Made by a program: the position numbers and the translations under genes. From assembly GCF_027706845.1 (NCBI RefSeq), contig NZ_JAQGCZ010000001.1, forward strand, positions 620,001 to 684,000: a DNA stretch of 64,000 nt, in the 5' to 3' direction. Positions 1 through 64,000 of this stretch are shown here, piece by piece (positions within the stretch are counted from its first letter, which is position 1; each line of letters begins with the position of its first letter). Source of the stretch: Mycolicibacterium sp. BiH015 (GTDB taxonomy: Bacteria; Actinomycetota; Actinomycetes; Mycobacteriales; Mycobacteriaceae). The notes below the pieces were generated by a model, which saw only the letters and a list, made by a program, of their open reading frames with translations, did not search any database and was not told the origin of the DNA.

Positions 1-32
1 TGATCTCAGCTCTACCGTTGCATCACGATAGT

Positions 33-59
33 TTCCGATATATCGTCTACGTATCGGAA
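33..59. promoter_or_regulatory. candidate PadR operator
   Basis: An inverted repeat (TTCCGATA at 33-40, TATCGGAA at 52-59) encloses a second small palindrome, CGATATATCG, at 36-45. It lies 40 bp upstream of the PadR-family gene. PadR regulators commonly bind AT-rich dyads of this sort in their own promoters, so autoregulation is the simple reading. The dyad is seen; the function is inferred. Confidence 0.5.
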
Positions 60-98
60 GCGCAGTCCGTGCTTCCTCTCGAAAGAAGGACACACGAC

Positions 99-797
99 AT
101 GAACACCCCTATGGACACCCCTGGACCGTTCGGAAACAGCCCCTTCGGGGGGCGCGGCTTCGGCTTCGGGTTCAGCCCCGAGGACCGCAGGACCCTTCAC
201 GAGCAGCGCAGGCAGGCCCGCCGCGAATTCCGCGATCACGTCCGCGAGCATCGTGGCGACGCCGGTTTCGGCCCCGGGTTCGGCTTCGGCCCCGGAAAGT
301 TCGGTCCCGGTTTCGGATTCGGCCCCGGCGGCCGCCGCGGCGGACCCCGGGGCGGCGGACGCGGCAAGCGCGGCGACGTCCGCGCGGCGATCCTCAAGCT
401 GCTGACGGACCGCCCCATGCACGGCTACGAGATGATCCAGGAGATCAACGAGCGCAGCCAGCAGCTATGGAAGCCCAGCCCCGGCTCGGTCTACCCCACA
501 CTGCAACTGCTCGTCGATGAAGGCCTGCTCGTCTCCACCGAGGCCGAGGGCAGCAAGAAGCTTTTCGAGCTCACCGACGAAGGCCGCGCCGCCGCGGAGA
601 AGATCGAGACGGCACCGTGGGACGAGATCGCCTCCGACGCAGACCCCGGCGCGCTCGGCCTGCGCAATGCCGTCGGCCAGCTCGCCGCCGCTGTCATTCA
701 GGCGTCCCACGCGGCCACAACCGAACAGCAGCAGCGCATCGTCGACATCGTGAACAACGCCCGCCGCGAGATCTATCAGGTCCTTTCCGAGGACTGA
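99..797 (+). CDS. PadR-family transcriptional regulator with Gly/Phe-rich N-terminus
   Basis: A 232-residue protein. Residues 1-90 are low complexity (Gly, Phe, Pro and Arg rich, with repeated FGFGPG-type motifs) and contain a short charged segment. From about residue 92 a PadR winged helix follows (AAILKLLTDRPMHGYEMIQ, then SPGSVYPTLQLLVDEGLL), then a C-terminal helical part. PadR proteins are usually dimeric repressors of stress or efflux genes. The ATG at 99 is chosen over the upstream in-frame ATG at 18 because GAAAGAAGGA precedes it and the upstream start would run through the dyad operator. A terminator-like hairpin follows the gene, so it is probably monocistronic. The ligand and target genes cannot be read from the sequence. 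Confidence 0.85.
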   Translation: MNTPMDTPGPFGNSPFGGRGFGFGFSPEDRRTLHEQRRQARREFRDHVREHRGDAGFGPGFGFGPGKFGPGFGFGPGGRRGGPRGGGRGKRGDVRAAILKLLTDRPMHGYEMIQEINERSQQLWKPSPGSVYPTLQLLVDEGLLVSTEAEGSKKLFELTDEGRAAAEKIETAPWDEIASDADPGALGLRNAVGQLAAAVIQASHAATTEQQQRIVDIVNNARREIYQVLSED

Positions 798-832
798 CCG
801 AACACGTTGGGAGGGAGTGACGCTCTCCCCCT

Positions 833-875
833 CCGGGGCGTTTTCTTTCGGTCACACCGGAAGAAAACGCCCCGG
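833..875 (+). terminator. strong hairpin after padR-like gene
   Basis: Left arm 833-851 and right arm 857-875 (CCGGGGCG followed by TTTTCTTT, and its complement) pair over 19 bp with one mismatch around a 5-nt loop. It sits 35 bp after the stop codon and just before the next gene. The A/T-rich middle of the stem has no trailing U-run, as is common in actinobacterial terminators. Confidence 0.6.
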
Positions 876-894
876 ACGCGTGTAAGTAGGAAGC

Positions 895-1770
895 ATGGAC
901 AGCTACTCCCTCGGCTCGCACACAGTCGGACGCGTCGGCTTCGGCGCCATGCAACTCCCGGGTCCCGGCGTCTTCGGACCGCCCCGGGATCACGACCAGG
1001 CGATCGCCGTGCTCAAACGAGTCATCGAACTCGGCATCAACCACATAGACACCGCGCAGTTCTACGGACCGAACGTCGCCAACGAACTGATCCGCGAAGC
1101 CCTGCACCCCTACCCCGCGGATCTCGCCCTGGTCAGCAAGGTCGGCGGCAAACGCGACGACCAGGGCAACTGGCTCGCCGCCCAGCAGCCCGACGAGCTG
1201 CGTCGCGGCATCGAGGAGAACCTCAAGACGCTCGACACCGACAAGCTCGCCGCCGTGAACCTACGAGTGTTCGCCGGTGAAGACCCCAGCGCCCCGGCTG
1301 AGGTCGACCGCGAGTTGTTCGACGCCCAGCTGACGGCGATGATCGCCGCCCGCGACGAGGGCCTCATCGACGGGATCGGGTTGAGCAGCATCAGCATCGA
1401 CCACTTGCGGATCGCGTTGGAGCGCACCGAGATCGTCTGCGTGCAGAATGCCTACAACCTCGTCGACCGGACGTCGCAGCCCGTCCTGGAACTCTGCGCT
1501 GAACGCGACATCGCGTTCGTCCCGTTCTTCCCCCTCGGCTCGGGCTTCACGCCCGACAACCCTGTGCTCAATCATCCCGCCGTTGCGCGCGAGGCGGAGA
1601 AGCTCGGCCGCACGCCGGCGCAGATCGCGCTGGCCTGGACACTGTCGGTCGCACCGAATGTGCTGTTGATCCCGGGTACCTCCTCGGTGGGGCACCTGGA
1701 GGAGAACACCGCGGTACGCGACATCGAGCTCGACGAGGAGACGAAGCGGGAGCTCGACGCCGCCGCCTGA
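895..1770 (+). CDS. aldo/keto reductase
   Basis: A 291-residue (beta/alpha)8 NAD(P)H-dependent oxidoreductase. The N-terminus shows the family strand (VGRVGFGAMQLPG), the Asp/Tyr region HIDTAQFYG near residue 51 and the Lys strand LVSKVGG near residue 81. The C-terminal cofactor region reads LLIPGTSSVGHLEEN. At the position where many members have the catalytic His, this protein reads AVNLRVF, as in the subgroup of mycobacterial AKRs lacking that His. The ATG at 895 follows GTAGGAAGC. The gene stands alone after a terminator and before prfC. The substrate is not deducible. Confidence 0.85.
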   Translation: MDSYSLGSHTVGRVGFGAMQLPGPGVFGPPRDHDQAIAVLKRVIELGINHIDTAQFYGPNVANELIREALHPYPADLALVSKVGGKRDDQGNWLAAQQPDELRRGIEENLKTLDTDKLAAVNLRVFAGEDPSAPAEVDRELFDAQLTAMIAARDEGLIDGIGLSSISIDHLRIALERTEIVCVQNAYNLVDRTSQPVLELCAERDIAFVPFFPLGSGFTPDNPVLNHPAVAREAEKLGRTPAQIALAWTLSVAPNVLLIPGTSSVGHLEENTAVRDIELDEETKRELDAAA

Positions 1771-1843
1771 TCGCCTGCGCCGGCGGGACCAGGTCCCCGC
1801 GATTTACGTTTTCCCAGCTGCGGCCAATAAAATCGCCGTCAAC

Positions 1844-3445
1844 ATGAGCAATTCCACCGCCGTTTCCACCGAGGCGCGCCGCCGCAGAACGTTCGCCGTC
1901 ATCAGCCACCCCGACGCAGGCAAGTCCACGCTGACCGAGGCGTTGGTTCTGCACGCCAAGGCGATCACCGAGGCGGGCGCCATCCACGGCAAGTCCGGCA
2001 GGCGCTCCACGGTGTCGGACTGGATGGAGATGGAAAAGGCGCGCGGCATCTCGATCACGTCGACGGCGCTGCAATTCCCGTACACCACGAACGCGGGTGA
2101 GGTCTGCATCATCAACCTGCTCGACACCCCGGGCCACGCGGACTTCTCCGAGGACACCTATCGGGTGCTGACCGCCGTCGACTCGGCGGTGATGCTGATC
2201 GACGCGGCGAAGGGCCTCGAGCCGCAGACGCTGAAGCTCTTCCAGGTGTGTCGGCATCGCCGGATCCCGATCATCACGGTCATCAACAAGTGGGACCGCC
2301 CCGGCCGCCACGCGCTGGAATTGATGGACGAGATTCAGGCGGAGATCGGTCTGCGGCCGACACCGCTGACCTGGCCGGTGGGCATCGCCGGTGACTTCAA
2401 GGGCGTGCTGGACCGGCGCACCGGCAAGTTCATCCGCTTCACCCGTACCGCCGGCGGCGCCACCGCGGCCCCCGAGGAACACATCGATCCGTCCCGCGCC
2501 CACGACGTCGCAGGCGTGGACTGGGATACCGCCGTCGAGGAGTCCGAGCTGCTCGAAGCCGACGGCGCCGATTTCGATCCCGAGACGTTCCTGGACTGCA
2601 CCTCGACGCCGGTGCTGTTCACCTCGGCCGCACTCAATTTCGGGGTGAACCAGCTGCTCGACGTCCTGGCGCAACTCGCACCGCCGCCGGCCGGGCAACG
2701 TGACGTCGACGGCAACCTCCGCGAGGCCGACGCCCCGTTCAGCGCCTTCGTGTTCAAGGTGCAGGCGGGCATGGATTCGGCCCACCGGGATCGCATCGCG
2801 TATGCGCGGGTGTGCTCGGGCACCTTCGAGCGCGGGGATGTCCTCACCCACGCCTCCACCGGAAAGCCGTTCGTCACCAAGTACGCGCAGTCGGTGTTCG
2901 GGCGGGAGCGTTCGACCCTCGACACGGCGTGGCCGGGCGACGTCATCGGCCTGGCCAACGCCGCGGCGCTGCGGCCGGGCGACACTCTCTATCAAGACGT
3001 CGCGGTGAAATACCCTCCCATTCCCAGCTTTTCGCCCGAGCACTTCTCCGTCGCGCGGGGCAGCGACCCCAGCAAGCACAAGCAGTTCCGTAAAGGCATC
3101 GAGCAGCTCGACCAGGAAGGCGTGGTCCAGGTGCTGAAGTCGGACCGTCGCGGTGACCAGGCCCCGGTCCTGGCCGCCGTCGGGCCGATGCAGTTCGAGG
3201 TCGCCAGCCACCGGATGACGGCCGAGTTCAGCGCGCCGATCTCGTTGGAGCCGCTTCCCTACACGGTGGCCCGCATCTGCGAGCCCGAGGACGCCGAGCT
3301 TCTGGCGAAGCTGGCGTCGGTGGAGGTCTTCACCAGGACCGACGGGGTCATGCTCGCGGTGTTCTCCACAAAGTGGCGGCTGGAGAACGTGATACGGGAA
3401 AACCCGGACGTGAAGCTGCGGTCACTGGTGGCCGCCGGCCAGTAG
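1844..3445 (+). CDS. prfC: peptide chain release factor 3
   Basis: A 533-residue translational GTPase that recycles RF1/RF2 from the ribosome after peptide release. The P-loop SHPDAGKSTL lies near residue 22, followed by the G2/switch region (KARGISITST), G3 LDTPGHADF and G4 NKWDRP. EF-Tu-like domain 2 and the RF3 C-terminal domain (QFEVASHRM ... FSTKWRLEN) come after. Length matches the family (about 530). It is convergent with the MmyB-type regulator, whose stop abuts this one with no intergenic base. Confidence 0.93.
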   Translation: MSNSTAVSTEARRRRTFAVISHPDAGKSTLTEALVLHAKAITEAGAIHGKSGRRSTVSDWMEMEKARGISITSTALQFPYTTNAGEVCIINLLDTPGHADFSEDTYRVLTAVDSAVMLIDAAKGLEPQTLKLFQVCRHRRIPIITVINKWDRPGRHALELMDEIQAEIGLRPTPLTWPVGIAGDFKGVLDRRTGKFIRFTRTAGGATAAPEEHIDPSRAHDVAGVDWDTAVEESELLEADGADFDPETFLDCTSTPVLFTSAALNFGVNQLLDVLAQLAPPPAGQRDVDGNLREADAPFSAFVFKVQAGMDSAHRDRIAYARVCSGTFERGDVLTHASTGKPFVTKYAQSVFGRERSTLDTAWPGDVIGLANAAALRPGDTLYQDVAVKYPPIPSFSPEHFSVARGSDPSKHKQFRKGIEQLDQEGVVQVLKSDRRGDQAPVLAAVGPMQFEVASHRMTAEFSAPISLEPLPYTVARICEPEDAELLAKLASVEVFTRTDGVMLAVFSTKWRLENVIRENPDVKLRSLVAAGQ

Positions 3446-4315
3446 TCAGTCGACGTCGACGGACGGGGTGGAGCTCCAGCTCAGCAGCAGGTTCAGCGCG
3501 TCGCGCGACGGTGAACCGGCTTCGGTGGTGTAGACGAACAACGTCTGGTCGGCGTCGCCGGGCATGGTGAAGGTCTCGAAATCGACGGACAGCTCGCCGA
3601 CGACCGGATGGCGCAGCCGCTTGGTGCCGTGGGTCCGCTGGAACACCCGGTGCTCGGACCACCATGCGCGGAATTCCGGGCTCGCGGAGGACAGTTCGTC
3701 GACCAGTGCGGCAGCGACCGGGTCGTTCGGATCGTTACCCATGTCCAGCCGCAGATTCTCGACCGCCGATCGGGCCTGGATCTCCCAATCCACGAACAGG
3801 TCTCGCGCCTGAGCTGAGGTGAGCATCCATCGCGCGTAGTTGCGCTGGGGTGGCCGCATCGCGTCGAAGTCGGCGAACAGCGCACGGGCGGCTTGGTTGC
3901 TGGCCAGCACATCGGTGAGCCGGCCCAGGATGATCGCCGGGGCGGTGTCGAGCGAGTCCAGCAGTTGGTACAACCCGGGGCGTATCCGCTGCACGGGCCG
4001 AGAGGCCCGACGCCGGTGTGACGGTGCGCCGACCAGGTGGCCCAGGTGGGCACGCCCGGTGCTGTCGAGGTTCAGGGCCCGCGCGATCGCGTCGAGCACC
4101 GCGGACGACGGCGTGATCCGCCGCCCTTGCTCCAGCCGCGTGTAGTAGTCGGTCGACACCCCGGCCAGCAGGGCGACCTCTTCGCGCCGCAGACCCGGGA
4201 CGCGACGTACCCTGGCGTCGGCGGGAAGGCCCGCCCGCGCCGGATCAACCGCGGCACGAGCGCGTTTCAGGAAGTCCGCGAGTTCGCGGTTGGCATCCGC
4301 CACAGTCGCCATCAT
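3446..4315 (-). CDS. MmyB/XRE-type helix-turn-helix regulator
   Basis: About 289 residues. An N-terminal XRE helix-turn-helix (RRVPGLRREEVALLAGVSTDYYTRLEQGRR, residues about 40-70 here described in two parts) is followed by a MmyB-like ligand-binding PAS domain (RWMLTSAQARDLFVDWE ... RLRHPVVGELSVDFETF). These actinobacterial regulators usually sit divergent from a short-chain dehydrogenase they control, as here. Two adjacent ATGs (4315 and 4312) are possible; the longer reading to 4378 runs through the divergent promoter and is disfavoured. The ligand is unknown; fatty acids bind some relatives. Confidence 0.8.
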   Translation of the reverse strand: MMATVADANRELADFLKRARAAVDPARAGLPADARVRRVPGLRREEVALLAGVSTDYYTRLEQGRRITPSSAVLDAIARALNLDSTGRAHLGHLVGAPSHRRRASRPVQRIRPGLYQLLDSLDTAPAIILGRLTDVLASNQAARALFADFDAMRPPQRNYARWMLTSAQARDLFVDWEIQARSAVENLRLDMGNDPNDPVAAALVDELSSASPEFRAWWSEHRVFQRTHGTKRLRHPVVGELSVDFETFTMPGDADQTLFVYTTEAGSPSRDALNLLLSWSSTPSVDVD

Positions 4316-4338
4316 CGCAGAAACAGTCAGCCTGCAGG

Positions 4339-4355
4339 TAGGACAGCGAGTCCTA
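4339..4355. promoter_or_regulatory. candidate operator, regulator/SDR divergent promoter
   Basis: A perfect 6-bp dyad, TAGGAC-agcga-GTCCTA, lies in the divergent promoter region between the MmyB-type regulator and the SDR gene. Its size and position fit a dimeric HTH regulator's operator. The repeat is seen; the assignment is inferred. Confidence 0.45.
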
Positions 4356-4477
4356 GGTTGTGGTGACCCAGCCCGCACAGAGCCTGTTATGGCCGCCCAC
4401 CGCGTTCGGCCGTTCCCCAGAATGGGTGCATGCCGTTCTCAAAAGAGTTCGGTGACAGATGATTTCGAGGAGACATC

Positions 4478-5329
4478 ATGGCTTACCCTACCGACGCCCC
4501 CGCCACCTGGTTCGTGACCGGCGCTTCCCGCGGCCTCGGTCTCGAACTCGTCCGGCAGTTGCTCGAGCGGGGTGACAACGTCGCAGCGACCACCCGGTCG
4601 TCCGAGCGGTTGCTGGGCGCACTGACCGGCGTCGACACCGATCGGCTGCTGCCCCTGCAGGTCGACCTTGCGGATCCCGCCGCGGTCGAGGACGCTGTCG
4701 CCGCCGCAGTGCAGAGGTTCGGGCGTCTCGACGTCGTGGTCAACAACGCCGGCTACGGCCTGATCGCGGCGGTCGAGGAGATCACCGACGCCGAGGCACG
4801 GGCAATGTTCGACGTACAGGTGTTCGGAGCATGGAATGTGCTGCGAGCAGCCATTCCTCACCTGCGGGCCGCACGCAGTGGCCACATCGTCAACGTGTCC
4901 TCGATCCTTGGTTTGATCGCCTTCCCCGGCTGGGCGCTCTACAGCGCGGGCAAGTTCGCGCTCAACGGGCTCAGCGAGGCGTTGGCGCAGGAGCTGGCCG
5001 GCTTCGGCATCAACGTCACCATCGTCGAACCGGGATACTTCCGCACCGACTTCCTGACCCCCGAGTCGCTGGCACTGCCGGCCGCCGCCGGGGACGCGTA
5101 CCCCGCGATCCGAGAAATGACCGAGCAGCATCTGCACATGCAGGGCACCCAGCTTGGTGATCCGGTCAAGGGCGCCGCGGCGATCATCGACATCGCGGTG
5201 AAGGGGACGGGTCCGCTGCACCAGCTGCTCGGCTCGGACGCGCTATCGCTGGCCCAGGGGCACATCGACTCTTTGACCGCCGACGTGGAGGCCGGCCGCG
5301 ATCTGGCGCTGTCCACCGATCACGCGTGA
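4478..5329 (+). CDS. short-chain dehydrogenase/reductase
   Basis: A 283-residue classical SDR. The cofactor loop TGASRGLGLEL is near residue 13, the NNAGYG motif near 90, the catalytic Ser region VNVSSILG near 140 and the YSAGK motif near 155. The ATG at 4478 follows GAGGAGACATC. Related SDRs next to MmyB-type regulators are induced by the regulator's ligand. Substrate unknown. About 115 bp of unremarkable sequence separates it from the next gene. Confidence 0.88.
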   Translation: MAYPTDAPATWFVTGASRGLGLELVRQLLERGDNVAATTRSSERLLGALTGVDTDRLLPLQVDLADPAAVEDAVAAAVQRFGRLDVVVNNAGYGLIAAVEEITDAEARAMFDVQVFGAWNVLRAAIPHLRAARSGHIVNVSSILGLIAFPGWALYSAGKFALNGLSEALAQELAGFGINVTIVEPGYFRTDFLTPESLALPAAAGDAYPAIREMTEQHLHMQGTQLGDPVKGAAAIIDIAVKGTGPLHQLLGSDALSLAQGHIDSLTADVEAGRDLALSTDHA

Positions 5330-5445
5330 CCGGTCAGTCGAGCAGTTCCGGCTGGCACTACTGCGCGAAGTGCCGCTAGCGGCCTGGCCGCGACCTGCGT
5401 TCGGCCGGAAGCATGGGCGTATCGACAACCCGGAGGGAATCACCG

Positions 5446-6006
5446 ATGCGCAACGATGTCCGAGACGACCTGGTCCTGTCCCATGCTGTGGTGACCGCCG
5501 ACGTGAATGTCGCGTTCGACCATGTCGACATCGCCGAATGGTTGAAAACCCTTCCCACCCATGAGTATCAGCGCTGCGCTCCGGGTGATCACAAGGCCGC
5601 CGGTTACACCGTCGACGACGACGGGACGCCGATGTCCATCAACGTGGAGATGATCGGCACCGGCCTGGTGGTGCAGCAGTACCGTTTCGAGGTCGCTGGA
5701 ACGCACTACTGCAAGATGGTGTCGCTCTCGGATGTGCTGACACCCCACGGTTGGACCACCACCCAGGTGATCTGGGAGCTACAGATGGAGCAGATCGACG
5801 GTGATCGTTGCCGGTACACCAACACGGTGACGTCACATCCGACCGAGCATTTCCTGACGTTCATCGCCGAGAACGGCCAGACATTCGCTGAAGCGGCTGC
5901 AGCACGGCAGGATTCGTCGGGACGGCACTGTCAGGTCGAGACGCCGTTGTACGCCGAAAGCATCAGCCGGTGGGCGCAAGCCCGCATGTCGGCATCGGTG
6001 GCCTGA
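5446..6006 (+). CDS. conserved protein of unknown function, possible SRPBCC-like fold
   Basis: A 186-residue soluble protein. The start at 5446 is preceded by CGGAGGGAATCACCG. I do not recognise a characterised family. The alternation of strands (TPMSINVEMIGTGLVVQQYRFEV, described in two parts; CKMVSLSDVLTP; TTQVIWELQME; CRYTNTVTSHPTEHF) resembles a helix-grip fold such as polyketide-cyclase/SRPBCC proteins, but this is an impression. It ends two bases before the quinone oxidoreductase gene, so the two are probably co-transcribed. Confidence 0.7.
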   Translation: MRNDVRDDLVLSHAVVTADVNVAFDHVDIAEWLKTLPTHEYQRCAPGDHKAAGYTVDDDGTPMSINVEMIGTGLVVQQYRFEVAGTHYCKMVSLSDVLTPHGWTTTQVIWELQMEQIDGDRCRYTNTVTSHPTEHFLTFIAENGQTFAEAAAARQDSSGRHCQVETPLYAESISRWAQARMSASVA

Positions 6007-6008
6007 GG

Positions 6009-6992
6009 ATGCCCTCGGCCATCGTCTTCGACGCACCGGGAGACCCCGATGTCCTGAGATGGCGCCGGATGGACGTCTTGCACCCGGGCCCCGACGAGGT
6101 GGTGATCGCCGTGCAGGCGGCCGGCGTCAACAACGCGGACCTCATGCAGCGTCGCGGGCGCTACCCGCTACCGCATGGTGCACCGCCGGTCTTGGGGCTG
6201 GAGTGCGCCGGCACGATCACCGCGGTGGGCGCCGACGTCGCCGCATGGTCGGTCGGTGACGAGGTGTGCGCCCTGCTGGACGGCGGCGGCTACGCCGACG
6301 AGGTCGTCGTGCGCGGTAGCCAGGTGATGCCGATACCTACCGGGGTGTCGGTGGTCGAGGCTGCCGCGATTCCCGAGGTGGCCTGCACCGTCTATTCGAA
6401 CCTCGCGATGATCGCCGGACTCACAGCCGGCCACTCGGTGCTGATCCACGGTGCCGGCGGCGGGATCGGCACGTTCGCCATCCAGTGGGCATCCACGATC
6501 GGCGCCGACGTGATCGCCACCGCGGGAAGCGATGAGAAGACCCGTGCGGGAGAACAATTGGGTGCGCGAGTGGGCATCAACTACCGCACCCAAGACTTCG
6601 TGGCAGAGTGCGCGGCAGCGACCGGCGGCCGCGGTGTCGACGCGATCCTCGACGTCGTGGGATCTGACTATCTCGCGCGCAACATCGAATGCCTGGCGTC
6701 GGACGGACACCTCGTCGTGATCGGTGGTTCCGTCGCGCCGGCCCCACTCGACCTCGGTCTGCTGATGTCCAAGCGCGCGAGCGTCACTGCGACGATGTTG
6801 CGCGGACGTTCGGCCGCACAGAAGGCCGCGATCGTCGAGGGGGTGACGCGCGATGTGCTGCCCCTGTTCGCCGCCGGCGCCATCCGAGTGGTCGTCGACA
6901 CGGTGGTACCTCTGTCCGAGGCGGCCCGAGCCCATGAACTACTCGAGTCGACAAGGACCGTCGGCAAGATCATTCTCGACAACCAGCACTGA
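6009..6992 (+). CDS. zinc-type alcohol dehydrogenase / NADPH:quinone oxidoreductase family protein
   Basis: A 327-residue MDR-superfamily protein. The N-terminal GroES-like part has QAAGVNNADLMQRRGRYP and GLECAGTITAVG. The Rossmann motif HGAGGGIGTFAIQ lies near residue 145, and the C-terminus carries the quinone-oxidoreductase pattern ending TVGKIIL. It lacks the catalytic zinc cysteines of true ADHs, as expected for QOR-type enzymes. The ATG at 6009 directly follows the upstream stop. It is convergent with glpK, whose stop begins one base later. Confidence 0.85.
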   Translation: MPSAIVFDAPGDPDVLRWRRMDVLHPGPDEVVIAVQAAGVNNADLMQRRGRYPLPHGAPPVLGLECAGTITAVGADVAAWSVGDEVCALLDGGGYADEVVVRGSQVMPIPTGVSVVEAAAIPEVACTVYSNLAMIAGLTAGHSVLIHGAGGGIGTFAIQWASTIGADVIATAGSDEKTRAGEQLGARVGINYRTQDFVAECAAATGGRGVDAILDVVGSDYLARNIECLASDGHLVVIGGSVAPAPLDLGLLMSKRASVTATMLRGRSAAQKAAIVEGVTRDVLPLFAAGAIRVVVDTVVPLSEAARAHELLESTRTVGKIILDNQH

Positions 6993-8501
6993 TCAGTCGA
7001 CGTCGACCCAATCCAGGGTTCGCTCAACGGCTTTGCGCCAACCGGCGTACCCCGACTCGCGTTGGTCCTCGGACCACTGCGGTGTCCACCGCTTGTCTTC
7101 CTGCCAGTTCGCACGCAGGTCGTCGGTGCCGTCCCAGAACCCGACGGCCAATCCGGCGGCATAGGCGGCGCCGAGCGCTGTCGTCTCCGAGACCACGGGT
7201 TTGACGACGTCGACGCCGAGCACGTCGGCCTGGATCTGCATGCACAGGTCGTTGGCGGTGATACCGCCGTCGACCTTCAGAACCTCAAGGTGCACATCGG
7301 AATCGGCCTCCATGGCGTCGACGACGTCGCGGCTCTGATAGCAGATCGCCTCCAGCGTCGCGCGGGCCAGATGTGCGTTGGTGTTGAAGCGCGACAACCC
7401 GACGATGGCGCCGCGCGCATCCGACCGCCAGTACGGGGCGAACAGGCCGGAGAACGCGGGCACGAAGTACACGCCGCCGTTGTCCTCGACCTGACGGGCC
7501 AGCGCCTCGCTCTGGGACGCCCCGCTGATGATGCCCAGCTGATCACGCAGCCACTGCACCGCCGAGCCGGTGACGGCGATCGAACCCTCCAGGGCGTAAA
7601 CGGGTTTGGCGTCATTGAATTGGTAGCAGACGGTGGTGAGCAGCCCGTTCTGCGATCGTACGATGTCCTCACCGGTGTTCATCAGGAGGAAATTGCCTGT
7701 GCCGTAGGTGTTCTTGGCTTCCCCGGCGTCGAGGCAGACCTGTCCTACCATCGCTGCCTGTTGATCGCCCAGGATGCCGGTGATCGGCAACTCACCGTCG
7801 ACCACCGACGTCACACCGAACGGCTCAGTGGTCGACGACGGTCGGATCTCGGGAAGCATCTGACGCGGAATATCGAAGAACCCCAGCAGTTCGTCATCCC
7901 AGTCGAGGGTTTCCAGGTTCATCAGCATGGTCCGGCTGGCGTTGGTGACGTCGGTGGCGTGCACACCGCCGTGGTGGCCGCCGGTCAGGTTCCACAGCAC
8001 CCAGGTATCCGTCGTCCCGAACAGGGCGTCGCCCTTCTCGGCGGCGTCGCGCAGACCGTCGACGTTTTCCAGCAGCCACTGCAGCTTGCCGCCCGAGAAG
8101 TAGGTGGCCGGCGGCAGACCGGCCTTCTGCCGGATGACGTCGCCGCGGCCGTTTCGTTCCAATGCCGAAGCGATCCGGTCGGTGCGGGTGTCCTGCCAGA
8201 CGATCGCGTTGTAGTACGGCCTTCCGGTGCGGCGGTTCCAGACCAGCGACGTCTCCCGCTGGTTGGTGATGCCCAGTGCCGCGAGATCACCGGAGGACAG
8301 GTTCGTTCTGTTGAGCGCCGAAGCGAGCACCGATGCGGTGCGCTCCCAGATTTCGACGGGGTTGTGCTCGACCCAGCCCGCTTTCGGCAGGATCTGTTCG
8401 TGTTCGAGTTGGTGACGCCCGACTTCGGCGCCGTTGTGGTCGAAGATCATGCACCGCGTGCTGGTGGTGCCCTGGTCGATTGCAGCGACGAAGTCGGCCA
8501 T
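6993..8501 (-). CDS. glpK: glycerol kinase
   Basis: A 502-residue FGGY-family kinase that phosphorylates glycerol to glycerol 3-phosphate. The N-terminus [16 protein letters not shown] is the ATP-binding phosphate-1 motif. Glycerol-site signatures [12 protein letters not shown] and WQDTRT follow, then the [13 protein letters not shown] and YGTGNF motifs, and a C-terminal FGGY signature ([17 protein letters not shown]). Length matches the family (about 500). The ATG at 8501 is used; longer readings are disfavoured because the family N-terminus starts here. Confidence 0.95.
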
Positions 8502-8594
8502 GGCTCCATGATGGACTACGAGGCTGCACTGATCTCCCGAACGCCTCGCCGCCGCACCGGGGCGCGCTAGAGTGCGCAGAGGCGCGACGGAAAG

Positions 8595-8954
8595 GTGCCG
8601 CTCATCAAAACTCGACCCCGCCGCTGCACGCTCGCCGGCGTCGCCGCCGCCTTCACGGCCGCACCGGTCCTGCTCAGCGCAGCCGCCCACGCCCAGCCGG
8701 CTCCCCCACCCGTGGATCCCCGGATCGGGTGCGAGTCGCCCGAGTTCGGCGGCGTCTTCGTCCCCGTCACGGCGACGTATTCCGAATGCCGATACATCGT
8801 CACGGGCAGCTTCTACTACGACGGCTACGACAACGGCGTCTACACCGGCACGCTCGTGTACCGGGACGGGGCGAAGGTTCCGACAGAGCGCCCGAAGATG
8901 CCCGAAACGTTCACGGCGCCAGGCGGCGTTCCGCTTCTCCTACCGTTCGGATGA
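8595..8954 (+). CDS. small exported protein of unknown function
   Basis: A 119-residue protein starting with GTG after GACGGAAAG. Residues 1-37 form a signal peptide: RPRRC charged region, hydrophobic [17 protein letters not shown], likely cleavage near AHAQP. The mature part has two cysteines (GCES, SECRY), probably a disulfide, and several aromatic residues ([11 protein letters not shown]). No family recognised. The methyltransferase gene starts 40 bp after its stop. Confidence 0.65.
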
Positions 8955-8994
8955 CGCCCTGAAGACCGCGCCACGGACGGCAGGCCTCGCGGAC

Positions 8995-9729
8995 ATGCCG
9001 CGTGGCGGGCCGAACGCGTCGTGCCTGGATCGGCTGCTGGAAACCGATCGGCTGGAGTACCTGGACCGCGACTCCGACGGAGACGACAACCTCGAAGCGA
9101 TGAAGCGCAGCGTCGTGCGCGCGCTGGACTGGACCGGCGAGGTGTTCGGCAATCACGAGCGGTTCGCGAAGATCGCGCTGGACGAGGTCGCTGACGTCCC
9201 CGACCCCAGGATCCTGGAACTCGGTGCCGGGCACGGAGCGCTGTCGCGCAAACTGCTGGACTGGCATCCGAGCGCGCACGTCACTATCACCGATGTCGAA
9301 CCGGCCTCGGTGGCCGCGATGGCGGCCACCGATCTCGGGTCGCATCCCCGCGCCGAGGTGCGGGAAATGGATGCGACGGATCTGGACGCGGCGGACGGCG
9401 AGTTCGCGCTGGCGGTGTTCGCGCTGTCGTTTCACCACCTTCCTCCCGACGCCGCGGCTAGGGTGATCGCCGAAGGCACCCGCGCCGCGGACACGCTGCT
9501 CATCATCGACCTGCCGCGTCCGCCGGCGCCGTTGCATCTGCTGCGGCTGGCCTCGATGCTCCCGCTGGCGCCGGTGATCCCGTTCGTGCACGACGGCGTG
9601 ATCAGCTCGTTGCGCGCCTACAGTCCGTCGGCGCTACGCGCGTTGGCGGCACACGCCGGGCCGTCCATCGACATCGAACTGCGCGGCGGGTTGTTCAGTC
9701 CGCAAGTGGCAATCCTGCGGCGCCGATAG
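8995..9729 (+). CDS. class I SAM-dependent methyltransferase
   Basis: A 244-residue protein. Motif I reads ILELGAGHGALSRKLL (near residue 73), the acidic loop TITDVEP follows and AVFALSFHHLPPDAA is the post-II region. Substrate unknown. The ATG at 8995 is the first start consistent with the domain; the frame is open upstream but overlaps the exported protein. Its TAG stop is the first three bases of the 20-bp repeat bounding the accessory locus. That same repeat at 19094 leads directly into a GCS-like gene, so the two genes were probably neighbours before the locus was inserted. Confidence 0.82.
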   Translation: MPRGGPNASCLDRLLETDRLEYLDRDSDGDDNLEAMKRSVVRALDWTGEVFGNHERFAKIALDEVADVPDPRILELGAGHGALSRKLLDWHPSAHVTITDVEPASVAAMAATDLGSHPRAEVREMDATDLDAADGEFALAVFALSFHHLPPDAAARVIAEGTRAADTLLIIDLPRPPAPLHLLRLASMLPLAPVIPFVHDGVISSLRAYSPSALRALAAHAGPSIDIELRGGLFSPQVAILRRR

Positions 9730-9746
9730 GCTCGGTCCCGTGGGCG
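9727..9746 (+). repeat. left copy of 20-bp direct repeat bounding the accessory locus
   Basis: TAGGCTCGGTCCCGTGGGCG. It is identical to 19094-19113. It begins with the stop codon of the methyltransferase and ends with a vestige (GTG GGC G) of the start of the GCS-like gene. Confidence 0.9.
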
Positions 9747-9762
9747 TTTAGAAACCTCCAAG
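9746..9762 (+). promoter_or_regulatory. SARP-type box, site A
   Basis: GTTTAGAAACCTCCAAG. It matches site B at 16 of 17 positions and shares AGAAAC-nn-CCAAG with sites C and D. It lies 62 nt upstream of the 46-residue peptide gene, in the same orientation and at the same distance as site B relative to the protease gene. Confidence 0.6.
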
Positions 9763-9824
9763 CGCTCAGTCGGATCTTTCTTCCTACAGGCAGCAACCAA
9801 CGCAGTCCTCCAGGAAGGAAGAAC

Positions 9825-9965
9825 ATGAAGTTCGACATCTGCGGCGCCTTCCGCAACGGCTTCTCCCTGCAGGACGTGATCGCGGCTACCAAGCACGACA
9901 ACCCCGCCCTCAGTTGGTATGGCGCCGGCTATGTCGTCGGGGTCGCCACGCGGACGCTCTACTGA
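9825..9965 (+). CDS. 46-residue peptide of unknown function, first gene of the accessory locus
   Basis: The start at 9825 follows AGGAAGGAAGAAC, a strong ribosome-binding site. The peptide begins MKFDICGAFRNGFSLQDVIA and ends GYVVGVATRTLY. It has one Cys, several Gly and aromatic residues, and is nearly neutral, unlike the neighbouring Arg-rich peptides. No signal peptide is evident. Site A lies 62 nt upstream, so it should share regulation with the M50 protease. It could be a modified or processed peptide precursor or a small regulator; neither is established. Confidence 0.6.
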   Translation: MKFDICGAFRNGFSLQDVIAATKHDNPALSWYGAGYVVGVATRTLY

Positions 9966-9990
9966 CCGCCGAAACACGTTTTTTGACAAC

Positions 9991-10044
9991 ATGATTCGTC
10001 ATATGAGCCGTCCACTGGCGCGCGCCCGAAAAGCTCGCGCCTGA
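9991..10044 (+). CDS. Arg-rich micropeptide, left group member 1
   Basis: 17 residues: MIRHMSRPLARARKARA. It fits the locus consensus at M-I-R-H, L-A-R-A-R and in length, with Pro in place of the second Arg of the RR pair. The ATG has only a poor ribosome-binding site, so it may be translated by coupling to the 46-residue peptide gene 25 nt upstream. Confidence 0.6.
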   Translation: MIRHMSRPLARARKARA

Positions 10045-10064
10045 TTCACAGGGAGGAGTTCAAA

Positions 10065-10118
10065 ATGCTTCGACGTCTGATCTGTCGAAAGACCCGCGGA
10101 CGGGGTAGCCGCGTGTGA
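10065..10118 (+). CDS. Arg-rich micropeptide, left group member 2
   Basis: 17 residues: MLRRLICRKTRGRGSRV. GGGAGGAGTT precedes the ATG at the proper distance. It is a divergent copy: Cys-Arg-Lys-Thr-Arg stands where most members have R-R-L-T-R. Confidence 0.65.
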   Translation: MLRRLICRKTRGRGSRV

Positions 10119-10121
10119 CCA

Positions 10122-10142
10122 CCGTGATCGAAACGATCACGG
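10122..10142. promoter_or_regulatory. 9-bp perfect hairpin/dyad between micropeptide genes
   Basis: CCGTGATCG-AAA-CGATCACGG, a perfect 9-bp inverted repeat with a 3-nt spacer. It begins 4 bases after the stop of the preceding micropeptide and ends about 10 bases before the next ribosome-binding site. It may be an operator or an RNA hairpin; there is no U-run. Confidence 0.5.
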
Positions 10143-10165
10143 CTTGGAACCCAAGGAGGTGAGAA

Positions 10166-10218
10166 ATGACTCGCAAGATCAATGCCGGTTGACGCGCCGC
10201 AGAATCATCCGCGGCTGA
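10166..10218 (+). pseudogene. frameshifted Arg-rich micropeptide copy
   Basis: The ATG follows an excellent CAAGGAGGTGAG site, but the frame ends after 8 codons (MTRKINAG). Adding one base near 10182 restores a 17-codon frame with RLTRRRIIRG at its end and TGA at 10216-10218, the standard family length. So it is a one-base-deleted copy, unless this is a sequencing error or a deliberate 8-residue peptide. Confidence 0.6.
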
Positions 10219-10268
10219 ACCGACACGAGACCTGCCTCGACCCGCGCGCAACCACACCATTAATTCGC

Positions 10269-10284
10269 TGACGGCCGGCCGTCA
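10269..10284. promoter_or_regulatory. 16-bp palindrome upstream of kinase gene
   Basis: TGACGGCCGGCCGTCA is perfectly palindromic and lies about 100 bp before the kinase start codon. A dimeric regulator site is plausible. The rest of 10219-10380 holds nothing else I can support. Confidence 0.35.
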
Positions 10285-10380
10285 ACAAAGGTACTGACGG
10301 ATGTCTGAACTGGTAGTGCACCTAACGAGCGGAGTCTAGTGTAGACAAATTGACGATTGCTGTTCTTGTACGGGGGGACC

Positions 10381-13300
10381 ATGGAAGGAACGCCTTTCGG
10401 GCGCTACCAATTGGTGGATCTGCTAGGTCGCGGCGGCATGGGGGAAGTGTGGCGCGCGTACGACACGGCGACAGATCGTGTCGTCGCCCTGAAAGTGCTC
10501 CCTGCCCAGTGGGCTCAAGACGATCTCTACCTGCAGCGATTCCGCCGCGAGGCACACGCCGCAGCCCGCCTGACTGAACCGCACGTCGTTCCCATCCACA
10601 ACTACGGCGAGATCGAGGGTCGACTTTACGTCGACATGCGTCTCATCGACGGTAGCGATCTGCACTCACTCCTCACCAGCGGTCCGCTGTTACCCGCCCG
10701 TGCCATCGCGATCATCGAGCAGGTGGCGATGGCGCTCGACGCCGCGCACCACGAGGGCCTCGTCCACCGCGACGTGAAACCGTCCAACATCCTGGTGGCC
10801 CGTTACGACTTCGCCTACCTGATCGATTTCGGTATCGCTCGCGCGTCTCAACAGACTGCCCTGACCAATTCGGGCCACTTGGTGGGCACCGTCCAATACA
10901 TGGCGCCGGAACGGTTCCGCGAGGGTGCCTGCGACGTTCGCTCGGATGTCTACTCGCTGACATGCGTTCTGGCGCAGTGCCTCACCGCAACGGCACCGTT
11001 CTCCGGCCAGAGCGTCGAGCAGCAGATGATGGCGCACCTCACGGCTCCTCCACCGCAGCCTTCGCAGATCAACCCCGGCGTGCCCGCAGGGTTCGATGCC
11101 GTGATCGCCAAGGGGATGGCCAAGAATCCCGATGACCGCTATCAGACGGTTATCGAGCTCGCCGAGGCCGCAGCCAGAGCTCTCGGCGGGACCGCAGCCT
11201 CCACGGCAGGCCTGCCGGCGACGATGGCCGGGGGGCTCGACGACAGCGAGTTCGCGGCGACGATGCTGGGGGACGGTCCGCTCAACACCGCGGCGCCTGA
11301 CACATTGGATCCCGGAGGTGTCGGCAGTTCGATCGACAACCTGCTCGATCGTGCGGTCGCGGCGATCAACCGCGGCGATCGCGACGTTGCCTCAGCGCTC
11401 GCCGACCAGGTGCTCGCAGTCGACCATCGCAACGCCGAAGCCGAGGACCTGCTCCGCGCACCCACCACGGGCGGCGAAATCCGACGATTGACCCTCGTCT
11501 CGGCCGACCTCGTCGACGGCGCCGACATGGCGATGCGCATGGATCCGGAAACCCACCGACTTCTCGTCGGCCGGTTCCGCGACCTTGTCCGCCAGACAGC
11601 CGACCGGTACGAGGGCCACGTCAGCGGAACCAAAGGCGATGGATTGCTCGTCGTATTCGGCTACCCCAACGCGCACGAGGACGACGTCTACCGTGCCGTC
11701 CAGGCGGGCCTTGACATCTCCCGCGACGTCGAGCGCCTCGGCGAACAGGCCCGTCGTCGGTTCAACACGACCATCGAGGTCCGGATCGGCGTGCATCGCG
11801 GGCCGGTCTATCTCGACGACAATCAAGACGACGTCTACGGATTGGCCGTCACACTGGCCGCGCGGGTGTCTGCCCTTGCACCCGCCGGCGGTGTCGCCGT
11901 CTCACATTCCGTGGAACCGTTGATCCGCAACGCGTTTGACCTGGAGAGCCTCCCCGCGGAGGCGATGGCCGGCACCGACGAAGTCATCAATCCCTTCCGC
12001 GTTCTGGGTGAACGCGCCTACGCGGCAGCGACACCCATGGGTCCGCTGGTCGGTCGCGATCGGGAGTTCGCCAGACTCCAGAAGAGCTGGGAAAGAGCCC
12101 GAGCGGGAACATTGACCACCCCGGCGATCGTCTTCCGAGGCGAAGCGGGCATCGGCAAGAGCCGACTTGCCGCGGCAGCTTCGGAACTGGCGCAGCAGGA
12201 CGGAGGGACCGTCCTCGAATTGGTCGGCTCCCCAGTGCATACGGATGTCGGCCTGTATCCCGCACGACTACTCCTGGAGCGGCGCGCGGGCATCTCACGG
12301 GTGACAGAGCCCGCCCGCAGACTCCAGCTCCTCGAAGCCGAGGTGAGGGCTCAAGGATTGAACGCCGACTCCGAGATTCCCCTGCTGGCACCCATTCTCG
12401 GGCTGGACGCATCACTGGGCTACCGAACTCCGCAGGCGGAGGGCCGCAAACTTCAGGAGTTGATTGCCACGGCGCTGAGGGAGTACCTCTTGGCCGCACT
12501 CGGCAAGGGACCGGGACTGCTGCTCGCCGAGGACGCGCACTGGTTCGACCCGTCCACGTTGGATGTTCTGAGTTCGCTGCTGAATACAAGCGACGGTCGT
12601 CTACTCGCCGTGGTCACTGGGCGCGACGGTAACTGGCTGCCTGACAACTGGCCCGCCAAGGTGTTCAATCTCGCTCCGCTGACCGACCAACAGACCGATG
12701 AGCTGGTGCTTGCCCTAGACCCGAGGATCGCGCCCGAACAGTGTGCGGCCGTCAGGCAGCGCTGCGGCGGCGTCCCGTTCTACATCGAGCAGGTGGTCAA
12801 CGGACTCGGCTCCTCCGGCGATACCGATGGGCCCACCGTCCCCGACTCTCTCTATGAGCCGCTGTTCGCCCGCCTTCTCGCTGTCCCGGACGTCGTGCCC
12901 GTCGTCGAAGCAGCCGCAGTCATCGGCCGCCATGTGGATCGTGGACTGCTGGTGGCCGTCTCCGGGCTGAGCGAAGACAAGGTCGACGACGTCATCGACG
13001 AGCTCGAAGACGCGAAGGTGTTCGAACCGCACGGACCCGACGCGTGGAAGTTCCGGCACGAGCTGCTCCGTGAAGTCGCCGCCGAATTGGCGCCGCCGAG
13101 CGTACGACGTGCGCTGCACGGCAAGACGGCTGACGTCCTGATGGAAGTTGCTGCCGGGGAACCAGACTGGCGGCTAGTCGCCAGTCACTACGAGCACGCC
13201 GAGCGCCACGCCGATGCCGCGACGTCCTATCGGCGGGCATCTGCTGATGCGCGTCGGCGCGGCGCCCTCGAAGAGGCTCGCACCTACCTCAGACATTCGT

Positions 13301-14523
13301 TGACACAGGTGGCACTGTGCCCGCCGGGTCGCGACAGAGATCGCCTGGAGATCGAGCCCAGGCTGGAACACTGCTTCCTCACGTCGACCGCCGAGGGGTA
13401 CCAAAGCCCCTCGGTGACTGAAGATTTGGAGCGGTGCCTGCAACTCGTCGGCTCTGACCTGCACGACGATCAAGTCTTCGGGACGTTACTCTCGGTCAGC
13501 AGCTACTACATCAACAAGTCCGACCTGCGCCGCGCCCGTCAGCTTTCAGAAGTCATGCTGGCCAAACCAGACGAGCAGAGGCAGCAGTGGAGCCCTGCGG
13601 TAGCCTGCGTTCTCGGAATGGCCGCCTTCATGCGCGGCGAATTCGAGCAGGCTCGAACGCACTTTGAAGAGGCCAGCCGCGGTTTCGACGACCAGGGCCA
13701 GAACAGCATGGAAGAACTCTGGTTCATACCCTGGGACATCGTCGCACTGGCCTACGAGCACCTTTCGATCTATCACCTCCTGCACGGCGACATCGCCGAA
13801 GCCGAAATCAACATGGCGAAGGCAGTCAGCAGAGGAGATGAACTGGCGTTCCCGTGGGGGCCGTACAACCAGGCCTACGCCAGTCACATCGAGATCTGGT
13901 TGCGATGCGAAGCAGGACAGCTCGACCGCGCGGAAAAGCTCGTCACCAATATGGTCGAGCACGCCGAGCGTTACGGTATCGACTTCTGGCAGGCGCTCGG
14001 AGCGACCCTCGGGGTGGGGATCGTTCACGGCCAAGTTTTGCTGAACTCCGATAGCGTTGAGGTCGAGCAGATCTCAACGCAAGTCGAACAGCTCACACAG
14101 TCCACCGACCTATGGCGATCCCTCGGGCTGTACGCCTACCAAACTCAGTACGACTGTGTCATCGGTCGACTCCTGATCGCTGCCGGCCGGCTGGACGAGG
14201 CACGCGAACGGATCAACACGGCATTGCAGATCGCCGAGGACACCGGGATGCACTTCTACGATGCGGAACTGCTGCGCGCTCGGGCGAAGACGTACCTCGA
14301 TCCCGACACCAGAGCAGCTGACCTCGAGGCTGCGGCGGAAGTGGCCCGCCACCAGGACGCTCCGCTGTTCGAACTGCGATCGGCGCTCGATGATTTCGAA
14401 CTTCGAGGTGGAGAAATTCTGCCGGCGCTTCGCGAGGCGCTGGACAAGCTTCCCGGAGATTGCGAGCTTCCAGAAGCAGTTCGGGCACGAAATGCTCTCA
14501 CTGTCGGGCAGCTCGGCGCTTAG
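10381..14523 (+). CDS. Ser/Thr kinase - class III nucleotidyl cyclase - STAND/AAA ATPase fusion
   Basis: 1380 residues, apparently cytoplasmic (no membrane segment). Kinase, residues 8-270: Gly-loop GRGGMGEV, Lys38, HRDVKPSN (catalytic Asp131), DFG 149-151, threonine-containing activation loop, then APE. Cyclase-like domain, about 365-540: metal Asp376 (SADLVDG), Lys418 and Asp420 (KGD), and Arg495 present, but Thr491 replaces the usual transition-state Asn, so cyclase activity is doubtful. ATPase: Walker A GEAGIGKS 587-594 and Walker B LLLAEDAHWFD near 713, then a long helical TPR-like C-terminus. The plan resembles PknK, with a cyclase inserted and no C-terminal HTH seen. The ATG at 10381 follows ACGGGGGGACC; a TTG at 10357 is the alternative. 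It overlaps the convergent protease gene by 4 bp. It is the obvious candidate to phosphorylate the FHA-SARP partner. Confidence 0.9.
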   Translation: MEGTPFGRYQLVDLLGRGGMGEVWRAYDTATDRVVALKVLPAQWAQDDLYLQRFRREAHAAARLTEPHVVPIHNYGEIEGRLYVDMRLIDGSDLHSLLTSGPLLPARAIAIIEQVAMALDAAHHEGLVHRDVKPSNILVARYDFAYLIDFGIARASQQTALTNSGHLVGTVQYMAPERFREGACDVRSDVYSLTCVLAQCLTATAPFSGQSVEQQMMAHLTAPPPQPSQINPGVPAGFDAVIAKGMAKNPDDRYQTVIELAEAAARALGGTAASTAGLPATMAGGLDDSEFAATMLGDGPLNTAAPDTLDPGGVGSSIDNLLDRAVAAINRGDRDVASALADQVLAVDHRNAEAEDLLRAPTTGGEIRRLTLVSADLVDGADMAMRMDPETHRLLVGRFRDLVRQTADRYEGHVSGTKGDGLLVVFGYPNAHEDDVYRAVQAGLDISRDVERLGEQARRRFNTTIEVRIGVHRGPVYLDDNQDDVYGLAVTLAARVSALAPAGGVAVSHSVEPLIRNAFDLESLPAEAMAGTDEVINPFRVLGERAYAAATPMGPLVGRDREFARLQKSWERARAGTLTTPAIVFRGEAGIGKSRLAAAASELAQQDGGTVLELVGSPVHTDVGLYPARLLLERRAGISRVTEPARRLQLLEAEVRAQGLNADSEIPLLAPILGLDASLGYRTPQAEGRKLQELIATALREYLLAALGKGPGLLLAEDAHWFDPSTLDVLSSLLNTSDGRLLAVVTGRDGNWLPDNWPAKVFNLAPLTDQQTDELVLALDPRIAPEQCAAVRQRCGGVPFYIEQVVNGLGSSGDTDGPTVPDSLYEPLFARLLAVPDVVPVVEAAAVIGRHVDRGLLVAVSGLSEDKVDDVIDELEDAKVFEPHGPDAWKFRHELLREVAAELAPPSVRRALHGKTADVLMEVAAGEPDWRLVASHYEHAERHADAATSYRRASADARRRGALEEARTYLRHSLTQVALCPPGRDRDRLEIEPRLEHCFLTSTAEGYQSPSVTEDLERCLQLVGSDLHDDQVFGTLLSVSSYYINKSDLRRARQLSEVMLAKPDEQRQQWSPAVACVLGMAAFMRGEFEQARTHFEEASRGFDDQGQNSMEELWFIPWDIVALAYEHLSIYHLLHGDIAEAEINMAKAVSRGDELAFPWGPYNQAYASHIEIWLRCEAGQLDRAEKLVTNMVEHAERYGIDFWQALGATLGVGIVHGQVLLNSDSVEVEQISTQVEQLTQSTDLWRSLGLYAYQTQYDCVIGRLLIAAGRLDEARERINTALQIAEDTGMHFYDAELLRARAKTYLDPDTRAADLEAAAEVARHQDAPLFELRSALDDFELRGGEILPALREALDKLPGDCELPEAVRARNALTVGQLGA

Positions 14524-15752
14524 GATTGCCCGGCCTCGGTCGCGGGTGCTTTGGAGGTGAGCTCCAGCGCGAGCCCGATGCCGGAGAACAGTGCCGCCAT
14601 GGCCACCGGGACGACGAGATAGAGGCCGAGCAGGATTTCGATGACATTGCCGCCGAACAGCGAGGAGACCAGGTCTCCCGCAGCCAGCCACCATGCCCAG
14701 GTGCCACCCACGAGCAGGACGATGCCGCCGATGATGCTGAAGGCACCGTAGCCCGCCAGCCACAAGGGCTCGTCGTTCTCGGTGACACCACGCAGCTTAC
14801 GGCTCAGCGCTTCTCGGGAGCGTGGTGAAAGGTCGGGCTCGTCGAGGTAGTCCGAGAGCGCAATGTGTCCGTCCACTTCGAGGATAGGCATACCGTTCTC
14901 GAAGATCCCGATCAGTTGGGTGATTGCCAGACGCCAGCAGACGCTGACCAGCAGTACCGATCCGGCGACGGTGTGCGTCATGATCAGCAGCACCGACATG
15001 GTCACGAGGTCCACAGCCAACCCGGCGAGTGCGTTGACGATGCGAGCGCGCTTCGGCAGGGTGATCCCGTCCGAGCAGTCGACGTAGAAACACATGGCGC
15101 CCCAATAGAATCCGCAACCGGCAGACCGCGGGGTGCGCCCGTAGTGAACCAGCGCCACCGCGTGCCCGAGTTCATGGAGGCCCGACAGGGCAAATCCCAG
15201 CAGCATTCCCACCGTCGCGTCCACCCACGGATCGCTGCTGACCTGCGGACCGTCCGGGCGGCCCATGATCAGGCACGCAAGTCCGGCGATGACGATCACT
15301 GTCAGCGCGAACCGGCCCGACCACGATTCGATCACCGGCATGACCACGCGGTGGACCCGGCGCGCGATGCTGTCGATGCCGGTGAACTCGATCCCCGAGC
15401 GGCTGAATGTCACGCGCTTGACAGGGGTTATGTCGATGGCCCCTAAAGGCTGATCAGAGATCACTTGTTCCGCGACGAGCGCATCGACAAGCTCGCAGTC
15501 GGCACCGGTGCCACCGAGCCCGAGCTTCACATCGTCGAGCGTTGCGGCATCGCGGATCAGCGCCGGGATCTCGCCGGCTCGGTCGTGGGCGATCAGCAAC
15601 GGAGACCCGCCCGGGGTGCAGACGATCAAACCGCGCTTACTCACCCGCCAGCTGACGCCCTCGGCGAAGGCGAGGGCATTGTCGGAGTCGCCGATCTCGG
15701 CGAGCTGCGGCAAGGGTGCCTGCGCAATGGTGTCGGTTGGTTTTCCGGACAT
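14520..15752 (-). CDS. M50-type membrane metalloprotease (YydH-like)
   Basis: 410 residues. The N-terminal soluble part (about 20-110; SWRVSKRGLIVCTPGG ... VDALVAEQVISD) resembles the small winged-helix PqqD-like modules of peptide-modification systems; that is my impression only. Several membrane segments follow, with zinc motif HELGH at 193-197 and the distal EVDGH at 292-296, both typical of M50 site-2-type proteases. Several cysteines (CGFYWGAMCFYVDCSDG) lie between them. The ATG at 15752 follows AGCAGGG; the longer frame back to 15959 crosses a hairpin and site B and is rejected. Site B lies 62 nt upstream. It may process the micropeptides or the 46-residue peptide, or cleave a regulator; context suggests this, nothing proves it. 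Confidence 0.82.
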   Translation of the reverse strand: MSGKPTDTIAQAPLPQLAEIGDSDNALAFAEGVSWRVSKRGLIVCTPGGSPLLIAHDRAGEIPALIRDAATLDDVKLGLGGTGADCELVDALVAEQVISDQPLGAIDITPVKRVTFSRSGIEFTGIDSIARRVHRVVMPVIESWSGRFALTVIVIAGLACLIMGRPDGPQVSSDPWVDATVGMLLGFALSGLHELGHAVALVHYGRTPRSAGCGFYWGAMCFYVDCSDGITLPKRARIVNALAGLAVDLVTMSVLLIMTHTVAGSVLLVSVCWRLAITQLIGIFENGMPILEVDGHIALSDYLDEPDLSPRSREALSRKLRGVTENDEPLWLAGYGAFSIIGGIVLLVGGTWAWWLAAGDLVSSLFGGNVIEILLGLYLVVPVAMAALFSGIGLALELTSKAPATEAGQS

Positions 15753-15814
15753 CGTGGCCCTGCTTTCGAAGTCGTGTGTCTGCCGTCGGTGTGCCCATAC
15801 GGTCTGCGGTCGGT

Positions 15815-15831
15815 CTTGGAGCTTTCTAAAC
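15815..15831 (-). promoter_or_regulatory. SARP-type box, site B
   Basis: On the minus strand GTTTAGAAAGCTCCAAG, 62 nt upstream of the protease start codon. It differs from site A by one base and has the same spacing to its gene. Confidence 0.6.
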
Positions 15832-15844
15832 GGCCTTGGCATCA

Positions 15845-15881
15845 CCCCGGGTGCGCCGCTGCGAAGCGGACGCACCCGGGG
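15845..15881 (-). terminator. very stable hairpin between minus-strand micropeptide and protease
   Basis: The outer arms CCCCGGGTGCG (15845-15855) and CGCACCCGGGG (15871-15881) pair perfectly. Inside them CCGCT and AGCGG pair around GCGA, leaving one unpaired A. The total is a 16-bp stem with a four-base loop. With no U-run it could be an actinobacterial-type terminator ending the micropeptide transcript before the site B promoter, or a structured RNA element. The remainder of 15753-16016 shows no further gene. Confidence 0.55.
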
Positions 15882-16016
15882 GATGGTTGGAACGGCACTC
15901 GAATCTCCCCCAAGATTCTCGTGCGTTCCGAGACAGTGCCGCCTCACGTGGATCGTCATCGCCGCTGTCCCCTCAACAGCAGCGAATCGTGGATCGTGAG
16001 GCGGCAGGTCGTAGGG

Positions 16017-16070
16017 TCAGCGACTGCCGCGTCGACCTCTGGTCAGCCGGCGTTCGATCCGTCGAATCAA
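16017..16070 (-). CDS. Arg-rich micropeptide on the minus strand (TTG start)
   Basis: 17 residues: MIRRIERRLTRGRRGSR, initiated at TTG with a near-perfect AAGGAGGTG site 7 nt upstream. It is one of the closest matches to the family consensus. It lies between the FHA-SARP gene and the protease gene, with site C 49 nt upstream. Its opposite orientation shows the peptide unit is dispersed across the locus rather than just tandemly amplified. Confidence 0.75.
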   Translation of the reverse strand: MIRRIERRLTRGRRGSR

Positions 16071-16119
16071 GTCTTTCCACCTCCTTGCGCCCTCACTGAA
16101 CGCAGGGTCGCGGGGTGGG

Positions 16120-16136
16120 CTTGGAAGTTTCTAGGA
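16120..16136 (-). promoter_or_regulatory. SARP-type box, site C
   Basis: On the minus strand TCCTAGAAACTTCCAAG. Two CCWAG elements 11 bp apart precede the minus-strand micropeptide gene by 49 nt. Confidence 0.55.
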
Positions 16137-16141
16137 GGCGG

Positions 16142-17281
16142 CTACTCGCCGGAGGAACGGTCTATCTCGAAAGTGAGCGCGGTGTCGCCGATCGTGATCC
16201 GGTCACCGTCGGCCAATGCGGCGCTTCCTTGAACCTTTGTGCCTTGCAACATTATTCCGTTGGCAGAACCGGCGTCATTGATGACGTGACCGGCGCCGGT
16301 GTAGAGGATGACGGCGTGGTAGCGACTGGCTCTCGGATCGGTCATCACGACATCGTTTCCGCTGTGACGGCCGATTCTCGTGACCGGACCCGCGACCGGG
16401 TAGACGGTGCCGGCATCGGTCCGTAGCGCTGCGCCGGCTGACGGCGTGAAGGCCAGGTGGTGTGCCGTGGCGATCAAGGTGTCGGCGGCGGTCGTCTTGG
16501 CCGAGCGCTCGACGTTCAGTGGCTGCTGTTGCAGGATCGCGTCGTGGAGGTCACGGACACTGGGGTCCGGGTCGATCCCAAGCTCCTGCGCCAGCAGTGA
16601 TTTCAGGCGGCGAAACGCCTCCAGCGCGTCTGACTGGCGTCGGGTGACGTAGTAAGCGGTCATCAACTGTGCCCAGAGCGGCTCGCGGAACGGATGTGCC
16701 GCGACGAGTTTTTCGAGACCGCTGATCACGGACTCGGCACGTCCGCAGGCGATCTCTGCTTGGGCGTGCATGGTGTGCACCGAGACCTTGTCCTCGGTCA
16801 GCGCGACTGCAAGCGCTTCGACGAAGGCGAAGTCGCGGAGATCTTCCAGGAACTCACCGCGCCACTCGGAGAGCGCGGCTTCGAAATGGGTGCTCGCATC
16901 CTCGAATCGGCCCACTGCCGCAGCTTCGAGACCCTCGCTTCGGCGTTGGTTGAACCGGCCGAGGTCGACATTGGCGTCTGCGACGACCAGCCGGTAGCCG
17001 GGCGCGGCCTTCTGCAGTATGTCGCGGCCGTCGGCGCCGCCGGTACGGAATAGGCGGCGCAGGTTGGAGATGTAGGCGTGCAGGCTGGCGCGCGACTCCG
17101 ACGGCGGGTCCTCGCCCCACACAGCGCTGACGAACGAGTCGGTGGCCACGACTCGGTTGCGGTTGACCAACAGCGCGGCGAGCACGGCACGCTGCTTCGG
17201 TGTCCCTGCAGGGATGGGCGAATCGCCGACCGACATCTGCAGCGGTCCCAGCACGGTGAACGCCGGTCCCGGTGTCGCCAT
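16142..17281 (-). CDS. SARP-family activator with C-terminal FHA domain (EmbR-like)
   Basis: 379 residues. An OmpR-type winged helix (about 8-100; VLAALLVNRNRVV ... SLHAYISNLRRLFR) is followed by a bacterial transcriptional activation domain (about 105-255; FVEALAVALTEDKV ... AFRRLKSLLAQELGIDPDP). The C-terminal FHA domain (about 285-375) keeps the phosphothreonine-binding residues: RIGRHSGND, then SRYHAVI, then NDAGSANG. The arrangement is that of EmbR, which PknH phosphorylates and which activates transcription. The ATG at 17281 follows GAGGAGGGGG; upstream in-frame codons would enter the divergent promoter holding site D. As the only SARP in the locus it is the best candidate to bind sites A-D. 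It is transcribed divergently from the main micropeptide array. Confidence 0.9.
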   Translation of the reverse strand: MATPGPAFTVLGPLQMSVGDSPIPAGTPKQRAVLAALLVNRNRVVATDSFVSAVWGEDPPSESRASLHAYISNLRRLFRTGGADGRDILQKAAPGYRLVVADANVDLGRFNQRRSEGLEAAAVGRFEDASTHFEAALSEWRGEFLEDLRDFAFVEALAVALTEDKVSVHTMHAQAEIACGRAESVISGLEKLVAAHPFREPLWAQLMTAYYVTRRQSDALEAFRRLKSLLAQELGIDPDPSVRDLHDAILQQQPLNVERSAKTTAADTLIATAHHLAFTPSAGAALRTDAGTVYPVAGPVTRIGRHSGNDVVMTDPRASRYHAVILYTGAGHVINDAGSANGIMLQGTKVQGSAALADGDRITIGDTALTFEIDRSSGE

Positions 17282-17370
17282 CCCGATCAGCCCCCTCCTC
17301 GGATTCCCATGCTGACCATAACCGGCCGATGACCAGCGAAGAGGCAGGACACCGGCACCGTCACACGGAC

Positions 17371-17387
17371 TCCAAGAAACCGCCAAG
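17371..17387 (+). promoter_or_regulatory. SARP-type box, site D
   Basis: TCCAAGAAACCGCCAAG: two exact CCAAG repeats whose starts are 11 bp apart, between the FHA-SARP gene and the main array. The position allows control of both directions. The rest of 17282-17409 shows nothing I can support. Confidence 0.6.
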
Positions 17388-17409
17388 AACGCGCCGCGAC
17401 AGTGTCTCC

Positions 17410-17490
17410 ATGAATCACGAGAACCGAGAAGTAAACACCCTTCGCCAGTTGCAACGCCGGTTGACGCGCGGCAGGCGTAATAGCCGATGA
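17410..17490 (+). CDS. Arg-rich micropeptide with N-terminal extension, main array member 1
   Basis: 26 codons. Ten extra residues (MNHENREVNT) precede LRQLQRRLTRGRRNSR, which is a perfect family unit. The ATG at 17410 has no clear ribosome-binding site; a TTG at 17449 would give a 13-residue product without the usual N-terminus. Site D ends 22 nt upstream of the ATG, so this could be a near-leaderless transcript. Confidence 0.6.
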   Translation: MNHENREVNTLRQLQRRLTRGRRNSR

Positions 17491-17524
17491 CCGGACGAGC
17501 ACCGAGCTTAAGGAGGTGACCGAG

Positions 17525-17578
17525 ATGATTCGACAACTTGAGCGCCGACTCGTTCGTGGTCGATCCGGCGGTCGCTAG
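17525..17578 (+). CDS. Arg-rich micropeptide, main array member 2
   Basis: 17 residues: MIRQLERRLVRGRSGGR. TAAGGAGGTGACCGAG precedes the ATG. Charge comes from six Arg; Ile2, Leu5 and Leu9 would line one face of a helix. No signal peptide or membrane segment. Confidence 0.8.
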   Translation: MIRQLERRLVRGRSGGR

Positions 17579-17615
17579 AACATCAATCTCTGGAGCTTCG
17601 AAAGGAGGCAAACCA

Positions 17616-17765
17616 ATGATCCAACGACTAAGGCCTCGCCGGACTCGCGCCCGGCGATCCAAGATGCGCGGCACAGCGGCTTCATCAATACCTCACCGAC
17701 GGGAAAGTGAATTGATCGAGCACGTGTCACGGCGAATAATCCGCCACCGGCGCCATCGGGCTTAA
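17616..17765 (+). CDS. Arg-rich double unit, 49 residues, main array member 3
   Basis: The first unit is MIQRLRPRRTRARRSK, with AAAGGAGGCAAACCA before its ATG. The frame then continues through about 16 linker residues into a second unit, LIEHVSRRIIRHRRHRA. That unit could also start alone at TTG 17712, which would give exactly 17 residues. It is either a fused double unit or two overlapping translation products. Confidence 0.7.
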   Translation: MIQRLRPRRTRARRSKMRGTAASSIPHRRESELIEHVSRRIIRHRRHRA

Positions 17766-17809
17766 TCCACAACGTCCATTTGAGCGACGCAATTCAGGAG
17801 GTGACAGCG

Positions 17810-17860
17810 ATGCTTCAACATATTCAGCGACGACTCACGCGGGCCAAGCGCAACAGGTAG
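17810..17860 (+). CDS. Arg-rich micropeptide, main array member 4
   Basis: 16 residues: MLQHIQRRLTRAKRNR, with CAGGAGGTGACAGCG before the ATG. An RRLTR core and a basic tail, close to consensus. Confidence 0.8.
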   Translation: MLQHIQRRLTRAKRNR

Positions 17861-17887
17861 CAGCACAGGAGAACGGCGACACCCGAA

Positions 17888-18106
17888 GTGTTTCGAACCC
17901 TACGACATCAGTTGACTCACGGTACGCGCCGCGGCGAACCGCGGCGAATAGTCCACTGCATCGGCATACGAGTGAATTACCGACTCAACCGACGTCTTAG
18001 TCGGGCTCGACGGCTCACGGCTGTGACACCAATGCAGGCCCTGGTCACTCCAGTGCGACGACGAATGCACCGCCGTCTTACCCGCGTACGGCGAACTGGC
18101 CGTTGA
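17888..18106 (+). CDS. Arg-rich triple unit, 72 residues, main array member 5
   Basis: It starts at GTG after an AGGAGAAC site. Three family-like units lie in one frame: MFRTLRHQLTHGTRRG, then VNYRLNRRLSRARRL, then VRRRMHRRLTRVRRTGR. The last is exactly 17 residues from its own potential GTG. Linkers between units lack stop codons. This is the longest member and shows the unit can be concatenated. Confidence 0.65.
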   Translation: MFRTLRHQLTHGTRRGEPRRIVHCIGIRVNYRLNRRLSRARRLTAVTPMQALVTPVRRRMHRRLTRVRRTGR

Positions 18107-18144
18107 ACTCGGCATCACCACAACCGCGAAAGGCAGGTGACCCA

Positions 18145-18198
18145 ATGATCCGACATATCGCACGCCGGCTCGCGCGCCACAGGCGTCGGGGCGGTTGA
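18145..18198 (+). CDS. Arg-rich micropeptide, main array member 6
   Basis: 17 residues: MIRHIARRLARHRRRGG. AAAGGCAGGTGACCCA precedes the ATG. Ala replaces Thr in the RRLTR core. Confidence 0.8.
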   Translation: MIRHIARRLARHRRRGG

Positions 18199-18239
18199 TC
18201 TCCACCGAGATCCAAGAGACACGACGGGAATCCATCACG

Positions 18240-18293
18240 ATGGTCCACCACACACGGCGAAGAATCACACGTGCGCGGCGCCACAAGATGTAA
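18240..18293 (+). CDS. Arg-rich micropeptide, main array member 7
   Basis: 17 residues: MVHHTRRRITRARRHKM. Its ribosome-binding site is weak (ACGGGAATCC), unlike most other members, but length and the RRxTRARRH pattern are preserved. Confidence 0.65.
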   Translation: MVHHTRRRITRARRHKM

Positions 18294-18322
18294 CCGGGGT
18301 CCGTCGCCCTCGATATGGCTTG

Positions 18323-18361
18323 ATGATCCAACATCGAGACCGACCACTTGGTCCTGGGTAG
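18323..18361 (+). pseudogene. decayed micropeptide copy
   Basis: The 12-codon frame MIQHRDRPLGPG begins like a family member but loses the RRLTR core and the basic tail, and has no good ribosome-binding site. Probably a decayed unit, or chance. Confidence 0.35.
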
Positions 18362-18404
18362 ACGCCAAAACAGTTGATCTGCAACGGTTCTGATTGGAGA
18401 CGGA

Positions 18405-18458
18405 ATGCTACGAACAGTGCAACGGCGGCTGGCGCGCGCCCGGCGACACCGGCTATAA
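18405..18458 (+). CDS. Arg-rich micropeptide, main array member 8
   Basis: 17 residues: MLRTVQRRLARARRHRL. TTGGAGACGGA precedes the ATG. Confidence 0.75.
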   Translation: MLRTVQRRLARARRHRL

Positions 18459-18514
18459 CCGTCGTCGAAGAGACCGCAATTTGGTTCGAATCCAGAAAGG
18501 AGAGTGACCTTCCG

Positions 18515-18565
18515 ATGATCCGTCAAACTCACCGACGACTCACCCGCGGCTTCCGCCGCGGCTGA
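18515..18565 (+). CDS. Arg-rich micropeptide, main array member 9
   Basis: 16 residues: MIRQTHRRLTRGFRRG, after AAAGGAGAGTGAC. Twin of the member at 18867; most differences between the twins are silent, and only the last residue changes. Confidence 0.8.
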   Translation: MIRQTHRRLTRGFRRG

Positions 18566-18607
18566 CCACCGCATTCAGATGACGATCGACCAGAGGAGGC
18601 GACATCG

Positions 18608-18661
18608 ATGATTCACCTCATGAAGCGCCGGTGTACCCGCGCCCGGCGCCATAGAAGCTAA
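18608..18661 (+). CDS. Arg-rich micropeptide, main array member 10
   Basis: 17 residues: MIHLMKRRCTRARRHRS, after AGAGGAGGCGACATCG. Cys replaces Leu of the RRLTR core. Twin of the member at 18959. Confidence 0.8.
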   Translation: MIHLMKRRCTRARRHRS

Positions 18662-18712
18662 CCGGGACGTTCCACAAGTCAGGTTCCTACGCGGAGCCCG
18701 AAAGGAAAATGC

Positions 18713-18766
18713 GTGATCTTAAATCTGCAACGCCGGCTGACGCGTTCCCGGCGCCATAAGCAATGA
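18713..18766 (+). CDS. Arg-rich micropeptide, main array member 11 (GTG start)
   Basis: 17 residues: MILNLQRRLTRSRRHKQ, starting at GTG after GAAAGGAAAATGC. Near-consensus core. It lies between the two duplicated blocks. Confidence 0.75.
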   Translation: MILNLQRRLTRSRRHKQ

Positions 18767-18866
18767 CCACCTGCCCGCTTCGCCCGACGCGGACACGGCT
18801 TAGTTGCGAATCATCGCAACAGTGGAACACACGCGGCTCGAATCCAGAAAGGAGAGTGACCCTCCG

Positions 18867-18917
18867 ATGATCCGTCAAACTCACCGACGACTGACCCGCG
18901 GCTTCCGCCGTAACTGA
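18867..18917 (+). CDS. Arg-rich micropeptide, main array member 12
   Basis: 16 residues: MIRQTHRRLTRGFRRN, after AAAGGAGAGTGAC. Paralogue of 18515 with a Gly-to-Asn final residue. Confidence 0.8.
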   Translation: MIRQTHRRLTRGFRRN

Positions 18918-18958
18918 CCACCACATTCAGATGACGATCTACCAGAGGAGGCGACATC

Positions 18959-19012
18959 GTGATTCACCTCATGCAGCGTCGGTGTACCCGCGCCCGGCGC
19001 CATAGAGGCTAA
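18959..19012 (+). CDS. Arg-rich micropeptide, main array member 13 (GTG start)
   Basis: 17 residues: MIHLMQRRCTRARRHRG, after AGAGGAGGCGACATC. Paralogue of 18608 with Lys-to-Gln and Ser-to-Gly changes. Last member of the array. Confidence 0.8.
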   Translation: MIHLMQRRCTRARRHRG

Positions 19013-19093
19013 CCGGGACATTCCACAAGTCAGGTTCCTACGCGGGGGCCAACTACATCCTCCCGATCACCGGCTTATCAGCTGAACCTTCAC

Positions 19094-19113
19094 TAGGCTC
19101 GGTCCCGTGGGCG
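19094..19113 (+). repeat. right copy of 20-bp direct repeat bounding the accessory locus
   Basis: TAGGCTCGGTCCCGTGGGCG, identical to 9727-9746. It contains the GTG start (19107) and the first codons of the GCS-like gene. Confidence 0.9.
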
Positions 19114-20585
19114 AAGAACTGAAGCAGGCCGAGTTCAGTCGCGCGCACCGGCGCGAATACCGCCGCAAGGTGCAGCTCTGCCTCGACGTGTTCGAGACCA
19201 TGCTGGCGCAGTCGAGCTTCGACTTCGAGAAGCCGCTGACCGGCATGGAGATCGAGTGCAATCTGGTCGACTCCGCCTATCAGCCGGCGATGAACAACTC
19301 CGACGTGCTGGAGGCGATCGCCGACCCGGCGTATCAGACCGAGCTCGGCGCCTACAACATCGAGTTCAACGTCCCGCCTCGGCGCTTGCCGGGGCGGGCC
19401 GCCCTCGACCTCGAAGACGAAGTCCGCGCGAGCCTCAACGCCGCCGAAACCAAAGCCAACAGCGACGGTTCGCACATCGTGATGATCGGTATCCTGCCGA
19501 CCCTGATGCCCGAGCACCTCACGGGCCGCTGGATGAGTGAGTCGATCCGCTACCAGGCTCTCAACGATTCGATCTTCACCGCGCGCGGCGAGGACATCCT
19601 CATCGACATCGCCGGACCCGAGCGGCTCAGCCTGCAGACCGCGTCGATCGCACCCGAATCCGCCTGCACTAGTATGCAATTGCATCTGCAGGTGTCGCCG
19701 GCCGACTTCGCCAGCAACTGGAACGCCGCCCAGGTGATCGCCGCGCCCCAGCTCGCCCTCGGAGCCAACTCGCCGTACTTCTTCGGCCACCATCTGTGGG
19801 CCGAAACGCGCATCGAGCTGTTTACCCAGGCCACCGACACCCGCCCCGACGAACTCAAGACCCAGGGCGTCCGTCCCCGCGTGTGGTTCGGCGAGCGCTG
19901 GATCACCTCGATCTTCGACCTGTTCGAGGAAAACGTTCGGTACTTCCCGTCGCTGCTCCCCGAGCTCTCCGACGAGGATCCGGTGGCCGAACTGGCCGAG
20001 GGCCGCACCCCGCACCTGTCGGAGCTACGGCTGCACAACGGGACGATTTACCGCTGGAACCGCCCGGTATACGACATCGTGGACGGGCGTCCCCATCTTC
20101 GGGTGGAGAACCGGGTGCTGCCCGCAGGCCCGACGGTCGTGGACATGATGGCGAACTCCGCCTTCTACTACGGGGTGCTGCGGGCACTGTCCGAAGAGGA
20201 TCGCCCACTGTGGACCAAGATGAGTTTCGCTGCCGCAGAAGCGAATTTCGTCGCGGCCGCCCGTCACGGGATGGAGGCGAGGCTGTACTGGCCCGGCGTC
20301 GGCGAAGTGACGCCCGACGAGCTCGTCCTGCGGCAACTCCTCCCGCTGGCCGAGGAGGGGCTGCGTCGCTGGGAAGTGTCCGCCGAGGTCCGGGACCGCT
20401 ACCTCGGGGTGATCGAGGGACGCGCCAAGACGGGCCGCAACGGTGCGGCATGGCAGTCCGCCACGGTCTCCGCGCTGCAGGTCCGCGGGATGAGCCGGCC
20501 CGAGGCCCTGGCCGAGATGCTGCGGTTGTACTGCGAGCGGATGCACGCCAACGAACCGGTGCACACCTGGGACCTGCCCGGCTGA
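19107..20585 (+). CDS. glutamate-cysteine-ligase-like protein (GCS2-type)
   Basis: A 492-residue carboxylate-amine ligase fold. Motifs include GMEIECNLVD near residue 46, YNIEFNVPPR near 84, a central ACTSMQLHLQVSP strand and VENRVLPAGPTVVDM near 330, matching the ATP/Mg-binding core of gamma-glutamyl ligases. It is unlike EgtA elsewhere in this window, so its amine substrate need not be cysteine. The GTG start lies in the right 20-bp repeat. The 93 bp upstream belong to the island end, so its original promoter was probably the methyltransferase operon. A second methyltransferase follows 23 bp downstream. Confidence 0.8.
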   Translation: MGEELKQAEFSRAHRREYRRKVQLCLDVFETMLAQSSFDFEKPLTGMEIECNLVDSAYQPAMNNSDVLEAIADPAYQTELGAYNIEFNVPPRRLPGRAALDLEDEVRASLNAAETKANSDGSHIVMIGILPTLMPEHLTGRWMSESIRYQALNDSIFTARGEDILIDIAGPERLSLQTASIAPESACTSMQLHLQVSPADFASNWNAAQVIAAPQLALGANSPYFFGHHLWAETRIELFTQATDTRPDELKTQGVRPRVWFGERWITSIFDLFEENVRYFPSLLPELSDEDPVAELAEGRTPHLSELRLHNGTIYRWNRPVYDIVDGRPHLRVENRVLPAGPTVVDMMANSAFYYGVLRALSEEDRPLWTKMSFAAAEANFVAAARHGMEARLYWPGVGEVTPDELVLRQLLPLAEEGLRRWEVSAEVRDRYLGVIEGRAKTGRNGAAWQSATVSALQVRGMSRPEALAEMLRLYCERMHANEPVHTWDLPG

Positions 20586-20608
20586 GTCCCGCGGGTACCT
20601 TGGCGTCC

Positions 20609-21283
20609 ATGGCCGAGGTGATGGACTGGGACAACGTGTATCGCGGCGAGAGTGAGTTCGAGGGACCGCCGCCGTGGAGCATCGGCGAGCCGCAGCCCGA
20701 ACTCGCCGCCCTGTGGCGGGACGGCAAGTTCCGCAGCGAAGTGCTCGACGCCGGATGCGGGCACGCCGAGCTGTCACTGGCCCTGGCCGCCGACGGCTAC
20801 ACGGTGACCGGCATCGACATCAGCCCAACGGCGGTCGCGGCGGCCACCGAGGCCGCCGCCGAGCGCGGCCTGTCGGAACGTGCGTCCTTCGTCGCCGCCG
20901 ACATCACCTCGTTCACCGGATTCGACGGCCGGTTCTCCACGATCGTCGACAGCACGCTCTTCCACTCCATACCGGTCGAGTCACGCGACGGGTACCTGCA
21001 GTCGGTGCACCGGGCCGCCGCAGCCGGGGCCGGATTCTTCGTGCTCGTCTTCGCCAAGGGCGCGTTCCCGCCCGAGATGGAGCAGGGCCCCAACGAGGTC
21101 TCGGAAATCGAACTCCGCGAAACGGTTTCGACATACTGGACCATCGACGACATCCGTCCCGCGCTCATCCACACGAACGTGCCGAAGATTCCCGGCATGC
21201 CGCCCCCGCCGCTGGACATGCTCGACGACACGGGCCGGATGCGGATGCAGGCGTTCCTGCTGAGCGCCCACAAGGCGTCCTAG
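20609..21283 (+). CDS. class I SAM-dependent methyltransferase
   Basis: A 224-residue protein of the thiopurine/TehB-like group: WDNVYRGESEFEGPPPWSIG at the N-terminus, motif I VLDAGCGHAELSLALA near residue 45, TGIDISPTA after it and VDSTLFHSIP as the post-motif strand. The ATG at 20609 is used. It probably forms an operon with the upstream ligase-like gene. Substrate unknown. Convergent with the MftD-like gene, 4 bp apart. Confidence 0.82.
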   Translation: MAEVMDWDNVYRGESEFEGPPPWSIGEPQPELAALWRDGKFRSEVLDAGCGHAELSLALAADGYTVTGIDISPTAVAAATEAAAERGLSERASFVAADITSFTGFDGRFSTIVDSTLFHSIPVESRDGYLQSVHRAAAAGAGFFVLVFAKGAFPPEMEQGPNEVSEIELRETVSTYWTIDDIRPALIHTNVPKIPGMPPPPLDMLDDTGRMRMQAFLLSAHKAS

Positions 21284-21287
21284 CGCC

Positions 21288-22451
21288 TCACACCCCGAGG
21301 TCGCGGCGGAATCGGGGCGGGATCAGCAGATCCTCGGGGCGCAGTTCGTGGACCGACGACAGCCCGAGCCCCAGCAGCGCGGAATCGATTCCGCCGCGCA
21401 GGATGTCGAGAACGTTCTCGACGCCGGCCTGGCCTCCCGCGGCCAGACCCCACAGATATGCGCGGCCGATCATCACCGCGCGGGCGCCGAGCGCGACCGC
21501 CTTGACGACGTCGCTGCCCCTGCGGATGCCGCCGTCGAGGACGATCTCGACCTGGTCGCCGACGGCTTCGGCGATCGCGGGCAGCGCACGGATCGGCGCC
21601 GGGGTGCCGTCCAGGTTGTTGCCACCATGGTTGGACACCGACACCGCGGTCACGCCGGCATCGACGGCGCGCTTCGCATCGTCCACGCGCATCACACCTT
21701 TGAGCATGAACGGCCCACCCCACTGCTCACGCAGCCACGCGATGTCCTCCCACGTCGGCAGCGGTGTCTGCATCCACTCGCCGTACGCACCGAAGAACGT
21801 CGGCGCCTGCCCGCCGTCGGAGAGGTTGGGAGCCGTCAGATCCGGCACGCGGCCGGTCCTGGCGAAGTCGAGAAGCCAACGCGGCCTGCGGATCCCCTCG
21901 GGAGCGAACCGCACCATGGCCTTGAGGTCCATCTTCTCCGGAATCGAGGGGCTGCCCCAGTCGCGCCCGTTGGAGAAGGACCAGTCGGTCGTGATGATGA
22001 GGCCGACCGCGCCGGCGGCGCGGGCACGTTCCATCCGCGCCAGCAGCTTGTCACGTCCGCCGGTCCAGTACATCTGGAAGAACGTCTGCGGATTGGCCGC
22101 GGCGACCTCTTCGATGGCCTTGCTGGCGAACGACGACAGTCCGATCGGGATGCCGCGGGCCGCGGCCGCACGCGCCACCGCGACCTCGCCGTCGGGGTGG
22201 ACGGCCTGGACGCCGGTGGGTGAGATCAGGACGGGCATCGAGAGGCTTTGTCCCATCACGGTTGTCGCCACGTCACGCTTGCTGGACAGCCCCGCGACAT
22301 GCGGTGCGAAGCCCAGCTCTGAGAACGCCGACAGATTGTCGCCGACGGTGATGCCCTTCTCCGATCCGGCGACCAGGGCACTGTAGACGCTGGGTGGCAG
22401 GCGCTTCTTCGCGCGACGCTGTGCTTCGGCGACGGTCTCGAACCAGGACAT
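21288..22451 (-). CDS. MftD-like FMN-dependent alpha-hydroxy-acid oxidoreductase
   Basis: A 387-residue TIM-barrel of the lactate oxidase/cytochrome b2 family: SMPVLISPTGVQAVHPDGE, then GLIITTDWSFSNGRDWG, then the active-site strand VSNHGGNNLDGTPAPI and LDGGIRRGSDVVKA binding FMN. It closely resembles mycobacterial MftD, which oxidises the mycofactocin precursor. No mftA, B or C gene is in this window, so this is a paralogue or an unlinked MftD-type enzyme. The ATG at 22451 follows AAGGAGACGAGC. Divergent from mftM, which supports a mycofactocin link. Confidence 0.8.
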   Translation of the reverse strand: MSWFETVAEAQRRAKKRLPPSVYSALVAGSEKGITVGDNLSAFSELGFAPHVAGLSSKRDVATTVMGQSLSMPVLISPTGVQAVHPDGEVAVARAAAARGIPIGLSSFASKAIEEVAAANPQTFFQMYWTGGRDKLLARMERARAAGAVGLIITTDWSFSNGRDWGSPSIPEKMDLKAMVRFAPEGIRRPRWLLDFARTGRVPDLTAPNLSDGGQAPTFFGAYGEWMQTPLPTWEDIAWLREQWGGPFMLKGVMRVDDAKRAVDAGVTAVSVSNHGGNNLDGTPAPIRALPAIAEAVGDQVEIVLDGGIRRGSDVVKAVALGARAVMIGRAYLWGLAAGGQAGVENVLDILRGGIDSALLGLGLSSVHELRPEDLLIPPRFRRDLGV

Positions 22452-22602
22452 GCTCGTCTCCTTCATCCATCGACGACGTTATGACGCGCAGCGCCGGAAT
22501 GGACTCGCCGAATGGGCAGTTTCCCACCCATCCGGACGGGCCGCATATCACACCCGATCGGGGCGCGCATAGGACCCATGCACACTAATAGCGTTGTCGG
22601 AC

Positions 22603-23478
22603 ATGGCGACAGCTGTTCTCGACCCCCTTGCGCCGGCACCGCACGGCACGTGGAGCGGTCGCGGTGTCCGGGTGACTCGCAGACAGGGCCTGCATCGCCG
22701 GCACGGCGGTCGGCACACCGTCTGCACGCCGCGCTTCTGCGCGCAACGCCAGGGTGCCCTCTTGACCGTCGAGCATGACCTGACGCCCGACGAACTGTGC
22801 GATGAACTGGCGGTGATGCTCGCCGAACAACTCGTCGACACCGGTGCCGTGCGTGGGCAATCAGAGTTCGAACTGGTCTTCACCGGCATCGTGCGGTCCA
22901 CCGTTCACGGCGGCCTGCCCGCGTGGCTGCGGTTCTACCGCAACTCGCTGGACAAGCTCGAACACGGCACCACACCGTTCGCCGCGATCCATACCTGGGC
23001 CGCCGGGCAGGTCCAGGGCAGCCGCATGGTCGATCTCGGGTCGTGCTTCGGATTCTTTCCGCTGAGGATGGCGCGGCGCGGGATCGAGGTAGTGGCAACA
23101 GATCTCAGCGATCCGGCGATGCACCTGCTCAAGCAGATCAGCTCACACCTGCGGCGGCCGTTGACCACTCTGGCATGTGACGCCGCCGCGGTGCCGCTCC
23201 CCGACCGCAGCGCCGACACCGTGACGGCATTGCACCTCATCGAGCACCTGCCGACCGACGCGATCACCGCAGTGCTCGACGAGGCGGTCCGGCTGGCCCG
23301 CCGCCGGGTGGTGGTCGCCGTGCCGTTCGAGGATTCGCCGCGGGAATGCTACGGGCATATCCAACGCTTCGACCTCGCCACGCTGCGGCGGATGGCCGAT
23401 GACATGGCCGAGCGCCATCGCGGAATATCGGCCCGTGCCTACGAATTCCGCGGCGGCTGGCTGATCCTCGACCGCTGA
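22603..23478 (+). CDS. mftM: mycofactocin oligosaccharide methyltransferase MftM
   Basis: A 291-residue SAM methyltransferase. The N-terminal family region (DELAVMLAEQLV, FELVFTGIVRSTV, WLRFYRNSLD) precedes motif I MVDLGSCFGFFPLRMA near residue 145, ATDLSDPAM and the LHLIEHLPTD strand. This combination is characteristic of MftM, which methylates the glucose chain on mycofactocin. The family is known to lie outside the main mft cluster. The ATG at 22603 or an in-frame TTG at 22594 could start it; neither has a strong ribosome-binding site. It neighbours mycofactocin-type alcohol dehydrogenases. Confidence 0.78.
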   Translation: MATAVLDPLAPAPHGTWSGRGVRVTRRQGLHRRHGGRHTVCTPRFCAQRQGALLTVEHDLTPDELCDELAVMLAEQLVDTGAVRGQSEFELVFTGIVRSTVHGGLPAWLRFYRNSLDKLEHGTTPFAAIHTWAAGQVQGSRMVDLGSCFGFFPLRMARRGIEVVATDLSDPAMHLLKQISSHLRRPLTTLACDAAAVPLPDRSADTVTALHLIEHLPTDAITAVLDEAVRLARRRVVVAVPFEDSPRECYGHIQRFDLATLRRMADDMAERHRGISARAYEFRGGWLILDR

Positions 23479-23494
23479 CTCGCACCGCAGACTC

Positions 23495-23629
23495 GCACCG
23501 CGAGCGCGCGTGTCTGCACAGCAACACGCCGCGGATCGCGTCGGTCAGCGCGCGGTCATCCCCGACGAGCGCGCGCGAGATACCAGGAACGCCCGCGTGT
23601 CGGCGCGCAGACACGCGCGCTCGCGGTGC
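23495..23629. repeat. 23-bp perfect inverted repeat between convergent genes
   Basis: The arms 23495-23517 and 23607-23629 (core GAGCGCGCGTGTCTGC) are exact complements separated by 89 nt of GC-rich sequence. It fills the gap between mftM and the response regulator gene. It may act as a two-way terminator; arms of this sort recur in mycobacterial intergenic DNA to my knowledge. Confidence 0.75.
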
Positions 23630-23637
23630 AACAGCTG

Positions 23638-24276
23638 CTAGATCAGGCCGCGCTTGCTGGCCGCGTAGACCGCCTCGGCCCGCCGGCTCACCTCGAGCTT
23701 GCGCATGATGTTGCTGACGTGAAACTTCGCCGTGGTCGCCGAGATGTAGAGCTTCTCGCCGATCTTGTTGTTGGACAACCCCGCTGCGAGCAGCCGAAGC
23801 ACCTCGACCTCACGATCGGTCAGCTGCTGGCGTGGTTCGGCGCGGCCCGACAGCGACCGCACCACTGCGGCTGCGCTGCGCGAATCGAACGCGCTGTCAC
23901 CCGCCGAAATAGCCCGGATGGCACGCACCAGCTCCGTGGTGTCGACATCCTTGACCACGTATCCGCGCGCCCCGGCGTGGACGGCCCGGACCACCAGATC
24001 CTCGTCCAAGAACGTCGTCAGGATCAGCAGGCCCAGCTTCGGATACGTCTCGGACAGCTTGGCGCACAGGGACAATCCCTCGAACTCCGACCCCGCCGAG
24101 AGCTTCAGATCCAGTAGCACGACGTCGGGATCGGTGGCTCGCACGATCGTCTCGGCCTCGCTTTCCGATGCCGCCTCGCCGACGACCACCAGGTCGTCGG
24201 CGCGCTCGAGCACCGATCGGAGACCCTGCCGCAGGATCGCATGGTCGTCGACGAGGACCAGCCTGATGGGTTTCAT
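23638..24276 (-). CDS. mnoR: NarL-family response regulator (MnoR-like)
   Basis: 212 residues. The receiver domain (IRLVLVDDHAILRQGL; phospho-acceptor Asp in VVLLDLKLS near residue 56; Lys in YVVKDVD) is followed by a LuxR-type HTH (LTDREVEVLRLLAAGLSNNKIGEKL). Start ATG overlaps the sensor kinase stop by four bases, so the pair is translationally coupled. In M. smegmatis the MnoSR pair next to these dehydrogenases regulates diol/alcohol oxidation genes; I assign the name by context and family. Confidence 0.82.
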   Translation of the reverse strand: MKPIRLVLVDDHAILRQGLRSVLERADDLVVVGEAASESEAETIVRATDPDVVLLDLKLSAGSEFEGLSLCAKLSETYPKLGLLILTTFLDEDLVVRAVHAGARGYVVKDVDTTELVRAIRAISAGDSAFDSRSAAAVVRSLSGRAEPRQQLTDREVEVLRLLAAGLSNNKIGEKLYISATTAKFHVSNIMRKLEVSRRAEAVYAASKRGLI

Positions 24277-25613
24277 GTGCTCACACCTTCTGATCGCGGA
24301 ATGCGAGCCACCACACGCACCCCTCCGATGCGGGAGCGGTAGACGTCGAACGTCCCCCCGTGTTCGCGGGCGCGCGCCTGCATGTTGGCCAGTCCGCGAT
24401 GATGCCCGTCGACGTCGGCGGCCTCGGCCAGTCGCAGCATCAAGCGCAGCTTGGCTGGGTCACCGGTCCCGTCGTCGGAGATGGACAGGCTGACCGCGTC
24501 ATCGCGGTAGGACAGCCGCACCACGGCACGAGTTGCGTTGCCGTGCATCGCTGTGTTGAACAACGCCTCTCCCGCGATGCGCAGCAGCGCATGCTCGATG
24601 TCGCTGGCGAGCTCGGCAGCGTCGCCCTCCACGCGCAGGCTGACCCGCAGATCTTCGGGCATGTGCACCGTCGCCAGCTGGTCCAGCATCTCCGCGAGGC
24701 TCGACCGGCACGCGTCACCCGGTTGGTTCAGCGCGTAGATCGCCGAGCGCAGCTGCTCGGTGGCCGAGCGCGTCAGATCCTTGGCCAGATCGAGCCGGCT
24801 CACCAGCTCGCCTGAGCTGTCTTGTTCACCGATCTCGCTGCGGCACACCTCGATCTGCATTCCGGCCGACAGCACCGTCTGCGCCACGCTGTCGTGGAGT
24901 TCGCGGGCGATACGATGCCGCTCGGAGTTGAGCACCTGGTGCCGCTGTGCGGCCCCGAGCTCACGCTGCGTGGCGAGCAGCTCGGCGTTGCGCGCTTCCG
25001 AATGAGCCAGTAGGGAAACCGATTTGGTGAACAACGCCGAATTCTGCAGGGCCACCGCGGTCTGGCTCGCGAGGATCCGCATCACCACGCCGTCGGTGTC
25101 GTCGAGGGTGCGGCGCGGGGGTGTCCACGCGGCGAAGGCACCGATCACCTCGCCGTCGAGTTCGATCGGTACGTGGGCATGGTGCCTCTCGATCACGGGC
25201 TGCCGGAACTGCGCCAGCTGGCCGCGCAAGATGTCGTTCAGTCGGTTCAGGACGACATCGGGCAGCGACTGGCCGGGATCCTCGGCTCCGGAAAGCCCTT
25301 CGAACGCATAGGCCACGCCGGCGGAGTCCAAGATGAGGTGTCGCACGCTGGCCTCGGGAAGGGCCCCGTCGGCCAGCGCCAGCAGTACCCAGTCCGCGTC
25401 GAGGTTCGCCCGCGCCGCCTCGGCCACCGCGCGCACCAGATTCTCCGGGCCGTCGGTCGTCTGCACCAGCGCGCGCGAGATGGTGTCCAATGCGGTGACG
25501 ACGCGGTCCAATCGTTGTGCGGTGAGCCGCAATTCAGGGTAGAAGCGTCCCTTTCCGGTCCGCAGTCCGGTGAGTCTGGCCAGGTCCGGCATTCTGGCGT
25601 CGGCGGCGGTCAC
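24273..25613 (-). CDS. mnoS: GAF-domain sensor histidine kinase (MnoS-like)
   Basis: 446 residues, no membrane segment. An N-terminal GAF-like sensor (about 50-215) is followed by a HisKA_3 dimerisation helix with the phospho-acceptor HRIARELHDSVAQTVLS near residue 255 and a HATPase domain (EALFNTAMHGNATRAVVRLS, in two parts; SDDGTGD; GLANMQARAREHGG). The GTG at 25613 forms a GTGA overlap with the alcohol dehydrogenase stop, which favours it over longer readings. Being soluble, it likely senses an internal metabolite such as an alcohol or aldehyde. Confidence 0.82.
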   Translation of the reverse strand: MTAADARMPDLARLTGLRTGKGRFYPELRLTAQRLDRVVTALDTISRALVQTTDGPENLVRAVAEAARANLDADWVLLALADGALPEASVRHLILDSAGVAYAFEGLSGAEDPGQSLPDVVLNRLNDILRGQLAQFRQPVIERHHAHVPIELDGEVIGAFAAWTPPRRTLDDTDGVVMRILASQTAVALQNSALFTKSVSLLAHSEARNAELLATQRELGAAQRHQVLNSERHRIARELHDSVAQTVLSAGMQIEVCRSEIGEQDSSGELVSRLDLAKDLTRSATEQLRSAIYALNQPGDACRSSLAEMLDQLATVHMPEDLRVSLRVEGDAAELASDIEHALLRIAGEALFNTAMHGNATRAVVRLSYRDDAVSLSISDDGTGDPAKLRLMLRLAEAADVDGHHRGLANMQARAREHGGTFDVYRSRIGGVRVVARIPRSEGVST

Positions 25614-26848
25614 ATCGCCGCCTGAAACAACGCCCGCATCTGAGCTTCGTCGGCCTCCCGCGGGTTGGTGCTCATACATGCGTCCTGCAGAGCGGTTTTC
25701 GCCAGCCGCGACAGATCGTCCTCGTGCACACCGAGTTCAGCGAGACCGCGCGGCACCCCGACGTCGCGGGCCAACGCATCGATTCGCTCGGCCAGCGCGA
25801 GGGCCGCCTCCGCGGCGGGTGCACCCGGATCGGCGACTCCCAGGCACAGGGCGATCTCGCGGTACGGCTCCGGATCGGCCTCGGCGTTAAACCGGATCAC
25901 ATGCGGAAGCAGCACGCCGTTGATGACGCCGTGGGGCAGGTCGAGCAGTCCCCCGACCTGATGGCTCATCGCATGCGCGGCGCCGAGGATCGCGTTGGTG
26001 AACGCCAACCCGGCTTCGAGCGCGGCCTGTGCCATCAGGACACGGGCGGGCATCTCGTGGGGACGCTCGATGGTCGCCACCAAGTTGTCGGTCACCATCT
26101 GCACGGCTCGCAGCGCGTGGTGGTCGGTGAGCTGGTTGTGCCCCAACGACACGAACGCCTCGATGCCATGGGTGAGCGCGTCGAGTCCGGTGGCGGCGCT
26201 CAGCCATTGCGGCATCGTCGTCAACAGACGCGGATCGATGACGGTGATGTCGGGAACCAGAGCTCGTCCCAGGATCGTGATCTTGGTGTGGCGGACGGTG
26301 TCGGTGACGATGCAGAACTGCGAGACGTCGGCTCCGGTGCCGGATGTCGACGGCACCACCACCAGCGGGGGGATCGGCATCTGTGCCTTGTCGACACCCT
26401 CGTAGTCGAGGATGTGGCCACCGTTGGCCGCCAGGATCGCCACCCCTTTGGCGGCATCGATCACCGAGCCGCCCCCGACCGCGACGATGACGTCACACCC
26501 ATGCTCGGCGTACGTCTGAAACCCCGCCGCGATCTCATGGTCTTTCGGGTTCGGCGTCAGATCGCTCCAGACCCGGCCGTGCACGCCCTGGTCGGCCAGA
26601 TGTGTGACCATCTCGTCCGACCAGCCCGCCTCGATCAGGCCGGGGTCGGTGACGAGCATCGGCCGCAGTGCGCCCAGACGTACGGCCGCGTGTGCGGCCT
26701 CGACCATCGAATCGATGCCGAAGACGATCTCGGGCGCGTGGAACTTCAGGAGGCGTGACGGTGTCGCCGCGCAGCCGCGGTCGTGGTCGGGGCGCAGCGC
26801 CGGGTATCGCGCCTTGGCCGCCGTCGCGCCGGTGTCCGCCGTTGTCAC
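25610..26848 (-). CDS. iron-containing alcohol dehydrogenase (propanediol-dehydrogenase type)
   Basis: About 412 residues, type III ADH. The NAD(P)-binding VIVAVGGGSVIDAAKG, the PSTSGTGADVS motif and the metal-binding signature (GLDALTHGIEAF; NAILGAAHAMSHQVGG; LPHGVINGVLLP) are intact, giving the Asp/His/His/His metal set. The GTG at 26848 follows GAGGCGAGACA; a GTG at 26935 would overlap the VWA gene by four bases but its extra residues look non-coding. It is in one minus-strand operon with Mno, MoxR and VWA genes upstream and the two-component genes downstream. Confidence 0.85.
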   Translation of the reverse strand: MTTADTGATAAKARYPALRPDHDRGCAATPSRLLKFHAPEIVFGIDSMVEAAHAAVRLGALRPMLVTDPGLIEAGWSDEMVTHLADQGVHGRVWSDLTPNPKDHEIAAGFQTYAEHGCDVIVAVGGGSVIDAAKGVAILAANGGHILDYEGVDKAQMPIPPLVVVPSTSGTGADVSQFCIVTDTVRHTKITILGRALVPDITVIDPRLLTTMPQWLSAATGLDALTHGIEAFVSLGHNQLTDHHALRAVQMVTDNLVATIERPHEMPARVLMAQAALEAGLAFTNAILGAAHAMSHQVGGLLDLPHGVINGVLLPHVIRFNAEADPEPYREIALCLGVADPGAPAAEAALALAERIDALARDVGVPRGLAELGVHEDDLSRLAKTALQDACMSTNPREADEAQMRALFQAAM

Positions 26849-26931
26849 TGTCTCGCCTCGCCCCGTCCGCTCCGGGCGCACCGACTGTGACCCGGACAAC
26901 ACTGTCCGGTCCAGCGTACGACCCCGCCGGG

Positions 26932-28452
26932 TCACCTCCCAACCGCTTCGGCCGCGAACTCGTGCGCCGCGGTCTGGAGTCCCGTCAGGTCTTTGACCAC
27001 GCGGACGCGGTCGCAGAATTCCGCGTAGGACGGCAGATCGCAGCTACCAAGACCCCACGAGAACCGGGGCTCGGGCGTCAGCCACACGGTTTCGCGGGCG
27101 CGCCGGGTGATCTCCTCGAACGCCGCCAGGTTCGCGTCCTTGGCGTTGTTTCGGCCGTCCCCGAGCACGAGCACCGTCGTGCGGCGGGTGACGGCGGAGG
27201 AATGCTCGGCGAGGAACTCACCGAATACGCTGCCGTAGTCGGAGTTTGCTGCCACGTCGATCACATCGCCGCCGAAGATGAGGCCGAGGGCTTTCTCGCT
27301 GGGATGGTCGCGGAACAGCTCGGTGGTCTCTGCGACGTCGGCGACGAACACGAATGACCGCACCTGGGTGAACAGGTCCTGCAGTCCGTGTACGAGGTTC
27401 AGCGTGAACCGCGACGTGGCCCGCACCGAGAGGCTGACGTCGGCCAGCACGACGAGGCGGGGCCGGTCCTCGCTGCGCCGCACCGTGACCGGCATGAACG
27501 GCACACCGTCGAAACGCATGTTGCGACGCATCGTCTGCCCGGGATCCACCCGGCCGGCGGCCGCGATCCGACGGCGGTGGGTCAGTGCGCCGTGCAGGGT
27601 GCGGGCCAGCCTGCGTAGCGAGTCCTCCAGCTCGGCGCGCTCATGCTCCCCAATGCGGTCGACGCGAGCTTCCCGCCGTTCGCGCGATTCGACGATCGTG
27701 GTCTCCAACGCGAGCAACGCTTCGAGGTGGCGCTTCAGCGCCTGCGGTAGGTTCTCCAGGACGCCGGCCAGCCGGCTGCGCATCGCCGCAGCATCGAATT
27801 CATCGCCCGCGGAGCACACTTCGTCTTCCAACCATCCGAGCAGGGCATCCTGCTCGGCGATCGTGAGCTCGGCGTCGACGGCCGTGCCTGCCGACGCCGC
27901 AAGCTCACCTGCCATTCCCGCACCTGACAATCGGTCGGTCGCCAGCTGCACGCGGTAGGAGTCCTCGGCGCCGCGGCGGGAGTCCTTGGAGAAGGCGATC
28001 TCGGCGGTGAGAGCGGCGAGGTCGATCTTGTTGGCTTCCTGGTGCAGGTTGTAGCGCTGCGCGAGATCTTCGTGCTTGAAGAAGTCGCGGATGCTCGACG
28101 GTTTCCCGTGTTCGTGGCCGGGTTCCGGTGTCTCACTGGGCTCTTCGGACAAGGTGAAAGATTCGAGCTCCCCCGAGTCGACGAGGTCGTCGTGGGCGTG
28201 GGAATGCCCGTGGCCGTCGTCGCCACCCCCCACCCGGACCAGGGCGAAGAACGCGTCGAAAATCTCGTCGAAGACCGATTCGTCGCGCTGATCTTTGACC
28301 AGGGCCACGCGCAGCGCGGTGCGCAGCACAGTCCGGGAGGACAGCACACCGGGCTGCCCGGCGCACCGCATCGCGTCGAGCGCCTCGGGGACCGAGACGC
28401 GCACCCCGCCGAGACGGAGCAGTCGGACGAACCGGTGCAGGGTCGCCTCCAT
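26932..28452 (-). CDS. VWA-domain protein, CoxE-like
   Basis: 506 residues. The N-terminal helical part (HRFVRLLRLGGVRVSVPEAL) contains a short His/Asp-rich stretch near residue 80 (GGGDDGHGHSHAHDD). The C-terminal VWA domain carries the MIDAS-like DVSLSVRATS motif near residue 330 and VLGDGRNN. VWA proteins of this type work with MoxR ATPases as chaperones that activate metalloenzymes. Start is two bases after the MoxR stop. Together with its neighbours it may insert metal into the adjacent iron-type alcohol dehydrogenases. Confidence 0.85.
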   Translation of the reverse strand: MEATLHRFVRLLRLGGVRVSVPEALDAMRCAGQPGVLSSRTVLRTALRVALVKDQRDESVFDEIFDAFFALVRVGGGDDGHGHSHAHDDLVDSGELESFTLSEEPSETPEPGHEHGKPSSIRDFFKHEDLAQRYNLHQEANKIDLAALTAEIAFSKDSRRGAEDSYRVQLATDRLSGAGMAGELAASAGTAVDAELTIAEQDALLGWLEDEVCSAGDEFDAAAMRSRLAGVLENLPQALKRHLEALLALETTIVESRERREARVDRIGEHERAELEDSLRRLARTLHGALTHRRRIAAAGRVDPGQTMRRNMRFDGVPFMPVTVRRSEDRPRLVVLADVSLSVRATSRFTLNLVHGLQDLFTQVRSFVFVADVAETTELFRDHPSEKALGLIFGGDVIDVAANSDYGSVFGEFLAEHSSAVTRRTTVLVLGDGRNNAKDANLAAFEEITRRARETVWLTPEPRFSWGLGSCDLPSYAEFCDRVRVVKDLTGLQTAAHEFAAEAVGR

Positions 28453-28454
28453 GG

Positions 28455-29606
28455 CTACAGTGCCCTGCGCCGGCCCAGCGTCGCGGTGGCCGATTCCTGC
28501 CCGGCCTTCTTCGGCGTGCCGTAGTACCCGTCGGTGAAGCGTCCCGGCTTGTCCTTCGCCGCACGCACCGCGCGTCCGTCGTCGTGATCGTGGTGGTCAT
28601 GGTCGTGGTGGTCATGGTCATGGTCGTGGTGGTCATGGTCATGTCCGTGCGCGTGACCGTGTCCGTGCGAATGACCGAGATCTGAGGGCACTTTCGCGTT
28701 CGGATCGATCAGGCGTGGCAGCGCATCGAGTGCCTTGCGGACATCCTTGTCGTACTTGACCACGACCGAGACGGTGTCGGAGAGTATCCGGGCGTTGAGT
28801 TCGTCGACACCCAGCACCGCCAGGGTTCGTGCCCAGTCGATCGTCTCCGAGATGCTCGGAGCTTTGCGCAGTTCGAGTTCACGCAGACCGCGGACGATGT
28901 CGACGAGCTCACCGGCCAGGGCGTCGGGGAGTCCGGTGTTCTTCGACCGGACGATCTCCAACTCGCGTTGCGCTGCGGGGTAGTCCAGGAACAGGTGCAG
29001 GCACCTGCGCTTGAGCGCAGCGGCCAGATCGCGGGTGTTGTTCGACGTCAGGACGACGTAGGGCGCATGCTTGGCAGTGAACGTCCCGACTTCGGGAACC
29101 GAAACCTGGTACTCGCCAAGCAGTTCCAACAGCACTGCCTCCAACGCCTCGTCCGCGCGGTCGATCTCGTCGACGAGCAGAACCACCGGTTCCTCGGAGC
29201 GCACCGCCTCCAGTAGCGGCCTCGGTGCGAGGAATCGATCGGAGAAGAAGACACTTTCCTGGGCGCCGATCCGCTCGACTGCATCCCCCAGATTCGGGGC
29301 GTCCGAGACGATCTGGCCGATCTTCTCGCGCAGGATCTGCGTATAGAGCAGCTGCTTGCCGTAGTCCCATTCGTAGAGCGCCTTGGTCTCGTCCTGACCT
29401 TCGTAGCACTGCAGACGCAGGAGCCGCCGCCCGGTCGCGGCCGCGAGAGCCTTCGCCAGTTCGGTCTTGCCGACTCCCGCCGGGCCCTCGATCAGGAGGG
29501 GCTTGTCCAGCCGGGTCTGCAGGAACACCGTGGTGGCGAGACGCTCGTCGGCCAGGTAGCCTTCCCCGGCGAGCGCCTCACGCACCTCGTCAACAGATGA
29601 GTACAT
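28455..29606 (-). CDS. MoxR-family AAA+ ATPase with His/Asp-rich tail
   Basis: 383 residues. Walker A EGPAGVGKTELA near residue 40, Walker B VVLLVDEIDRAD near 115, sensor VVLTSNNTRDLAAALKRRC (arginine finger region). Near residues 310-345 is an extreme run of His and Asp (HGHGHAHGHDHDHHDHD and onward), typical of metal-binding or metal-delivery proteins. The run is encoded by a CAT/GAC simple repeat at about 28580-28670. The ATG at 29606 follows the mno stop by two bases. Likely partner of the VWA protein as a metalation chaperone. Confidence 0.88.
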   Translation of the reverse strand: MYSSVDEVREALAGEGYLADERLATTVFLQTRLDKPLLIEGPAGVGKTELAKALAAATGRRLLRLQCYEGQDETKALYEWDYGKQLLYTQILREKIGQIVSDAPNLGDAVERIGAQESVFFSDRFLAPRPLLEAVRSEEPVVLLVDEIDRADEALEAVLLELLGEYQVSVPEVGTFTAKHAPYVVLTSNNTRDLAAALKRRCLHLFLDYPAAQRELEIVRSKNTGLPDALAGELVDIVRGLRELELRKAPSISETIDWARTLAVLGVDELNARILSDTVSVVVKYDKDVRKALDALPRLIDPNAKVPSDLGHSHGHGHAHGHDHDHHDHDHDHHDHDHHDHDDGRAVRAAKDKPGRFTDGYYGTPKKAGQESATATLGRRRAL

Positions 29607-29608
29607 GG

Positions 29609-30901
29609 TCAGGGCAGCAGTTCGTCGAGGCTGCCGTTCATGCAGTGCTCGACCACCGGTCGCACCGTGTCGAAGGTGCACTCCTTGGCGTTGCCGGGCG
29701 TGCACGCGTCACCGAGCACATGGTTGGTGATGCGATCCACGTCGGCCTTGTCGCCCTTGATCACCTTGGCGTTCTCGTAGAACTTCGTCGGACCCTGGCC
29801 CAGTCGGTTCTTCGAGTAGCTGTCCTGCTTGACGTCGACGAAGCGTTCGATGATGTTGACATCGCGCAGCAGTCGGATCGCCGCGGCCAGCGCGGCATCG
29901 GCGGCCTGGACATCGGTCATACCGTAGGTGTCCACACCCATCGCCTGCGCGATGTCGGCAAACCGCTTGTAGGCCACCGGCATGTTGAACGCCCACACCC
30001 GCGGCAGCGCGATGGCGTTGTTCAGGCCGTGGTGGGTGTCGTAGAACGCCGACACGGCATGCGAGATCGAGTGGATGATGCCCAGACCACCGGAATTGAA
30101 GGCCTGTGCGGCGATGTACTGCGCATACATCATGCCTTCACGACCTTTGAGATCTGTTCCGTTCCAGGTGGCTTCGCGCAGATTTTCGGCGGTCAGCTTG
30201 ATGGCGCGGATCGCGTTGCCCAGCGACGGTTCGAAGTTCAGTCGCGAGACGTAGGGTTCGGAGGCATGCGCGAGGACGTCGAAGCCGCACTGCGCCGTGT
30301 AGTCGACCGGGCATTCGTAGTACAACACCGGATCGTCGACGGCCAGCGTGGCGACCGAGGCGTCGTCGAAAGCGACGTACTTGTGCGGGTTGTCGGGGTC
30401 GGTCGTGGTGTCGGTGATGACGTAGGCCCATGACGTCTCCGACCCGGTGCCCGCCGTCGTGGAGATCGCGATGTGTGGCGGGTTCTTGGGGTTCTCGCTC
30501 TTGTTGAAGCCCTCGAAATCGTTGACGTTGCGGCCGTCGTGGGCGATCGAGATGCGGGCGCCCTTACAGGCGTCGTGGGTGGACCCGCCACCGATGGAGA
30601 TGAAGCTGTCGCACTCGTTCTCCTGGTAGAGCTTCACCGAGTCCATCACGTTGTAGTCCTTGGGATTGGACTCCACCTGGTCGTAGACGACGACCTCCAG
30701 ACCGTGCCATTTCAGTGATTCGGCCATGTTGTGCACGATGTCAGTGCCGCGCAGTCCCGAGCTCATCAGCAGGGTTCGTTTGAAGCCCATCTTGAGAGCC
30801 TCGGGCCCGACCATCTCGTGGGCGCCGGGTCCCATCATGGCTCGGGGAAACGGGTGAAATTCCTTGATGGGAAAGGGCTTGAGGAGATCTTCGACCTTCA
30901 T
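29609..30901 (-). CDS. mno: mycofactocin-type (NDMA-dependent) methanol/alcohol dehydrogenase
   Basis: 430 residues, type III iron/zinc ADH with tightly bound NAD. FISIGGGSTHDACKGARI, TTAGTGSETSWAYVITD and the metal region FDVLAHASEPYVS, IIHSISHAVSAFYDTHHGLNNAIALP are as in Mno/Mdo enzymes of Amycolatopsis and mycobacteria, which need mycofactocin as electron carrier in vivo. First gene of the minus-strand operon that continues with MoxR, VWA, a second ADH and the two-component system. The 144 bp upstream holds its promoter; I see no clear operator. Confidence 0.87.
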   Translation of the reverse strand: MKVEDLLKPFPIKEFHPFPRAMMGPGAHEMVGPEALKMGFKRTLLMSSGLRGTDIVHNMAESLKWHGLEVVVYDQVESNPKDYNVMDSVKLYQENECDSFISIGGGSTHDACKGARISIAHDGRNVNDFEGFNKSENPKNPPHIAISTTAGTGSETSWAYVITDTTTDPDNPHKYVAFDDASVATLAVDDPVLYYECPVDYTAQCGFDVLAHASEPYVSRLNFEPSLGNAIRAIKLTAENLREATWNGTDLKGREGMMYAQYIAAQAFNSGGLGIIHSISHAVSAFYDTHHGLNNAIALPRVWAFNMPVAYKRFADIAQAMGVDTYGMTDVQAADAALAAAIRLLRDVNIIERFVDVKQDSYSKNRLGQGPTKFYENAKVIKGDKADVDRITNHVLGDACTPGNAKECTFDTVRPVVEHCMNGSLDELLP

Positions 30902-31029
30902 GGCTGGTCCTCTCGAGGCTAGATGTCCGATGCAGCACGGGTGTCGGACACCACGCTAGGCACGCGGACGTGAGCCACGGAACAGCTTCTGGGCAAGACC
31001 GAATCGTCGGGCAGCACAAGTGCACTCGA

Positions 31030-31053
31030 CCGGGTAGGGAGCTACCTACCCGG
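31030..31053 (-). terminator. hairpin at the end of the dicarboxylate transporter gene
   Basis: CCGGGTAGG-gagcta-CCTACCCGG, a perfect 9-bp stem. It overlaps the transporter stop codon (31046-31048) and separates that gene from the mno promoter region. Confidence 0.5.
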
Positions 31054-32431
31054 TTGGAGAGGTACCCGCGCGCGCAGGCTCGCGGGTCTGCCCGTCGGCG
31101 TCCTCATCATCGTCGAGCATCGTGGCCTCGTCGAACGGCCGGTCCCCGTCGAGCACCTCGTTGAGTCGATCGCTGTCGACCGTGCCCGTCCACGATCCGA
31201 CCAGAACGGTCGCGACGGCGTTGCCGGAGAAATTGGTCAATGCACGTGCCTCGGACATGAACCGGTCGATGCCGACGATGATGCCGACGCCGTCGAGCAG
31301 TTCGGGCCGATGGCTTTGCAGGCCGGCGGCCAGCGTGGCCAGTCCAGCGCCGCTGACGCCGGCGGCGCCCTTGGACGCGATGATCATGAACGCCAGCAGT
31401 CCGAGCTGCTCCGGGATCGACAGCGGGTCACCGAGGGCGTCGGCGATGAACAGCGACGCCATCGTCAGGTAGATGGCGGTGCCGTCGAGGTTGAAGGAGT
31501 ATCCGGTCGGAACGACGATGCCCACGGTTGCCGGTTTGACACCGGCATGCTCCATCTTTGCGATCAACCTCGGCAGGGCCGACTCGGACGACGACGTCGC
31601 GACGATCAGCAGATACTCGCGAGCCAGATACTTGGCCAGCTTGAAGATCGACACCCGCGCGACCGCGTACAGCAGTGCACCCAGGACGCCGAAGATGAAG
31701 ATGACGCACGTCAGGTAGAACGCCAGCATCAGGACACCGAGCTGGATGACAGCGTCGAAGCCGGTGTCGCCGACCACTTCCGCGATCGCACCGAACGCGC
31801 CGATCGGGGCCAGCCAGAGCACGCCGATCAGGATGCGGAATACCAGCTTCTGCAGCGACTCGATGCCGCGCAGCAGCCCTTCGCCGGTCTGGCCCATGCC
31901 CTGGATGCCGAAGCCGACGAGCAGCGCCACGAAGAGTGCCTGCAGCACATTGCCTTCCGTGACCGCCGAGAACAGCGTCGAGGGAATGATGTCGGAGATG
32001 AACTCCATTGTGCCGCCGGCTGATTCGGCTTCACCGGCGAGCTCGGCGCCCTTACCGGGATCGTTGGGCACGTTGAGTCCGGTTCCCGGGCTGATGATGT
32101 TGCCGACGACGAGACCGATCGCCAGCGCGATCGTCGACATGATCAGGAAGTAGGCGATCGCCAGACCTCCGACTTTGCCGACAGACGCCGCGGCACGCAC
32201 CTTGCCGATGCCGAGGACGACGGTGCAGAAGATGACCGGGACGATCATCATCTTGATCAGCTTGACGAACAGCTCGCCGAGGACGCCCAGCGAGGCTGCG
32301 GTTTCGGGTGCGACAAGGCCGACGACCACGCCGGCGACGACGGCCACGATCACCAGAATGTAGAGCCAGTGGGTGCGGTCGCGCTTTTTCTTCGGCTTGT
32401 TCTCGGACTCGTCGTCCTTGGTAGCAGTCAT
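31046..32431 (-). CDS. dctA: dicarboxylate/cation symporter, DctA family
   Basis: 461 residues, about eight membrane segments. The N-terminus is a lysine-rich tail then HWLYILVIVAVVAGVVVGL. Transport motifs are complete: VATSSSESALPRLI (serine-rich hairpin), GYSFNLDGTAIYLTMAS, GAAGVSGAGLATLA and FMSEARALTNFSGNAVATV with the substrate-binding Arg and Asn. Carries C4-dicarboxylates with Na+ or H+. The ATG at 32431 follows GGAGGGATGTGC. Divergent from the TetR gene, so it may be controlled by the repeat at 32530-32561. Confidence 0.9.
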   Translation of the reverse strand: MTATKDDESENKPKKKRDRTHWLYILVIVAVVAGVVVGLVAPETAASLGVLGELFVKLIKMMIVPVIFCTVVLGIGKVRAAASVGKVGGLAIAYFLIMSTIALAIGLVVGNIISPGTGLNVPNDPGKGAELAGEAESAGGTMEFISDIIPSTLFSAVTEGNVLQALFVALLVGFGIQGMGQTGEGLLRGIESLQKLVFRILIGVLWLAPIGAFGAIAEVVGDTGFDAVIQLGVLMLAFYLTCVIFIFGVLGALLYAVARVSIFKLAKYLAREYLLIVATSSSESALPRLIAKMEHAGVKPATVGIVVPTGYSFNLDGTAIYLTMASLFIADALGDPLSIPEQLGLLAFMIIASKGAAGVSGAGLATLAAGLQSHRPELLDGVGIIVGIDRFMSEARALTNFSGNAVATVLVGSWTGTVDSDRLNEVLDGDRPFDEATMLDDDEDADGQTREPARAGTSPTG

Positions 32432-32529
32432 CCCGGCACATCCCTCCACGTGTGGTGGTGGGGGAATAACCACAAGTGCGCCACATCACACCCGGCTCTT
32501 GACCCAGGTCAGTCTCGGTGTTTGGATCT

Positions 32530-32561
32530 GAACAACGTTCGAAACCGAACAACGTTCGAAA
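32530..32561. promoter_or_regulatory. tandem operator-like repeats upstream of tetR-type gene
   Basis: GAACAACGTTCGAAA occurs twice (32530-32544 and 32547-32561), each containing the palindrome AACGTT. The pair ends 8 bp before the TetR start codon, a position suited to autorepression. It also faces the dctA gene 99 bp away. Confidence 0.6.
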
Positions 32562-32569
32562 GGTCCGTG

Positions 32570-33142
32570 ATGCCCCGAACACGCAAAGCGGAGTCTGTGC
32601 TCCCTTACGGCGCGCTCGATCGGGAACACCTGGTGAAACATCTGCTCGAGCTGGCCCGCAGAGTTGGCGTGGAGAACGTGACGATGCGGGCGCTCGCAGC
32701 CGAGGCGGGCACGTCGGCGTCGTCGGTGTACTACCACGTCAAAGACAAGGCGGCGCTGCTCGATCTGCTCGCCGAGTCGGTGCTCGGCGATATCGCCATC
32801 CCGACCGAGGGCGACTGGGAGCAGCGCATCGCCGAGCTCCACACCAACGCCTGGCGGGCCATGGTCGGAGTCCCAGGGATTGCCGCCCTGCTGCAGCAGC
32901 GCTCGCTGGCCGGTCTCGCAGGAACCATGGACCGCGCCGCGAAGTCCATCATGGCCGAGTCCGGTTGGCCCTCGGAGGATCTCGACGCCGCCCACGTCGT
33001 TCTGTACATCCACCTGCTGGGCTCGGTGCAGCTCGAACACCATCTGCACGGCACGGGCTCCGACGCCGCCCACGCCACATTTCACCAGGGTCTGCGCACC
33101 ATCCTCGCCGGGTTGCGCACCTGCCGTCCGTCCACTCTGTGA
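32570..33142 (+). CDS. TetR-family regulator
   Basis: 190 residues. N-terminal HTH: ARRVGVENVTMRALAAEAG, then TSASSVYYHVKDKAALLDLL. The C-terminal part resembles TetR_C_33-type domains. The ATG at 32570 lies just after the tandem operator repeats; longer readings cross them. It precedes a cytochrome P450 gene by 41 bp and may regulate that gene, itself and the divergent transporter. Confidence 0.85.
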   Translation: MPRTRKAESVLPYGALDREHLVKHLLELARRVGVENVTMRALAAEAGTSASSVYYHVKDKAALLDLLAESVLGDIAIPTEGDWEQRIAELHTNAWRAMVGVPGIAALLQQRSLAGLAGTMDRAAKSIMAESGWPSEDLDAAHVVLYIHLLGSVQLEHHLHGTGSDAAHATFHQGLRTILAGLRTCRPSTL

Positions 33143-33183
33143 CACCGAAATTCCACCCCGTCGCTTCGGATTTGGAGATCGCA

Positions 33184-34377
33184 ATGTCGTATCCGCTGCA
33201 CTCACCGGCGTTCTACTCGGGTGACCCGTTCCCGGCATACCGGGAACTGCGCGCCACCGACCCCGTCCACTGGAATGAGGAGCACGGCTTCTGGGGGCTG
33301 CTCAAGTACGAAGACGTCCGGTACGTCTCCACCAATCCCGCGCTGTTCTCGTCGGCGCGGGGTATCACCGTTCCGGATCCGGCGATCGAGAACCCGGTGA
33401 TGGAGGGCAGCCTGATCTTCACCGATCCGCCGCGGCACCGACAGCTGCGCAAGCTGATCAATTCGGGATTCACGCGCCGCCAGGTCGCGATTCTGGAGCC
33501 GAAACTGCGCACCTTCGCGCGCTCGGCGCTCGACGCGATCGACCCGACTGCGGGCATCGAGTTCGCCGAACAGATCGCAGCGCCGCTGCCCACCCGGATG
33601 ATCGCCGAGCTGCTGGGCGCCCCCGACCAGGACTGGGAACAGTTTCGCCGGTGGTCGGATGCGGCGGTCGGCATCGACGACCCCGAGATAGAGCTCGACA
33701 CGTTCGCCGCGATGGGCGAGCTCTACCAATACTTCGAGGCATTGATTGCCCTGCGCCGGACCGGTGCGCTCAACGATGCCGACGATCTGCTGTCGGTGCT
33801 GGTGGCCGCCGAGGTGGAGGGCGTGCGCCTCAGCGACCAGGACCTCCTGCAGTTCTGTCTGCTACTGCTGGTCGCAGGCAACGAGACGACGCGCAACCTG
33901 ATCGCGCTGGGCACTCTGGCGCTCATCGAACACCCTGAACAACTGCAGCTGTTGCGGCAGCACCGCGAGTTGATCCCGTCGGCGGTCGAGGAACTGCTCA
34001 GATTCACCTCACCGGTGGCGAACATGACCCGCTGCGCCACCCGCGACGTCGAAATCCGAGGACGGCTGATCCGGGAAGGGCAGTACGTCACGATGCTGTA
34101 CGGGTCGGCCAACCGTGACGAATCGGTGTTCGGACCCACCTCCGAGCGGCTCGACATCACGCGCAACCCGAACCCTCACCTGGCCTTCGGATGCGGGGAG
34201 CACTCGTGCCTGGGGGCTCAACTGGCGCGGCTGGAAGCCTGCGTCCTGTTCGAGGAGCTGCTGGCGCGCTTCGAGCACATCGAGCTCGACGGTGACGTCG
34301 TGCGCATGCAGGCCACGATGGTGCCGGGGGTGCGCCAGATGCCCGTGACCCTGCAACAGGCCCGGCTGCCTGCCTGA
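33184..34377 (+). CDS. cytochrome P450
   Basis: 397 residues. The I-helix reads LLLLVAGNETTRNLIA near residue 235, the ExxR motif is EELLRF near 280 and the heme-binding loop HLAFGCGEHSCLGAQLARLE carries the axial Cys near residue 346. FTDPPRHRQLRKLI is the usual C-helix. The ATG at 33184 follows TTGGAGATCGCA. Substrate unknown; a TetR regulator and a dicarboxylate transporter are adjacent. The following 34378-34518 shows no feature I can support. Confidence 0.9.
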   Translation: MSYPLHSPAFYSGDPFPAYRELRATDPVHWNEEHGFWGLLKYEDVRYVSTNPALFSSARGITVPDPAIENPVMEGSLIFTDPPRHRQLRKLINSGFTRRQVAILEPKLRTFARSALDAIDPTAGIEFAEQIAAPLPTRMIAELLGAPDQDWEQFRRWSDAAVGIDDPEIELDTFAAMGELYQYFEALIALRRTGALNDADDLLSVLVAAEVEGVRLSDQDLLQFCLLLLVAGNETTRNLIALGTLALIEHPEQLQLLRQHRELIPSAVEELLRFTSPVANMTRCATRDVEIRGRLIREGQYVTMLYGSANRDESVFGPTSERLDITRNPNPHLAFGCGEHSCLGAQLARLEACVLFEELLARFEHIELDGDVVRMQATMVPGVRQMPVTLQQARLPA

Positions 34378-34518
34378 GCGCCGCCGTCGACACGTCGGCA
34401 AACACTGAACTTCCTCGGGTGTTGGGTACACAATGGTTAAACCGTCAACCCACTGCTACGAGACGAGTCCGACATTCAGTCCATCAGCGCTCTGTCGACG
34501 ACGCAGCTGGATGCCGCT

Positions 34519-35754
34519 GTGTCGGGGCGCGGTCTGGTGCCCGCCTTCCAGCCCGTGGTGACGCTCCCGGATGAGGTGGTCGTCGGTTACGAGGCGTTGG
34601 CGCGCTGGCCGTCCCTGAACTCTCCCCCGCCGGCGGATGTGTTCGCTCATGCCGCGGCGACCGACCGATTGGACCAACTCGACCACGCGTGTATCCGCTC
34701 GGCGGCGCGCGCCGCCCTGGACGTCCCCTCGGCTGCGGGCATGCTGCTGCTGGTCAACTGCGAGCCGACCACTGCGGGCATCGACATGCCCGCGGGTACC
34801 GACTTGTCCCAAGCGGTCAGCAATTTCAGCTTGATGTTCGAGCTGACCGAGCGGGGACTGTTGCGTGATCCCCCGGCGCTGCTCCGAAAGGTGGCTGCAC
34901 TGCGCGCGCTCGGCGTCATGATCGCGCTCGATGACATCGGCGCCCATCCGGATTCGCTGGCGTTGCTCGACATCATTTCCCCCGACGTGATGAAGATCGA
35001 TCTGAGACTTGTTCAGCGGCAACCCAATCAGCTGCAGGCACGCACCATCGCGGCCGTCATCGCCCATCACGAACGCACCGGCGCGACCATCTTGGCCGAG
35101 GGCATCGAGACCGACGAGCACCTGGAGCAGGCGCTCGCCTACGGCGCCACCCTGGGGCAGGGCTACCGATTCGGCCACCCCGGAGCTCTGGGCGCGGTGG
35201 ATCGCAGCTCCGGCGTTCTGCAGCTGCCGCCGCCGGCCGGACAGCCCGAAACGTCCATGACTCCGTTCGAATTGGCAACCGTGCACAGCGGGGCGCGCAC
35301 GATGCGCAAGCGAACCCTGATCGAACTGTCACGCCACCTCGAGCGTTTGGCATCAGCCGCCGAGAGTCCGCCGATCGTGCTTTTCACCCTCCAGGAGCAG
35401 GGCAACTACCGAGGCCAGACGCGGAACAACTTCACCGCGCTCGCGAAGAGGTCGCCGCTCGTCGTCGCCTTCGCCGTGAATGCCGTGGACGAGCTCGACC
35501 CGGCCCTGCGGTGGGTCGACATCGATGCGGGCGATCCGATGGCGCTCGAATGGGACATCGTCGTGATCGGCCCCGATACCGCCGCAGCCCTGATCGCTCG
35601 CGAACTTGAGCCACCCGGCAGCGCTGCCCGGGAAAACGATCGTCGCTTCGAAACCGTCATCACCTTCGATCGCTCCCGGGTCGCGGAGCTGGCGCGCAAT
35701 CTGCTCTACCGTTGCCCGGCAATTCCGTCGAGCGACGCCGCACTCAGCGCGTGA
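34519..35754 (+). CDS. EAL-domain cyclic-di-GMP phosphodiesterase with C-terminal DICT domain
   Basis: 411 residues. The EAL domain (about 8-235) retains all catalytic positions: YEALARW, VNCEP, FELTER, ALDDIG (Asp-Asp), DVMKIDL, AEGIET and QGYRFGHP, so it is probably active on cyclic di-GMP. Residues 250-405 match a DICT sensor domain ([11 protein letters not shown] ... [10 protein letters not shown]). No membrane segment. The GTG at 34519 is the first usable start, yet the open frame continues 80 bases upstream without one, so the true start is uncertain. Its last 11 bases overlap convergent egtE. Confidence 0.85.
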
Positions 35755-36823
35755 CAGCCGTCAGGGCCTTGGCGACGACGTCGAGGTCGTCGTCGGTGAC
35801 GTCGACGTGCGGAGAGATTCGCAGCGCGGGATGATGCATCTGGCGTGGCGCACGCTGGATACCGACATATGTCGTCACGACGCCATGCTCGGCGATCAGG
35901 CGCTCCCGCACCTGTGCGGCGTCGACATCCTCGGGTGGCTGCAGGGTCGTGATCGCGCTCGGCTCGTCGACGTGTTCGATCACCCGCCAACCGGGCACAT
36001 CGGCGAGCACCGTGCGGGCGGCCGCACCGACCTCTCGCAGCCGGGCCTGCATCGCAGCAGGGCCTGCGGCCACATGCTCACCCAGGGCAACCGAAAAACC
36101 CAGCTGTAGCCCGACATTCGTCTCCGCGTGGCTGAGCCGCGCCCGTGTCGAATCCGTCAGCAGGCCGGGACGAGTGGCCACGAATCCGACCCCCCTCGGG
36201 CCTGCGGTCCATTTGCGTGACGAGGAATAGAGGGCGTCGGCGCCGATGTCAGCCAGGTCCAGATGCGCGAAACCCTGTGCTGCATCGACGATCATCGGAA
36301 TGCCGTGCCCGTGGCACGCGCTGGCCATCGCATGGATCGGCTGCACGATCCCGCTGTGGCTACCCAGCACTGTGAAATGCACCAGCGCAGGCGGATGGTG
36401 AGCCAGCGCGGCCCCGATCGCGTTGACGTCGAGGCGACCGAACTCGTCGACCGGCAGCGGCCGGATGTCGAAACCGTGCCCGGCCATGATTGCCAAATTC
36501 GGGCCATACTCGCCGGGCAGGCACGCCACCGTCCGCTCCCCCGGCCAGTCGCCGAGCAGGATATCGAGCGCATGATTGGATCCGGTGGTGAAGGAGACGT
36601 CGGCATCGGGCATCCCGAGCATGGCACGGACGGCGGCGCGGCCCGCATCGAGCGCCGGCGCCGCGGCCTGCGCGGCGACATAGCCGCCGACCTCGGCCTC
36701 GTGACGGGCATGCTGGGCCGCGGCCTCGATGACGGCGTAGCTCTGGCGCGAGCACGCCGCGCTGTCCACGTGGACTCCGGCGGCGGGCGGGCGCGCGGCG
36801 CGCCAGGTCTCGGCGAGCGTCAT
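35744..36823 (-). CDS. egtE: ergothioneine C-S lyase
   Basis: 359 residues, PLP-dependent aminotransferase class V fold. It releases ergothioneine from the hercynyl-cysteine sulfoxide intermediate. The PLP lysine lies in [19 protein letters not shown] near residue 208, with [16 protein letters not shown] carrying the PLP-pairing Asp upstream. Last gene of the egtA-B-C-D-E operon, 13 bp after egtD. Confidence 0.92.
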
Positions 36824-36836
36824 GCGACCGATTCCA

Positions 36837-37799
36837 TCACTTCACCGCAAGGGACAGACCGAAATCGCCGGCGTCGTCGGTCCACCAGTGAGTCCGGCGC
36901 AAACCCGCGGCGGCCAGTTCGGCCTCCACTCCTTCGGGCCGGAACTTGCACGACACCTCGGTCAGCATCTGCTCGCCGTCGGTGAAGTCGACGTCGAGAT
37001 CCAGTGCCGCGATGTGGACTCGCTGTGCACAAGCGGAGCGCAACCACATCTCGATGCGCTCCTCGTCGGCGTTCCACACCGCGACGTGGTCGAACTGGTC
37101 GACGACGAAGTCGGCGCCGAGCTCGCGGTTGACCACCGTGAGGACGTTGCGGTTGAAACGCGCTGTGACGCCGGCGCTGTCGTCGTAGGCGCGCACCAAC
37201 CGGTCCGGGTCTTTGACCAGATCCGTGCCGAGCAGCAGCGCGTCACCGGGCTGCATCATCTCCGACACCGAAGCGAGGAATTCGGCCCGTGGCCCGGATG
37301 TCAGATTGCCGATCGTCGAGCCCAGGAACGCGACGAGGCGCCGGCCGATCCGGGGAATCTTGCCGAGATGTTCCTCGAAATCTCCGCACACGGCCTCGAT
37401 CTCGACGCCGGGGTACTCGTCCTGGATGGCGGCGCCGGCTGCCCGCAGCACACTGGAGTCGACGTCGAACGGGATGAACCGGCGCAGCGATCCACCGTCG
37501 CGCAGGGCGTCGAGCAGCATGCGCGTCTTCTCCGACGTCCCGCTGCCCAGCTCGACGAGCGTGTCGGCGTTCGACGCGTCGGCGATCTCCGTGGCCCTCG
37601 CCGTGAGGATCTGCGCCTCCGTGCGCGTCGGGTAGTACTCGGGCAAGCGGGTGATCTGATCGAACAGATCGCTGCCTACTGCGTCGTAGAACCATTTAGG
37701 CGGCAATGTCTTCGGGCTTTGCGACAACCCGTGCCGGACGTCGCGACGTAGCGCCTCCTCGGCGGCGTCGGCGGCCAGATAGTTCTCGAGTGCGAACAT
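36837..37799 (-). CDS. egtD: histidine N-alpha-methyltransferase
   Basis: 320 residues; trimethylates histidine to hercynine with three SAM. Characteristic motifs: [53 protein letters not shown] (SAM binding) and FLGSTIGNL, then the C-terminal [14 protein letters not shown]. Length equals the family (about 321). The ATG at 37799 is used; a GTG at 37805 would overlap the egtC stop (GTGA) and is equally possible. Confidence 0.95.
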
Positions 37800-37801
37800 C
37801 G

Positions 37802-38491
37802 TCACGATCCTCTCAGCGGTGTCAGGTGCACGCGCGAATCTTCGACTTCGACAAGGTGCCTGTCCGGAATCTCCTGCCACCCGGGCTCGTCGTCGTAGGG
37901 TTCGCTGGCGAGTACCACTCCGTCGTCGCGGCGGAGGATGGACAGCGTGTCGCCCCAGGTGGTGGCCAGAAGCCGGAAACCGTTGCCCGCCACGATGTTC
38001 AGCCGGGCGTTCGGGTCGTCGGCGGCAACGCCGGTGATCGTGTCCGCGAGCGCGTCGATGTCGCGGTCGAAGATCAGCGCCGCCAGCAGCGCGCTGTCAT
38101 TGGTCGACTCGGCGTGCCGCGCGGCGGGCAGCACCGCGCGGTCGACGATTCCGTTGTGGGAAAGCAGCCACGTGCCGTCGCTGAACGGGGCCGACGCGGA
38201 CGCCTCGATCGGCATGCCGACCGTCGCCGAACGTACCGCGGCAACCACGCATCCACTCGACAGCGCAGGCGCCACCGAGGCGAACGACGCGTCACCCCAC
38301 AGGGGTGCCGCACTGCGCCATCGCCGCGGCACGCCGCCGTCGAAGAAGCCGACGCCCCAACCGTCGGCGTTCATCAGGCCGTGCTTCTGGCGTCGCGGGG
38401 CATAGGACTGAACCAGCAGTCCCGATGGCGGCTCGAGCACCAACGATGCCACCGAGACGGGCTCGCCGAGCCACGCCAGATGTCTACACAT
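37802..38491 (-). CDS. egtC: gamma-glutamyl hercynylcysteine S-oxide hydrolase
   Basis: 229 residues, class II glutamine-amidotransferase fold. [11 protein letters not shown] exposes the catalytic Cys after Met removal; [10 protein letters not shown] carries the oxyanion-hole region. It removes the glutamyl group in ergothioneine synthesis. Overlaps the end of egtB by 8 bp. Confidence 0.93.
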
Positions 38492-39773
38492 CCCACGCCA
38501 GACGGACGCCGGAGAAAATCTGCCTGCGGATCGGATGATCCCAATTGCGGAAGCTGGGACGCAGAATGCTCGACGCGACCGCCCAGGAGCCTCCGCGCAG
38601 CACGCGGTACTCGGCCGACGTGGTGCCCTCGAAGAACGGCTCCGAATACTGCTTGTAGACCATCGGCGTGAAACCGGGCCAGGGCCGCAGCGGTGAGGTT
38701 GTCCACTCCCACACATCGCCCAGCATCTGCTCGGCCCCGTATGCGGATGCGCCACCGGGATAGGCGCCCACGGGTGCGGGCCGTAGTGCTTCGCCGCCCA
38801 GGTTGGCCAGCTGGGCATTGGGTGTGGTTGCGCCCCAGGGGTATCGGCGTCGGCTCCGTGATTGCGGATCCCACGCACACGCCTTCTCCCACTCGGCCTC
38901 GGTGGGCAGGCGCGCCCCCGCCCAGGCCGCGTACGCCTCGGCTTCGTAGTAGGTGACGTGCTGGACCGGTTCGTCGGCCGGGATGTCCTCGACATGACCG
39001 AACCTGATCCGGGTGCCGTCGGCGTTCCAGAACAGCGGGGCCGTCAGGCCGGCCTGTTGTCGATGCGCCCATCCGGCGGCCGACCACCAGCGCGGCTCTC
39101 GGTATCCGCCGTCCGCAATGAACTGCCTCCATTCGGCGTTGGTCACCGGCACTCGTCCGATGCGGAAGGCGGGGACGTCGACGGTGTGCGCGGGGCGTTC
39201 GTTGTCCAGGGAGAACGGCTCGGTGGCGGCGTCCACCCCGAGGATGAACTCTCCTGCTGGAACCAGCACCGACGTGCCCGCCAGCCCGGACCTACCGCTC
39301 GGCAGAGGCCTTCCGCGGTCGAGAAGGGGGGCTCCGGTACGCAGGCTCAGCGCCTGCAGCATCGTCTCGTCGTGCTGGTTTTCGTGGCTGGTCACGAGTG
39401 CGAAGGTGAACGCGTCGGGGTGGTCGTCGGGCAGCGCCTCGAGCTTGTCCAGCGCCCGGCCCCGGACTGTCGCGCAGTAGTTGCGAGCGTCGGTCGGCGG
39501 CAGCAGCGGCAGGTCGACCCGGGCGGCGCGCGAATGGACGAACGCGTCGTAGAGCTGGTCGACCTGCGGGGTGAGCAGACCGGGCCGCTCGGGATTGCCT
39601 CCCCGCAGCAGCCAGAGTTCTTCCTGCTGACCGATGTGCGCGAGGTCCCACACCAGCGGGCTCATCAGCGGGTCGTACTGGCGGCGCAATTCCGCGTCGT
39701 CGAAATCGACGAGCCGCAGCGTGCGGTCCCTGGCTTTGGTCAGTTCACCGGCGAGCGTCTCGCGCGTCGTCAC
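38484..39773 (-). CDS. egtB: hercynine oxygenase (sulfoxide synthase)
   Basis: 429 residues. An N-terminal DinB-like helical domain supplies iron ligands ([11 protein letters not shown] and [12 protein letters not shown], the HxxxHxE set). A C-terminal formylglycine-generating-enzyme-like domain follows ([16 protein letters not shown] ... [18 protein letters not shown]). It joins gamma-glutamylcysteine to hercynine using oxygen. GTG start overlaps the egtA stop by four bases. Confidence 0.95.
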
Positions 39774-41044
39774 AACTCTCCTCGCGCCAATTGGTTGACC
39801 GCATCGGCGATCCCGTACTTCACGGCCCGGTCGGCGAAGTCGTCGGCCGGGCTGCGTCCCTGTTCCACCGAACGCATCAACAGCGACATGGATTCCTCAA
39901 GTTCGGCGGGCACGCCTTCGGCAGCGGCCTCGACGCACCGGGTGGCTGCGGCGTGCAGCCGCCGGTCTTCCAGCCCGATCTGGGCGGCACGGTCCCACGC
40001 CGTGGCCACCGGTTCGGTGGCTTCGGCGGCGATGTCGGCGGCGGCAGGGTCGTCGAGGAGGGCGGAGAGCGTGACGACGACTGCCGGCCAGAGCGCATCC
40101 GGCACGCTGTCGAGATAGCGGATTTCAAGGAAGCCGCGCGGCCGCACGGGCGGGAACAGCGTGGTCAGGTGGTATTCGAGGTCGGCAATGGTTGGCCGCC
40201 GGTCGCCGAGCTGCACCCGGCCGTCTGCCCAGTCCGCGAACGGCACCCACTGCGAGACGGGTGTCGGGTCCGGTTGGTGCACGAGCATCACCGGTGCCCT
40301 CAGCGCGTAACGCGCCCAGTCGCTTCCGGGGTCGTCGCCGTTGTCGCCGAGGATCGGTCCGGAACGTGCCGAGTCCAGCCTGCTCCAGATCAGCTGGCGC
40401 GTGGAACGCCATCCGGTGAACCCGCCGCCCAGCAGAGGTGAGTTGGCAGCGATCGCGATCATGGTCGGGCCCAGCGCATGCGCGAGCCGCACCCGGTCCG
40501 CCCATCCCGAGCGCGGTCCCGCTTCGAGGTTCACCTGAACCGACGCTGTTGACGTCATCATCGCGGCGCCGGCGTCACCTGTGCCACTGTCGCGAAAGAA
40601 CTGCTCCATCGATGCGTACCGCGCGCCGGGATTCACACGCCCGGGCGGCCGCAACGGATCGGCGCCGAGCAGCACCAGCCCGAGTCCGTTCTGGGCGAAC
40701 GCGGCCCGCAGCACGGCGCGGTCTGACGCCATCGCCGACACCGCGCCGGCGGTGTCGGCCATCGGCGGACCGGAAAGTTCTACGGCACCGCCGGGCTCAA
40801 CCGTGACGAGGCTTCCACCGGGCAACGGCGGGAGCTCTGCGATCCTGGCCGTGAGTTCGTCCCAGCCGGGCCGCCGGAACGGATCGGTCATGTCATAGCA
40901 GTGCGCCTCGATCTCAAGGCCGACCGGTCCTACCGGGCCGTCTTTCAAGCACGACTCGACGATGTGCTGCGCGGCCGCTTCTGCGCTGCTCAGAGCCCCC
41001 TTGCACTGGTCGACGGCATCATCGGACGCCATGGTGCCGGCCAT
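39770..41044 (-). CDS. egtA: glutamate-cysteine ligase EgtA
   Basis: 424 residues, GCS2-type ligase making gamma-glutamylcysteine for ergothioneine. [11 protein letters not shown] near residue 43, [13 protein letters not shown] near 165 and [13 protein letters not shown] near 310 are family motifs. The ATG at 41044 follows GGAGGGGGTGGCTG. First gene of the five-gene operon; its promoter must lie in 41045-41157, where I see no clear regulator site. Confidence 0.93.
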
Positions 41045-41157
41045 CAGCCACCCCCTCCGGGTGTGGAACGATCGCTCTCGTCTGTACCCATCATCCAGAG
41101 CCGACCGACAAAGTCTCCCGTTTTAATCAGTGACTTGCCGGTGACATTTGACAGGCG

Positions 41158-41799
41158 CTATTGCCCCAGCGTGTTCTGCATGGCCTGGGCCAGCACGTTG
41201 ACCGCGGGACCGCCGTTGCCCGACTGGCACACTTTCGCCTGCAGCAGAACGTTCTCGCGCAGCCGCGTGGTCAGGAAGCACCGCCGGTCGGTGCGGGCTT
41301 CCTGCTTGACCCAATTCGCATCGCTCGCCGAGGTCGGCCCGCCGGTGAAGGTCCATACCTGGGTGGTGAAGTTGTCCAGATGCATCGCGGTGGTCTGACC
41401 GCTGCAGCCCACCGTCCGGTCGACGAGCCGGTAGAACGCCCGGTTGGCCGCGTCGGTGGTGGCGAACACCCCCACCGCCTGTTTGACGAGGTGCGTCATG
41501 TCGGTCGGCGATTCCTGGGCGACGGCGCCGCTGAACGACGCCAGGTCCGGGTCGTTGTAGACCTCGGGCAGCCCGATGTCGGCCCAGTTGTTGCACGCGG
41601 GATTGTCGACGTAGAACGCCTGGAACGGATTCGTGAACGTCGACTCGAACCCCATTCGCGCCCCGACGATGTTGCCGACGGAGCCCTTGTTCAGCACGGC
41701 ATAGTTGACGACGCCCGGATCGGACGGGCGGGCCGTCGCCGGTGCGGCGAGCGCGAGTGCGGCGCCCACCGCCAATCCTGATGCGACGAACCGGATCAC
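41158..41799 (-). CDS. exported PknH-sensor-like protein
   Basis: 213 residues. A signal peptide (IRFVASGLAVGAALALAAPATARP) precedes a domain like the extracellular sensor of PknH: two Cys pairs are expected, seen as NPACNNW, VGCSGQTT, DRRCFLT and AKVCQSG. FYRLVDRTVGC is typical. Such lone sensor domains are common mycobacterial lipoproteins or secreted proteins of unknown function. The GTG at 41799 overlaps the ohr stop (GTGA), so the two are coupled, an unusual pairing. Confidence 0.82.
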   Translation of the reverse strand: MIRFVASGLAVGAALALAAPATARPSDPGVVNYAVLNKGSVGNIVGARMGFESTFTNPFQAFYVDNPACNNWADIGLPEVYNDPDLASFSGAVAQESPTDMTHLVKQAVGVFATTDAANRAFYRLVDRTVGCSGQTTAMHLDNFTTQVWTFTGGPTSASDANWVKQEARTDRRCFLTTRLRENVLLQAKVCQSGNGGPAVNVLAQAMQNTLGQ

Positions 41800-42227
41800 A
41801 AGACCTTGGCCTTCAGCGTGACGTCGATGTTGCCGCGGGTCGCCTTCGAGTACGGGCACACGCCATGGGCCTTCTGCATGAGGTCATCGGCGACGTCCTG
41901 GTCGAGGCCCGGCAGGTAGCCGATCAACTGCGCGGTCAGACCGAAATCGCCCTCGGCATCTTTTCCTATTCCGATCTGGGCGGTGATGCCGCTGGCCTCG
42001 TCGAGGCTGACCTTCTCGTTCTTGGCGACGAGCCGCAGCGCACCGAGGAAACAGGCGGCGTAGCCCGCCGAGAACAGCAACTCGGGGTTGACACCCTCAC
42101 CACTGCCGCCCATCTCCTTCGGCGGACGGGTGTCGAGGTCGATCTTCCCGTCGGTGGACTTCACGTGACCGTCGCGGCCACCACCGGTCGCCGTGGACTC
42201 TGCGGTATAGACGACTTCGATGCTCAT
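41796..42227 (-). CDS. ohr: organic hydroperoxide resistance protein (OsmC/Ohr)
   Basis: 143 residues, thiol peroxidase reducing organic hydroperoxides. The two redox Cys are in AACFLGAL near residue 59 and HGVCPYSKATRGN near 124, and the N-terminal Arg/Gly-rich strand (ESTATGGGRDGHV) is typical. 8 bp after the COG0523 gene on the same strand. Confidence 0.93.
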   Translation of the reverse strand: MSIEVVYTAESTATGGGRDGHVKSTDGKIDLDTRPPKEMGGSGEGVNPELLFSAGYAACFLGALRLVAKNEKVSLDEASGITAQIGIGKDAEGDFGLTAQLIGYLPGLDQDVADDLMQKAHGVCPYSKATRGNIDVTLKAKVL

Positions 42228-42235
42228 TCACCCGA

Positions 42236-43348
42236 TCATGCCAGCCGCGCCTCGTCGGCATCCCAGTCGCCGAAGGGGTCGGCGTAGCGGCCCCACTCCT
42301 CGGGACGCCGCATCTCGACCTCGGTGAGCAGCGCCCCCTGCAGAGCCGCCTGGATCTCGGCGGGGTCGGCGCCGCACGTCAGGATCGTCATCGACGTGTG
42401 TCGATCGCCGTGCCGGTAATCCCAGATCAGATCGGCCATCGCGCGCCGCTCCGGGCTGACGTAGGCAACTTCACGAGACGTCATGGCGGCCAGCCACTTT
42501 CCCGCACGGGCGACCCGCAGACCGCCGCCGGCCGACTCCAGCCACATCGCTTGATCCGGCTGGCTCGCGACCCACAGCCGACCCCTGCTGCGCACCACGC
42601 CGTCGAGCAGAGAGTCGACAGCGGCATGCAGCCGCTGCGGGTGGAAGGGTCGGTGGGCCTGAAACTCGAAGAGGCGTACCGGACCGGCAGGTTCCAACGG
42701 CGGTTGACCCGCCAACAGGGAGCCGTGCGGATCGTCGCTGCGGCCCCGTCGCGCGTCGGACTCCAGATTGGCCAATGCCAGCTTGAGACGTTCGGTCCCG
42801 ACCGTGACACGCGCGCGGGGCGCGAGCCGACGCGCGACGGCCAGGGTGTCGGGATGCGGACGGGTGAGCACCAGGACGTCGGCGAACTCGACCTGCGCGA
42901 CGGCCACCTGGGCCACCGTGCGGCCGTCGTCGAGCTCGTCCTCCCCGAGCGCTTCTACAAGCCACGACGACGTGTCGACGGCAGTCACGACCGCGGCGAT
43001 GGCCACGTCACGCGACGCTGGTGAGTGGCTGATGGCGAAGCAAACGGGTTCGGGCTCCATCCAGGGGCTCAACCGCACTGCGATCCGGTCGACGTCGGGC
43101 CTGCGATGGAGGCGGCGGAGGTGCTCCAGCAGATCGTTGCGCACCGTGCACGACATGCAGCAATTGGTGAGCTCGAGGACCGCGTCGGCGCTGACCGCGA
43201 TTCCCCGCTGCATGATCGTCGTCTTGCGGAGCACGACGTGCCCGTCGAAGTGGTGTTCGACCAGCGCCGTCCCCGGTCCGTCCAGAAGCACACCGGCGAT
43301 GTCCTCGGCCTCTCCCCGGCCGGTCACGACGACAACTGGAGTGCGCAT
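42236..43348 (-). CDS. mrf: COG0523-family protein, Mrf-like (zinc-starvation ribosome hibernation)
   Basis: 370 residues. [18 protein letters not shown] near residue 67 is the metal-binding CxxC region of COG0523, but the N-terminal P-loop reads [12 protein letters not shown], without the usual GKST, so GTPase activity is doubtful. A C-terminal COG0523 domain follows ([13 protein letters not shown] ... [13 protein letters not shown]). It is divergent from the zinc-independent ribosomal protein genes with Zur-like boxes between, the arrangement of mycobacterial Mrf (Rv0106 type), which recruits the hibernation factor Mpy under zinc limitation. The ATG at 43348 follows AGAGGAGGC. Confidence 0.75.
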
Positions 43349-43360
43349 CAAGCCTCCTCT

Positions 43361-43379
43361 AATGGGAATGATTTTCAAC
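43361..43379. promoter_or_regulatory. Zur box 1
   Basis: AATGGGAATGATTTTCAAC, a variant of the mycobacterial Zur site AATGAAAATGATTTTCA, 12 bp upstream of the COG0523 start. Confidence 0.75.
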
Positions 43380-43416
43380 AACCGCGTGTTGACGCTACAG
43401 TCTTCGAACGAGGTTG

Positions 43417-43435
43417 TCGAAAATCATTTTCATTA
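43417..43435. promoter_or_regulatory. Zur box 2
   Basis: TCGAAAATCATTTTCATTA, in opposite orientation to box 1 and 12 bp before rpmB2. Zinc-loaded Zur would block both divergent units. Confidence 0.8.
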
Positions 43436-43447
43436 GGAGAGACCGTC

Positions 43448-43684
43448 ATGTCCGCCCACTGCCAGGTCACCGGCCGCGCGCCGAGCTTCGGCAACACGGT
43501 GTCGCATTCGCACCGCCGAACCCGTCGCCGCTGGAACCCCAACATTCAATCCAAGACGTACTACTTGCCATCTGACGGACGCCGCGTCACCCTGCGCGTC
43601 AGCGCCAAGGGGATCAAGGTCATCGACCGCGACGGCATCGAATCCGTGGTGGCGCGTCTGCGCCGGGAAGGGATCAAGGTCTGA
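43448..43684 (+). CDS. rpmB2: ribosomal protein bL28, zinc-independent paralogue
   Basis: 78 residues. [20 protein letters not shown] is the L28 N-terminus, but only one Cys remains where zinc-binding forms have four, so it is a C-minus form used at low zinc. First gene of the operon; its TGATG overlaps rpmG2. Confidence 0.93.
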
Positions 43685-43848
43685 TGGCGCGCAACGAGAT
43701 TCGTCCGCTGGTGAAGCTGCGCTCCACCGCGGGCACCGGCTACACCTACGTCACCCGCAAGAACCGGCGCAACGATCCGGACCGTATCGTGCTGCGCAAG
43801 TACGACCCCGTCGTGCGCAGGCACGTCGACTTCCGCGAGGACCGCTGA
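43684..43848 (+). CDS. rpmG2: ribosomal protein bL33, zinc-independent paralogue
   Basis: 54 residues ([20 protein letters not shown] at the start, [16 protein letters not shown] at the end). It lacks all four Cys of the zinc-binding form. ATG shares its A with the rpmB2 stop. Confidence 0.93.
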
Positions 43849-44154
43849 ATGGCGAAGAAATCGAAGATCGCCCAGAATGAGCGGCGCCGCGAGATCGTGG
43901 CACGTTACGCCGATCGCAGGGCCGAGCTGAAGCGCATCGTCAAATCCCCGTCGTCATCACCCGAGGCCCGAGTCGCCGCGCAGTCCGAACTCAATCGTCA
44001 ACCGCGCGACGCGAGCCCGGTCCGCGTACGCAATCGCGACTCGGTCGACGGGCGACCGCGCGGGCATCTGCGCAAGTTCGGCCTGTCCCGCGTCCGCGTG
44101 CGTGAACTCGCCCACGAGGGACATCTGCCCGGCGTTCGGAAGTCCAGCTGGTGA
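43849..44154 (+). CDS. rpsN2: ribosomal protein uS14, zinc-independent paralogue
   Basis: 101 residues, the long S14 form. [20 protein letters not shown] and [18 protein letters not shown] are signature regions; no zinc Cys motif. Starts immediately after rpmG2 and overlaps rpsR2. Confidence 0.93.
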
Positions 44155-44390
44155 AGCGTAGATCTGCGGACACGGCCGCGCCGAAGAAGCGCCGAAACCT
44201 GCTGAAGCAGTTGGGAATCGAGCATGTCGACTACAAGGACACGTCGACGTTGCGTCAGTTCATCTCCGAGCGCGGCAAAATCCGGTCACGGTCCGTGACC
44301 GGCTTGACCGTGCAGCAGCAGCGCCAGGTCACCATCGCGATCAAGAACGCGCGCGAGATGGCACTGCTGCCCTATCCCGGACAGGGCTGA
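44151..44390 (+). CDS. rpsR2: ribosomal protein bS18, zinc-independent paralogue
   Basis: 79 residues; [19 protein letters not shown] and [20 protein letters not shown] are the S18 core. GTG start overlaps rpsN2 by four bases. Last gene of the Zur operon. Confidence 0.93.
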
Positions 44391-44399
44391 GCCCGCCAG

Positions 44400-44465
44400 T
44401 GCGCCGAATGCACGCTTGATGACAAAGATTCGCCCATTTACGTCATCTTCTGTGCATTCGGCGCA
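44400..44465. repeat. dispersed palindromic element, copy 1
   Basis: Arms TGCGCCGAATGCAC (44400-44413) and its complement (44452-44465) flank an inner GATGAC/GTCATC pair. It lies between convergent rpsR2 and catalase genes and shares the AATGCACG core with elements at 50591 and 51562. Likely a bidirectional terminator. Confidence 0.75.
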
Positions 44466-44474
44466 GCCGAGGCG

Positions 44475-45920
44475 TTAACCGCCCGCGCGCACGCCTTCTT
44501 CGATCTTCTTCCCGAGGTCGGGGTCGATGTTCTTCCAGTATTCGAAGACCCGCGAAAGCACCGGTTCCTTCACGCCGTCGAGCACGTGCCCGATGATGTT
44601 GCTGGCCAGACGATCCCGAGCGTCGTCGTCGAGAACCTCGCGGACCAAAGTGCTCGCCTGACCCCAGTCGTCGTCATCTTGGCGCAGAACGTAAGCAGAT
44701 CGGACCATGTCGCCGTCGGAGGCCCAGTGGACCTCCGAGGCACGCCGAGGGTCGGCTTCCGGCCCGCCCATCGAATTCGGCGTGTACACCGGATCGGTCG
44801 CGTTGCGGATCCGCATCGCACCGTCTTTCGAGTAGGCGTTCACTTCGACATGGGGCTCGTTGACCGGAATCTGCTTATAGTTCACGCCGAGACGGTGCCG
44901 GTGCGCGTCGGCATAGGAGAAGCCGCGGGCCAACAGCATCTTGTCGGGGCTCAACCCGGTTCCCGGCACGATGTTGTTCGGCTCGAACGCGGCCTGCTCC
45001 ATCTGGGTGTGGTAGTCGACGACGTTGCGGTTGAGCGTCATCTTGCCGACCTCGTGCAGCGGGTAGTCGCTGTGCGGCCACACCTTCGTCAGGTCGAACG
45101 GGTTGTACCGGTAGGTCTTTGCGTCTTCGAACGGCATGATCTGCACGTGTAGCGTCCAGCTCGGGAAATTGCCGTCCTCGATCGCGGAGAACAGATCCCG
45201 CTGGTGGTAGTCACCGTCTTCGCCGGCCAGCTTGTCTCCCTCGTCCTGTGTGAGGAACTCGATGCCCTGGTCGGTCTTGAAGTGGTACTTGACCCAGAAC
45301 AGATCGTCCTGAGCGTTCAGCCAACTGTAGGTGTGGCTGGAATAGCCATTCATGTGCCGCCACGTCTTCGGAATTCCCCGGTCGCCCATCAACCACGTGA
45401 CCTGATGCGCCGATTCCGGTGACAACGTCCAGAAGTCCCACTGCATGTGGTGATCACGAAGATTGTTGGCCGCCATCCGCTTCTGGCTGCGGATGAAGTT
45501 CTGGAACTTCATCGGGTCGCGGATGAAGAACACGGGAGTGTTGTTGCCGACCATGTCGAAGTTGCCCTCGGACGTGTAGAACTTCAGCGCGAAGCCCCGC
45601 GGATCGCGCCAGGTGTCTGGGCTGCCGCGCTCTCCGGCCACTGTCGAGAAGCGGGCCACCATCTCGGTCTTGGCCCCGGGCTGCAGGAACGCCGCCTTCG
45701 TGTACGCGCTGACGTCGTGGGTGACCTCGAACTGACCGAAGGCACCACCGCCCTTGGCATGGGGCTGACGCTCCGGAATGCGCTCGCGGTTGAAATTGGC
45801 CATCTGCTCGATCAGGTAGTGGTCCTGGAGCAGGATCGGACCGTCTGATCCGACGGTCAGGGAGTGCTCGACGCTGGGGACGGGAGCGCCCGCGTCGGTC
45901 GTGGCGTACTTCTCACTCAT
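44475..45920 (-). CDS. katA: monofunctional heme catalase
   Basis: 481 residues, small-subunit (clade 3) catalase that breaks down hydrogen peroxide. Active-site [20 protein letters not shown] (catalytic His near 58), [16 protein letters not shown], and the proximal heme-Tyr region [17 protein letters not shown] near residue 340. The ATG at 45920 follows CGAGGAGAAAC. No furA or oxyR-type gene is adjacent. Confidence 0.95.
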
Positions 45921-46005
45921 GTTTCTCCTCGGGGATGGGCGGCTTCCGTGCTGGGCCGTCGATCACGAAGGCCCGAGTACCCGAAACATCCCGAAAGCGA
46001 AACGG

Positions 46006-46458
46006 TCAGGGGCGAGGTTGCGTCGTCGGCGCCGGCGCGGGCGGGCCGGGCGGCCGGGGGACGTCGATCATCGGCCCGGGACCGAACGGGCCTGCGAAGG
46101 CCGGGCCGCGCTCGAAGCCGCCGGGAGGACCCATCGGGAACATGGCGGGACCGGGCCGCATGACCATGTCGGGGCCGCGCATGTGGTCCCGAGGACCGTC
46201 GCCAGCGTGCTTGCCGACGATGAAGCCGGTGCCGAAGATGACGGCGATGGTGAACACCGAACCGGCGACGATGCCAACCCAGGCAGCCACCTTGTTCAGC
46301 CGGCTCGGTGGCTGGGGCACGTAGATCGTCTGGGGCGTCACCGGCGGCGGAGGGGGACCCGCCGCCGGTGACGCGGTCAGCACAGGCCCCGTCGGTGGCT
46401 CGACCTGCTCGGATTGCTCGGACTGTTCGGGTCTGACGTCGCTCATGGCCATGATCAT
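46006..46458 (-). CDS. proline-rich single-pass membrane protein
   Basis: 150 residues. An acidic/Gln N-terminus, a Pro-rich stretch, one membrane segment (VAAWVGIVAGSVFTIAVIFG) near residues 55-75, then an outside part rich in Pro, Gly and Met (MRGPDMVMRPGPAMFPMGPP). No known family. The ATG at 46458 has GGAAAG upstream; ATGs at 46450 and 46446 are alternatives. It may be co-transcribed with nothing; the next minus gene upstream ends at 46511. Confidence 0.65.
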   Translation of the reverse strand: MIMAMSDVRPEQSEQSEQVEPPTGPVLTASPAAGPPPPPVTPQTIYVPQPPSRLNKVAAWVGIVAGSVFTIAVIFGTGFIVGKHAGDGPRDHMRGPDMVMRPGPAMFPMGPPGGFERGPAFAGPFGPGPMIDVPRPPGPPAPAPTTQPRP

Positions 46459-46510
46459 TCGCCGCTTTCCACAGTGTCGATTAGGTGTCAGCTGTGAATG
46501 GGCTATGAGG

Positions 46511-47614
46511 TCACCAGGGCTTGATCGGGTTCACCGCGTACTGGATGACGCGGTACGGTGTGCCGCCGCGCGGCATGGTGTTCCACTGGCTGACGAAGAC
46601 CCGCACCGCATCCGGAGTGGAACTAGGCGATATGTAGCCGCCGTAGGGCTGGGCGAGCCGGTTGTCGTACGGAGGGGGCAGGTCCTCGGCCCGCTCCGGC
46701 CAGGGAGCCGCGACGACGACCGTGGTCATCGGCGCGGTGCCGAGCTGCGTCGGGTCGTTGGCCACGCGGATCTCCATGTTGCCGGTGGTCGCATTGAAGT
46801 AGGACAGCATCGTCATACCGTCGATTTGCCGCACGCTCATCTCGCCCACCTTGTCGGGCCACAGCGGCGCCGGCTCCCCGCCCCATGACGTCCCCGTCCA
46901 GCCCTGCCACGTGGCCCTGTCGGTGAAGGTCTGCGGCGTCGCCCGGTAGAGCACCACCGGTCCGCTGCGGTCGAAGTTGTTGGCCACGATGTACACCCAG
47001 CCGCGCTCCGAATCGGCGGTCGGGATCGGGTCGTAGTAGCCGCTGATCTGCGTCTGCCTGCCGCCGGCGTAGGCCGCGTCCCGTTCGGAGTCCGGCACTG
47101 TCACCCAATTACCTTTGCCTGCTTCGGCTTTCACCAGTCGCGAGGTCTGCGGCCGCAGGTCTCGGGTGGTTGTCACCATCATCCAGTTCTCGCGGTTGAT
47201 CTCGATGATGCCCGCGGGCAGTTGCGATTGCCCTGGCGGTGTCGGGTCGGCCAGCAGTGGGGTGTCGACCCCGGTCACCCCGTCGTAGCGCACGCCGCCC
47301 GGGTCTTCGAGCGAGTCGCCCACCACGTGCAGTGCGATCGGCGAGTACCACCCGCCGAATCCGACGGCCTGTCCGGCGAAGCTGTCGCCACACACCTGCA
47401 GGGTGCCGCTCGGGAACTCCATGAATTCACAGAGATCGGTCGCGCCGATTCCGTAATCAGCTGTGGGGGTGCCCGTTCCGGCCGCCGCCGCCAGCCGCAG
47501 CACCTGCCCCGGCATCAGCGGCGGCAAGGCCACCGGGGTGGCTGTCGCCGCCGGAATTGCATTCCAGCAGAGAAATGCCGAGAGAAGGCCTGCGGGAATG
47601 CAATTCCGGCGCAA
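46511..47614 (-). CDS. exported DUF4185-like protein
   Basis: About 367 residues. The predicted signal segment (CIPAGLLSAFLCWNAIPAAT) precedes a beta-rich domain (SGTLQVCGDSFAGQAVGFGG, in parts; GGWYSPIALHVVGDS; WTGTSWGGEPAPLW; QYAVNPIKPW) matching DUF4185, as in the Rv3707c-type gene beside asd. No function established. A TTG at 47614, one base after the asd stop, fits the signal peptide; this start is a guess. The signal region is encoded across a 15-bp perfect inverted repeat. Confidence 0.65.
   Translation of the reverse strand: MRRNCIPAGLLSAFLCWNAIPAATATPVALPPLMPGQVLRLAAAAGTGTPTADYGIGATDLCEFMEFPSGTLQVCGDSFAGQAVGFGGWYSPIALHVVGDSLEDPGGVRYDGVTGVDTPLLADPTPPGQSQLPAGIIEINRENWMMVTTTRDLRPQTSRLVKAEAGKGNWVTVPDSERDAAYAGGRQTQISGYYDPIPTADSERGWVYIVANNFDRSGPVVLYRATPQTFTDRATWQGWTGTSWGGEPAPLWPDKVGEMSVRQIDGMTMLSYFNATTGNMEIRVANDPTQLGTAPMTTVVVAAPWPERAEDLPPPYDNRLAQPYGGYISPSSTPDAVRVFVSQWNTMPRGGTPYRVIQYAVNPIKPW
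47551..47609. repeat. 15-bp perfect inverted repeat inside the DUF4185 signal-peptide region
   Basis: CCGGAATTGCATTCC at 47551-47565 and GGAATGCAATTCCGG at 47595-47609, with a 29-nt spacer. It begins 7 bp after the asd stop in gene order and may terminate or process the asd transcript. The two arms encode similar residues (NCIPA and NAIPA). Confidence 0.8.
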
Positions 47615-47615
47615 A

Positions 47616-49922
<2,307 letters not shown>

Positions 49923-50016
49923 TTGCTGGACCTTTCGAATCGGGGGAATCCCGATCAAGGATAAGGGCTGCGCGCACGTGATTTTTCCCGCCGGTGGCGT
50001 CGGTAACCTGCACCAC

Positions 50017-50586
50017 ATGCCCGATCGGCTCGCCGATACCTCGGTCCCCATCCATCCCCCGATCGCCGCCCGCTGGAGTCCGCGGGCCTTCGACGCCGCC
50101 GCGGAGGTACCCGAGGATGACGTGAACGGGCTGCTGGAGGCCGCCCGCTGGGCGCCGACCTGGGGCCATCGTCAACCGGTGCGGTTCCTCGTCGGACTCC
50201 GCGGCGACCAGACGTTCCGCGCTCTGTCGGACCTGCTCAGAAGGGGTAACAGCTACGCGAAGGCGGCGAGCGTCCTGATCTTGCTGTGTGCCGATGAAGG
50301 CGAGGACGAGCGGACGAAGCTGTACTCCACGGTCGACGCCGGCTCGGCGATGGCCAACCTGCTCATCGAGGCCGTCTCGCGCGGATTGATCGCGCATCCG
50401 ATGGCCGGATTCGACGTTCCTGGCGCAGCCGAGACGTTCCGTCTCCCGGACACCCTGCACCCGGTGGTCATGATCGCCGTCGGTCGGCTCGGCGACTACG
50501 CAAACCTGACACCCGAGATCGCCGAGCGCGACGCCCGGCCGCGCGAAAGGTTGCCGTTGACAGAAGTGGTGCTCAACTGGGATTGA
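50017..50586 (+). CDS. nitroreductase-family protein
   Basis: 189 residues. [19 protein letters not shown] and [21 protein letters not shown] are FMN-binding regions of the family; [27 protein letters not shown] (described in part) and [12 protein letters not shown] complete it. Divergent from ask with 94 bp between. Substrate unknown. Confidence 0.85.
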
Positions 50587-50590
50587 ACTG

Positions 50591-50652
50591 CCGCGAATGC
50601 ACGGTTTCTGAGCGAATTCGGCTGATTCTCGTCAGAAGCCGTGCATTCGCGG
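50591..50652. repeat. dispersed palindromic element, copy 2
   Basis: Arms 50591-50611 (CCGCGAATGCACGGTTTCTGA) are described here by position; they pair with 50632-50652 over 21 bp with one mismatch. Located between the nitroreductase stop and the next gene. Confidence 0.8.
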
Positions 50653-50685
50653 AACCGTTCGGCCTTCCAACGCGCCTAACGTTAT

Positions 50686-51546
50686 GTGCGCGAACTCGTC
50701 GTTGCCTCGGAGGCACTGGCCGCCGGAGAGTTGACCCGTCACGACCTCCGACGCCGGTTTGTCAAGGTGCACCACAACGTCTACGCACCGGCCGGGCTGA
50801 CGCTGACTGCCCGAGATCGCGCCTATGCGGCGTGGCTGTGGTCGCGACGATCAGCCACGCTGGCGGGACTGTCGGCCGCGGCGATGCACGGTGCGCGGTG
50901 GATCCCGTCCGACGCCCCTGCTGAACTCACACGCGTCCGCTGCGGGAACGCCCACGGCATCGTGATCCACCAGGAGTCGCTTCTCGACGACGAGGTGTGC
51001 CTGGTACAGAGCATCGACTGCACGACGGCGGCGCGCACTGCATTCGACCTCGGCCGGCGAATCCCGGGGGACGAAGCCATCATCCGAATCGACGCGCTCC
51101 TCAATGCAACCCGCTGCCCCATCACGGAAGTCAGCAGGGTCACCGCTCGTCACCCCGGCGCGCGGGGAGTCCGTCGTTTGAGGAAAGCCTTGGAGTTGGT
51201 CGACGCAGGGGCGGAGTCACCCCAGGAAACGCGCGTGCGCCTGTTGCTCGTCAGGAGCGGGGCACCCAGGCCCGAGACCCAGATCCCGATCAGAAACGCA
51301 GCGGGCAGGGTCGTCCGGCGCATCGACATGGGTTGGCCCGTATACAGCGTCGGAGTCGAGTACGACGGCGAACAGCACTGGACCGACCCGGCCAATCACG
51401 CCGACGATATCGCCCGTCTGGAATTTCTGGCAGAGCGCGGATGGACCATCGTCCGCGTCAGCGCGGGCCACCTGCGACGCGAGCCCCGCGACATCTGGCG
51501 GCGCGTGGACCGCGCACTGCGTCAGCGCGGGTGGCCCGGCCCCTGA
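50686..51546 (+). CDS. AbiEi-like / DUF559-type protein
   Basis: 286 residues. The N-terminal winged-helix region (AAGELTRHDLRRRFVKVHHNVYAP) resembles AbiEi-type transcriptional antitoxins. The C-terminal region (SVGVEYDGEQHWTDPANHADDI, in parts; FLAERGWTIVRVSAGHL) resembles DUF559, a Vsr/restriction-endonuclease-like fold with possible catalytic E-D-Q residues. Such genes are frequent, multi-copy and variable in mycobacteria. No toxin partner is visible beside it. GTG start. Confidence 0.75.
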   Translation: MRELVVASEALAAGELTRHDLRRRFVKVHHNVYAPAGLTLTARDRAYAAWLWSRRSATLAGLSAAAMHGARWIPSDAPAELTRVRCGNAHGIVIHQESLLDDEVCLVQSIDCTTAARTAFDLGRRIPGDEAIIRIDALLNATRCPITEVSRVTARHPGARGVRRLRKALELVDAGAESPQETRVRLLLVRSGAPRPETQIPIRNAAGRVVRRIDMGWPVYSVGVEYDGEQHWTDPANHADDIARLEFLAERGWTIVRVSAGHLRREPRDIWRRVDRALRQRGWPGP

Positions 51547-51561
51547 TCCCCGGCCACCGAG

Positions 51562-51609
51562 TGCACGCTTTCTGACGGAAAATCGCCGGAATTCGTCAGA
51601 AACCGTGCA
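51562..51609. repeat. dispersed palindromic element, copy 3
   Basis: Arms 51562-51577 (TGCACGCTTTCTGACG) and 51594-51609 pair imperfectly. Shares TGCACG-n-TTTCTGA with copy 2. Lies between convergent genes. Confidence 0.7.
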
Positions 51610-51634
51610 TTCGCGCCATAGCCCCGCTGCCCGA

Positions 51635-52618
51635 CTACGCGACGCCCAGGAACGTGAAGGGTTCGGCTTTTTGAAACTGCGCGCTCGTCTCGCCGGTGTA
51701 GACGGTCTTCTGCCCCTCACCCAGGTCCAGGCGTAGTGTCGGCGCCCCCTCGCTGAGGTCGAGGTTGTTCACATCGACCCAGAAGGTGCTCGGCGACAAC
51801 GCCGATTCGAAGAAGTAGCGCAGCGCCGTGTGGTCGATGGCGGTGCGCCACCGCGTCGACGAGATGTTCGGCGCCTCGGGCGTGGTGATTCCGTAGGGAA
51901 CCGATGCGTTCCGCACGACACCGAGCGCGACGGCGACGGCCTCCAGCGGGTCAGCGGTCTTGGGAACCGCATCGATGTAGAACGAGGCGCGGACGAACCG
52001 GTCGGCGGCGCGGTTGGTGCCCGGCAGCATCACCGTCCCGCCGATCTCCCTCCAGTACTCGGAGATCGCCAGCTGCTTGTCGAAGATCGGCGAATTCGTC
52101 ATCACCTGGAACTCGCGGCCGTGATGGATCACCTGCTCGCCGTCGATGTACTCCACGATGGCGCTGTCGCCACTGGCATCCGACAACGCCAGATGCAGTG
52201 TCGCCAGTCGCTGCTGGCCGGGCACCTCGATGGGCACGATGTGCAGCGGGGTTGCCGACAGCGCAGCGACCGCCTCAGCCACCGTCGCGTAGTTGTCGAG
52301 GATGTACTGCGCCCACAGCGACAGTGACAGCGCCGAATGGGCGCCCGCTGCCGAGGGGTACTTCGACTCTGCGAGCCACAACAGGTTGGCGGCGAGTCCC
52401 GCTTCGTTGAGGCCGTCGGTGCTGGAGATGTCGTAGCCGCTGGCCACGACACTGCCGTACTTCGAGGTCCACTCCAGCGAGCCCGGCCCCGCGCTGCCGG
52501 TGCGCGCCACACCCCGCGGGAGCGCCCACAGATTGGTGCCGATCTCGACTTCCCAGTCCATCGACCGTCCCGTGACGATCCGCTCACCGGTTCCCAGATA
52601 CACGACGCGTGTGCACAC
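51635..52618 (-). CDS. choloylglycine hydrolase / penicillin V acylase family amidase
   Basis: 327 residues, Ntn hydrolase. GTG-Cys-Thr-Arg start (MCTRVVYLG) places the nucleophile Cys2 for self-exposure; TGRSMDWEVE, GLNEAGLAANLLWL, and NSPIFDKQLA (Asn) with the late TRWRTAIDHTALRY (Arg) are conserved. It hydrolyses linear amides; substrates might include bile-acid conjugates or acyl-homoserine lactones. No signal peptide. Divergent from amt. Confidence 0.85.
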   Translation of the reverse strand: MCTRVVYLGTGERIVTGRSMDWEVEIGTNLWALPRGVARTGSAGPGSLEWTSKYGSVVASGYDISSTDGLNEAGLAANLLWLAESKYPSAAGAHSALSLSLWAQYILDNYATVAEAVAALSATPLHIVPIEVPGQQRLATLHLALSDASGDSAIVEYIDGEQVIHHGREFQVMTNSPIFDKQLAISEYWREIGGTVMLPGTNRAADRFVRASFYIDAVPKTADPLEAVAVALGVVRNASVPYGITTPEAPNISSTRWRTAIDHTALRYFFESALSPSTFWVDVNNLDLSEGAPTLRLDLGEGQKTVYTGETSAQFQKAEPFTFLGVA

Positions 52619-52664
52619 GCGATCAACGTAGCGCCGTCGGCACGCCGAAGGTCGTTACTCGCTG

Positions 52665-52706
52665 GAAACGCAACGCGACCACTGTGGTAACAGAAGCGTC
52701 GGTAAC
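52665..52706. promoter_or_regulatory. possible GlnR-type sites upstream of amt
   Basis: GAAAC (52665), CGACC (52676) and GTAAC (52687) recur at 11-bp intervals, with another GTAAC at 52702. GlnR sites have GTnAC-n6-GnAAC; the second half-sites here are degenerate, so this is tentative. Position, 49-90 bp before the amt start, is suitable. Confidence 0.35.
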
Positions 52707-52754
52707 TGTCGGGTGAACGGCTCCGCCTCGGAGCCGCGATCTCCAGGAGTTGGA

Positions 52755-54023
52755 ATGGATGTAGTGGACACCGGCACCACGGCTTTCATGCTGTGTTGCA
52801 TCATCGGGCTGACGCTGATGATTCCCGGACTCGCGCTGTTCTACGGCGGCATGGTCTCGGTGAAGAGCTCGACCAACATGATGATGATGACCTTCGGCGC
52901 CGTGGCCGTTGTCGGCGTCATCTGGGTTCTCTTCGGTTTCTCGATGGTCTTCGGCACCTCCTACGGCGGCTACCTCGGCAACCTCACCGAGTTCGCGGGC
53001 ATGAAGGATCTGCTGGAGTCACAGACCACGATCTCCGGGCTGCCGATCAGCCTCTTCTCCATCTTCCAAGCCCTGTTCGCCGCGATCACGGTCGCGCTGA
53101 TCTCGGGGGCGGTCGCCGACCGGATGAAGTTCGGTGCGTGGATGGGCTTCGCGACGCTGTGGGCCGTCCTGGTCTATTTCCCGGTTGCCCATTGGGTTTT
53201 CGCGTTCGACGGGGTCGTCACCGAAGACTCGGTCGGCGGCTGGATCGCCAACAAACTGAAAGCGATCGACTTCGCAGGCGGTACCGCGGTCCACATCAAC
53301 GCGGGCGCGGCGGCCCTCGCGGTGGCCATCGTGCTGGGCAAGTCGAAGAACTGGGGACAGCTGCGCAGGCCGCACAACGTGCCGCTGACCCTGCTGGGCG
53401 CCGGCCTGCTGTGGGCGGGCTGGTATGCGTTCAACGGCGGTTCCGCTCTGGCCGCGGGCAACTCGGCCGCGATCGTCATGGTGACGACCTTCGTCGCGAC
53501 ATGCGCCTCGACCCTGGCCTGGATTGCGGTCGAAAAGTTCAAGGACGGCCACGTCACCGGCGTCGGTGCGGCATCCGGGGCCATCACCGGCCTGGTCGCC
53601 ATCACCCCGGCCTGCGGTGCCGTCACGCCGGTCGGCGCGATCATCCTCGGTGCCATCGCGGGCGCGATCTGCGTGTACGCGGTGGGCCTCAAAGACCGCT
53701 TCGGGTATGACGACTCGCTCGATGTCGTCGGGGTGCACCTGGTGGGCGGTGTCGTCGGCACGCTGCTGATCGGCTTCCTGGCCAGCGATTCGATGCCCAA
53801 CGCCACCAACGGCCTGTTCTACGGCGGTGGCGTGGAGCAGCTCTGGAAGCAGGCGGTCGCCGCGGGCGCGGTCATGGTTTACTCGTTCGCCGTCGCGTTC
53901 CTGATCGCTTTTGCGCTCAAAAAGACTGTCGGCATTCGCATTTCGCCCGACGACGAGGAAAAGGGCATCGACGCGGCGTTCCATCGCGAGGCCTCGTACG
54001 AGTTGCAGCCCACGTCGGCTTAA
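52755..54023 (+). CDS. amt: ammonium transporter
   Basis: 422 residues, eleven membrane segments. LMIPGLALFYGGMVSVKSSTNMMMM is given here by position (residues 20-45); the pore His pair is in AVHINAGAAAL near 177 and GVHLVGGVVGT near 326. The ATG at 52755 follows AGGAGTTGGA. Heads the ammonium assimilation-type cluster that follows after a terminator. Not next to glnB/glnK here. Confidence 0.94.
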   Translation: MDVVDTGTTAFMLCCIIGLTLMIPGLALFYGGMVSVKSSTNMMMMTFGAVAVVGVIWVLFGFSMVFGTSYGGYLGNLTEFAGMKDLLESQTTISGLPISLFSIFQALFAAITVALISGAVADRMKFGAWMGFATLWAVLVYFPVAHWVFAFDGVVTEDSVGGWIANKLKAIDFAGGTAVHINAGAAALAVAIVLGKSKNWGQLRRPHNVPLTLLGAGLLWAGWYAFNGGSALAAGNSAAIVMVTTFVATCASTLAWIAVEKFKDGHVTGVGAASGAITGLVAITPACGAVTPVGAIILGAIAGAICVYAVGLKDRFGYDDSLDVVGVHLVGGVVGTLLIGFLASDSMPNATNGLFYGGGVEQLWKQAVAAGAVMVYSFAVAFLIAFALKKTVGIRISPDDEEKGIDAAFHREASYELQPTSA

Positions 54024-54032
54024 GGCGTATGA

Positions 54033-54070
54033 CGGCCGGTGCGGGTCCAGGGGCCCGCACCGGCCGTTTT
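54033..54070 (+). terminator. Rho-independent-type terminator after amt
   Basis: CGGCCGGTGCGGGTCC (54033-54048) pairs with 54051-54066 over 16 bp with one mismatch, followed by TTTT. It separates amt from the glutamine-synthetase operon, which therefore likely has its own promoter in 54071-54130. Confidence 0.8.
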
Positions 54071-54130
54071 CATTGTGCGCCGTGTTTCCTTTAGTGATAC
54101 TTTGATTCCCAACAAGAGACAAGGACTGAG

Positions 54131-55447
54131 ATGGCCCCTACGCTCCAGGACCTCACGACGGACGCCGGAACCAGGTTCGTCCTCGCATTGTTCGTCGACC
54201 TGCGCGGCAAGCCGTGCGCCAAGCTCGTGCCCGTCGAAGCGGTCGATCTGCTGGCGACCGAGGGCGTCGGTTTCGCCGGCTACGCGGTCGGCGCCATGGG
54301 CCAGGAGCCCAAAGATCCCGATCTGATGGCCATCCCCGACCCGGCGTCGTTCACCCCCGTCCCCTTCATCAAGGACGGACTGGCGATCGTGCACTGCGAT
54401 CCCCACGTCAACGGCGAACCGTGGCCCTATGCACCGCGCGTCATCCTCAAGTCACTGATCCAGCGCTGCGCGGACGCCGGATTCGAACCGTGGGTCGGTG
54501 CCGAGGTCGAGTACTTCCTGTTGTGCCGCAACGCCGATGGCTCCGTCTCGGTCGCCGATGCCGCGGACACCGCCTCCCAGCCCTGCTACGACGCTCGAGG
54601 CGTCACCCGCATGTACGACCATCTGACCGCCGTCTCGACCGCGATGAACCAGCTCGGTTGGTCCAACTACGCCAACGACCACGAAGACGGCAACGGGCAG
54701 TTCGAGCAGAACTTCACGTTCGCCGATGCGCTGACCACCGCGGACCGGGTCATCACCCTGCGCTATCTGCTCTCGATGATCGCCGCCGAGCGCGGCATGA
54801 TCGCCACCTTCATGCCGAAACCCTTCGGCGACAAGACAGGAAGTGGACTGCATCTGCATCTGTCGCTCACCAGCGGCGGCACCCCCGTCTTCCCGGCAGG
54901 AGGGGACGGGCTCGATGAACGCGGCCTCGGGCTCTCCGACACCGCGTACGGCTTCATCGGCGGCATCCTCGAACACGCCTGCGCACTGCAGGCGGTGGTC
55001 GCACCAACCGTCAACTCCTACAAGCGGACCGGGGCGGTCAGCACCGCCTCGGGGGCGTCGTGGGCGCCGCGGCTGCCCACCTACGGGGGCAACGACCGGA
55101 CCCACTACATCCGCGTTCCAGACTCCGACCGGATCGAGATGCGTGGCGGAGACGGATCTGCCAACCCCTATCTGGCGATCGCAGCCGCACTCGGCGCGGG
55201 TATCGACGGCATCAAGCGAAGTACCGATCCGGGGGCGGTCGGCTCGGGCCTGAGCACACGCGCTTTGCCGCCCACCCTGTTGCACGCGGTCGACGAGTTC
55301 GAGGCCGATCCGGTCGTCACAGGGGTTCTCGACGCCGCGGGTGCCGGCGTCGCCACCTACTTCGCCACGATCAAGCGCGAGGAGTTCTTCGCCTACCACA
55401 GCTCGGTCAGCTCTTGGGAGCTGGACACCTATCTCACCGCGTTCTAG
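54131..55447 (+). CDS. glnT: type III glutamine-synthetase-like amide ligase (GlnT/GmaS family)
   Basis: 438 residues. VGAEVEYFLL near residue 120 and NDHEDGNGQFEQNF near 175 hold metal-binding Glu residues; KPFGDKTGSGLHLHLSL is the ATP/His region; VNSYKRTGA and RIEMRGGDGSANPYLAIAA follow. This clade joins glutamate to ammonia or to methylamine (gamma-glutamylmethylamide synthetase). Neighbouring mgsABC/glxBCD-like genes leave both options open. First gene of a tight operon. Confidence 0.85.
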   Translation: MAPTLQDLTTDAGTRFVLALFVDLRGKPCAKLVPVEAVDLLATEGVGFAGYAVGAMGQEPKDPDLMAIPDPASFTPVPFIKDGLAIVHCDPHVNGEPWPYAPRVILKSLIQRCADAGFEPWVGAEVEYFLLCRNADGSVSVADAADTASQPCYDARGVTRMYDHLTAVSTAMNQLGWSNYANDHEDGNGQFEQNFTFADALTTADRVITLRYLLSMIAAERGMIATFMPKPFGDKTGSGLHLHLSLTSGGTPVFPAGGDGLDERGLGLSDTAYGFIGGILEHACALQAVVAPTVNSYKRTGAVSTASGASWAPRLPTYGGNDRTHYIRVPDSDRIEMRGGDGSANPYLAIAAALGAGIDGIKRSTDPGAVGSGLSTRALPPTLLHAVDEFEADPVVTGVLDAAGAGVATYFATIKREEFFAYHSSVSSWELDTYLTAF

Positions 55448-55478
55448 GACGAATTCGCTCCAGGAAAGAGGTCAAGCC

Positions 55479-56387
55479 ATGTGCGGGATCGTCGGGTTGC
55501 ACCTACGGACGCCCGAGCTCTATCCCCGGCTCGGTCAGCTGCTGACCGGGATGCTCTGCGAGATGGGCGATCGGGGCAGCGATTCGGCCGGCGTCGCCGT
55601 CTACGGCGACCCAACGTGGTCACCACCCGGCCACGGCTGCGTCTCGGTGGCCGACCTGGGCACCGGCTCGACCGAGGACACCACCGCGGTTGCCGCATCC
55701 GTTGGCGCAACCCTGGGTGGCGACGTCTCGGGTTCCGCCGTCGGGGTCAGCCACGTTCTGTCGGCCGCAGTGGATTCCGAGGTGCTGTTGTCCGCGGTCC
55801 GTGCCGCCTATCCCGACGCGCTCATTGCCGGATTCGGCTCCGACATGGCAGTTCTCAAAGGTGTCGGTCATCCACGGGTGCTCACCCACGGGTGGGGTCT
55901 GATGGATGCACAGGGATGGCAGGGCGTCGGGCACACCCGGATGGCCACCGAATCGGCCGTGACCCCCTCGGGCTGTCACCCGTACGCCGTCGGCCCGGGG
56001 CAGTGCATGGTGCACAACGGCTCGTTCGCCAACCACGCCACGATCCGCCGCGAGCTGCGCGCAGCCGGTGTGGTTTTCGACAGCGAGAACGACACTGAGG
56101 TGGGCGCGCGGTTCATTGCCGAGCAGCTCTCGCAGGGCCGCGATGTCGAAGGCCTATTGAAAGAGCTGTGCGCCACCTTTGACGGCTTCTACACCCTCCT
56201 GGTGTCCAACCGCGATTCTTTCGCTGTGGTGCGTGATGCGATCGCATGCAAGCCCGCCGTGATCGCGGAGACGGACGAATGGGTCGCCATGGGCAGCGAA
56301 TACCGCGCCCTGGCAGGACTTCCCGGTGTCGGGAAAGCCAAGATCTGGGAGCCCGAGCCCGAGGTGGTGTACGCATGGCAGCGATAG
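55479..56387 (+). CDS. class II glutamine amidotransferase subunit (GlxB/MgsA-like)
   Basis: 302 residues. MCGIVGLHLRTPEL exposes the nucleophile Cys2; MGDRGSDSAGVAVYGD, VGHTRMATESAVTPSGCHPYA (by parts) and VHNGSFANH match the GATase_6 domain of glutamate synthase. It would release ammonia (or methylamine) from the amide formed by the upstream ligase. GGAAAGAGG lies before the ATG. Confidence 0.85.
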   Translation: MCGIVGLHLRTPELYPRLGQLLTGMLCEMGDRGSDSAGVAVYGDPTWSPPGHGCVSVADLGTGSTEDTTAVAASVGATLGGDVSGSAVGVSHVLSAAVDSEVLLSAVRAAYPDALIAGFGSDMAVLKGVGHPRVLTHGWGLMDAQGWQGVGHTRMATESAVTPSGCHPYAVGPGQCMVHNGSFANHATIRRELRAAGVVFDSENDTEVGARFIAEQLSQGRDVEGLLKELCATFDGFYTLLVSNRDSFAVVRDAIACKPAVIAETDEWVAMGSEYRALAGLPGVGKAKIWEPEPEVVYAWQR

Positions 56388-57091
56388 ATTTCTCCTCGCG
56401 CGAGCGCTCGTCGGCGTTAGTCTTCGACCTGCAGGCCACCCCGCTTCGCGAAGTCAATGCCGCGTTGCACACCCCGGGTCTGGCCGGCGAGGTCGTCATC
56501 GAGAACCCTGCGGGAGCACACAACGTCGCCGTAGGTCTCAACGCGCCGGTGACGGTCACCGTCGACGGACATGTCGGCTACTACGCCGCCGGTATGAACC
56601 AGCAGGCCGACGTGCTCATCAACGGCAACGCAGGCACCGGCGTGGCGGAGAACATGATGAGCGGCTCGGTGTGGGTGAAAGGCGACGCCTCGCAGTCGGC
56701 GGGCGCGACCGCCCACGGGGGCCTGCTCGTCATCGAGGGCAATGCCGCTGCGCGCTGCGGCATTTCGATGAAAGGGGTGGACATCGTCGTCGGCGGCAAC
56801 GTCGGCCACATGAGCGCCTTCATGGCGCAGGCCGGACGGCTCGTCATCCGCGGCGACGCGGGCGAAGCGCTCGGCGACTCCATCTACGAGGCCCGCATCT
56901 ACGTCCGCGGTGAGGTGGCCTCGCTGGGCGCGGATTGCATCGCGAAACCCATGCGGGAGGAGCACCACGAGGAACTCGGACAACTCTTGAAGACAGCGGG
57001 GTTCGAAGGCGACGACACCGGCGCCTACACGCGATACGGATCCGCACGGAGTCTGTACAACTTCCACGTCGACAATGCGAGCAGCTACTGA
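56375..57091 (+). CDS. glutamate-synthase GXGXG-domain subunit (GlxC/MgsB-like)
   Basis: 238 residues of a right-handed beta-helix with repeated G-x-x-G-x-x-x-G turns (VLINGNAGTGVAENMMSG, LLVIEGNAAARCGISMKG, IVVGGNVGHMSAFMAQAG), as in the C-terminal domain of glutamate synthase. Structural or channel-lining subunit. Overlaps the previous gene by 13 bp and the next by one base. Confidence 0.85.
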   Translation: MAAIDFSSRERSSALVFDLQATPLREVNAALHTPGLAGEVVIENPAGAHNVAVGLNAPVTVTVDGHVGYYAAGMNQQADVLINGNAGTGVAENMMSGSVWVKGDASQSAGATAHGGLLVIEGNAAARCGISMKGVDIVVGGNVGHMSAFMAQAGRLVIRGDAGEALGDSIYEARIYVRGEVASLGADCIAKPMREEHHEELGQLLKTAGFEGDDTGAYTRYGSARSLYNFHVDNASSY

Positions 57092-58455
57092 TGACCTACA
57101 CCAGTGACGAGCGGGCGCGTCTCGGCCTGCGCGAATCCGCGACCTTCGACCGGGCCACCATCGCCGCGATCCAGCGCGCCGCCGAGACCGGCATCTACGA
57201 CATCCGCGGCTGGGGCGCCAAGCGGCCGCTGCCCCACTTCGACGACCTGCTCTTCCTCGGCGCGTCGATGTCCCGCTATCCGCTCGAGGGATACCGCGAG
57301 CGGTGCGCCACCGACATCGTGCTCGGCGACCGATTCGCCAAACACCCTCTGCACCTGGATATCCCGGTCACGATCGCCGGCATGAGCTTCGGGGCGCTGT
57401 CCGGCCCCGCCAAGGAGGCGCTGGGGCGCGGAGCGAGCGAGGTCGGCACGTCGACGACGACCGGTGACGGCGGCATGACCCCCGAGGAGCGCGGCCAGAG
57501 CAAGTACCTCGTCTACCAGTACCTGCCGTCGCGGTACGGCATGAACCCCGACGACCTGCGCAAGGCCGACGCCATCGAGGTGGTTCTCGGCCAGGGCGCC
57601 AAGCCCGGCGGCGGTGGAATGCTGTTGGGGCAGAAGATCTCCGAGCGTGTCGCCGGGATGCGTACGCTCCCCGAGGGTATCGACCAGCGCTCGGCGTGCC
57701 GCCATCCCGACTGGACCGGCCCCGACGATCTGACCATCAAGATCAACGAACTCCGCGAGATCACCGACTGGGAGAAGCCGATCTACGTCAAGGTCGGAGC
57801 CACCCGCACGTACTACGACGTCAAGCTCGCGGTGCACGCGGGCGCGGACGTCGTCGTGGTCGACGGTATGCAGGGCGGCACGGCGGCCACCCAGGACGTG
57901 TTCATCGAGCATGTCGGGATTCCGACGCTGGCGGCGATCCCGCAGGCGGTGCAGGCCCTGCAGGAACTGGGCGTTCATAGGACCGGGGCGAGCGGAGCGA
58001 CGGGAAGAAGAGGAGTCCAGCTCATCGTGTCGGGCGGCATCCGAAACGGCGCCGACGTCGCGAAGGCGCTGGCCCTCGGTGCCGACGCCGTCGCGATCGG
58101 CACCGCGGCGCTGATCGCCCTCGGCGACAACCACCCGCGGTACGCGTCCGAGTACGAAAAGCTCGGCAGCGCAGCGGGTTTCTATGACGACTACCAGGAC
58201 GGCCGAGATCCCGCGGGCATCAGCACGCAGGATCCCGAGCTCGCCGCGCGTTTCGACCCGATCGCCGGCGGACGACGTCTGGCCAACTTCCTGCGCGTCC
58301 TGACAATGGAGGCCCAGACCATCGCCCGCGCCTGCGGCAAGTCCCACGTGTGCCACCTCGAGCCCGACGACCTCGTCGCGGTCAGCATCGAGGCGGCCGC
58401 GATGGCCAAGGTTCCCCTTGCCGGCACGGACTGGATCCCCGGGCAGAAGTGGTGA
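57091..58455 (+). CDS. FMN-binding glutamate-synthase-like subunit (GlxD/MgsC-like)
   Basis: 454 residues. IAGMSFGALSGPAKEALGRG, TGDGGMTPEERGQSKYLVYQ, GQGAKPGGGGMLLGQKIS and VDGMQGGTAATQDVF form the FMN-binding TIM barrel of the GltB synthase domain; the Fe-S Cys cluster candidates are few (SACRHPD, ACGKSHVCHLE). It would transfer the released amine to a 2-oxoacid. Residues about 297-307 (TGASGATGRRG) look like an in-frame insertion. TGATG overlap with the previous gene. Confidence 0.85.
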   Translation: MTYTSDERARLGLRESATFDRATIAAIQRAAETGIYDIRGWGAKRPLPHFDDLLFLGASMSRYPLEGYRERCATDIVLGDRFAKHPLHLDIPVTIAGMSFGALSGPAKEALGRGASEVGTSTTTGDGGMTPEERGQSKYLVYQYLPSRYGMNPDDLRKADAIEVVLGQGAKPGGGGMLLGQKISERVAGMRTLPEGIDQRSACRHPDWTGPDDLTIKINELREITDWEKPIYVKVGATRTYYDVKLAVHAGADVVVVDGMQGGTAATQDVFIEHVGIPTLAAIPQAVQALQELGVHRTGASGATGRRGVQLIVSGGIRNGADVAKALALGADAVAIGTAALIALGDNHPRYASEYEKLGSAAGFYDDYQDGRDPAGISTQDPELAARFDPIAGGRRLANFLRVLTMEAQTIARACGKSHVCHLEPDDLVAVSIEAAAMAKVPLAGTDWIPGQKW

Positions 58456-59657
58456 GCGAGACCGCGGACGTCGTCATCGTCGGCGGCGGCATCGAAGGGT
58501 CTGCCGCGGCGTGGGCGCTGAGTCGGCGCGGCGTCACCGATGTCGTTGTGCTGGAGCGCAATACCGTCGGCTCAGGCATGACCGGAAAGTCCAGCGGAAT
58601 CGTGCGGTGTCACTACGGGGTGAGCTCTCTGGCGGCGATGGCGGCCGACGGACTTAAGGTCTTCGAAAGCCCCCAACAATTTCTGGGAGATCAGGTACTC
58701 GACATCGGGTTCCGCCAGACCGGCTACGTCGTCGGTGTCGGCGAGCAGAACGTCGAGGCGATGCGCAAAAGCCTTGCCGCGCAACAGTCCGTCGGCGTCG
58801 AGACCGCGGAGATCGACAAGGCCGACGTCGCGGAACTGTGGCCGTTCGCCGATCTCACGCCGTTCGCGGCGTTCGGCTGGGAGGCCCGCGGCGGCTATGG
58901 AGACGCCTACCAGACCGCGCAGGCGTTCTCGACGTCCGCGCGCGCCTCCGGAGTGCGAATCCGCCAGGGCACCACCGTCTCCGGCCTGCTCGTCGAGGCA
59001 GACCGCGTCACCGGAGTGCGGCTGGCCGACGGATCGGAGATCTCAGCGGGCACGGTCGTCGTCGCGACCGGTGTGTGGACGAAGCCGTTTCTGCAGTCGT
59101 ACGGCATCGACGTGCCGATCAGGGTCATCCGCGAACAGATCGTGATGATCGACCCGGGTGTGGAAGTGGGAAAGGTGCCCGTCTTCTCCGACCTGGTGTC
59201 GCTGCAGTACGTGCGTCCTGAAGTCCGCGGCGAGATCCTCTTCGGCAACAGCGACCTGCCCGGCTACGCAGACATCGACCCGTCGGACCCGGACAATTAC
59301 CTCAACCGCGCCACCGACGACTTCGTCGACCTCACCGTCGACAAGGTCGGCACCCGCTTCCCCGGTTTCCCGGACCCGTCGATCTCGGGCAGCTACGCCG
59401 GCTGCTACGACGTCACCCCCGACTGGAACCCGATCATCTCGCGGGCCCCGCTGGACGGGCTCGTCATCGCCGCGGGGTTCAGTGGACACGGTTTCAAAAT
59501 CGCTCCTGCCGTCGGCACACTGGTCGCCGACATCGTGATCGACGATCGCAGCAGCGACCCCCGCATCCCCGCGTCGGACTTCCGGTTCTCCCGCTTCGCC
59601 GAGAACGACCCGCTGAAGACGCCCTACCCGTACGTCGGGGCGGGACAGATGCGCTAG
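58452..59657 (+). CDS. FAD-dependent amine/amino-acid oxidoreductase (sarcosine-oxidase beta-like)
   Basis: 401 residues. VVIVGGGIEGSAAAWALSRRG binds FAD (by position, residues 7-27); VGSGMTGKSSGIVRCHYG, VVATGVWTKPFLQSYG and the C-terminal GFSGHGFKIAPAVG are DAO-family features. Probably oxidises the N-alkyl amino acid or amine made by the cluster. Start GTG overlaps the previous stop (GTGA). The other subunits of N-methylglutamate dehydrogenase are not present here. Confidence 0.83.
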   Translation: MSETADVVIVGGGIEGSAAAWALSRRGVTDVVVLERNTVGSGMTGKSSGIVRCHYGVSSLAAMAADGLKVFESPQQFLGDQVLDIGFRQTGYVVGVGEQNVEAMRKSLAAQQSVGVETAEIDKADVAELWPFADLTPFAAFGWEARGGYGDAYQTAQAFSTSARASGVRIRQGTTVSGLLVEADRVTGVRLADGSEISAGTVVVATGVWTKPFLQSYGIDVPIRVIREQIVMIDPGVEVGKVPVFSDLVSLQYVRPEVRGEILFGNSDLPGYADIDPSDPDNYLNRATDDFVDLTVDKVGTRFPGFPDPSISGSYAGCYDVTPDWNPIISRAPLDGLVIAAGFSGHGFKIAPAVGTLVADIVIDDRSSDPRIPASDFRFSRFAENDPLKTPYPYVGAGQMR

Positions 59658-59668
59658 ACAGGTGCACT

Positions 59669-60319
59669 GTGGCTTCTCCTGACGATCTGCTGCGCAACAC
59701 CTCGGGGACAGCGCGGGACCGCGACCCCGCAGCGCCGGTCGAAGAGCTCGAGATCGAGTCGGCGATCGGTCGCAACGTGCGGTTGCTCCGGCAACAGCAG
59801 GGTCTGACGGTCGCCGAGACGGCAACCCGGATCGGCATCTCGAAGGCGATGATGAGCAAGATCGAGAACGCGCAGACCTCGTGCAGCCTGTCGACGCTCG
59901 CGCTGCTGGCCAAAGGTTTCGACGTTCCCGTGACCAGCCTGTTCCGCGGTGCGGACGTGGAACGGCCCGCCGCGTTCGTCAAGGCGGGCACAGGTGCGGC
60001 GATCGTGCGCGAAGGCACCCGCGAGGGCCACGAGTACCAGCTTCTGGGTTCCCTGCGCGGCGAGCACAAGCGGCTGGAATGTCTGCAGGTCACGCTGTCG
60101 GAGAAGAGCCAGACCTATCCGCTGTTCCAGCATCCCGGCACCGAGTTCATCTACATGCTCGAAGGCGTCATGGACTACAGCCACAGCCGCTCGGTGTACC
60201 GCCTGCACCCCGGCGACTCACTGCAGATGGACGGCGAGGGCGCCCACGGTCCCGTCGACCTCGTCGAGCTACCGATCCGCTTCCTGTCGGTGATCGCCTT
60301 CCCCGACTTTCAGGTCTGA
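59669..60319 (+). CDS. XRE-cupin transcriptional regulator
   Basis: 216 residues. HTH: IGRNVRLLRQQQGLTVAETA then RIGISKAMMSKIENAQTS; cupin at about 130-210 (TEFIYMLEGVMDYSH, HPGDSLQMDGEGAHGP). Regulators of this type sense small amines or amino-acid derivatives through the cupin. GTG start, 11 bp after the oxidoreductase gene, so it is the last gene of the operon and its likely regulator. Confidence 0.85.
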   Translation: MASPDDLLRNTSGTARDRDPAAPVEELEIESAIGRNVRLLRQQQGLTVAETATRIGISKAMMSKIENAQTSCSLSTLALLAKGFDVPVTSLFRGADVERPAAFVKAGTGAAIVREGTREGHEYQLLGSLRGEHKRLECLQVTLSEKSQTYPLFQHPGTEFIYMLEGVMDYSHSRSVYRLHPGDSLQMDGEGAHGPVDLVELPIRFLSVIAFPDFQV

Positions 60320-60360
60320 CGGGTTTGGACGCGCGCAGGCGCAGGAGTAAGGTGTGGCCC

Positions 60361-60402
60361 GTGCAGCGGGTGCTCCTTCTCGGACGCCGCGACGGGGTCT
60401 GA
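60361..60402 (+). CDS. leuA leader peptide
   Basis: 13 residues: MQRVLLLGRRDGV, with three consecutive leucine codons. It starts at GTG after GGTGTGGCCC, upstream of leuA, and its end overlaps the attenuator stem below. Consistent with leucine-dependent attenuation. Confidence 0.65.
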   Translation: MQRVLLLGRRDGV

Positions 60403-60425
60403 TCCAGACTGGCCTCCCGTCGCGG
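60387..60425 (+). terminator. leuA attenuator hairpin
   Basis: CCGCGACGGG (60387-60396) pairs perfectly with CCCGTCGCGG (60416-60425), with inner GTCT/AGAC pairing; GTGTTT follows. The left arm lies in the leader ORF, so ribosome stalling at the leucine codons could alter folding. Confidence 0.6.
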
Positions 60426-60463
60426 GTGTTTCGCGATGCGCCGGTCTGAAGTCCACTGGGTAA

Positions 60464-62311
<1,848 letters not shown>

Positions 62312-62346
62312 ATCACGTGGGGTGGTAACTGTGAGCCGTCGCATCG

Positions 62347-62880
62347 ATGCCTGAACGCAGGCTGTCGGCCACGGGTGACGATCTCGGGTACCGACTCCTC
62401 GGGGGTGCCCTCGTCCTCGTTGCCGGTATCTGGGCGGTGGCCGAACTCGCGGGCGAGTTCCACCGCGGCGAGCGGTGGAATGCCCTTGCGGTGCTCGCAG
62501 CGATCGGTGTGACGGCGACGTCGCTGGGGATGTTCAGCTTCATCGTCATTCGGGCCGCGCGTATCCGGCGTACAGGATTGGTATTGCGCGACAACGAATT
62601 TCAGTTGGGCAGTCACCGTTTCGCATGGAGCGAGGTCGACGGCTTCACCGTCGTGCGCGACTCGGAAACGAACCTGCCCACGCACGTGAAGGTGGTCTTG
62701 GCCCGTGACGCGTCGCCGGGACCAGCATTTCTTCTCGCTGCGGTGATCGGCCGCCTCGGTATCCGGATCTCCCCGGCATACCTGCCCACCCAGGGTTTCG
62801 ACACTGGCGGCCGTCCGCTCGACGGTGTACTCCGGCAATGGCTGCACCGCGCTCGCATGAACCGCCCGGACACCGACTAG
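62347..62880 (+). CDS. two-pass membrane protein of unknown function
   Basis: 177 residues. Two hydrophobic segments (LLGGALVLVAGIWAVAELAG near 18-37 and ALAVLAAIGVTATSLGMFSF near 46-65) are followed by a soluble beta-rich part (LVLRDNEFQLGSHRFAWSEV) that resembles bacterial PH-like domains of mycobacterial membrane proteins. 35 bp after leuA, and its end overlaps the TetR gene by four bases (convergent). Confidence 0.75.
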   Translation: MPERRLSATGDDLGYRLLGGALVLVAGIWAVAELAGEFHRGERWNALAVLAAIGVTATSLGMFSFIVIRAARIRRTGLVLRDNEFQLGSHRFAWSEVDGFTVVRDSETNLPTHVKVVLARDASPGPAFLLAAVIGRLGIRISPAYLPTQGFDTGGRPLDGVLRQWLHRARMNRPDTD

Positions 62881-63461
62881 ACGAATACACCCGCGGCCAC
62901 CGCGGCCAGTGTCGCGTCGACGGCGCGCTGGGCGTCGCGCGGCCGGGGTGGCGTGGTGTCGGTCAGGAGCCGATAGTAGAGCGGCGCGGAGATGTGCCTG
63001 ATGACCTCGTCGGCGTCGGTACCCGGAGGCGCCTCACCGCGTGCGACGGCGTCAGCCACGACAGGTGCCAATTCGGTCAGCCGGGTTCGATAGAACCCCG
63101 CCAGCGACTCTGCCGTCGCCGCGTCGCACGTCGCTGCGGCGATGACGGCTTTGAACAGCGGCCCCTGCCGCTCGTCGGCCAGTGTCCGCTGAATGAGCTT
63201 GGCAATGCTGAGCAGATCGCCGCGGAGGGTGCCGGTCGCGGGGCGCGGGGTCGAAGTCGCCGCCATGTCGGCCAGCAGATCCGCGACCAGTGCGGGCACA
63301 GTTCCCCACCGCCGGTAGACGGTTGTCTTACCAACCCCGGCGCGGTCGGCGATGGTCGTCAGGTCCAGGGCGTGCAATCCGGCGACCGGGAGAAGGTCAG
63401 CGGCTGCGGCCAACACCGCTGCGCGTACCGCTGCGGTGCGCCCTCCGGGTCTCGCTGCCAC
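62877..63461 (-). CDS. TetR-family regulator
   Basis: 194 residues. HTH: LDLTTIADRAGVGKTTVYRR; C-terminal TetR_C-like domain with APLYYRLLTD. Starts at GTG. Divergent from an aldo/keto reductase; two near-identical boxes lie between. Confidence 0.85.
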   Translation of the reverse strand: MAARPGGRTAAVRAAVLAAAADLLPVAGLHALDLTTIADRAGVGKTTVYRRWGTVPALVADLLADMAATSTPRPATGTLRGDLLSIAKLIQRTLADERQGPLFKAVIAAATCDAATAESLAGFYRTRLTELAPVVADAVARGEAPPGTDADEVIRHISAPLYYRLLTDTTPPRPRDAQRAVDATLAAVAAGVFV

Positions 63462-63470
63462 CCACCCATC

Positions 63471-63494
63471 TTAACGGGACCAGGGTTTCATTAA
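63471..63494. promoter_or_regulatory. TetR-type box 1
   Basis: Core CGGGACCAGGGTTTC within TTAA borders, 10 bp upstream of the TetR start. Imperfect copy of box 2. Confidence 0.55.
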
Positions 63495-63518
63495 TTCGCG
63501 ACGGGTGCTACTGTGCCG

Positions 63519-63542
63519 TTAACGGGAACAAGGTTCCGATAA
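63519..63542. promoter_or_regulatory. TetR-type box 2
   Basis: Core CGGGAACAAGGTTCC, with a GGAAC-aag-GTTCC dyad, 11 bp before the aldo/keto reductase start. Starts 48 bp after box 1. The pair suggests joint control of both divergent genes. Confidence 0.65.
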
Positions 63543-63552
63543 GGGAGTACCC

Positions 63553-64000
63553 ATGCAATATCGGCGCGTAGGACGATCCGGCCTTCTTGTGTCCGAGATC
63601 GGCTTCGGTGCAGCCACATTCGGTGCTTCCGGAGAGTTCTTCGGGGCGTGGGCAGACACCACCGTCGACGAGGCGCGCAACCTTGTCGACATATGCCTCG
63701 ACGCGGGCGTGACACTGTTCGACACCGCCGACGTCTACTCCGACGGCGCTTCCGAGTCGGTCCTCGGTCTCGCACTACGGGGTCGTCGGCACCGAGCGAT
63801 CATCTCGACCAAGGCCGCGTTGCCCACCGGTCTGGGCTGGGACGACGCAGGGACGTCACGCCGCAGGCTCATCAGCAGCGTCGACGCAGCCCTGCGCCGG
63901 CTGCGCACCGACTACATCGATCTCTTCCAACTTCATGCCTTCGATGCGGGCACACCCGTCGAGGAGGTGCTCGACACGCTCGACATGCTGGTGCTCGCAG
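63553..64000 (+). CDS. aldo/keto reductase, cut by window end
   Basis: The first 149 residues are present. SGLLVSEIGFGAATFG, LFDTADVYSDGASE (Asp/Tyr pair), AIISTKAAL (Lys) and DLFQLHAFD (His) give the complete catalytic tetrad. Similar to aryl-alcohol-type AKRs. GGGAGTACCC precedes the ATG. Likely repressed by the divergent TetR protein through the two boxes. Confidence 0.85.
   Translation, partial: MQYRRVGRSGLLVSEIGFGAATFGASGEFFGAWADTTVDEARNLVDICLDAGVTLFDTADVYSDGASESVLGLALRGRRHRAIISTKAALPTGLGWDDAGTSRRRLISSVDAALRRLRTDYIDLFQLHAFDAGTPVEEVLDTLDMLVLA

Follow-up and report, generated by a model that had tools for sequence, protein, structure and literature searches.

A 9.4-kb insert in the 64,000-nucleotide stretch of the Mycolicibacterium sp. 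BiH015 genome analyzed here (the window) carries about 18 variant copies of a gene for one 16–17-residue arginine-rich peptide and, beside them, the gene of a predicted RRE-bearing intramembrane protease. We consider it an even call that this cassette belongs to an undescribed RiPP-like class, in which the protease likely cuts the peptides and the products are likely membrane antimicrobials. Cleavage is likely because the pairing of protease and peptides recurs in other actinobacteria. The portions of the literature consulted on small mycobacterial ORFs, RRE/M50 proteins, mycobacterial RiPPs and M. iranicum do not describe the peptide family. The features of the insert (window coordinates, strand, description and basis) are:

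9727..9746, +: left copy of a 20-bp direct repeat, TAGGCTCGGTCCCGTGGGCG; perfect repeat, 0 expected by shuffles
9744..9778, +: promoter of SARP type ahead of the 46-aa ORF and left peptide copies; box + 10 nt + GATCTT
9825..9965, +: 46-aa ORF MKFDICGAFRNG...; M. iranicum counterpart just 22 aa
9991..10044, +: tiny peptide copy MIRHMSRPLARARKARA; position matrix, syntenic M. iranicum copy
10065..10118, +: divergent tiny peptide copy MLRRLICRKTRGRGSRV; matrix
10166..10218, +: frameshifted tiny-peptide relic; intact M. iranicum counterpart
10357..14523, +: STAND-type regulator (protein kinase / nucleotide cyclase / AAA_16 / TPR), 1388 aa; Pfam
14520..15752, −: putative RRE–site-2-protease fusion (HELGH ... 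EVDGH), 410 aa from the start used; NF041824-like, structure model, fold matches, homologues
15799..15833, −: promoter of SARP type ahead of the protease gene; box + 10 nt + GACCGT
16017..16070, −: tiny peptide copy MIRRIERRLTRGRRGSR, TTG start, Shine-Dalgarno AAGGAGG; matrix
16104..16138, −: promoter of SARP type ahead of the 16070 peptide; box + 10 nt + GACCCT
16142..17281, −: FHA-SARP transcription activator (Trans_reg_C, BTAD, FHA); domain matches
17369..17403, +: promoter of SARP type ahead of the array; CCAAG-N6-CCAAG, 10 nt, GACAGT
17410..17490, +: first array ORF MNHENREVNTLRQLQRRLTRGRRNSR, 26 codons; M. iranicum protein identical
17525..17578, +: peptide copy MIRQLERRLVRGRSGGR; matrix
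17616..17765, +: two fused copies (17616 and 17712), 49-codon ORF
17810..17860, +: peptide copy MLQHIQRRLTRAKRNR; matrix
17888..18106, +: open frame with decayed copy 17888 and fused copies 17972 and 18053
18145..18198, +: peptide copy MIRHIARRLARHRRRGG; matrix
18240..18293, +: peptide copy MVHHTRRRITRARRHKM; matrix
18405..18458, +: peptide copy MLRTVQRRLARARRHRL; matrix
18515..18565, +: peptide copy MIRQTHRRLTRGFRRG, recent duplicate of 18867; matrix
18608..18661, +: peptide copy MIHLMKRRCTRARRHRS, recent duplicate of 18959; matrix
18713..18766, +: peptide copy MILNLQRRLTRSRRHKQ, GTG start; matrix
18867..18917, +: peptide copy MIRQTHRRLTRGFRRN; matrix
18959..19012, +: peptide copy MIHLMQRRCTRARRHRG, GTG start; matrix
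19094..19113, +: right copy of the direct repeat (20 bp); overlaps the beginning of a GCS2-like gene

The array (17410–19012) contains 13 closed tiny ORFs, all from a single family, as the first-pass annotation had reported, plus two copies without a stop of their own: 17616 reads through in frame into 17712, and 17972 reads through into 18053 (44-codon ORF), with the decayed copy at 17888 in the same frame. The constant length of 16–17 codons claimed at first holds for 12 closed ORFs (starts at 17525, 17712, 17810, 18053, 18145, 18240, 18405, 18515, 18608, 18713, 18867, and 18959) but not for 17410, which is N-extended and is probably at the start of a leaderless transcript. Outside the array lie three further family members (9991, 10065, and 16070 on the − strand) and the 10166 relic, and several copies are degenerate. 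After its start codon, the 17-residue 16070 peptide shows zero amino-acid changes relative to M. iranicum. Start codons vary as described earlier, although TTG starts had been missed, and the strong Shine-Dalgarno sites ascribed to most copies amount to barely a majority under a strict match (10 of 18, against a background of 2.8% of ATG/GTG/TTG). An antisense ORF at 17900–18574 (−) was rejected by a crude test, with 8–21 stops in the antisense frames of the window and 8–17 in those of M. iranicum.

A position matrix derived from the copies, and thus trained on the same window sequences that it then scored, gave 17 window ORFs at ≥8, 15 of them copies and the other two scoring 8.0 and 8.3. Three mononucleotide shuffles of the window yielded 0, 0, and 0 ORFs at that threshold, and in 556 kb of control DNA the counts at ≥6, ≥8, and ≥10 were 3, 1, and 0, respectively.

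Selection on amino-acid sequence acts on these peptides, as the initial annotation had proposed. Differences among copies were 0.39, 0.31, and 0.65 at the three codon positions, the third varying most. The dN/dS ratio was 0.27 for six syntenic pairs between the window and M. iranicum, and 0.20–0.31 between paralogues. The dN/dS set leaves out copies lacking a syntenic partner as well as 18515 and 18608, which are second copies in the window and on their own give 0.08 and 0.61. The peptides are amphipathic when taken as helices, in a comparison of 53 listed peptides that omits the 26-residue ORF, the 10166 relic, the divergent third M. manitobense peptide, and CTG-start, truncated or fused GA-1285 copies. 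A cationic amphipathic peptide, one of the options raised at the outset, is the best fit for the family. These results bear on a different reading, in which the array is a repeat that works at the DNA or RNA level (as regulatory decoys, attenuators, or RNA-binding ARM peptides) and the peptide is incidental or binds RNA. The ~92-nt periodicity, with start-to-start spacings of 81–115 nt in 11 of 14 cases, and the arginine-rich composition speak for it; the codon-position pattern, the dN/dS of syntenic pairs, the helical amphipathicity, and a constant protease partner all speak against it, and an RNA family was rejected, as nothing reached the Rfam gathering score across 8000–24000. We regard such a repeat as very improbable, and the ARM peptides suggested earlier are not favored, since the helical periodicity and the presence of a protease partner both indicate a membrane, RiPP-like context.

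Modelling of the protease gives a fusion of two parts, an RRE-like domain (for RiPP precursor recognition) and a site-2 protease. The modelled domain shows the beta3-alpha3 (PqqD-like) fold of an RRE, and the site-2 protease (M50) features of HExxH, distal Asp, and S2P fold are all found. A search of solved structures with the protease profile returned one unrelated match (E 0.49), and a single-sequence fold of a protease fragment (pLDDT 41) was not used. The protein is distantly related to the daptide peptidase MpaP, an RRE-dependent intramembrane peptidase: it scored 86.7 bits (E 1.7e-24) against NF041824, and two homologues 113.9 and 120.2 bits, all below the 300-bit cut-off. MpaP is its closest model, daptide clusters likewise set an RRE–site-2-protease beside several related small precursor genes in actinobacteria, and multiple precursors per cluster are usual according to the part of the daptide report consulted (PMC10036551). 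The idea of a daptide (or epipeptide) cluster whose precursors are aberrant is nonetheless largely refuted, and we give it very little weight. Models for MpaB, MpaC, MpaD, and MpaM match none of the 46-aa ORF, kinase, protease, FHA-SARP, GCS2-like gene, and six flanking window genes, whereas true clusters have these genes beside mpaP, and two Streptomyces plasmid daptide clusters carry all four. Daptide precursors are ~50 aa long with an aliphatic core and a C-terminal Thr, unlike the 15–17-residue, Arg-rich precursors here, and neither the ELExMEAP-like leader motif (from the same portion of PMC10036551) nor the invariant C-terminal Thr occurs in any of the 53 peptides compared.

Other known systems share single traits with the insert. 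Epipeptides (YydF with LiaK-YydH, NF058609) use an HExxH maturation protease of the same superfamily, but the insert protease reaches 30.3 bits against a cut-off of 225, the precursor differs, and neither a radical SAM epimerase nor an ABC transporter of the YydIJ type was seen among the large genes of the insert. Microcin C pairs the MccA heptapeptide with MccB, which adenylates, whereas the clamp-like domain in the insert is fused to a protease. The leaderless bacteriocins LsbB and enterocin K1, in the portions of the sources consulted, also combine a short amphiphilic peptide with a site-2 protease; that protease (RseP), however, is the receptor on target cells, whereas the insert protease is co-encoded with the peptides and bears an RRE-like domain.

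The protease–peptide pairing recurs across actinobacterial genera. Peptides of 15–17 residues and the M-[ILV]-R-x-[LMI]-x-R type occur at 11 of 13 close-homologue loci, in three families, and are absent from two. Similar arrays exist in related genomes, as had been expected. With the window matrix, GA-1285 yields nine members and a Williamsia locus one; the remaining nine protease loci yield none at ≥6, and seven of these nine bear second-subtype peptides. Three weak protease homologues (G133, G554, and G523; E 1e-31 to 1e-37), excluded from the locus counts, showed no peptides in the DNA examined. A phage origin was rejected, with zero protease matches among 50,697 phage records, and plasmids gave 12 distant matches (28–34% identity), five annotated as mpaP. 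In an ORF comparison, the protease was the only gene common to ten peptide-bearing loci. The proposed link to an M50 gene is thus real (10/10 loci), but the FHA-SARP and PknK-like kinase named alongside it are not constant partners, because a matching insert in G019 has kinase and SARP, lacks the protease, and contains no peptides, and because a STAND-type regulator is present at 5/10 loci. The FHA-SARP was likewise rejected as a constant partner at its 20 best-homologue loci (376 kb), which hold no family member; a lone unrelated ORF there scores 9.8 with the peptide matrix.

Within the insert, regulation resembles known pairs. FHA-SARP and kinase regulation is of the EmbR-PknH type, and the insert likewise pairs an FHA-SARP with a Ser/Thr kinase, although its predicted regulon, unlike those of EmbR-PknH and AfsR-type systems, is a tiny-peptide array plus an RRE-protease. 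The 1388-aa STAND regulator matches TIGR03903 below cut-off. In AfsR-type SARP promoters, direct repeats spaced by 11 bp lie close to the −10 (PMC10936776, in the part consulted). A −10-like hexamer follows the SARP-type box at a fixed spacing in all 14 boxes from three genomes, and the plain repeat CTTGG-N6-CTTGG, in contrast to the full box, turns up three times in the 376 kb of control DNA, once beside the G019 SARP. The peptides might instead be pheromone-like signals, trimmed and released by the site-2 protease and sensed by a TPR/STAND protein (the kinase next door or one of LuxR type). In firmicutes, pheromones are released by proteases of this clan, and STAND/TPR regulators lie near the module in the window, M. 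iranicum, GA-1285, M. manitobense, G481, and G1243. Up to ~18 diverging copies per genome fit a signal poorly, however, STAND relatives occur at just half of the compared loci, and kinase and SARP occur without peptides; we consider signaling unlikely.

By sequence comparison, the insert is bounded by the 20-bp direct repeat. Among ten empty sites inspected, L101 keeps the repeat once with one base changed (19/20 bases present) and the others diverge. The left side differs in M. iranicum, so that the repeat at first seemed to mark no boundary. To the right, 21288–22466 matches MftD (716 bits) and 22594–23478 matches MftM (368 bits), both above cut-off, which together with the use of RRE proteins by RiPP pathways raises the idea that the module serves mycofactocin, a RiPP. 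We find this scarcely credible: mftD and mftM lie outside the insert, past its repeat; 72/78 genomes of the genus have the GCS2-like gene found at the insertion site, against only 8/396 for the protease (the latter sample overlaps others surveyed, so that their tallies are not additive); and no group of three or more loci holds both genes in the ORF comparison.

The peptides could also act on their own cell through inducible self-poisoning, for example anti-phage abortive infection, in which the STAND kinase would sense attack, the SARP would induce membrane-damaging peptides, and the protease would dispose of or unleash them. The STAND sensor and kinase, the lack of a recognized exporter, and the flanking repeat are consistent with this. 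Among ten proteins compared with PADLOC, the kinase domain matches PD-T4-6 kinases and a GA-1285 helicase gene located close to the peptides resembles part of PbeA (90.7 bits), but these matches are partial (kinase domain only, helicase part only), and LuxR-STAND proteins match just the DNA-binding end of a CARF model. SARP and LuxR-STAND regulators usually serve antibiotic clusters, which also weighs against self-poisoning, and we judge it, too, to be unlikely.

For the preferred antimicrobial reading, we envisage that the STAND kinase/cyclase reads a signal and phosphorylates or otherwise licenses the FHA-SARP, which would switch on the protease gene as well as the array and the left block. 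Every tiny ORF would then be translated, the first from a leaderless transcript; the RRE domain may clamp the conserved N-terminal half (M-I-R-x-L/M-x-R), the site-2-protease domain would cut the peptide at or in the membrane, and the cationic amphipathic product would enter competitor membranes, the many variants providing dose and spectrum. As no exporter was recognized in the insert, release would fall to the protease itself, a general transporter, or lysis. A fuller version, to which we assign a little less than an even chance, is a new ultra-small RiPP-like class of 15–17-residue cationic precursors, recognized and cleaved by one RRE–site-2-protease and without a tailoring enzyme. This two-gene module would be scattered through Actinomycetota and, in some mycobacteria, inserted and SARP-controlled, its some 15–18 diverging cassettes being fired together by the STAND kinase to attack the membranes of competitors or of the host's own phage-infected cells.

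ORFs of 15–17 codons usually go unannotated, and mining for RiPPs and bacteriocins needs annotated precursors or known tailoring enzymes, so that such a class was likely missed by both routes. If the reading is correct, these would be among the simplest RRE-guided peptide systems, in which an RRE could work for just a protease, with a precursor that hardly exceeds the clamp in length. They would also provide a naturally diversified set of cationic peptides from mycobacteria and related bacteria. The FHA-SARP gains a testable predicted regulon with a defined promoter grammar.

Between 17410 and 19012, thirteen closed tiny ORFs encode one family of arginine-rich 16–17-residue peptides, as the first-pass annotation had reported. 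The array also holds two stopless copies, 17616 and 17972 (named by start position), each running into the following copy, and a decayed copy at 17888. ORFs 18515 and 18608 recur as 18867 and 18959 with 93–94% DNA identity, a tandem duplication of ∼350 bp. Further members lie outside the array:

9991, peptide copy
10065, peptide copy
10166, frameshifted relic of a peptide copy
16070, minus strand, peptide copy

Of 18 copies, 10 have a strict Shine-Dalgarno match ahead of the start, compared with 2.8% of all ATG, GTG, and TTG codons. A position matrix, trained on the same copies that it then scored, picked out 17 window ORFs at ≥8, 15 of them copies and the rest scoring 8.0 and 8.3; three window shuffles yielded none.

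Mycolicibacterium iranicum DSM 45541 has the same locus (L071), with a 90% identical predicted RRE-site-2-protease fusion (hereafter the protease), 15 peptide copies by matrix scan, and a 26-codon first ORF encoding an identical protein. The earlier claim that the peptides are under selection was upheld: dN/dS across six syntenic pairs was 0.27 rather than near 1 (22.3 synonymous and 17.7 nonsynonymous changes), with values of 0.15 for the protease and, among paralogues, 0.31 in the window and 0.20 in M. iranicum. When the copies from the window (17) and from M. iranicum (15) were compared pairwise, mean differences at codon positions 1, 2, and 3 were 0.39, 0.31, and 0.65; restricted to core codons 7–14, they were 0.28, 0.21, and 0.63. 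Because a large part of the array cannot be aligned between the two species, we conclude that copies turn over. The M. iranicum match to the kinase, a STAND-type regulator, is broken into two frames near L071 14190, by a true frameshift or a draft error.

Searching with a four-sequence profile (E ≤ 1e-25), we found the protease in samples drawn by order (7 of 397 genomes), class (4 of 394), genus (8 of 396), and family (4 of 301), which overlap and each include the window's own genome; the family of genome G425 gave 2 of 112. Together these gave 13 distinct loci with close homologues, window and M. iranicum included (families f1, f9, and f16). The first peptides at these other loci were spotted by eye in M. 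manitobense and G090, where they lie upstream of the protease. A model-free scan devised after that sighting (Shine-Dalgarno site, 12–22 codons, ≥28% R/K) detected peptides at five of the seven other loci examined first, vs. five ORFs in a 376-kb control comprising 20 loci of the best homologues of the FHA-SARP activator. At G228, the peptide MLRRLRRLARARSWR follows a weaker Shine-Dalgarno site; it was noticed by eye and then recovered by a laxer scan; among four protease loci added later, the laxer scan was positive at three and negative at one. Examples from the other loci are:

M. manitobense, MIRRLSRLARAVRPGR
G090, MIRRLFRLARASRWG
G481, four MIRKL peptides
G425, MLRRLRRLARGRLWR
G264, MLRRIRRLTRKFRLR
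G1243, MIRKLTRLARAIRGRI
Williamsia limnetica, MIRRLARRLTRGRTRRY
Mycobacterium sp. GA-1285, eight peptides with Shine-Dalgarno sites

In all, peptides accompany the protease at 11 of 13 loci. The G275 and EPa45 loci, where the scan found none, fall within one protease-tree clade, and the EPa45 protease gene is interrupted by an in-frame stop. A peptide motif composed after the positives were seen matched 22 times in 211 kb of 11 loci (window and M. iranicum excluded; nine positive) and three times in 556 kb of control. The four RRLTR-type loci fall in a single protease clade (support 0.956), which also takes in a Gordonia protein, and RL[AT]R-type peptides accompany the remaining branches. When open frames of ≥100 residues were compared all-against-all across ten peptide loci (omitting M. 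iranicum as a near copy; 14 largest groups), every locus contained the protease (10 of 10); any further groups spanning at least five loci were frames overlapping the protease gene by position, except the STAND regulators, one real family in five loci. The protease-peptide pairing is general. In GA-1285, a ResIII/DEAD helicase gene (L093 10633–12324; part of PADLOC PbeA, 90.7 bits) adjoins the protease, and IS21-type genes (IstB, Mu-type transposase domain; L093 15955–17510) separate peptide blocks.

The first-pass annotation had proposed testing for clustering with FHA-SARP, M50, and PknK-like genes. Such a link holds for the M50-type protease in 10 of 10 loci; the kinase and FHA-SARP also occur without peptides. 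At the same chromosomal site in G019 (methyltransferase, then GCS2-like gene), the kinase is 75% and the FHA-SARP 61% identical, and neither protease nor peptide lies between these four genes; the rest of the 20-kb stretch yielded one unrelated ORF by matrix and one by motif. G010 carries a kinase-SARP pair without peptides or protease on a 14.9-kb contig, and a protease profile search of its genome found no match. It follows that these regulators can do without the peptides. FHA-SARPs are a large regulator family in the genus, matched in all 118 sampled genomes, many with several full-length paralogues (50–60% identity); a kinase-domain match lies within 20 kb in 16 of 20 FHA-SARP loci examined.

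Sequence evidence for expression control comes from a promoter box, AG[AG]AA..CCAAG (CCAAG-N6-CCAAG in fuller sites). The 64-kb window has four such boxes, always within the insert described below and in constant orientation to the following gene. They stand before the 46-aa ORF that leads into the left peptides, before the protease, before the 16070 peptide, and before the array. There are four boxes in the M. iranicum locus, six in GA-1285, and none in the 376-kb control. Those in GA-1285 precede the peptide array, the protease, two more blocks of peptides, a 68-aa ORF with a peptide after it (L093 18452, plus strand), and a small protein of a different kind with a signal-like N-terminus (L093 12980, minus strand); the last two imply a regulon wider than peptides and protease. 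The boxes at all three loci match the SARP promoter plan given in PMC10936776, in which direct repeats with an 11-bp spacing sit close to the −10 element. In 14 of 14 sites (∼10 independent, four M. iranicum sites being orthologous to the window's), the hexamer that begins exactly 10 nt past CCAAG conforms to nAnnnT, a pattern picked by inspection, against a 2.7% background. At the array promoter, 6 nt separate the end of this hexamer from the 17410 ATG, suggesting that the first ORF is leaderless. A stricter form of the box does not occur at ten other protease loci; regulators among these are LuxR-STAND (M. manitobense, G481) or TPR-LuxR (G1243), and neither type was present among the neighbors scanned in G425, G228, G264, and Williamsia. 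The 46-aa ORF (9825–9965), which has its own SARP-type promoter, is possibly a second, fast-changing peptide; its M. iranicum counterpart is just 22 aa (MKFEKTDKGSIAVVGIATRALC), with a common VVG[VI]ATR tail.

A perfect 20-bp direct repeat (9727–9746 and 19094–19113) bounds the 9.37-kb segment between the methyltransferase and GCS2-like genes. The segment is thus an insertion: the methyltransferase match ends ∼100 bp or less from the GCS2-like gene in 12 of 29 loci around that gene in other genomes, and at an empty site (L101) a single copy of the repeat is present, one end base being changed. No integrase was recognized among the insert's large ORFs. Two mycofactocin genes, both above NCBIfam cut-offs, lie right of the insert, outside the repeat:

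21288–22466, mftD (716 bits)
22594–23478, mftM (368 bits)

Neither falls in any group of at least three protease loci in the ten-locus comparison. Short tandem repeats with 15-, 18-, and 21-bp units, including TGGTCATGGTCGTGGTGGTCA, occur at 28591–28677, within or near a coding region.

Across 53 peptides (17 from the window, 15 from M. iranicum, and 21 from nine further loci), mean net charge is 6.4 to 6.7 depending on the set. The hydrophobic moment at 100 degrees per residue (0.48, 0.51, and 0.53 by set) exceeds all 1000 shuffles each, with no excess at 160 or 180 degrees, and an alignment-column permutation test also supports amphipathicity (p 0.004, 5000 trials). The N-terminus is the shared part ([ILV] at position 2 in 48 of 53, R3 in 40, [LMI] at position 5 in 48, R7 in 51) and the C-terminal half is more variable. 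We consider most likely, with about an even chance, a mechanism in which the FHA-SARP would switch on the array, as the boxes suggest, the RRE-protease would bind each peptide by its conserved N-terminal half and cut it at the membrane, and the products, once exported, would attack competitors' membranes. A signalling role seems considerably less likely, and use in self-poisoning or against phage equally so.

A daptide cluster was considered and rejected: models for MpaB, MpaC, MpaD, and MpaM are absent from the insert and six flanking genes, the protease scores far under the cut-off, and the peptides lack daptide precursor features. In the literature covered by our search, which lay largely outside subscription journals, no such tiny-peptide/protease system was described. 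The predicted workings resemble those of RRE-guided RiPP systems, here apparently reduced to precursor and protease. We place the system with RRE-guided ribosomal peptide systems, among which confirmation of the chemistry would make it a separate class.
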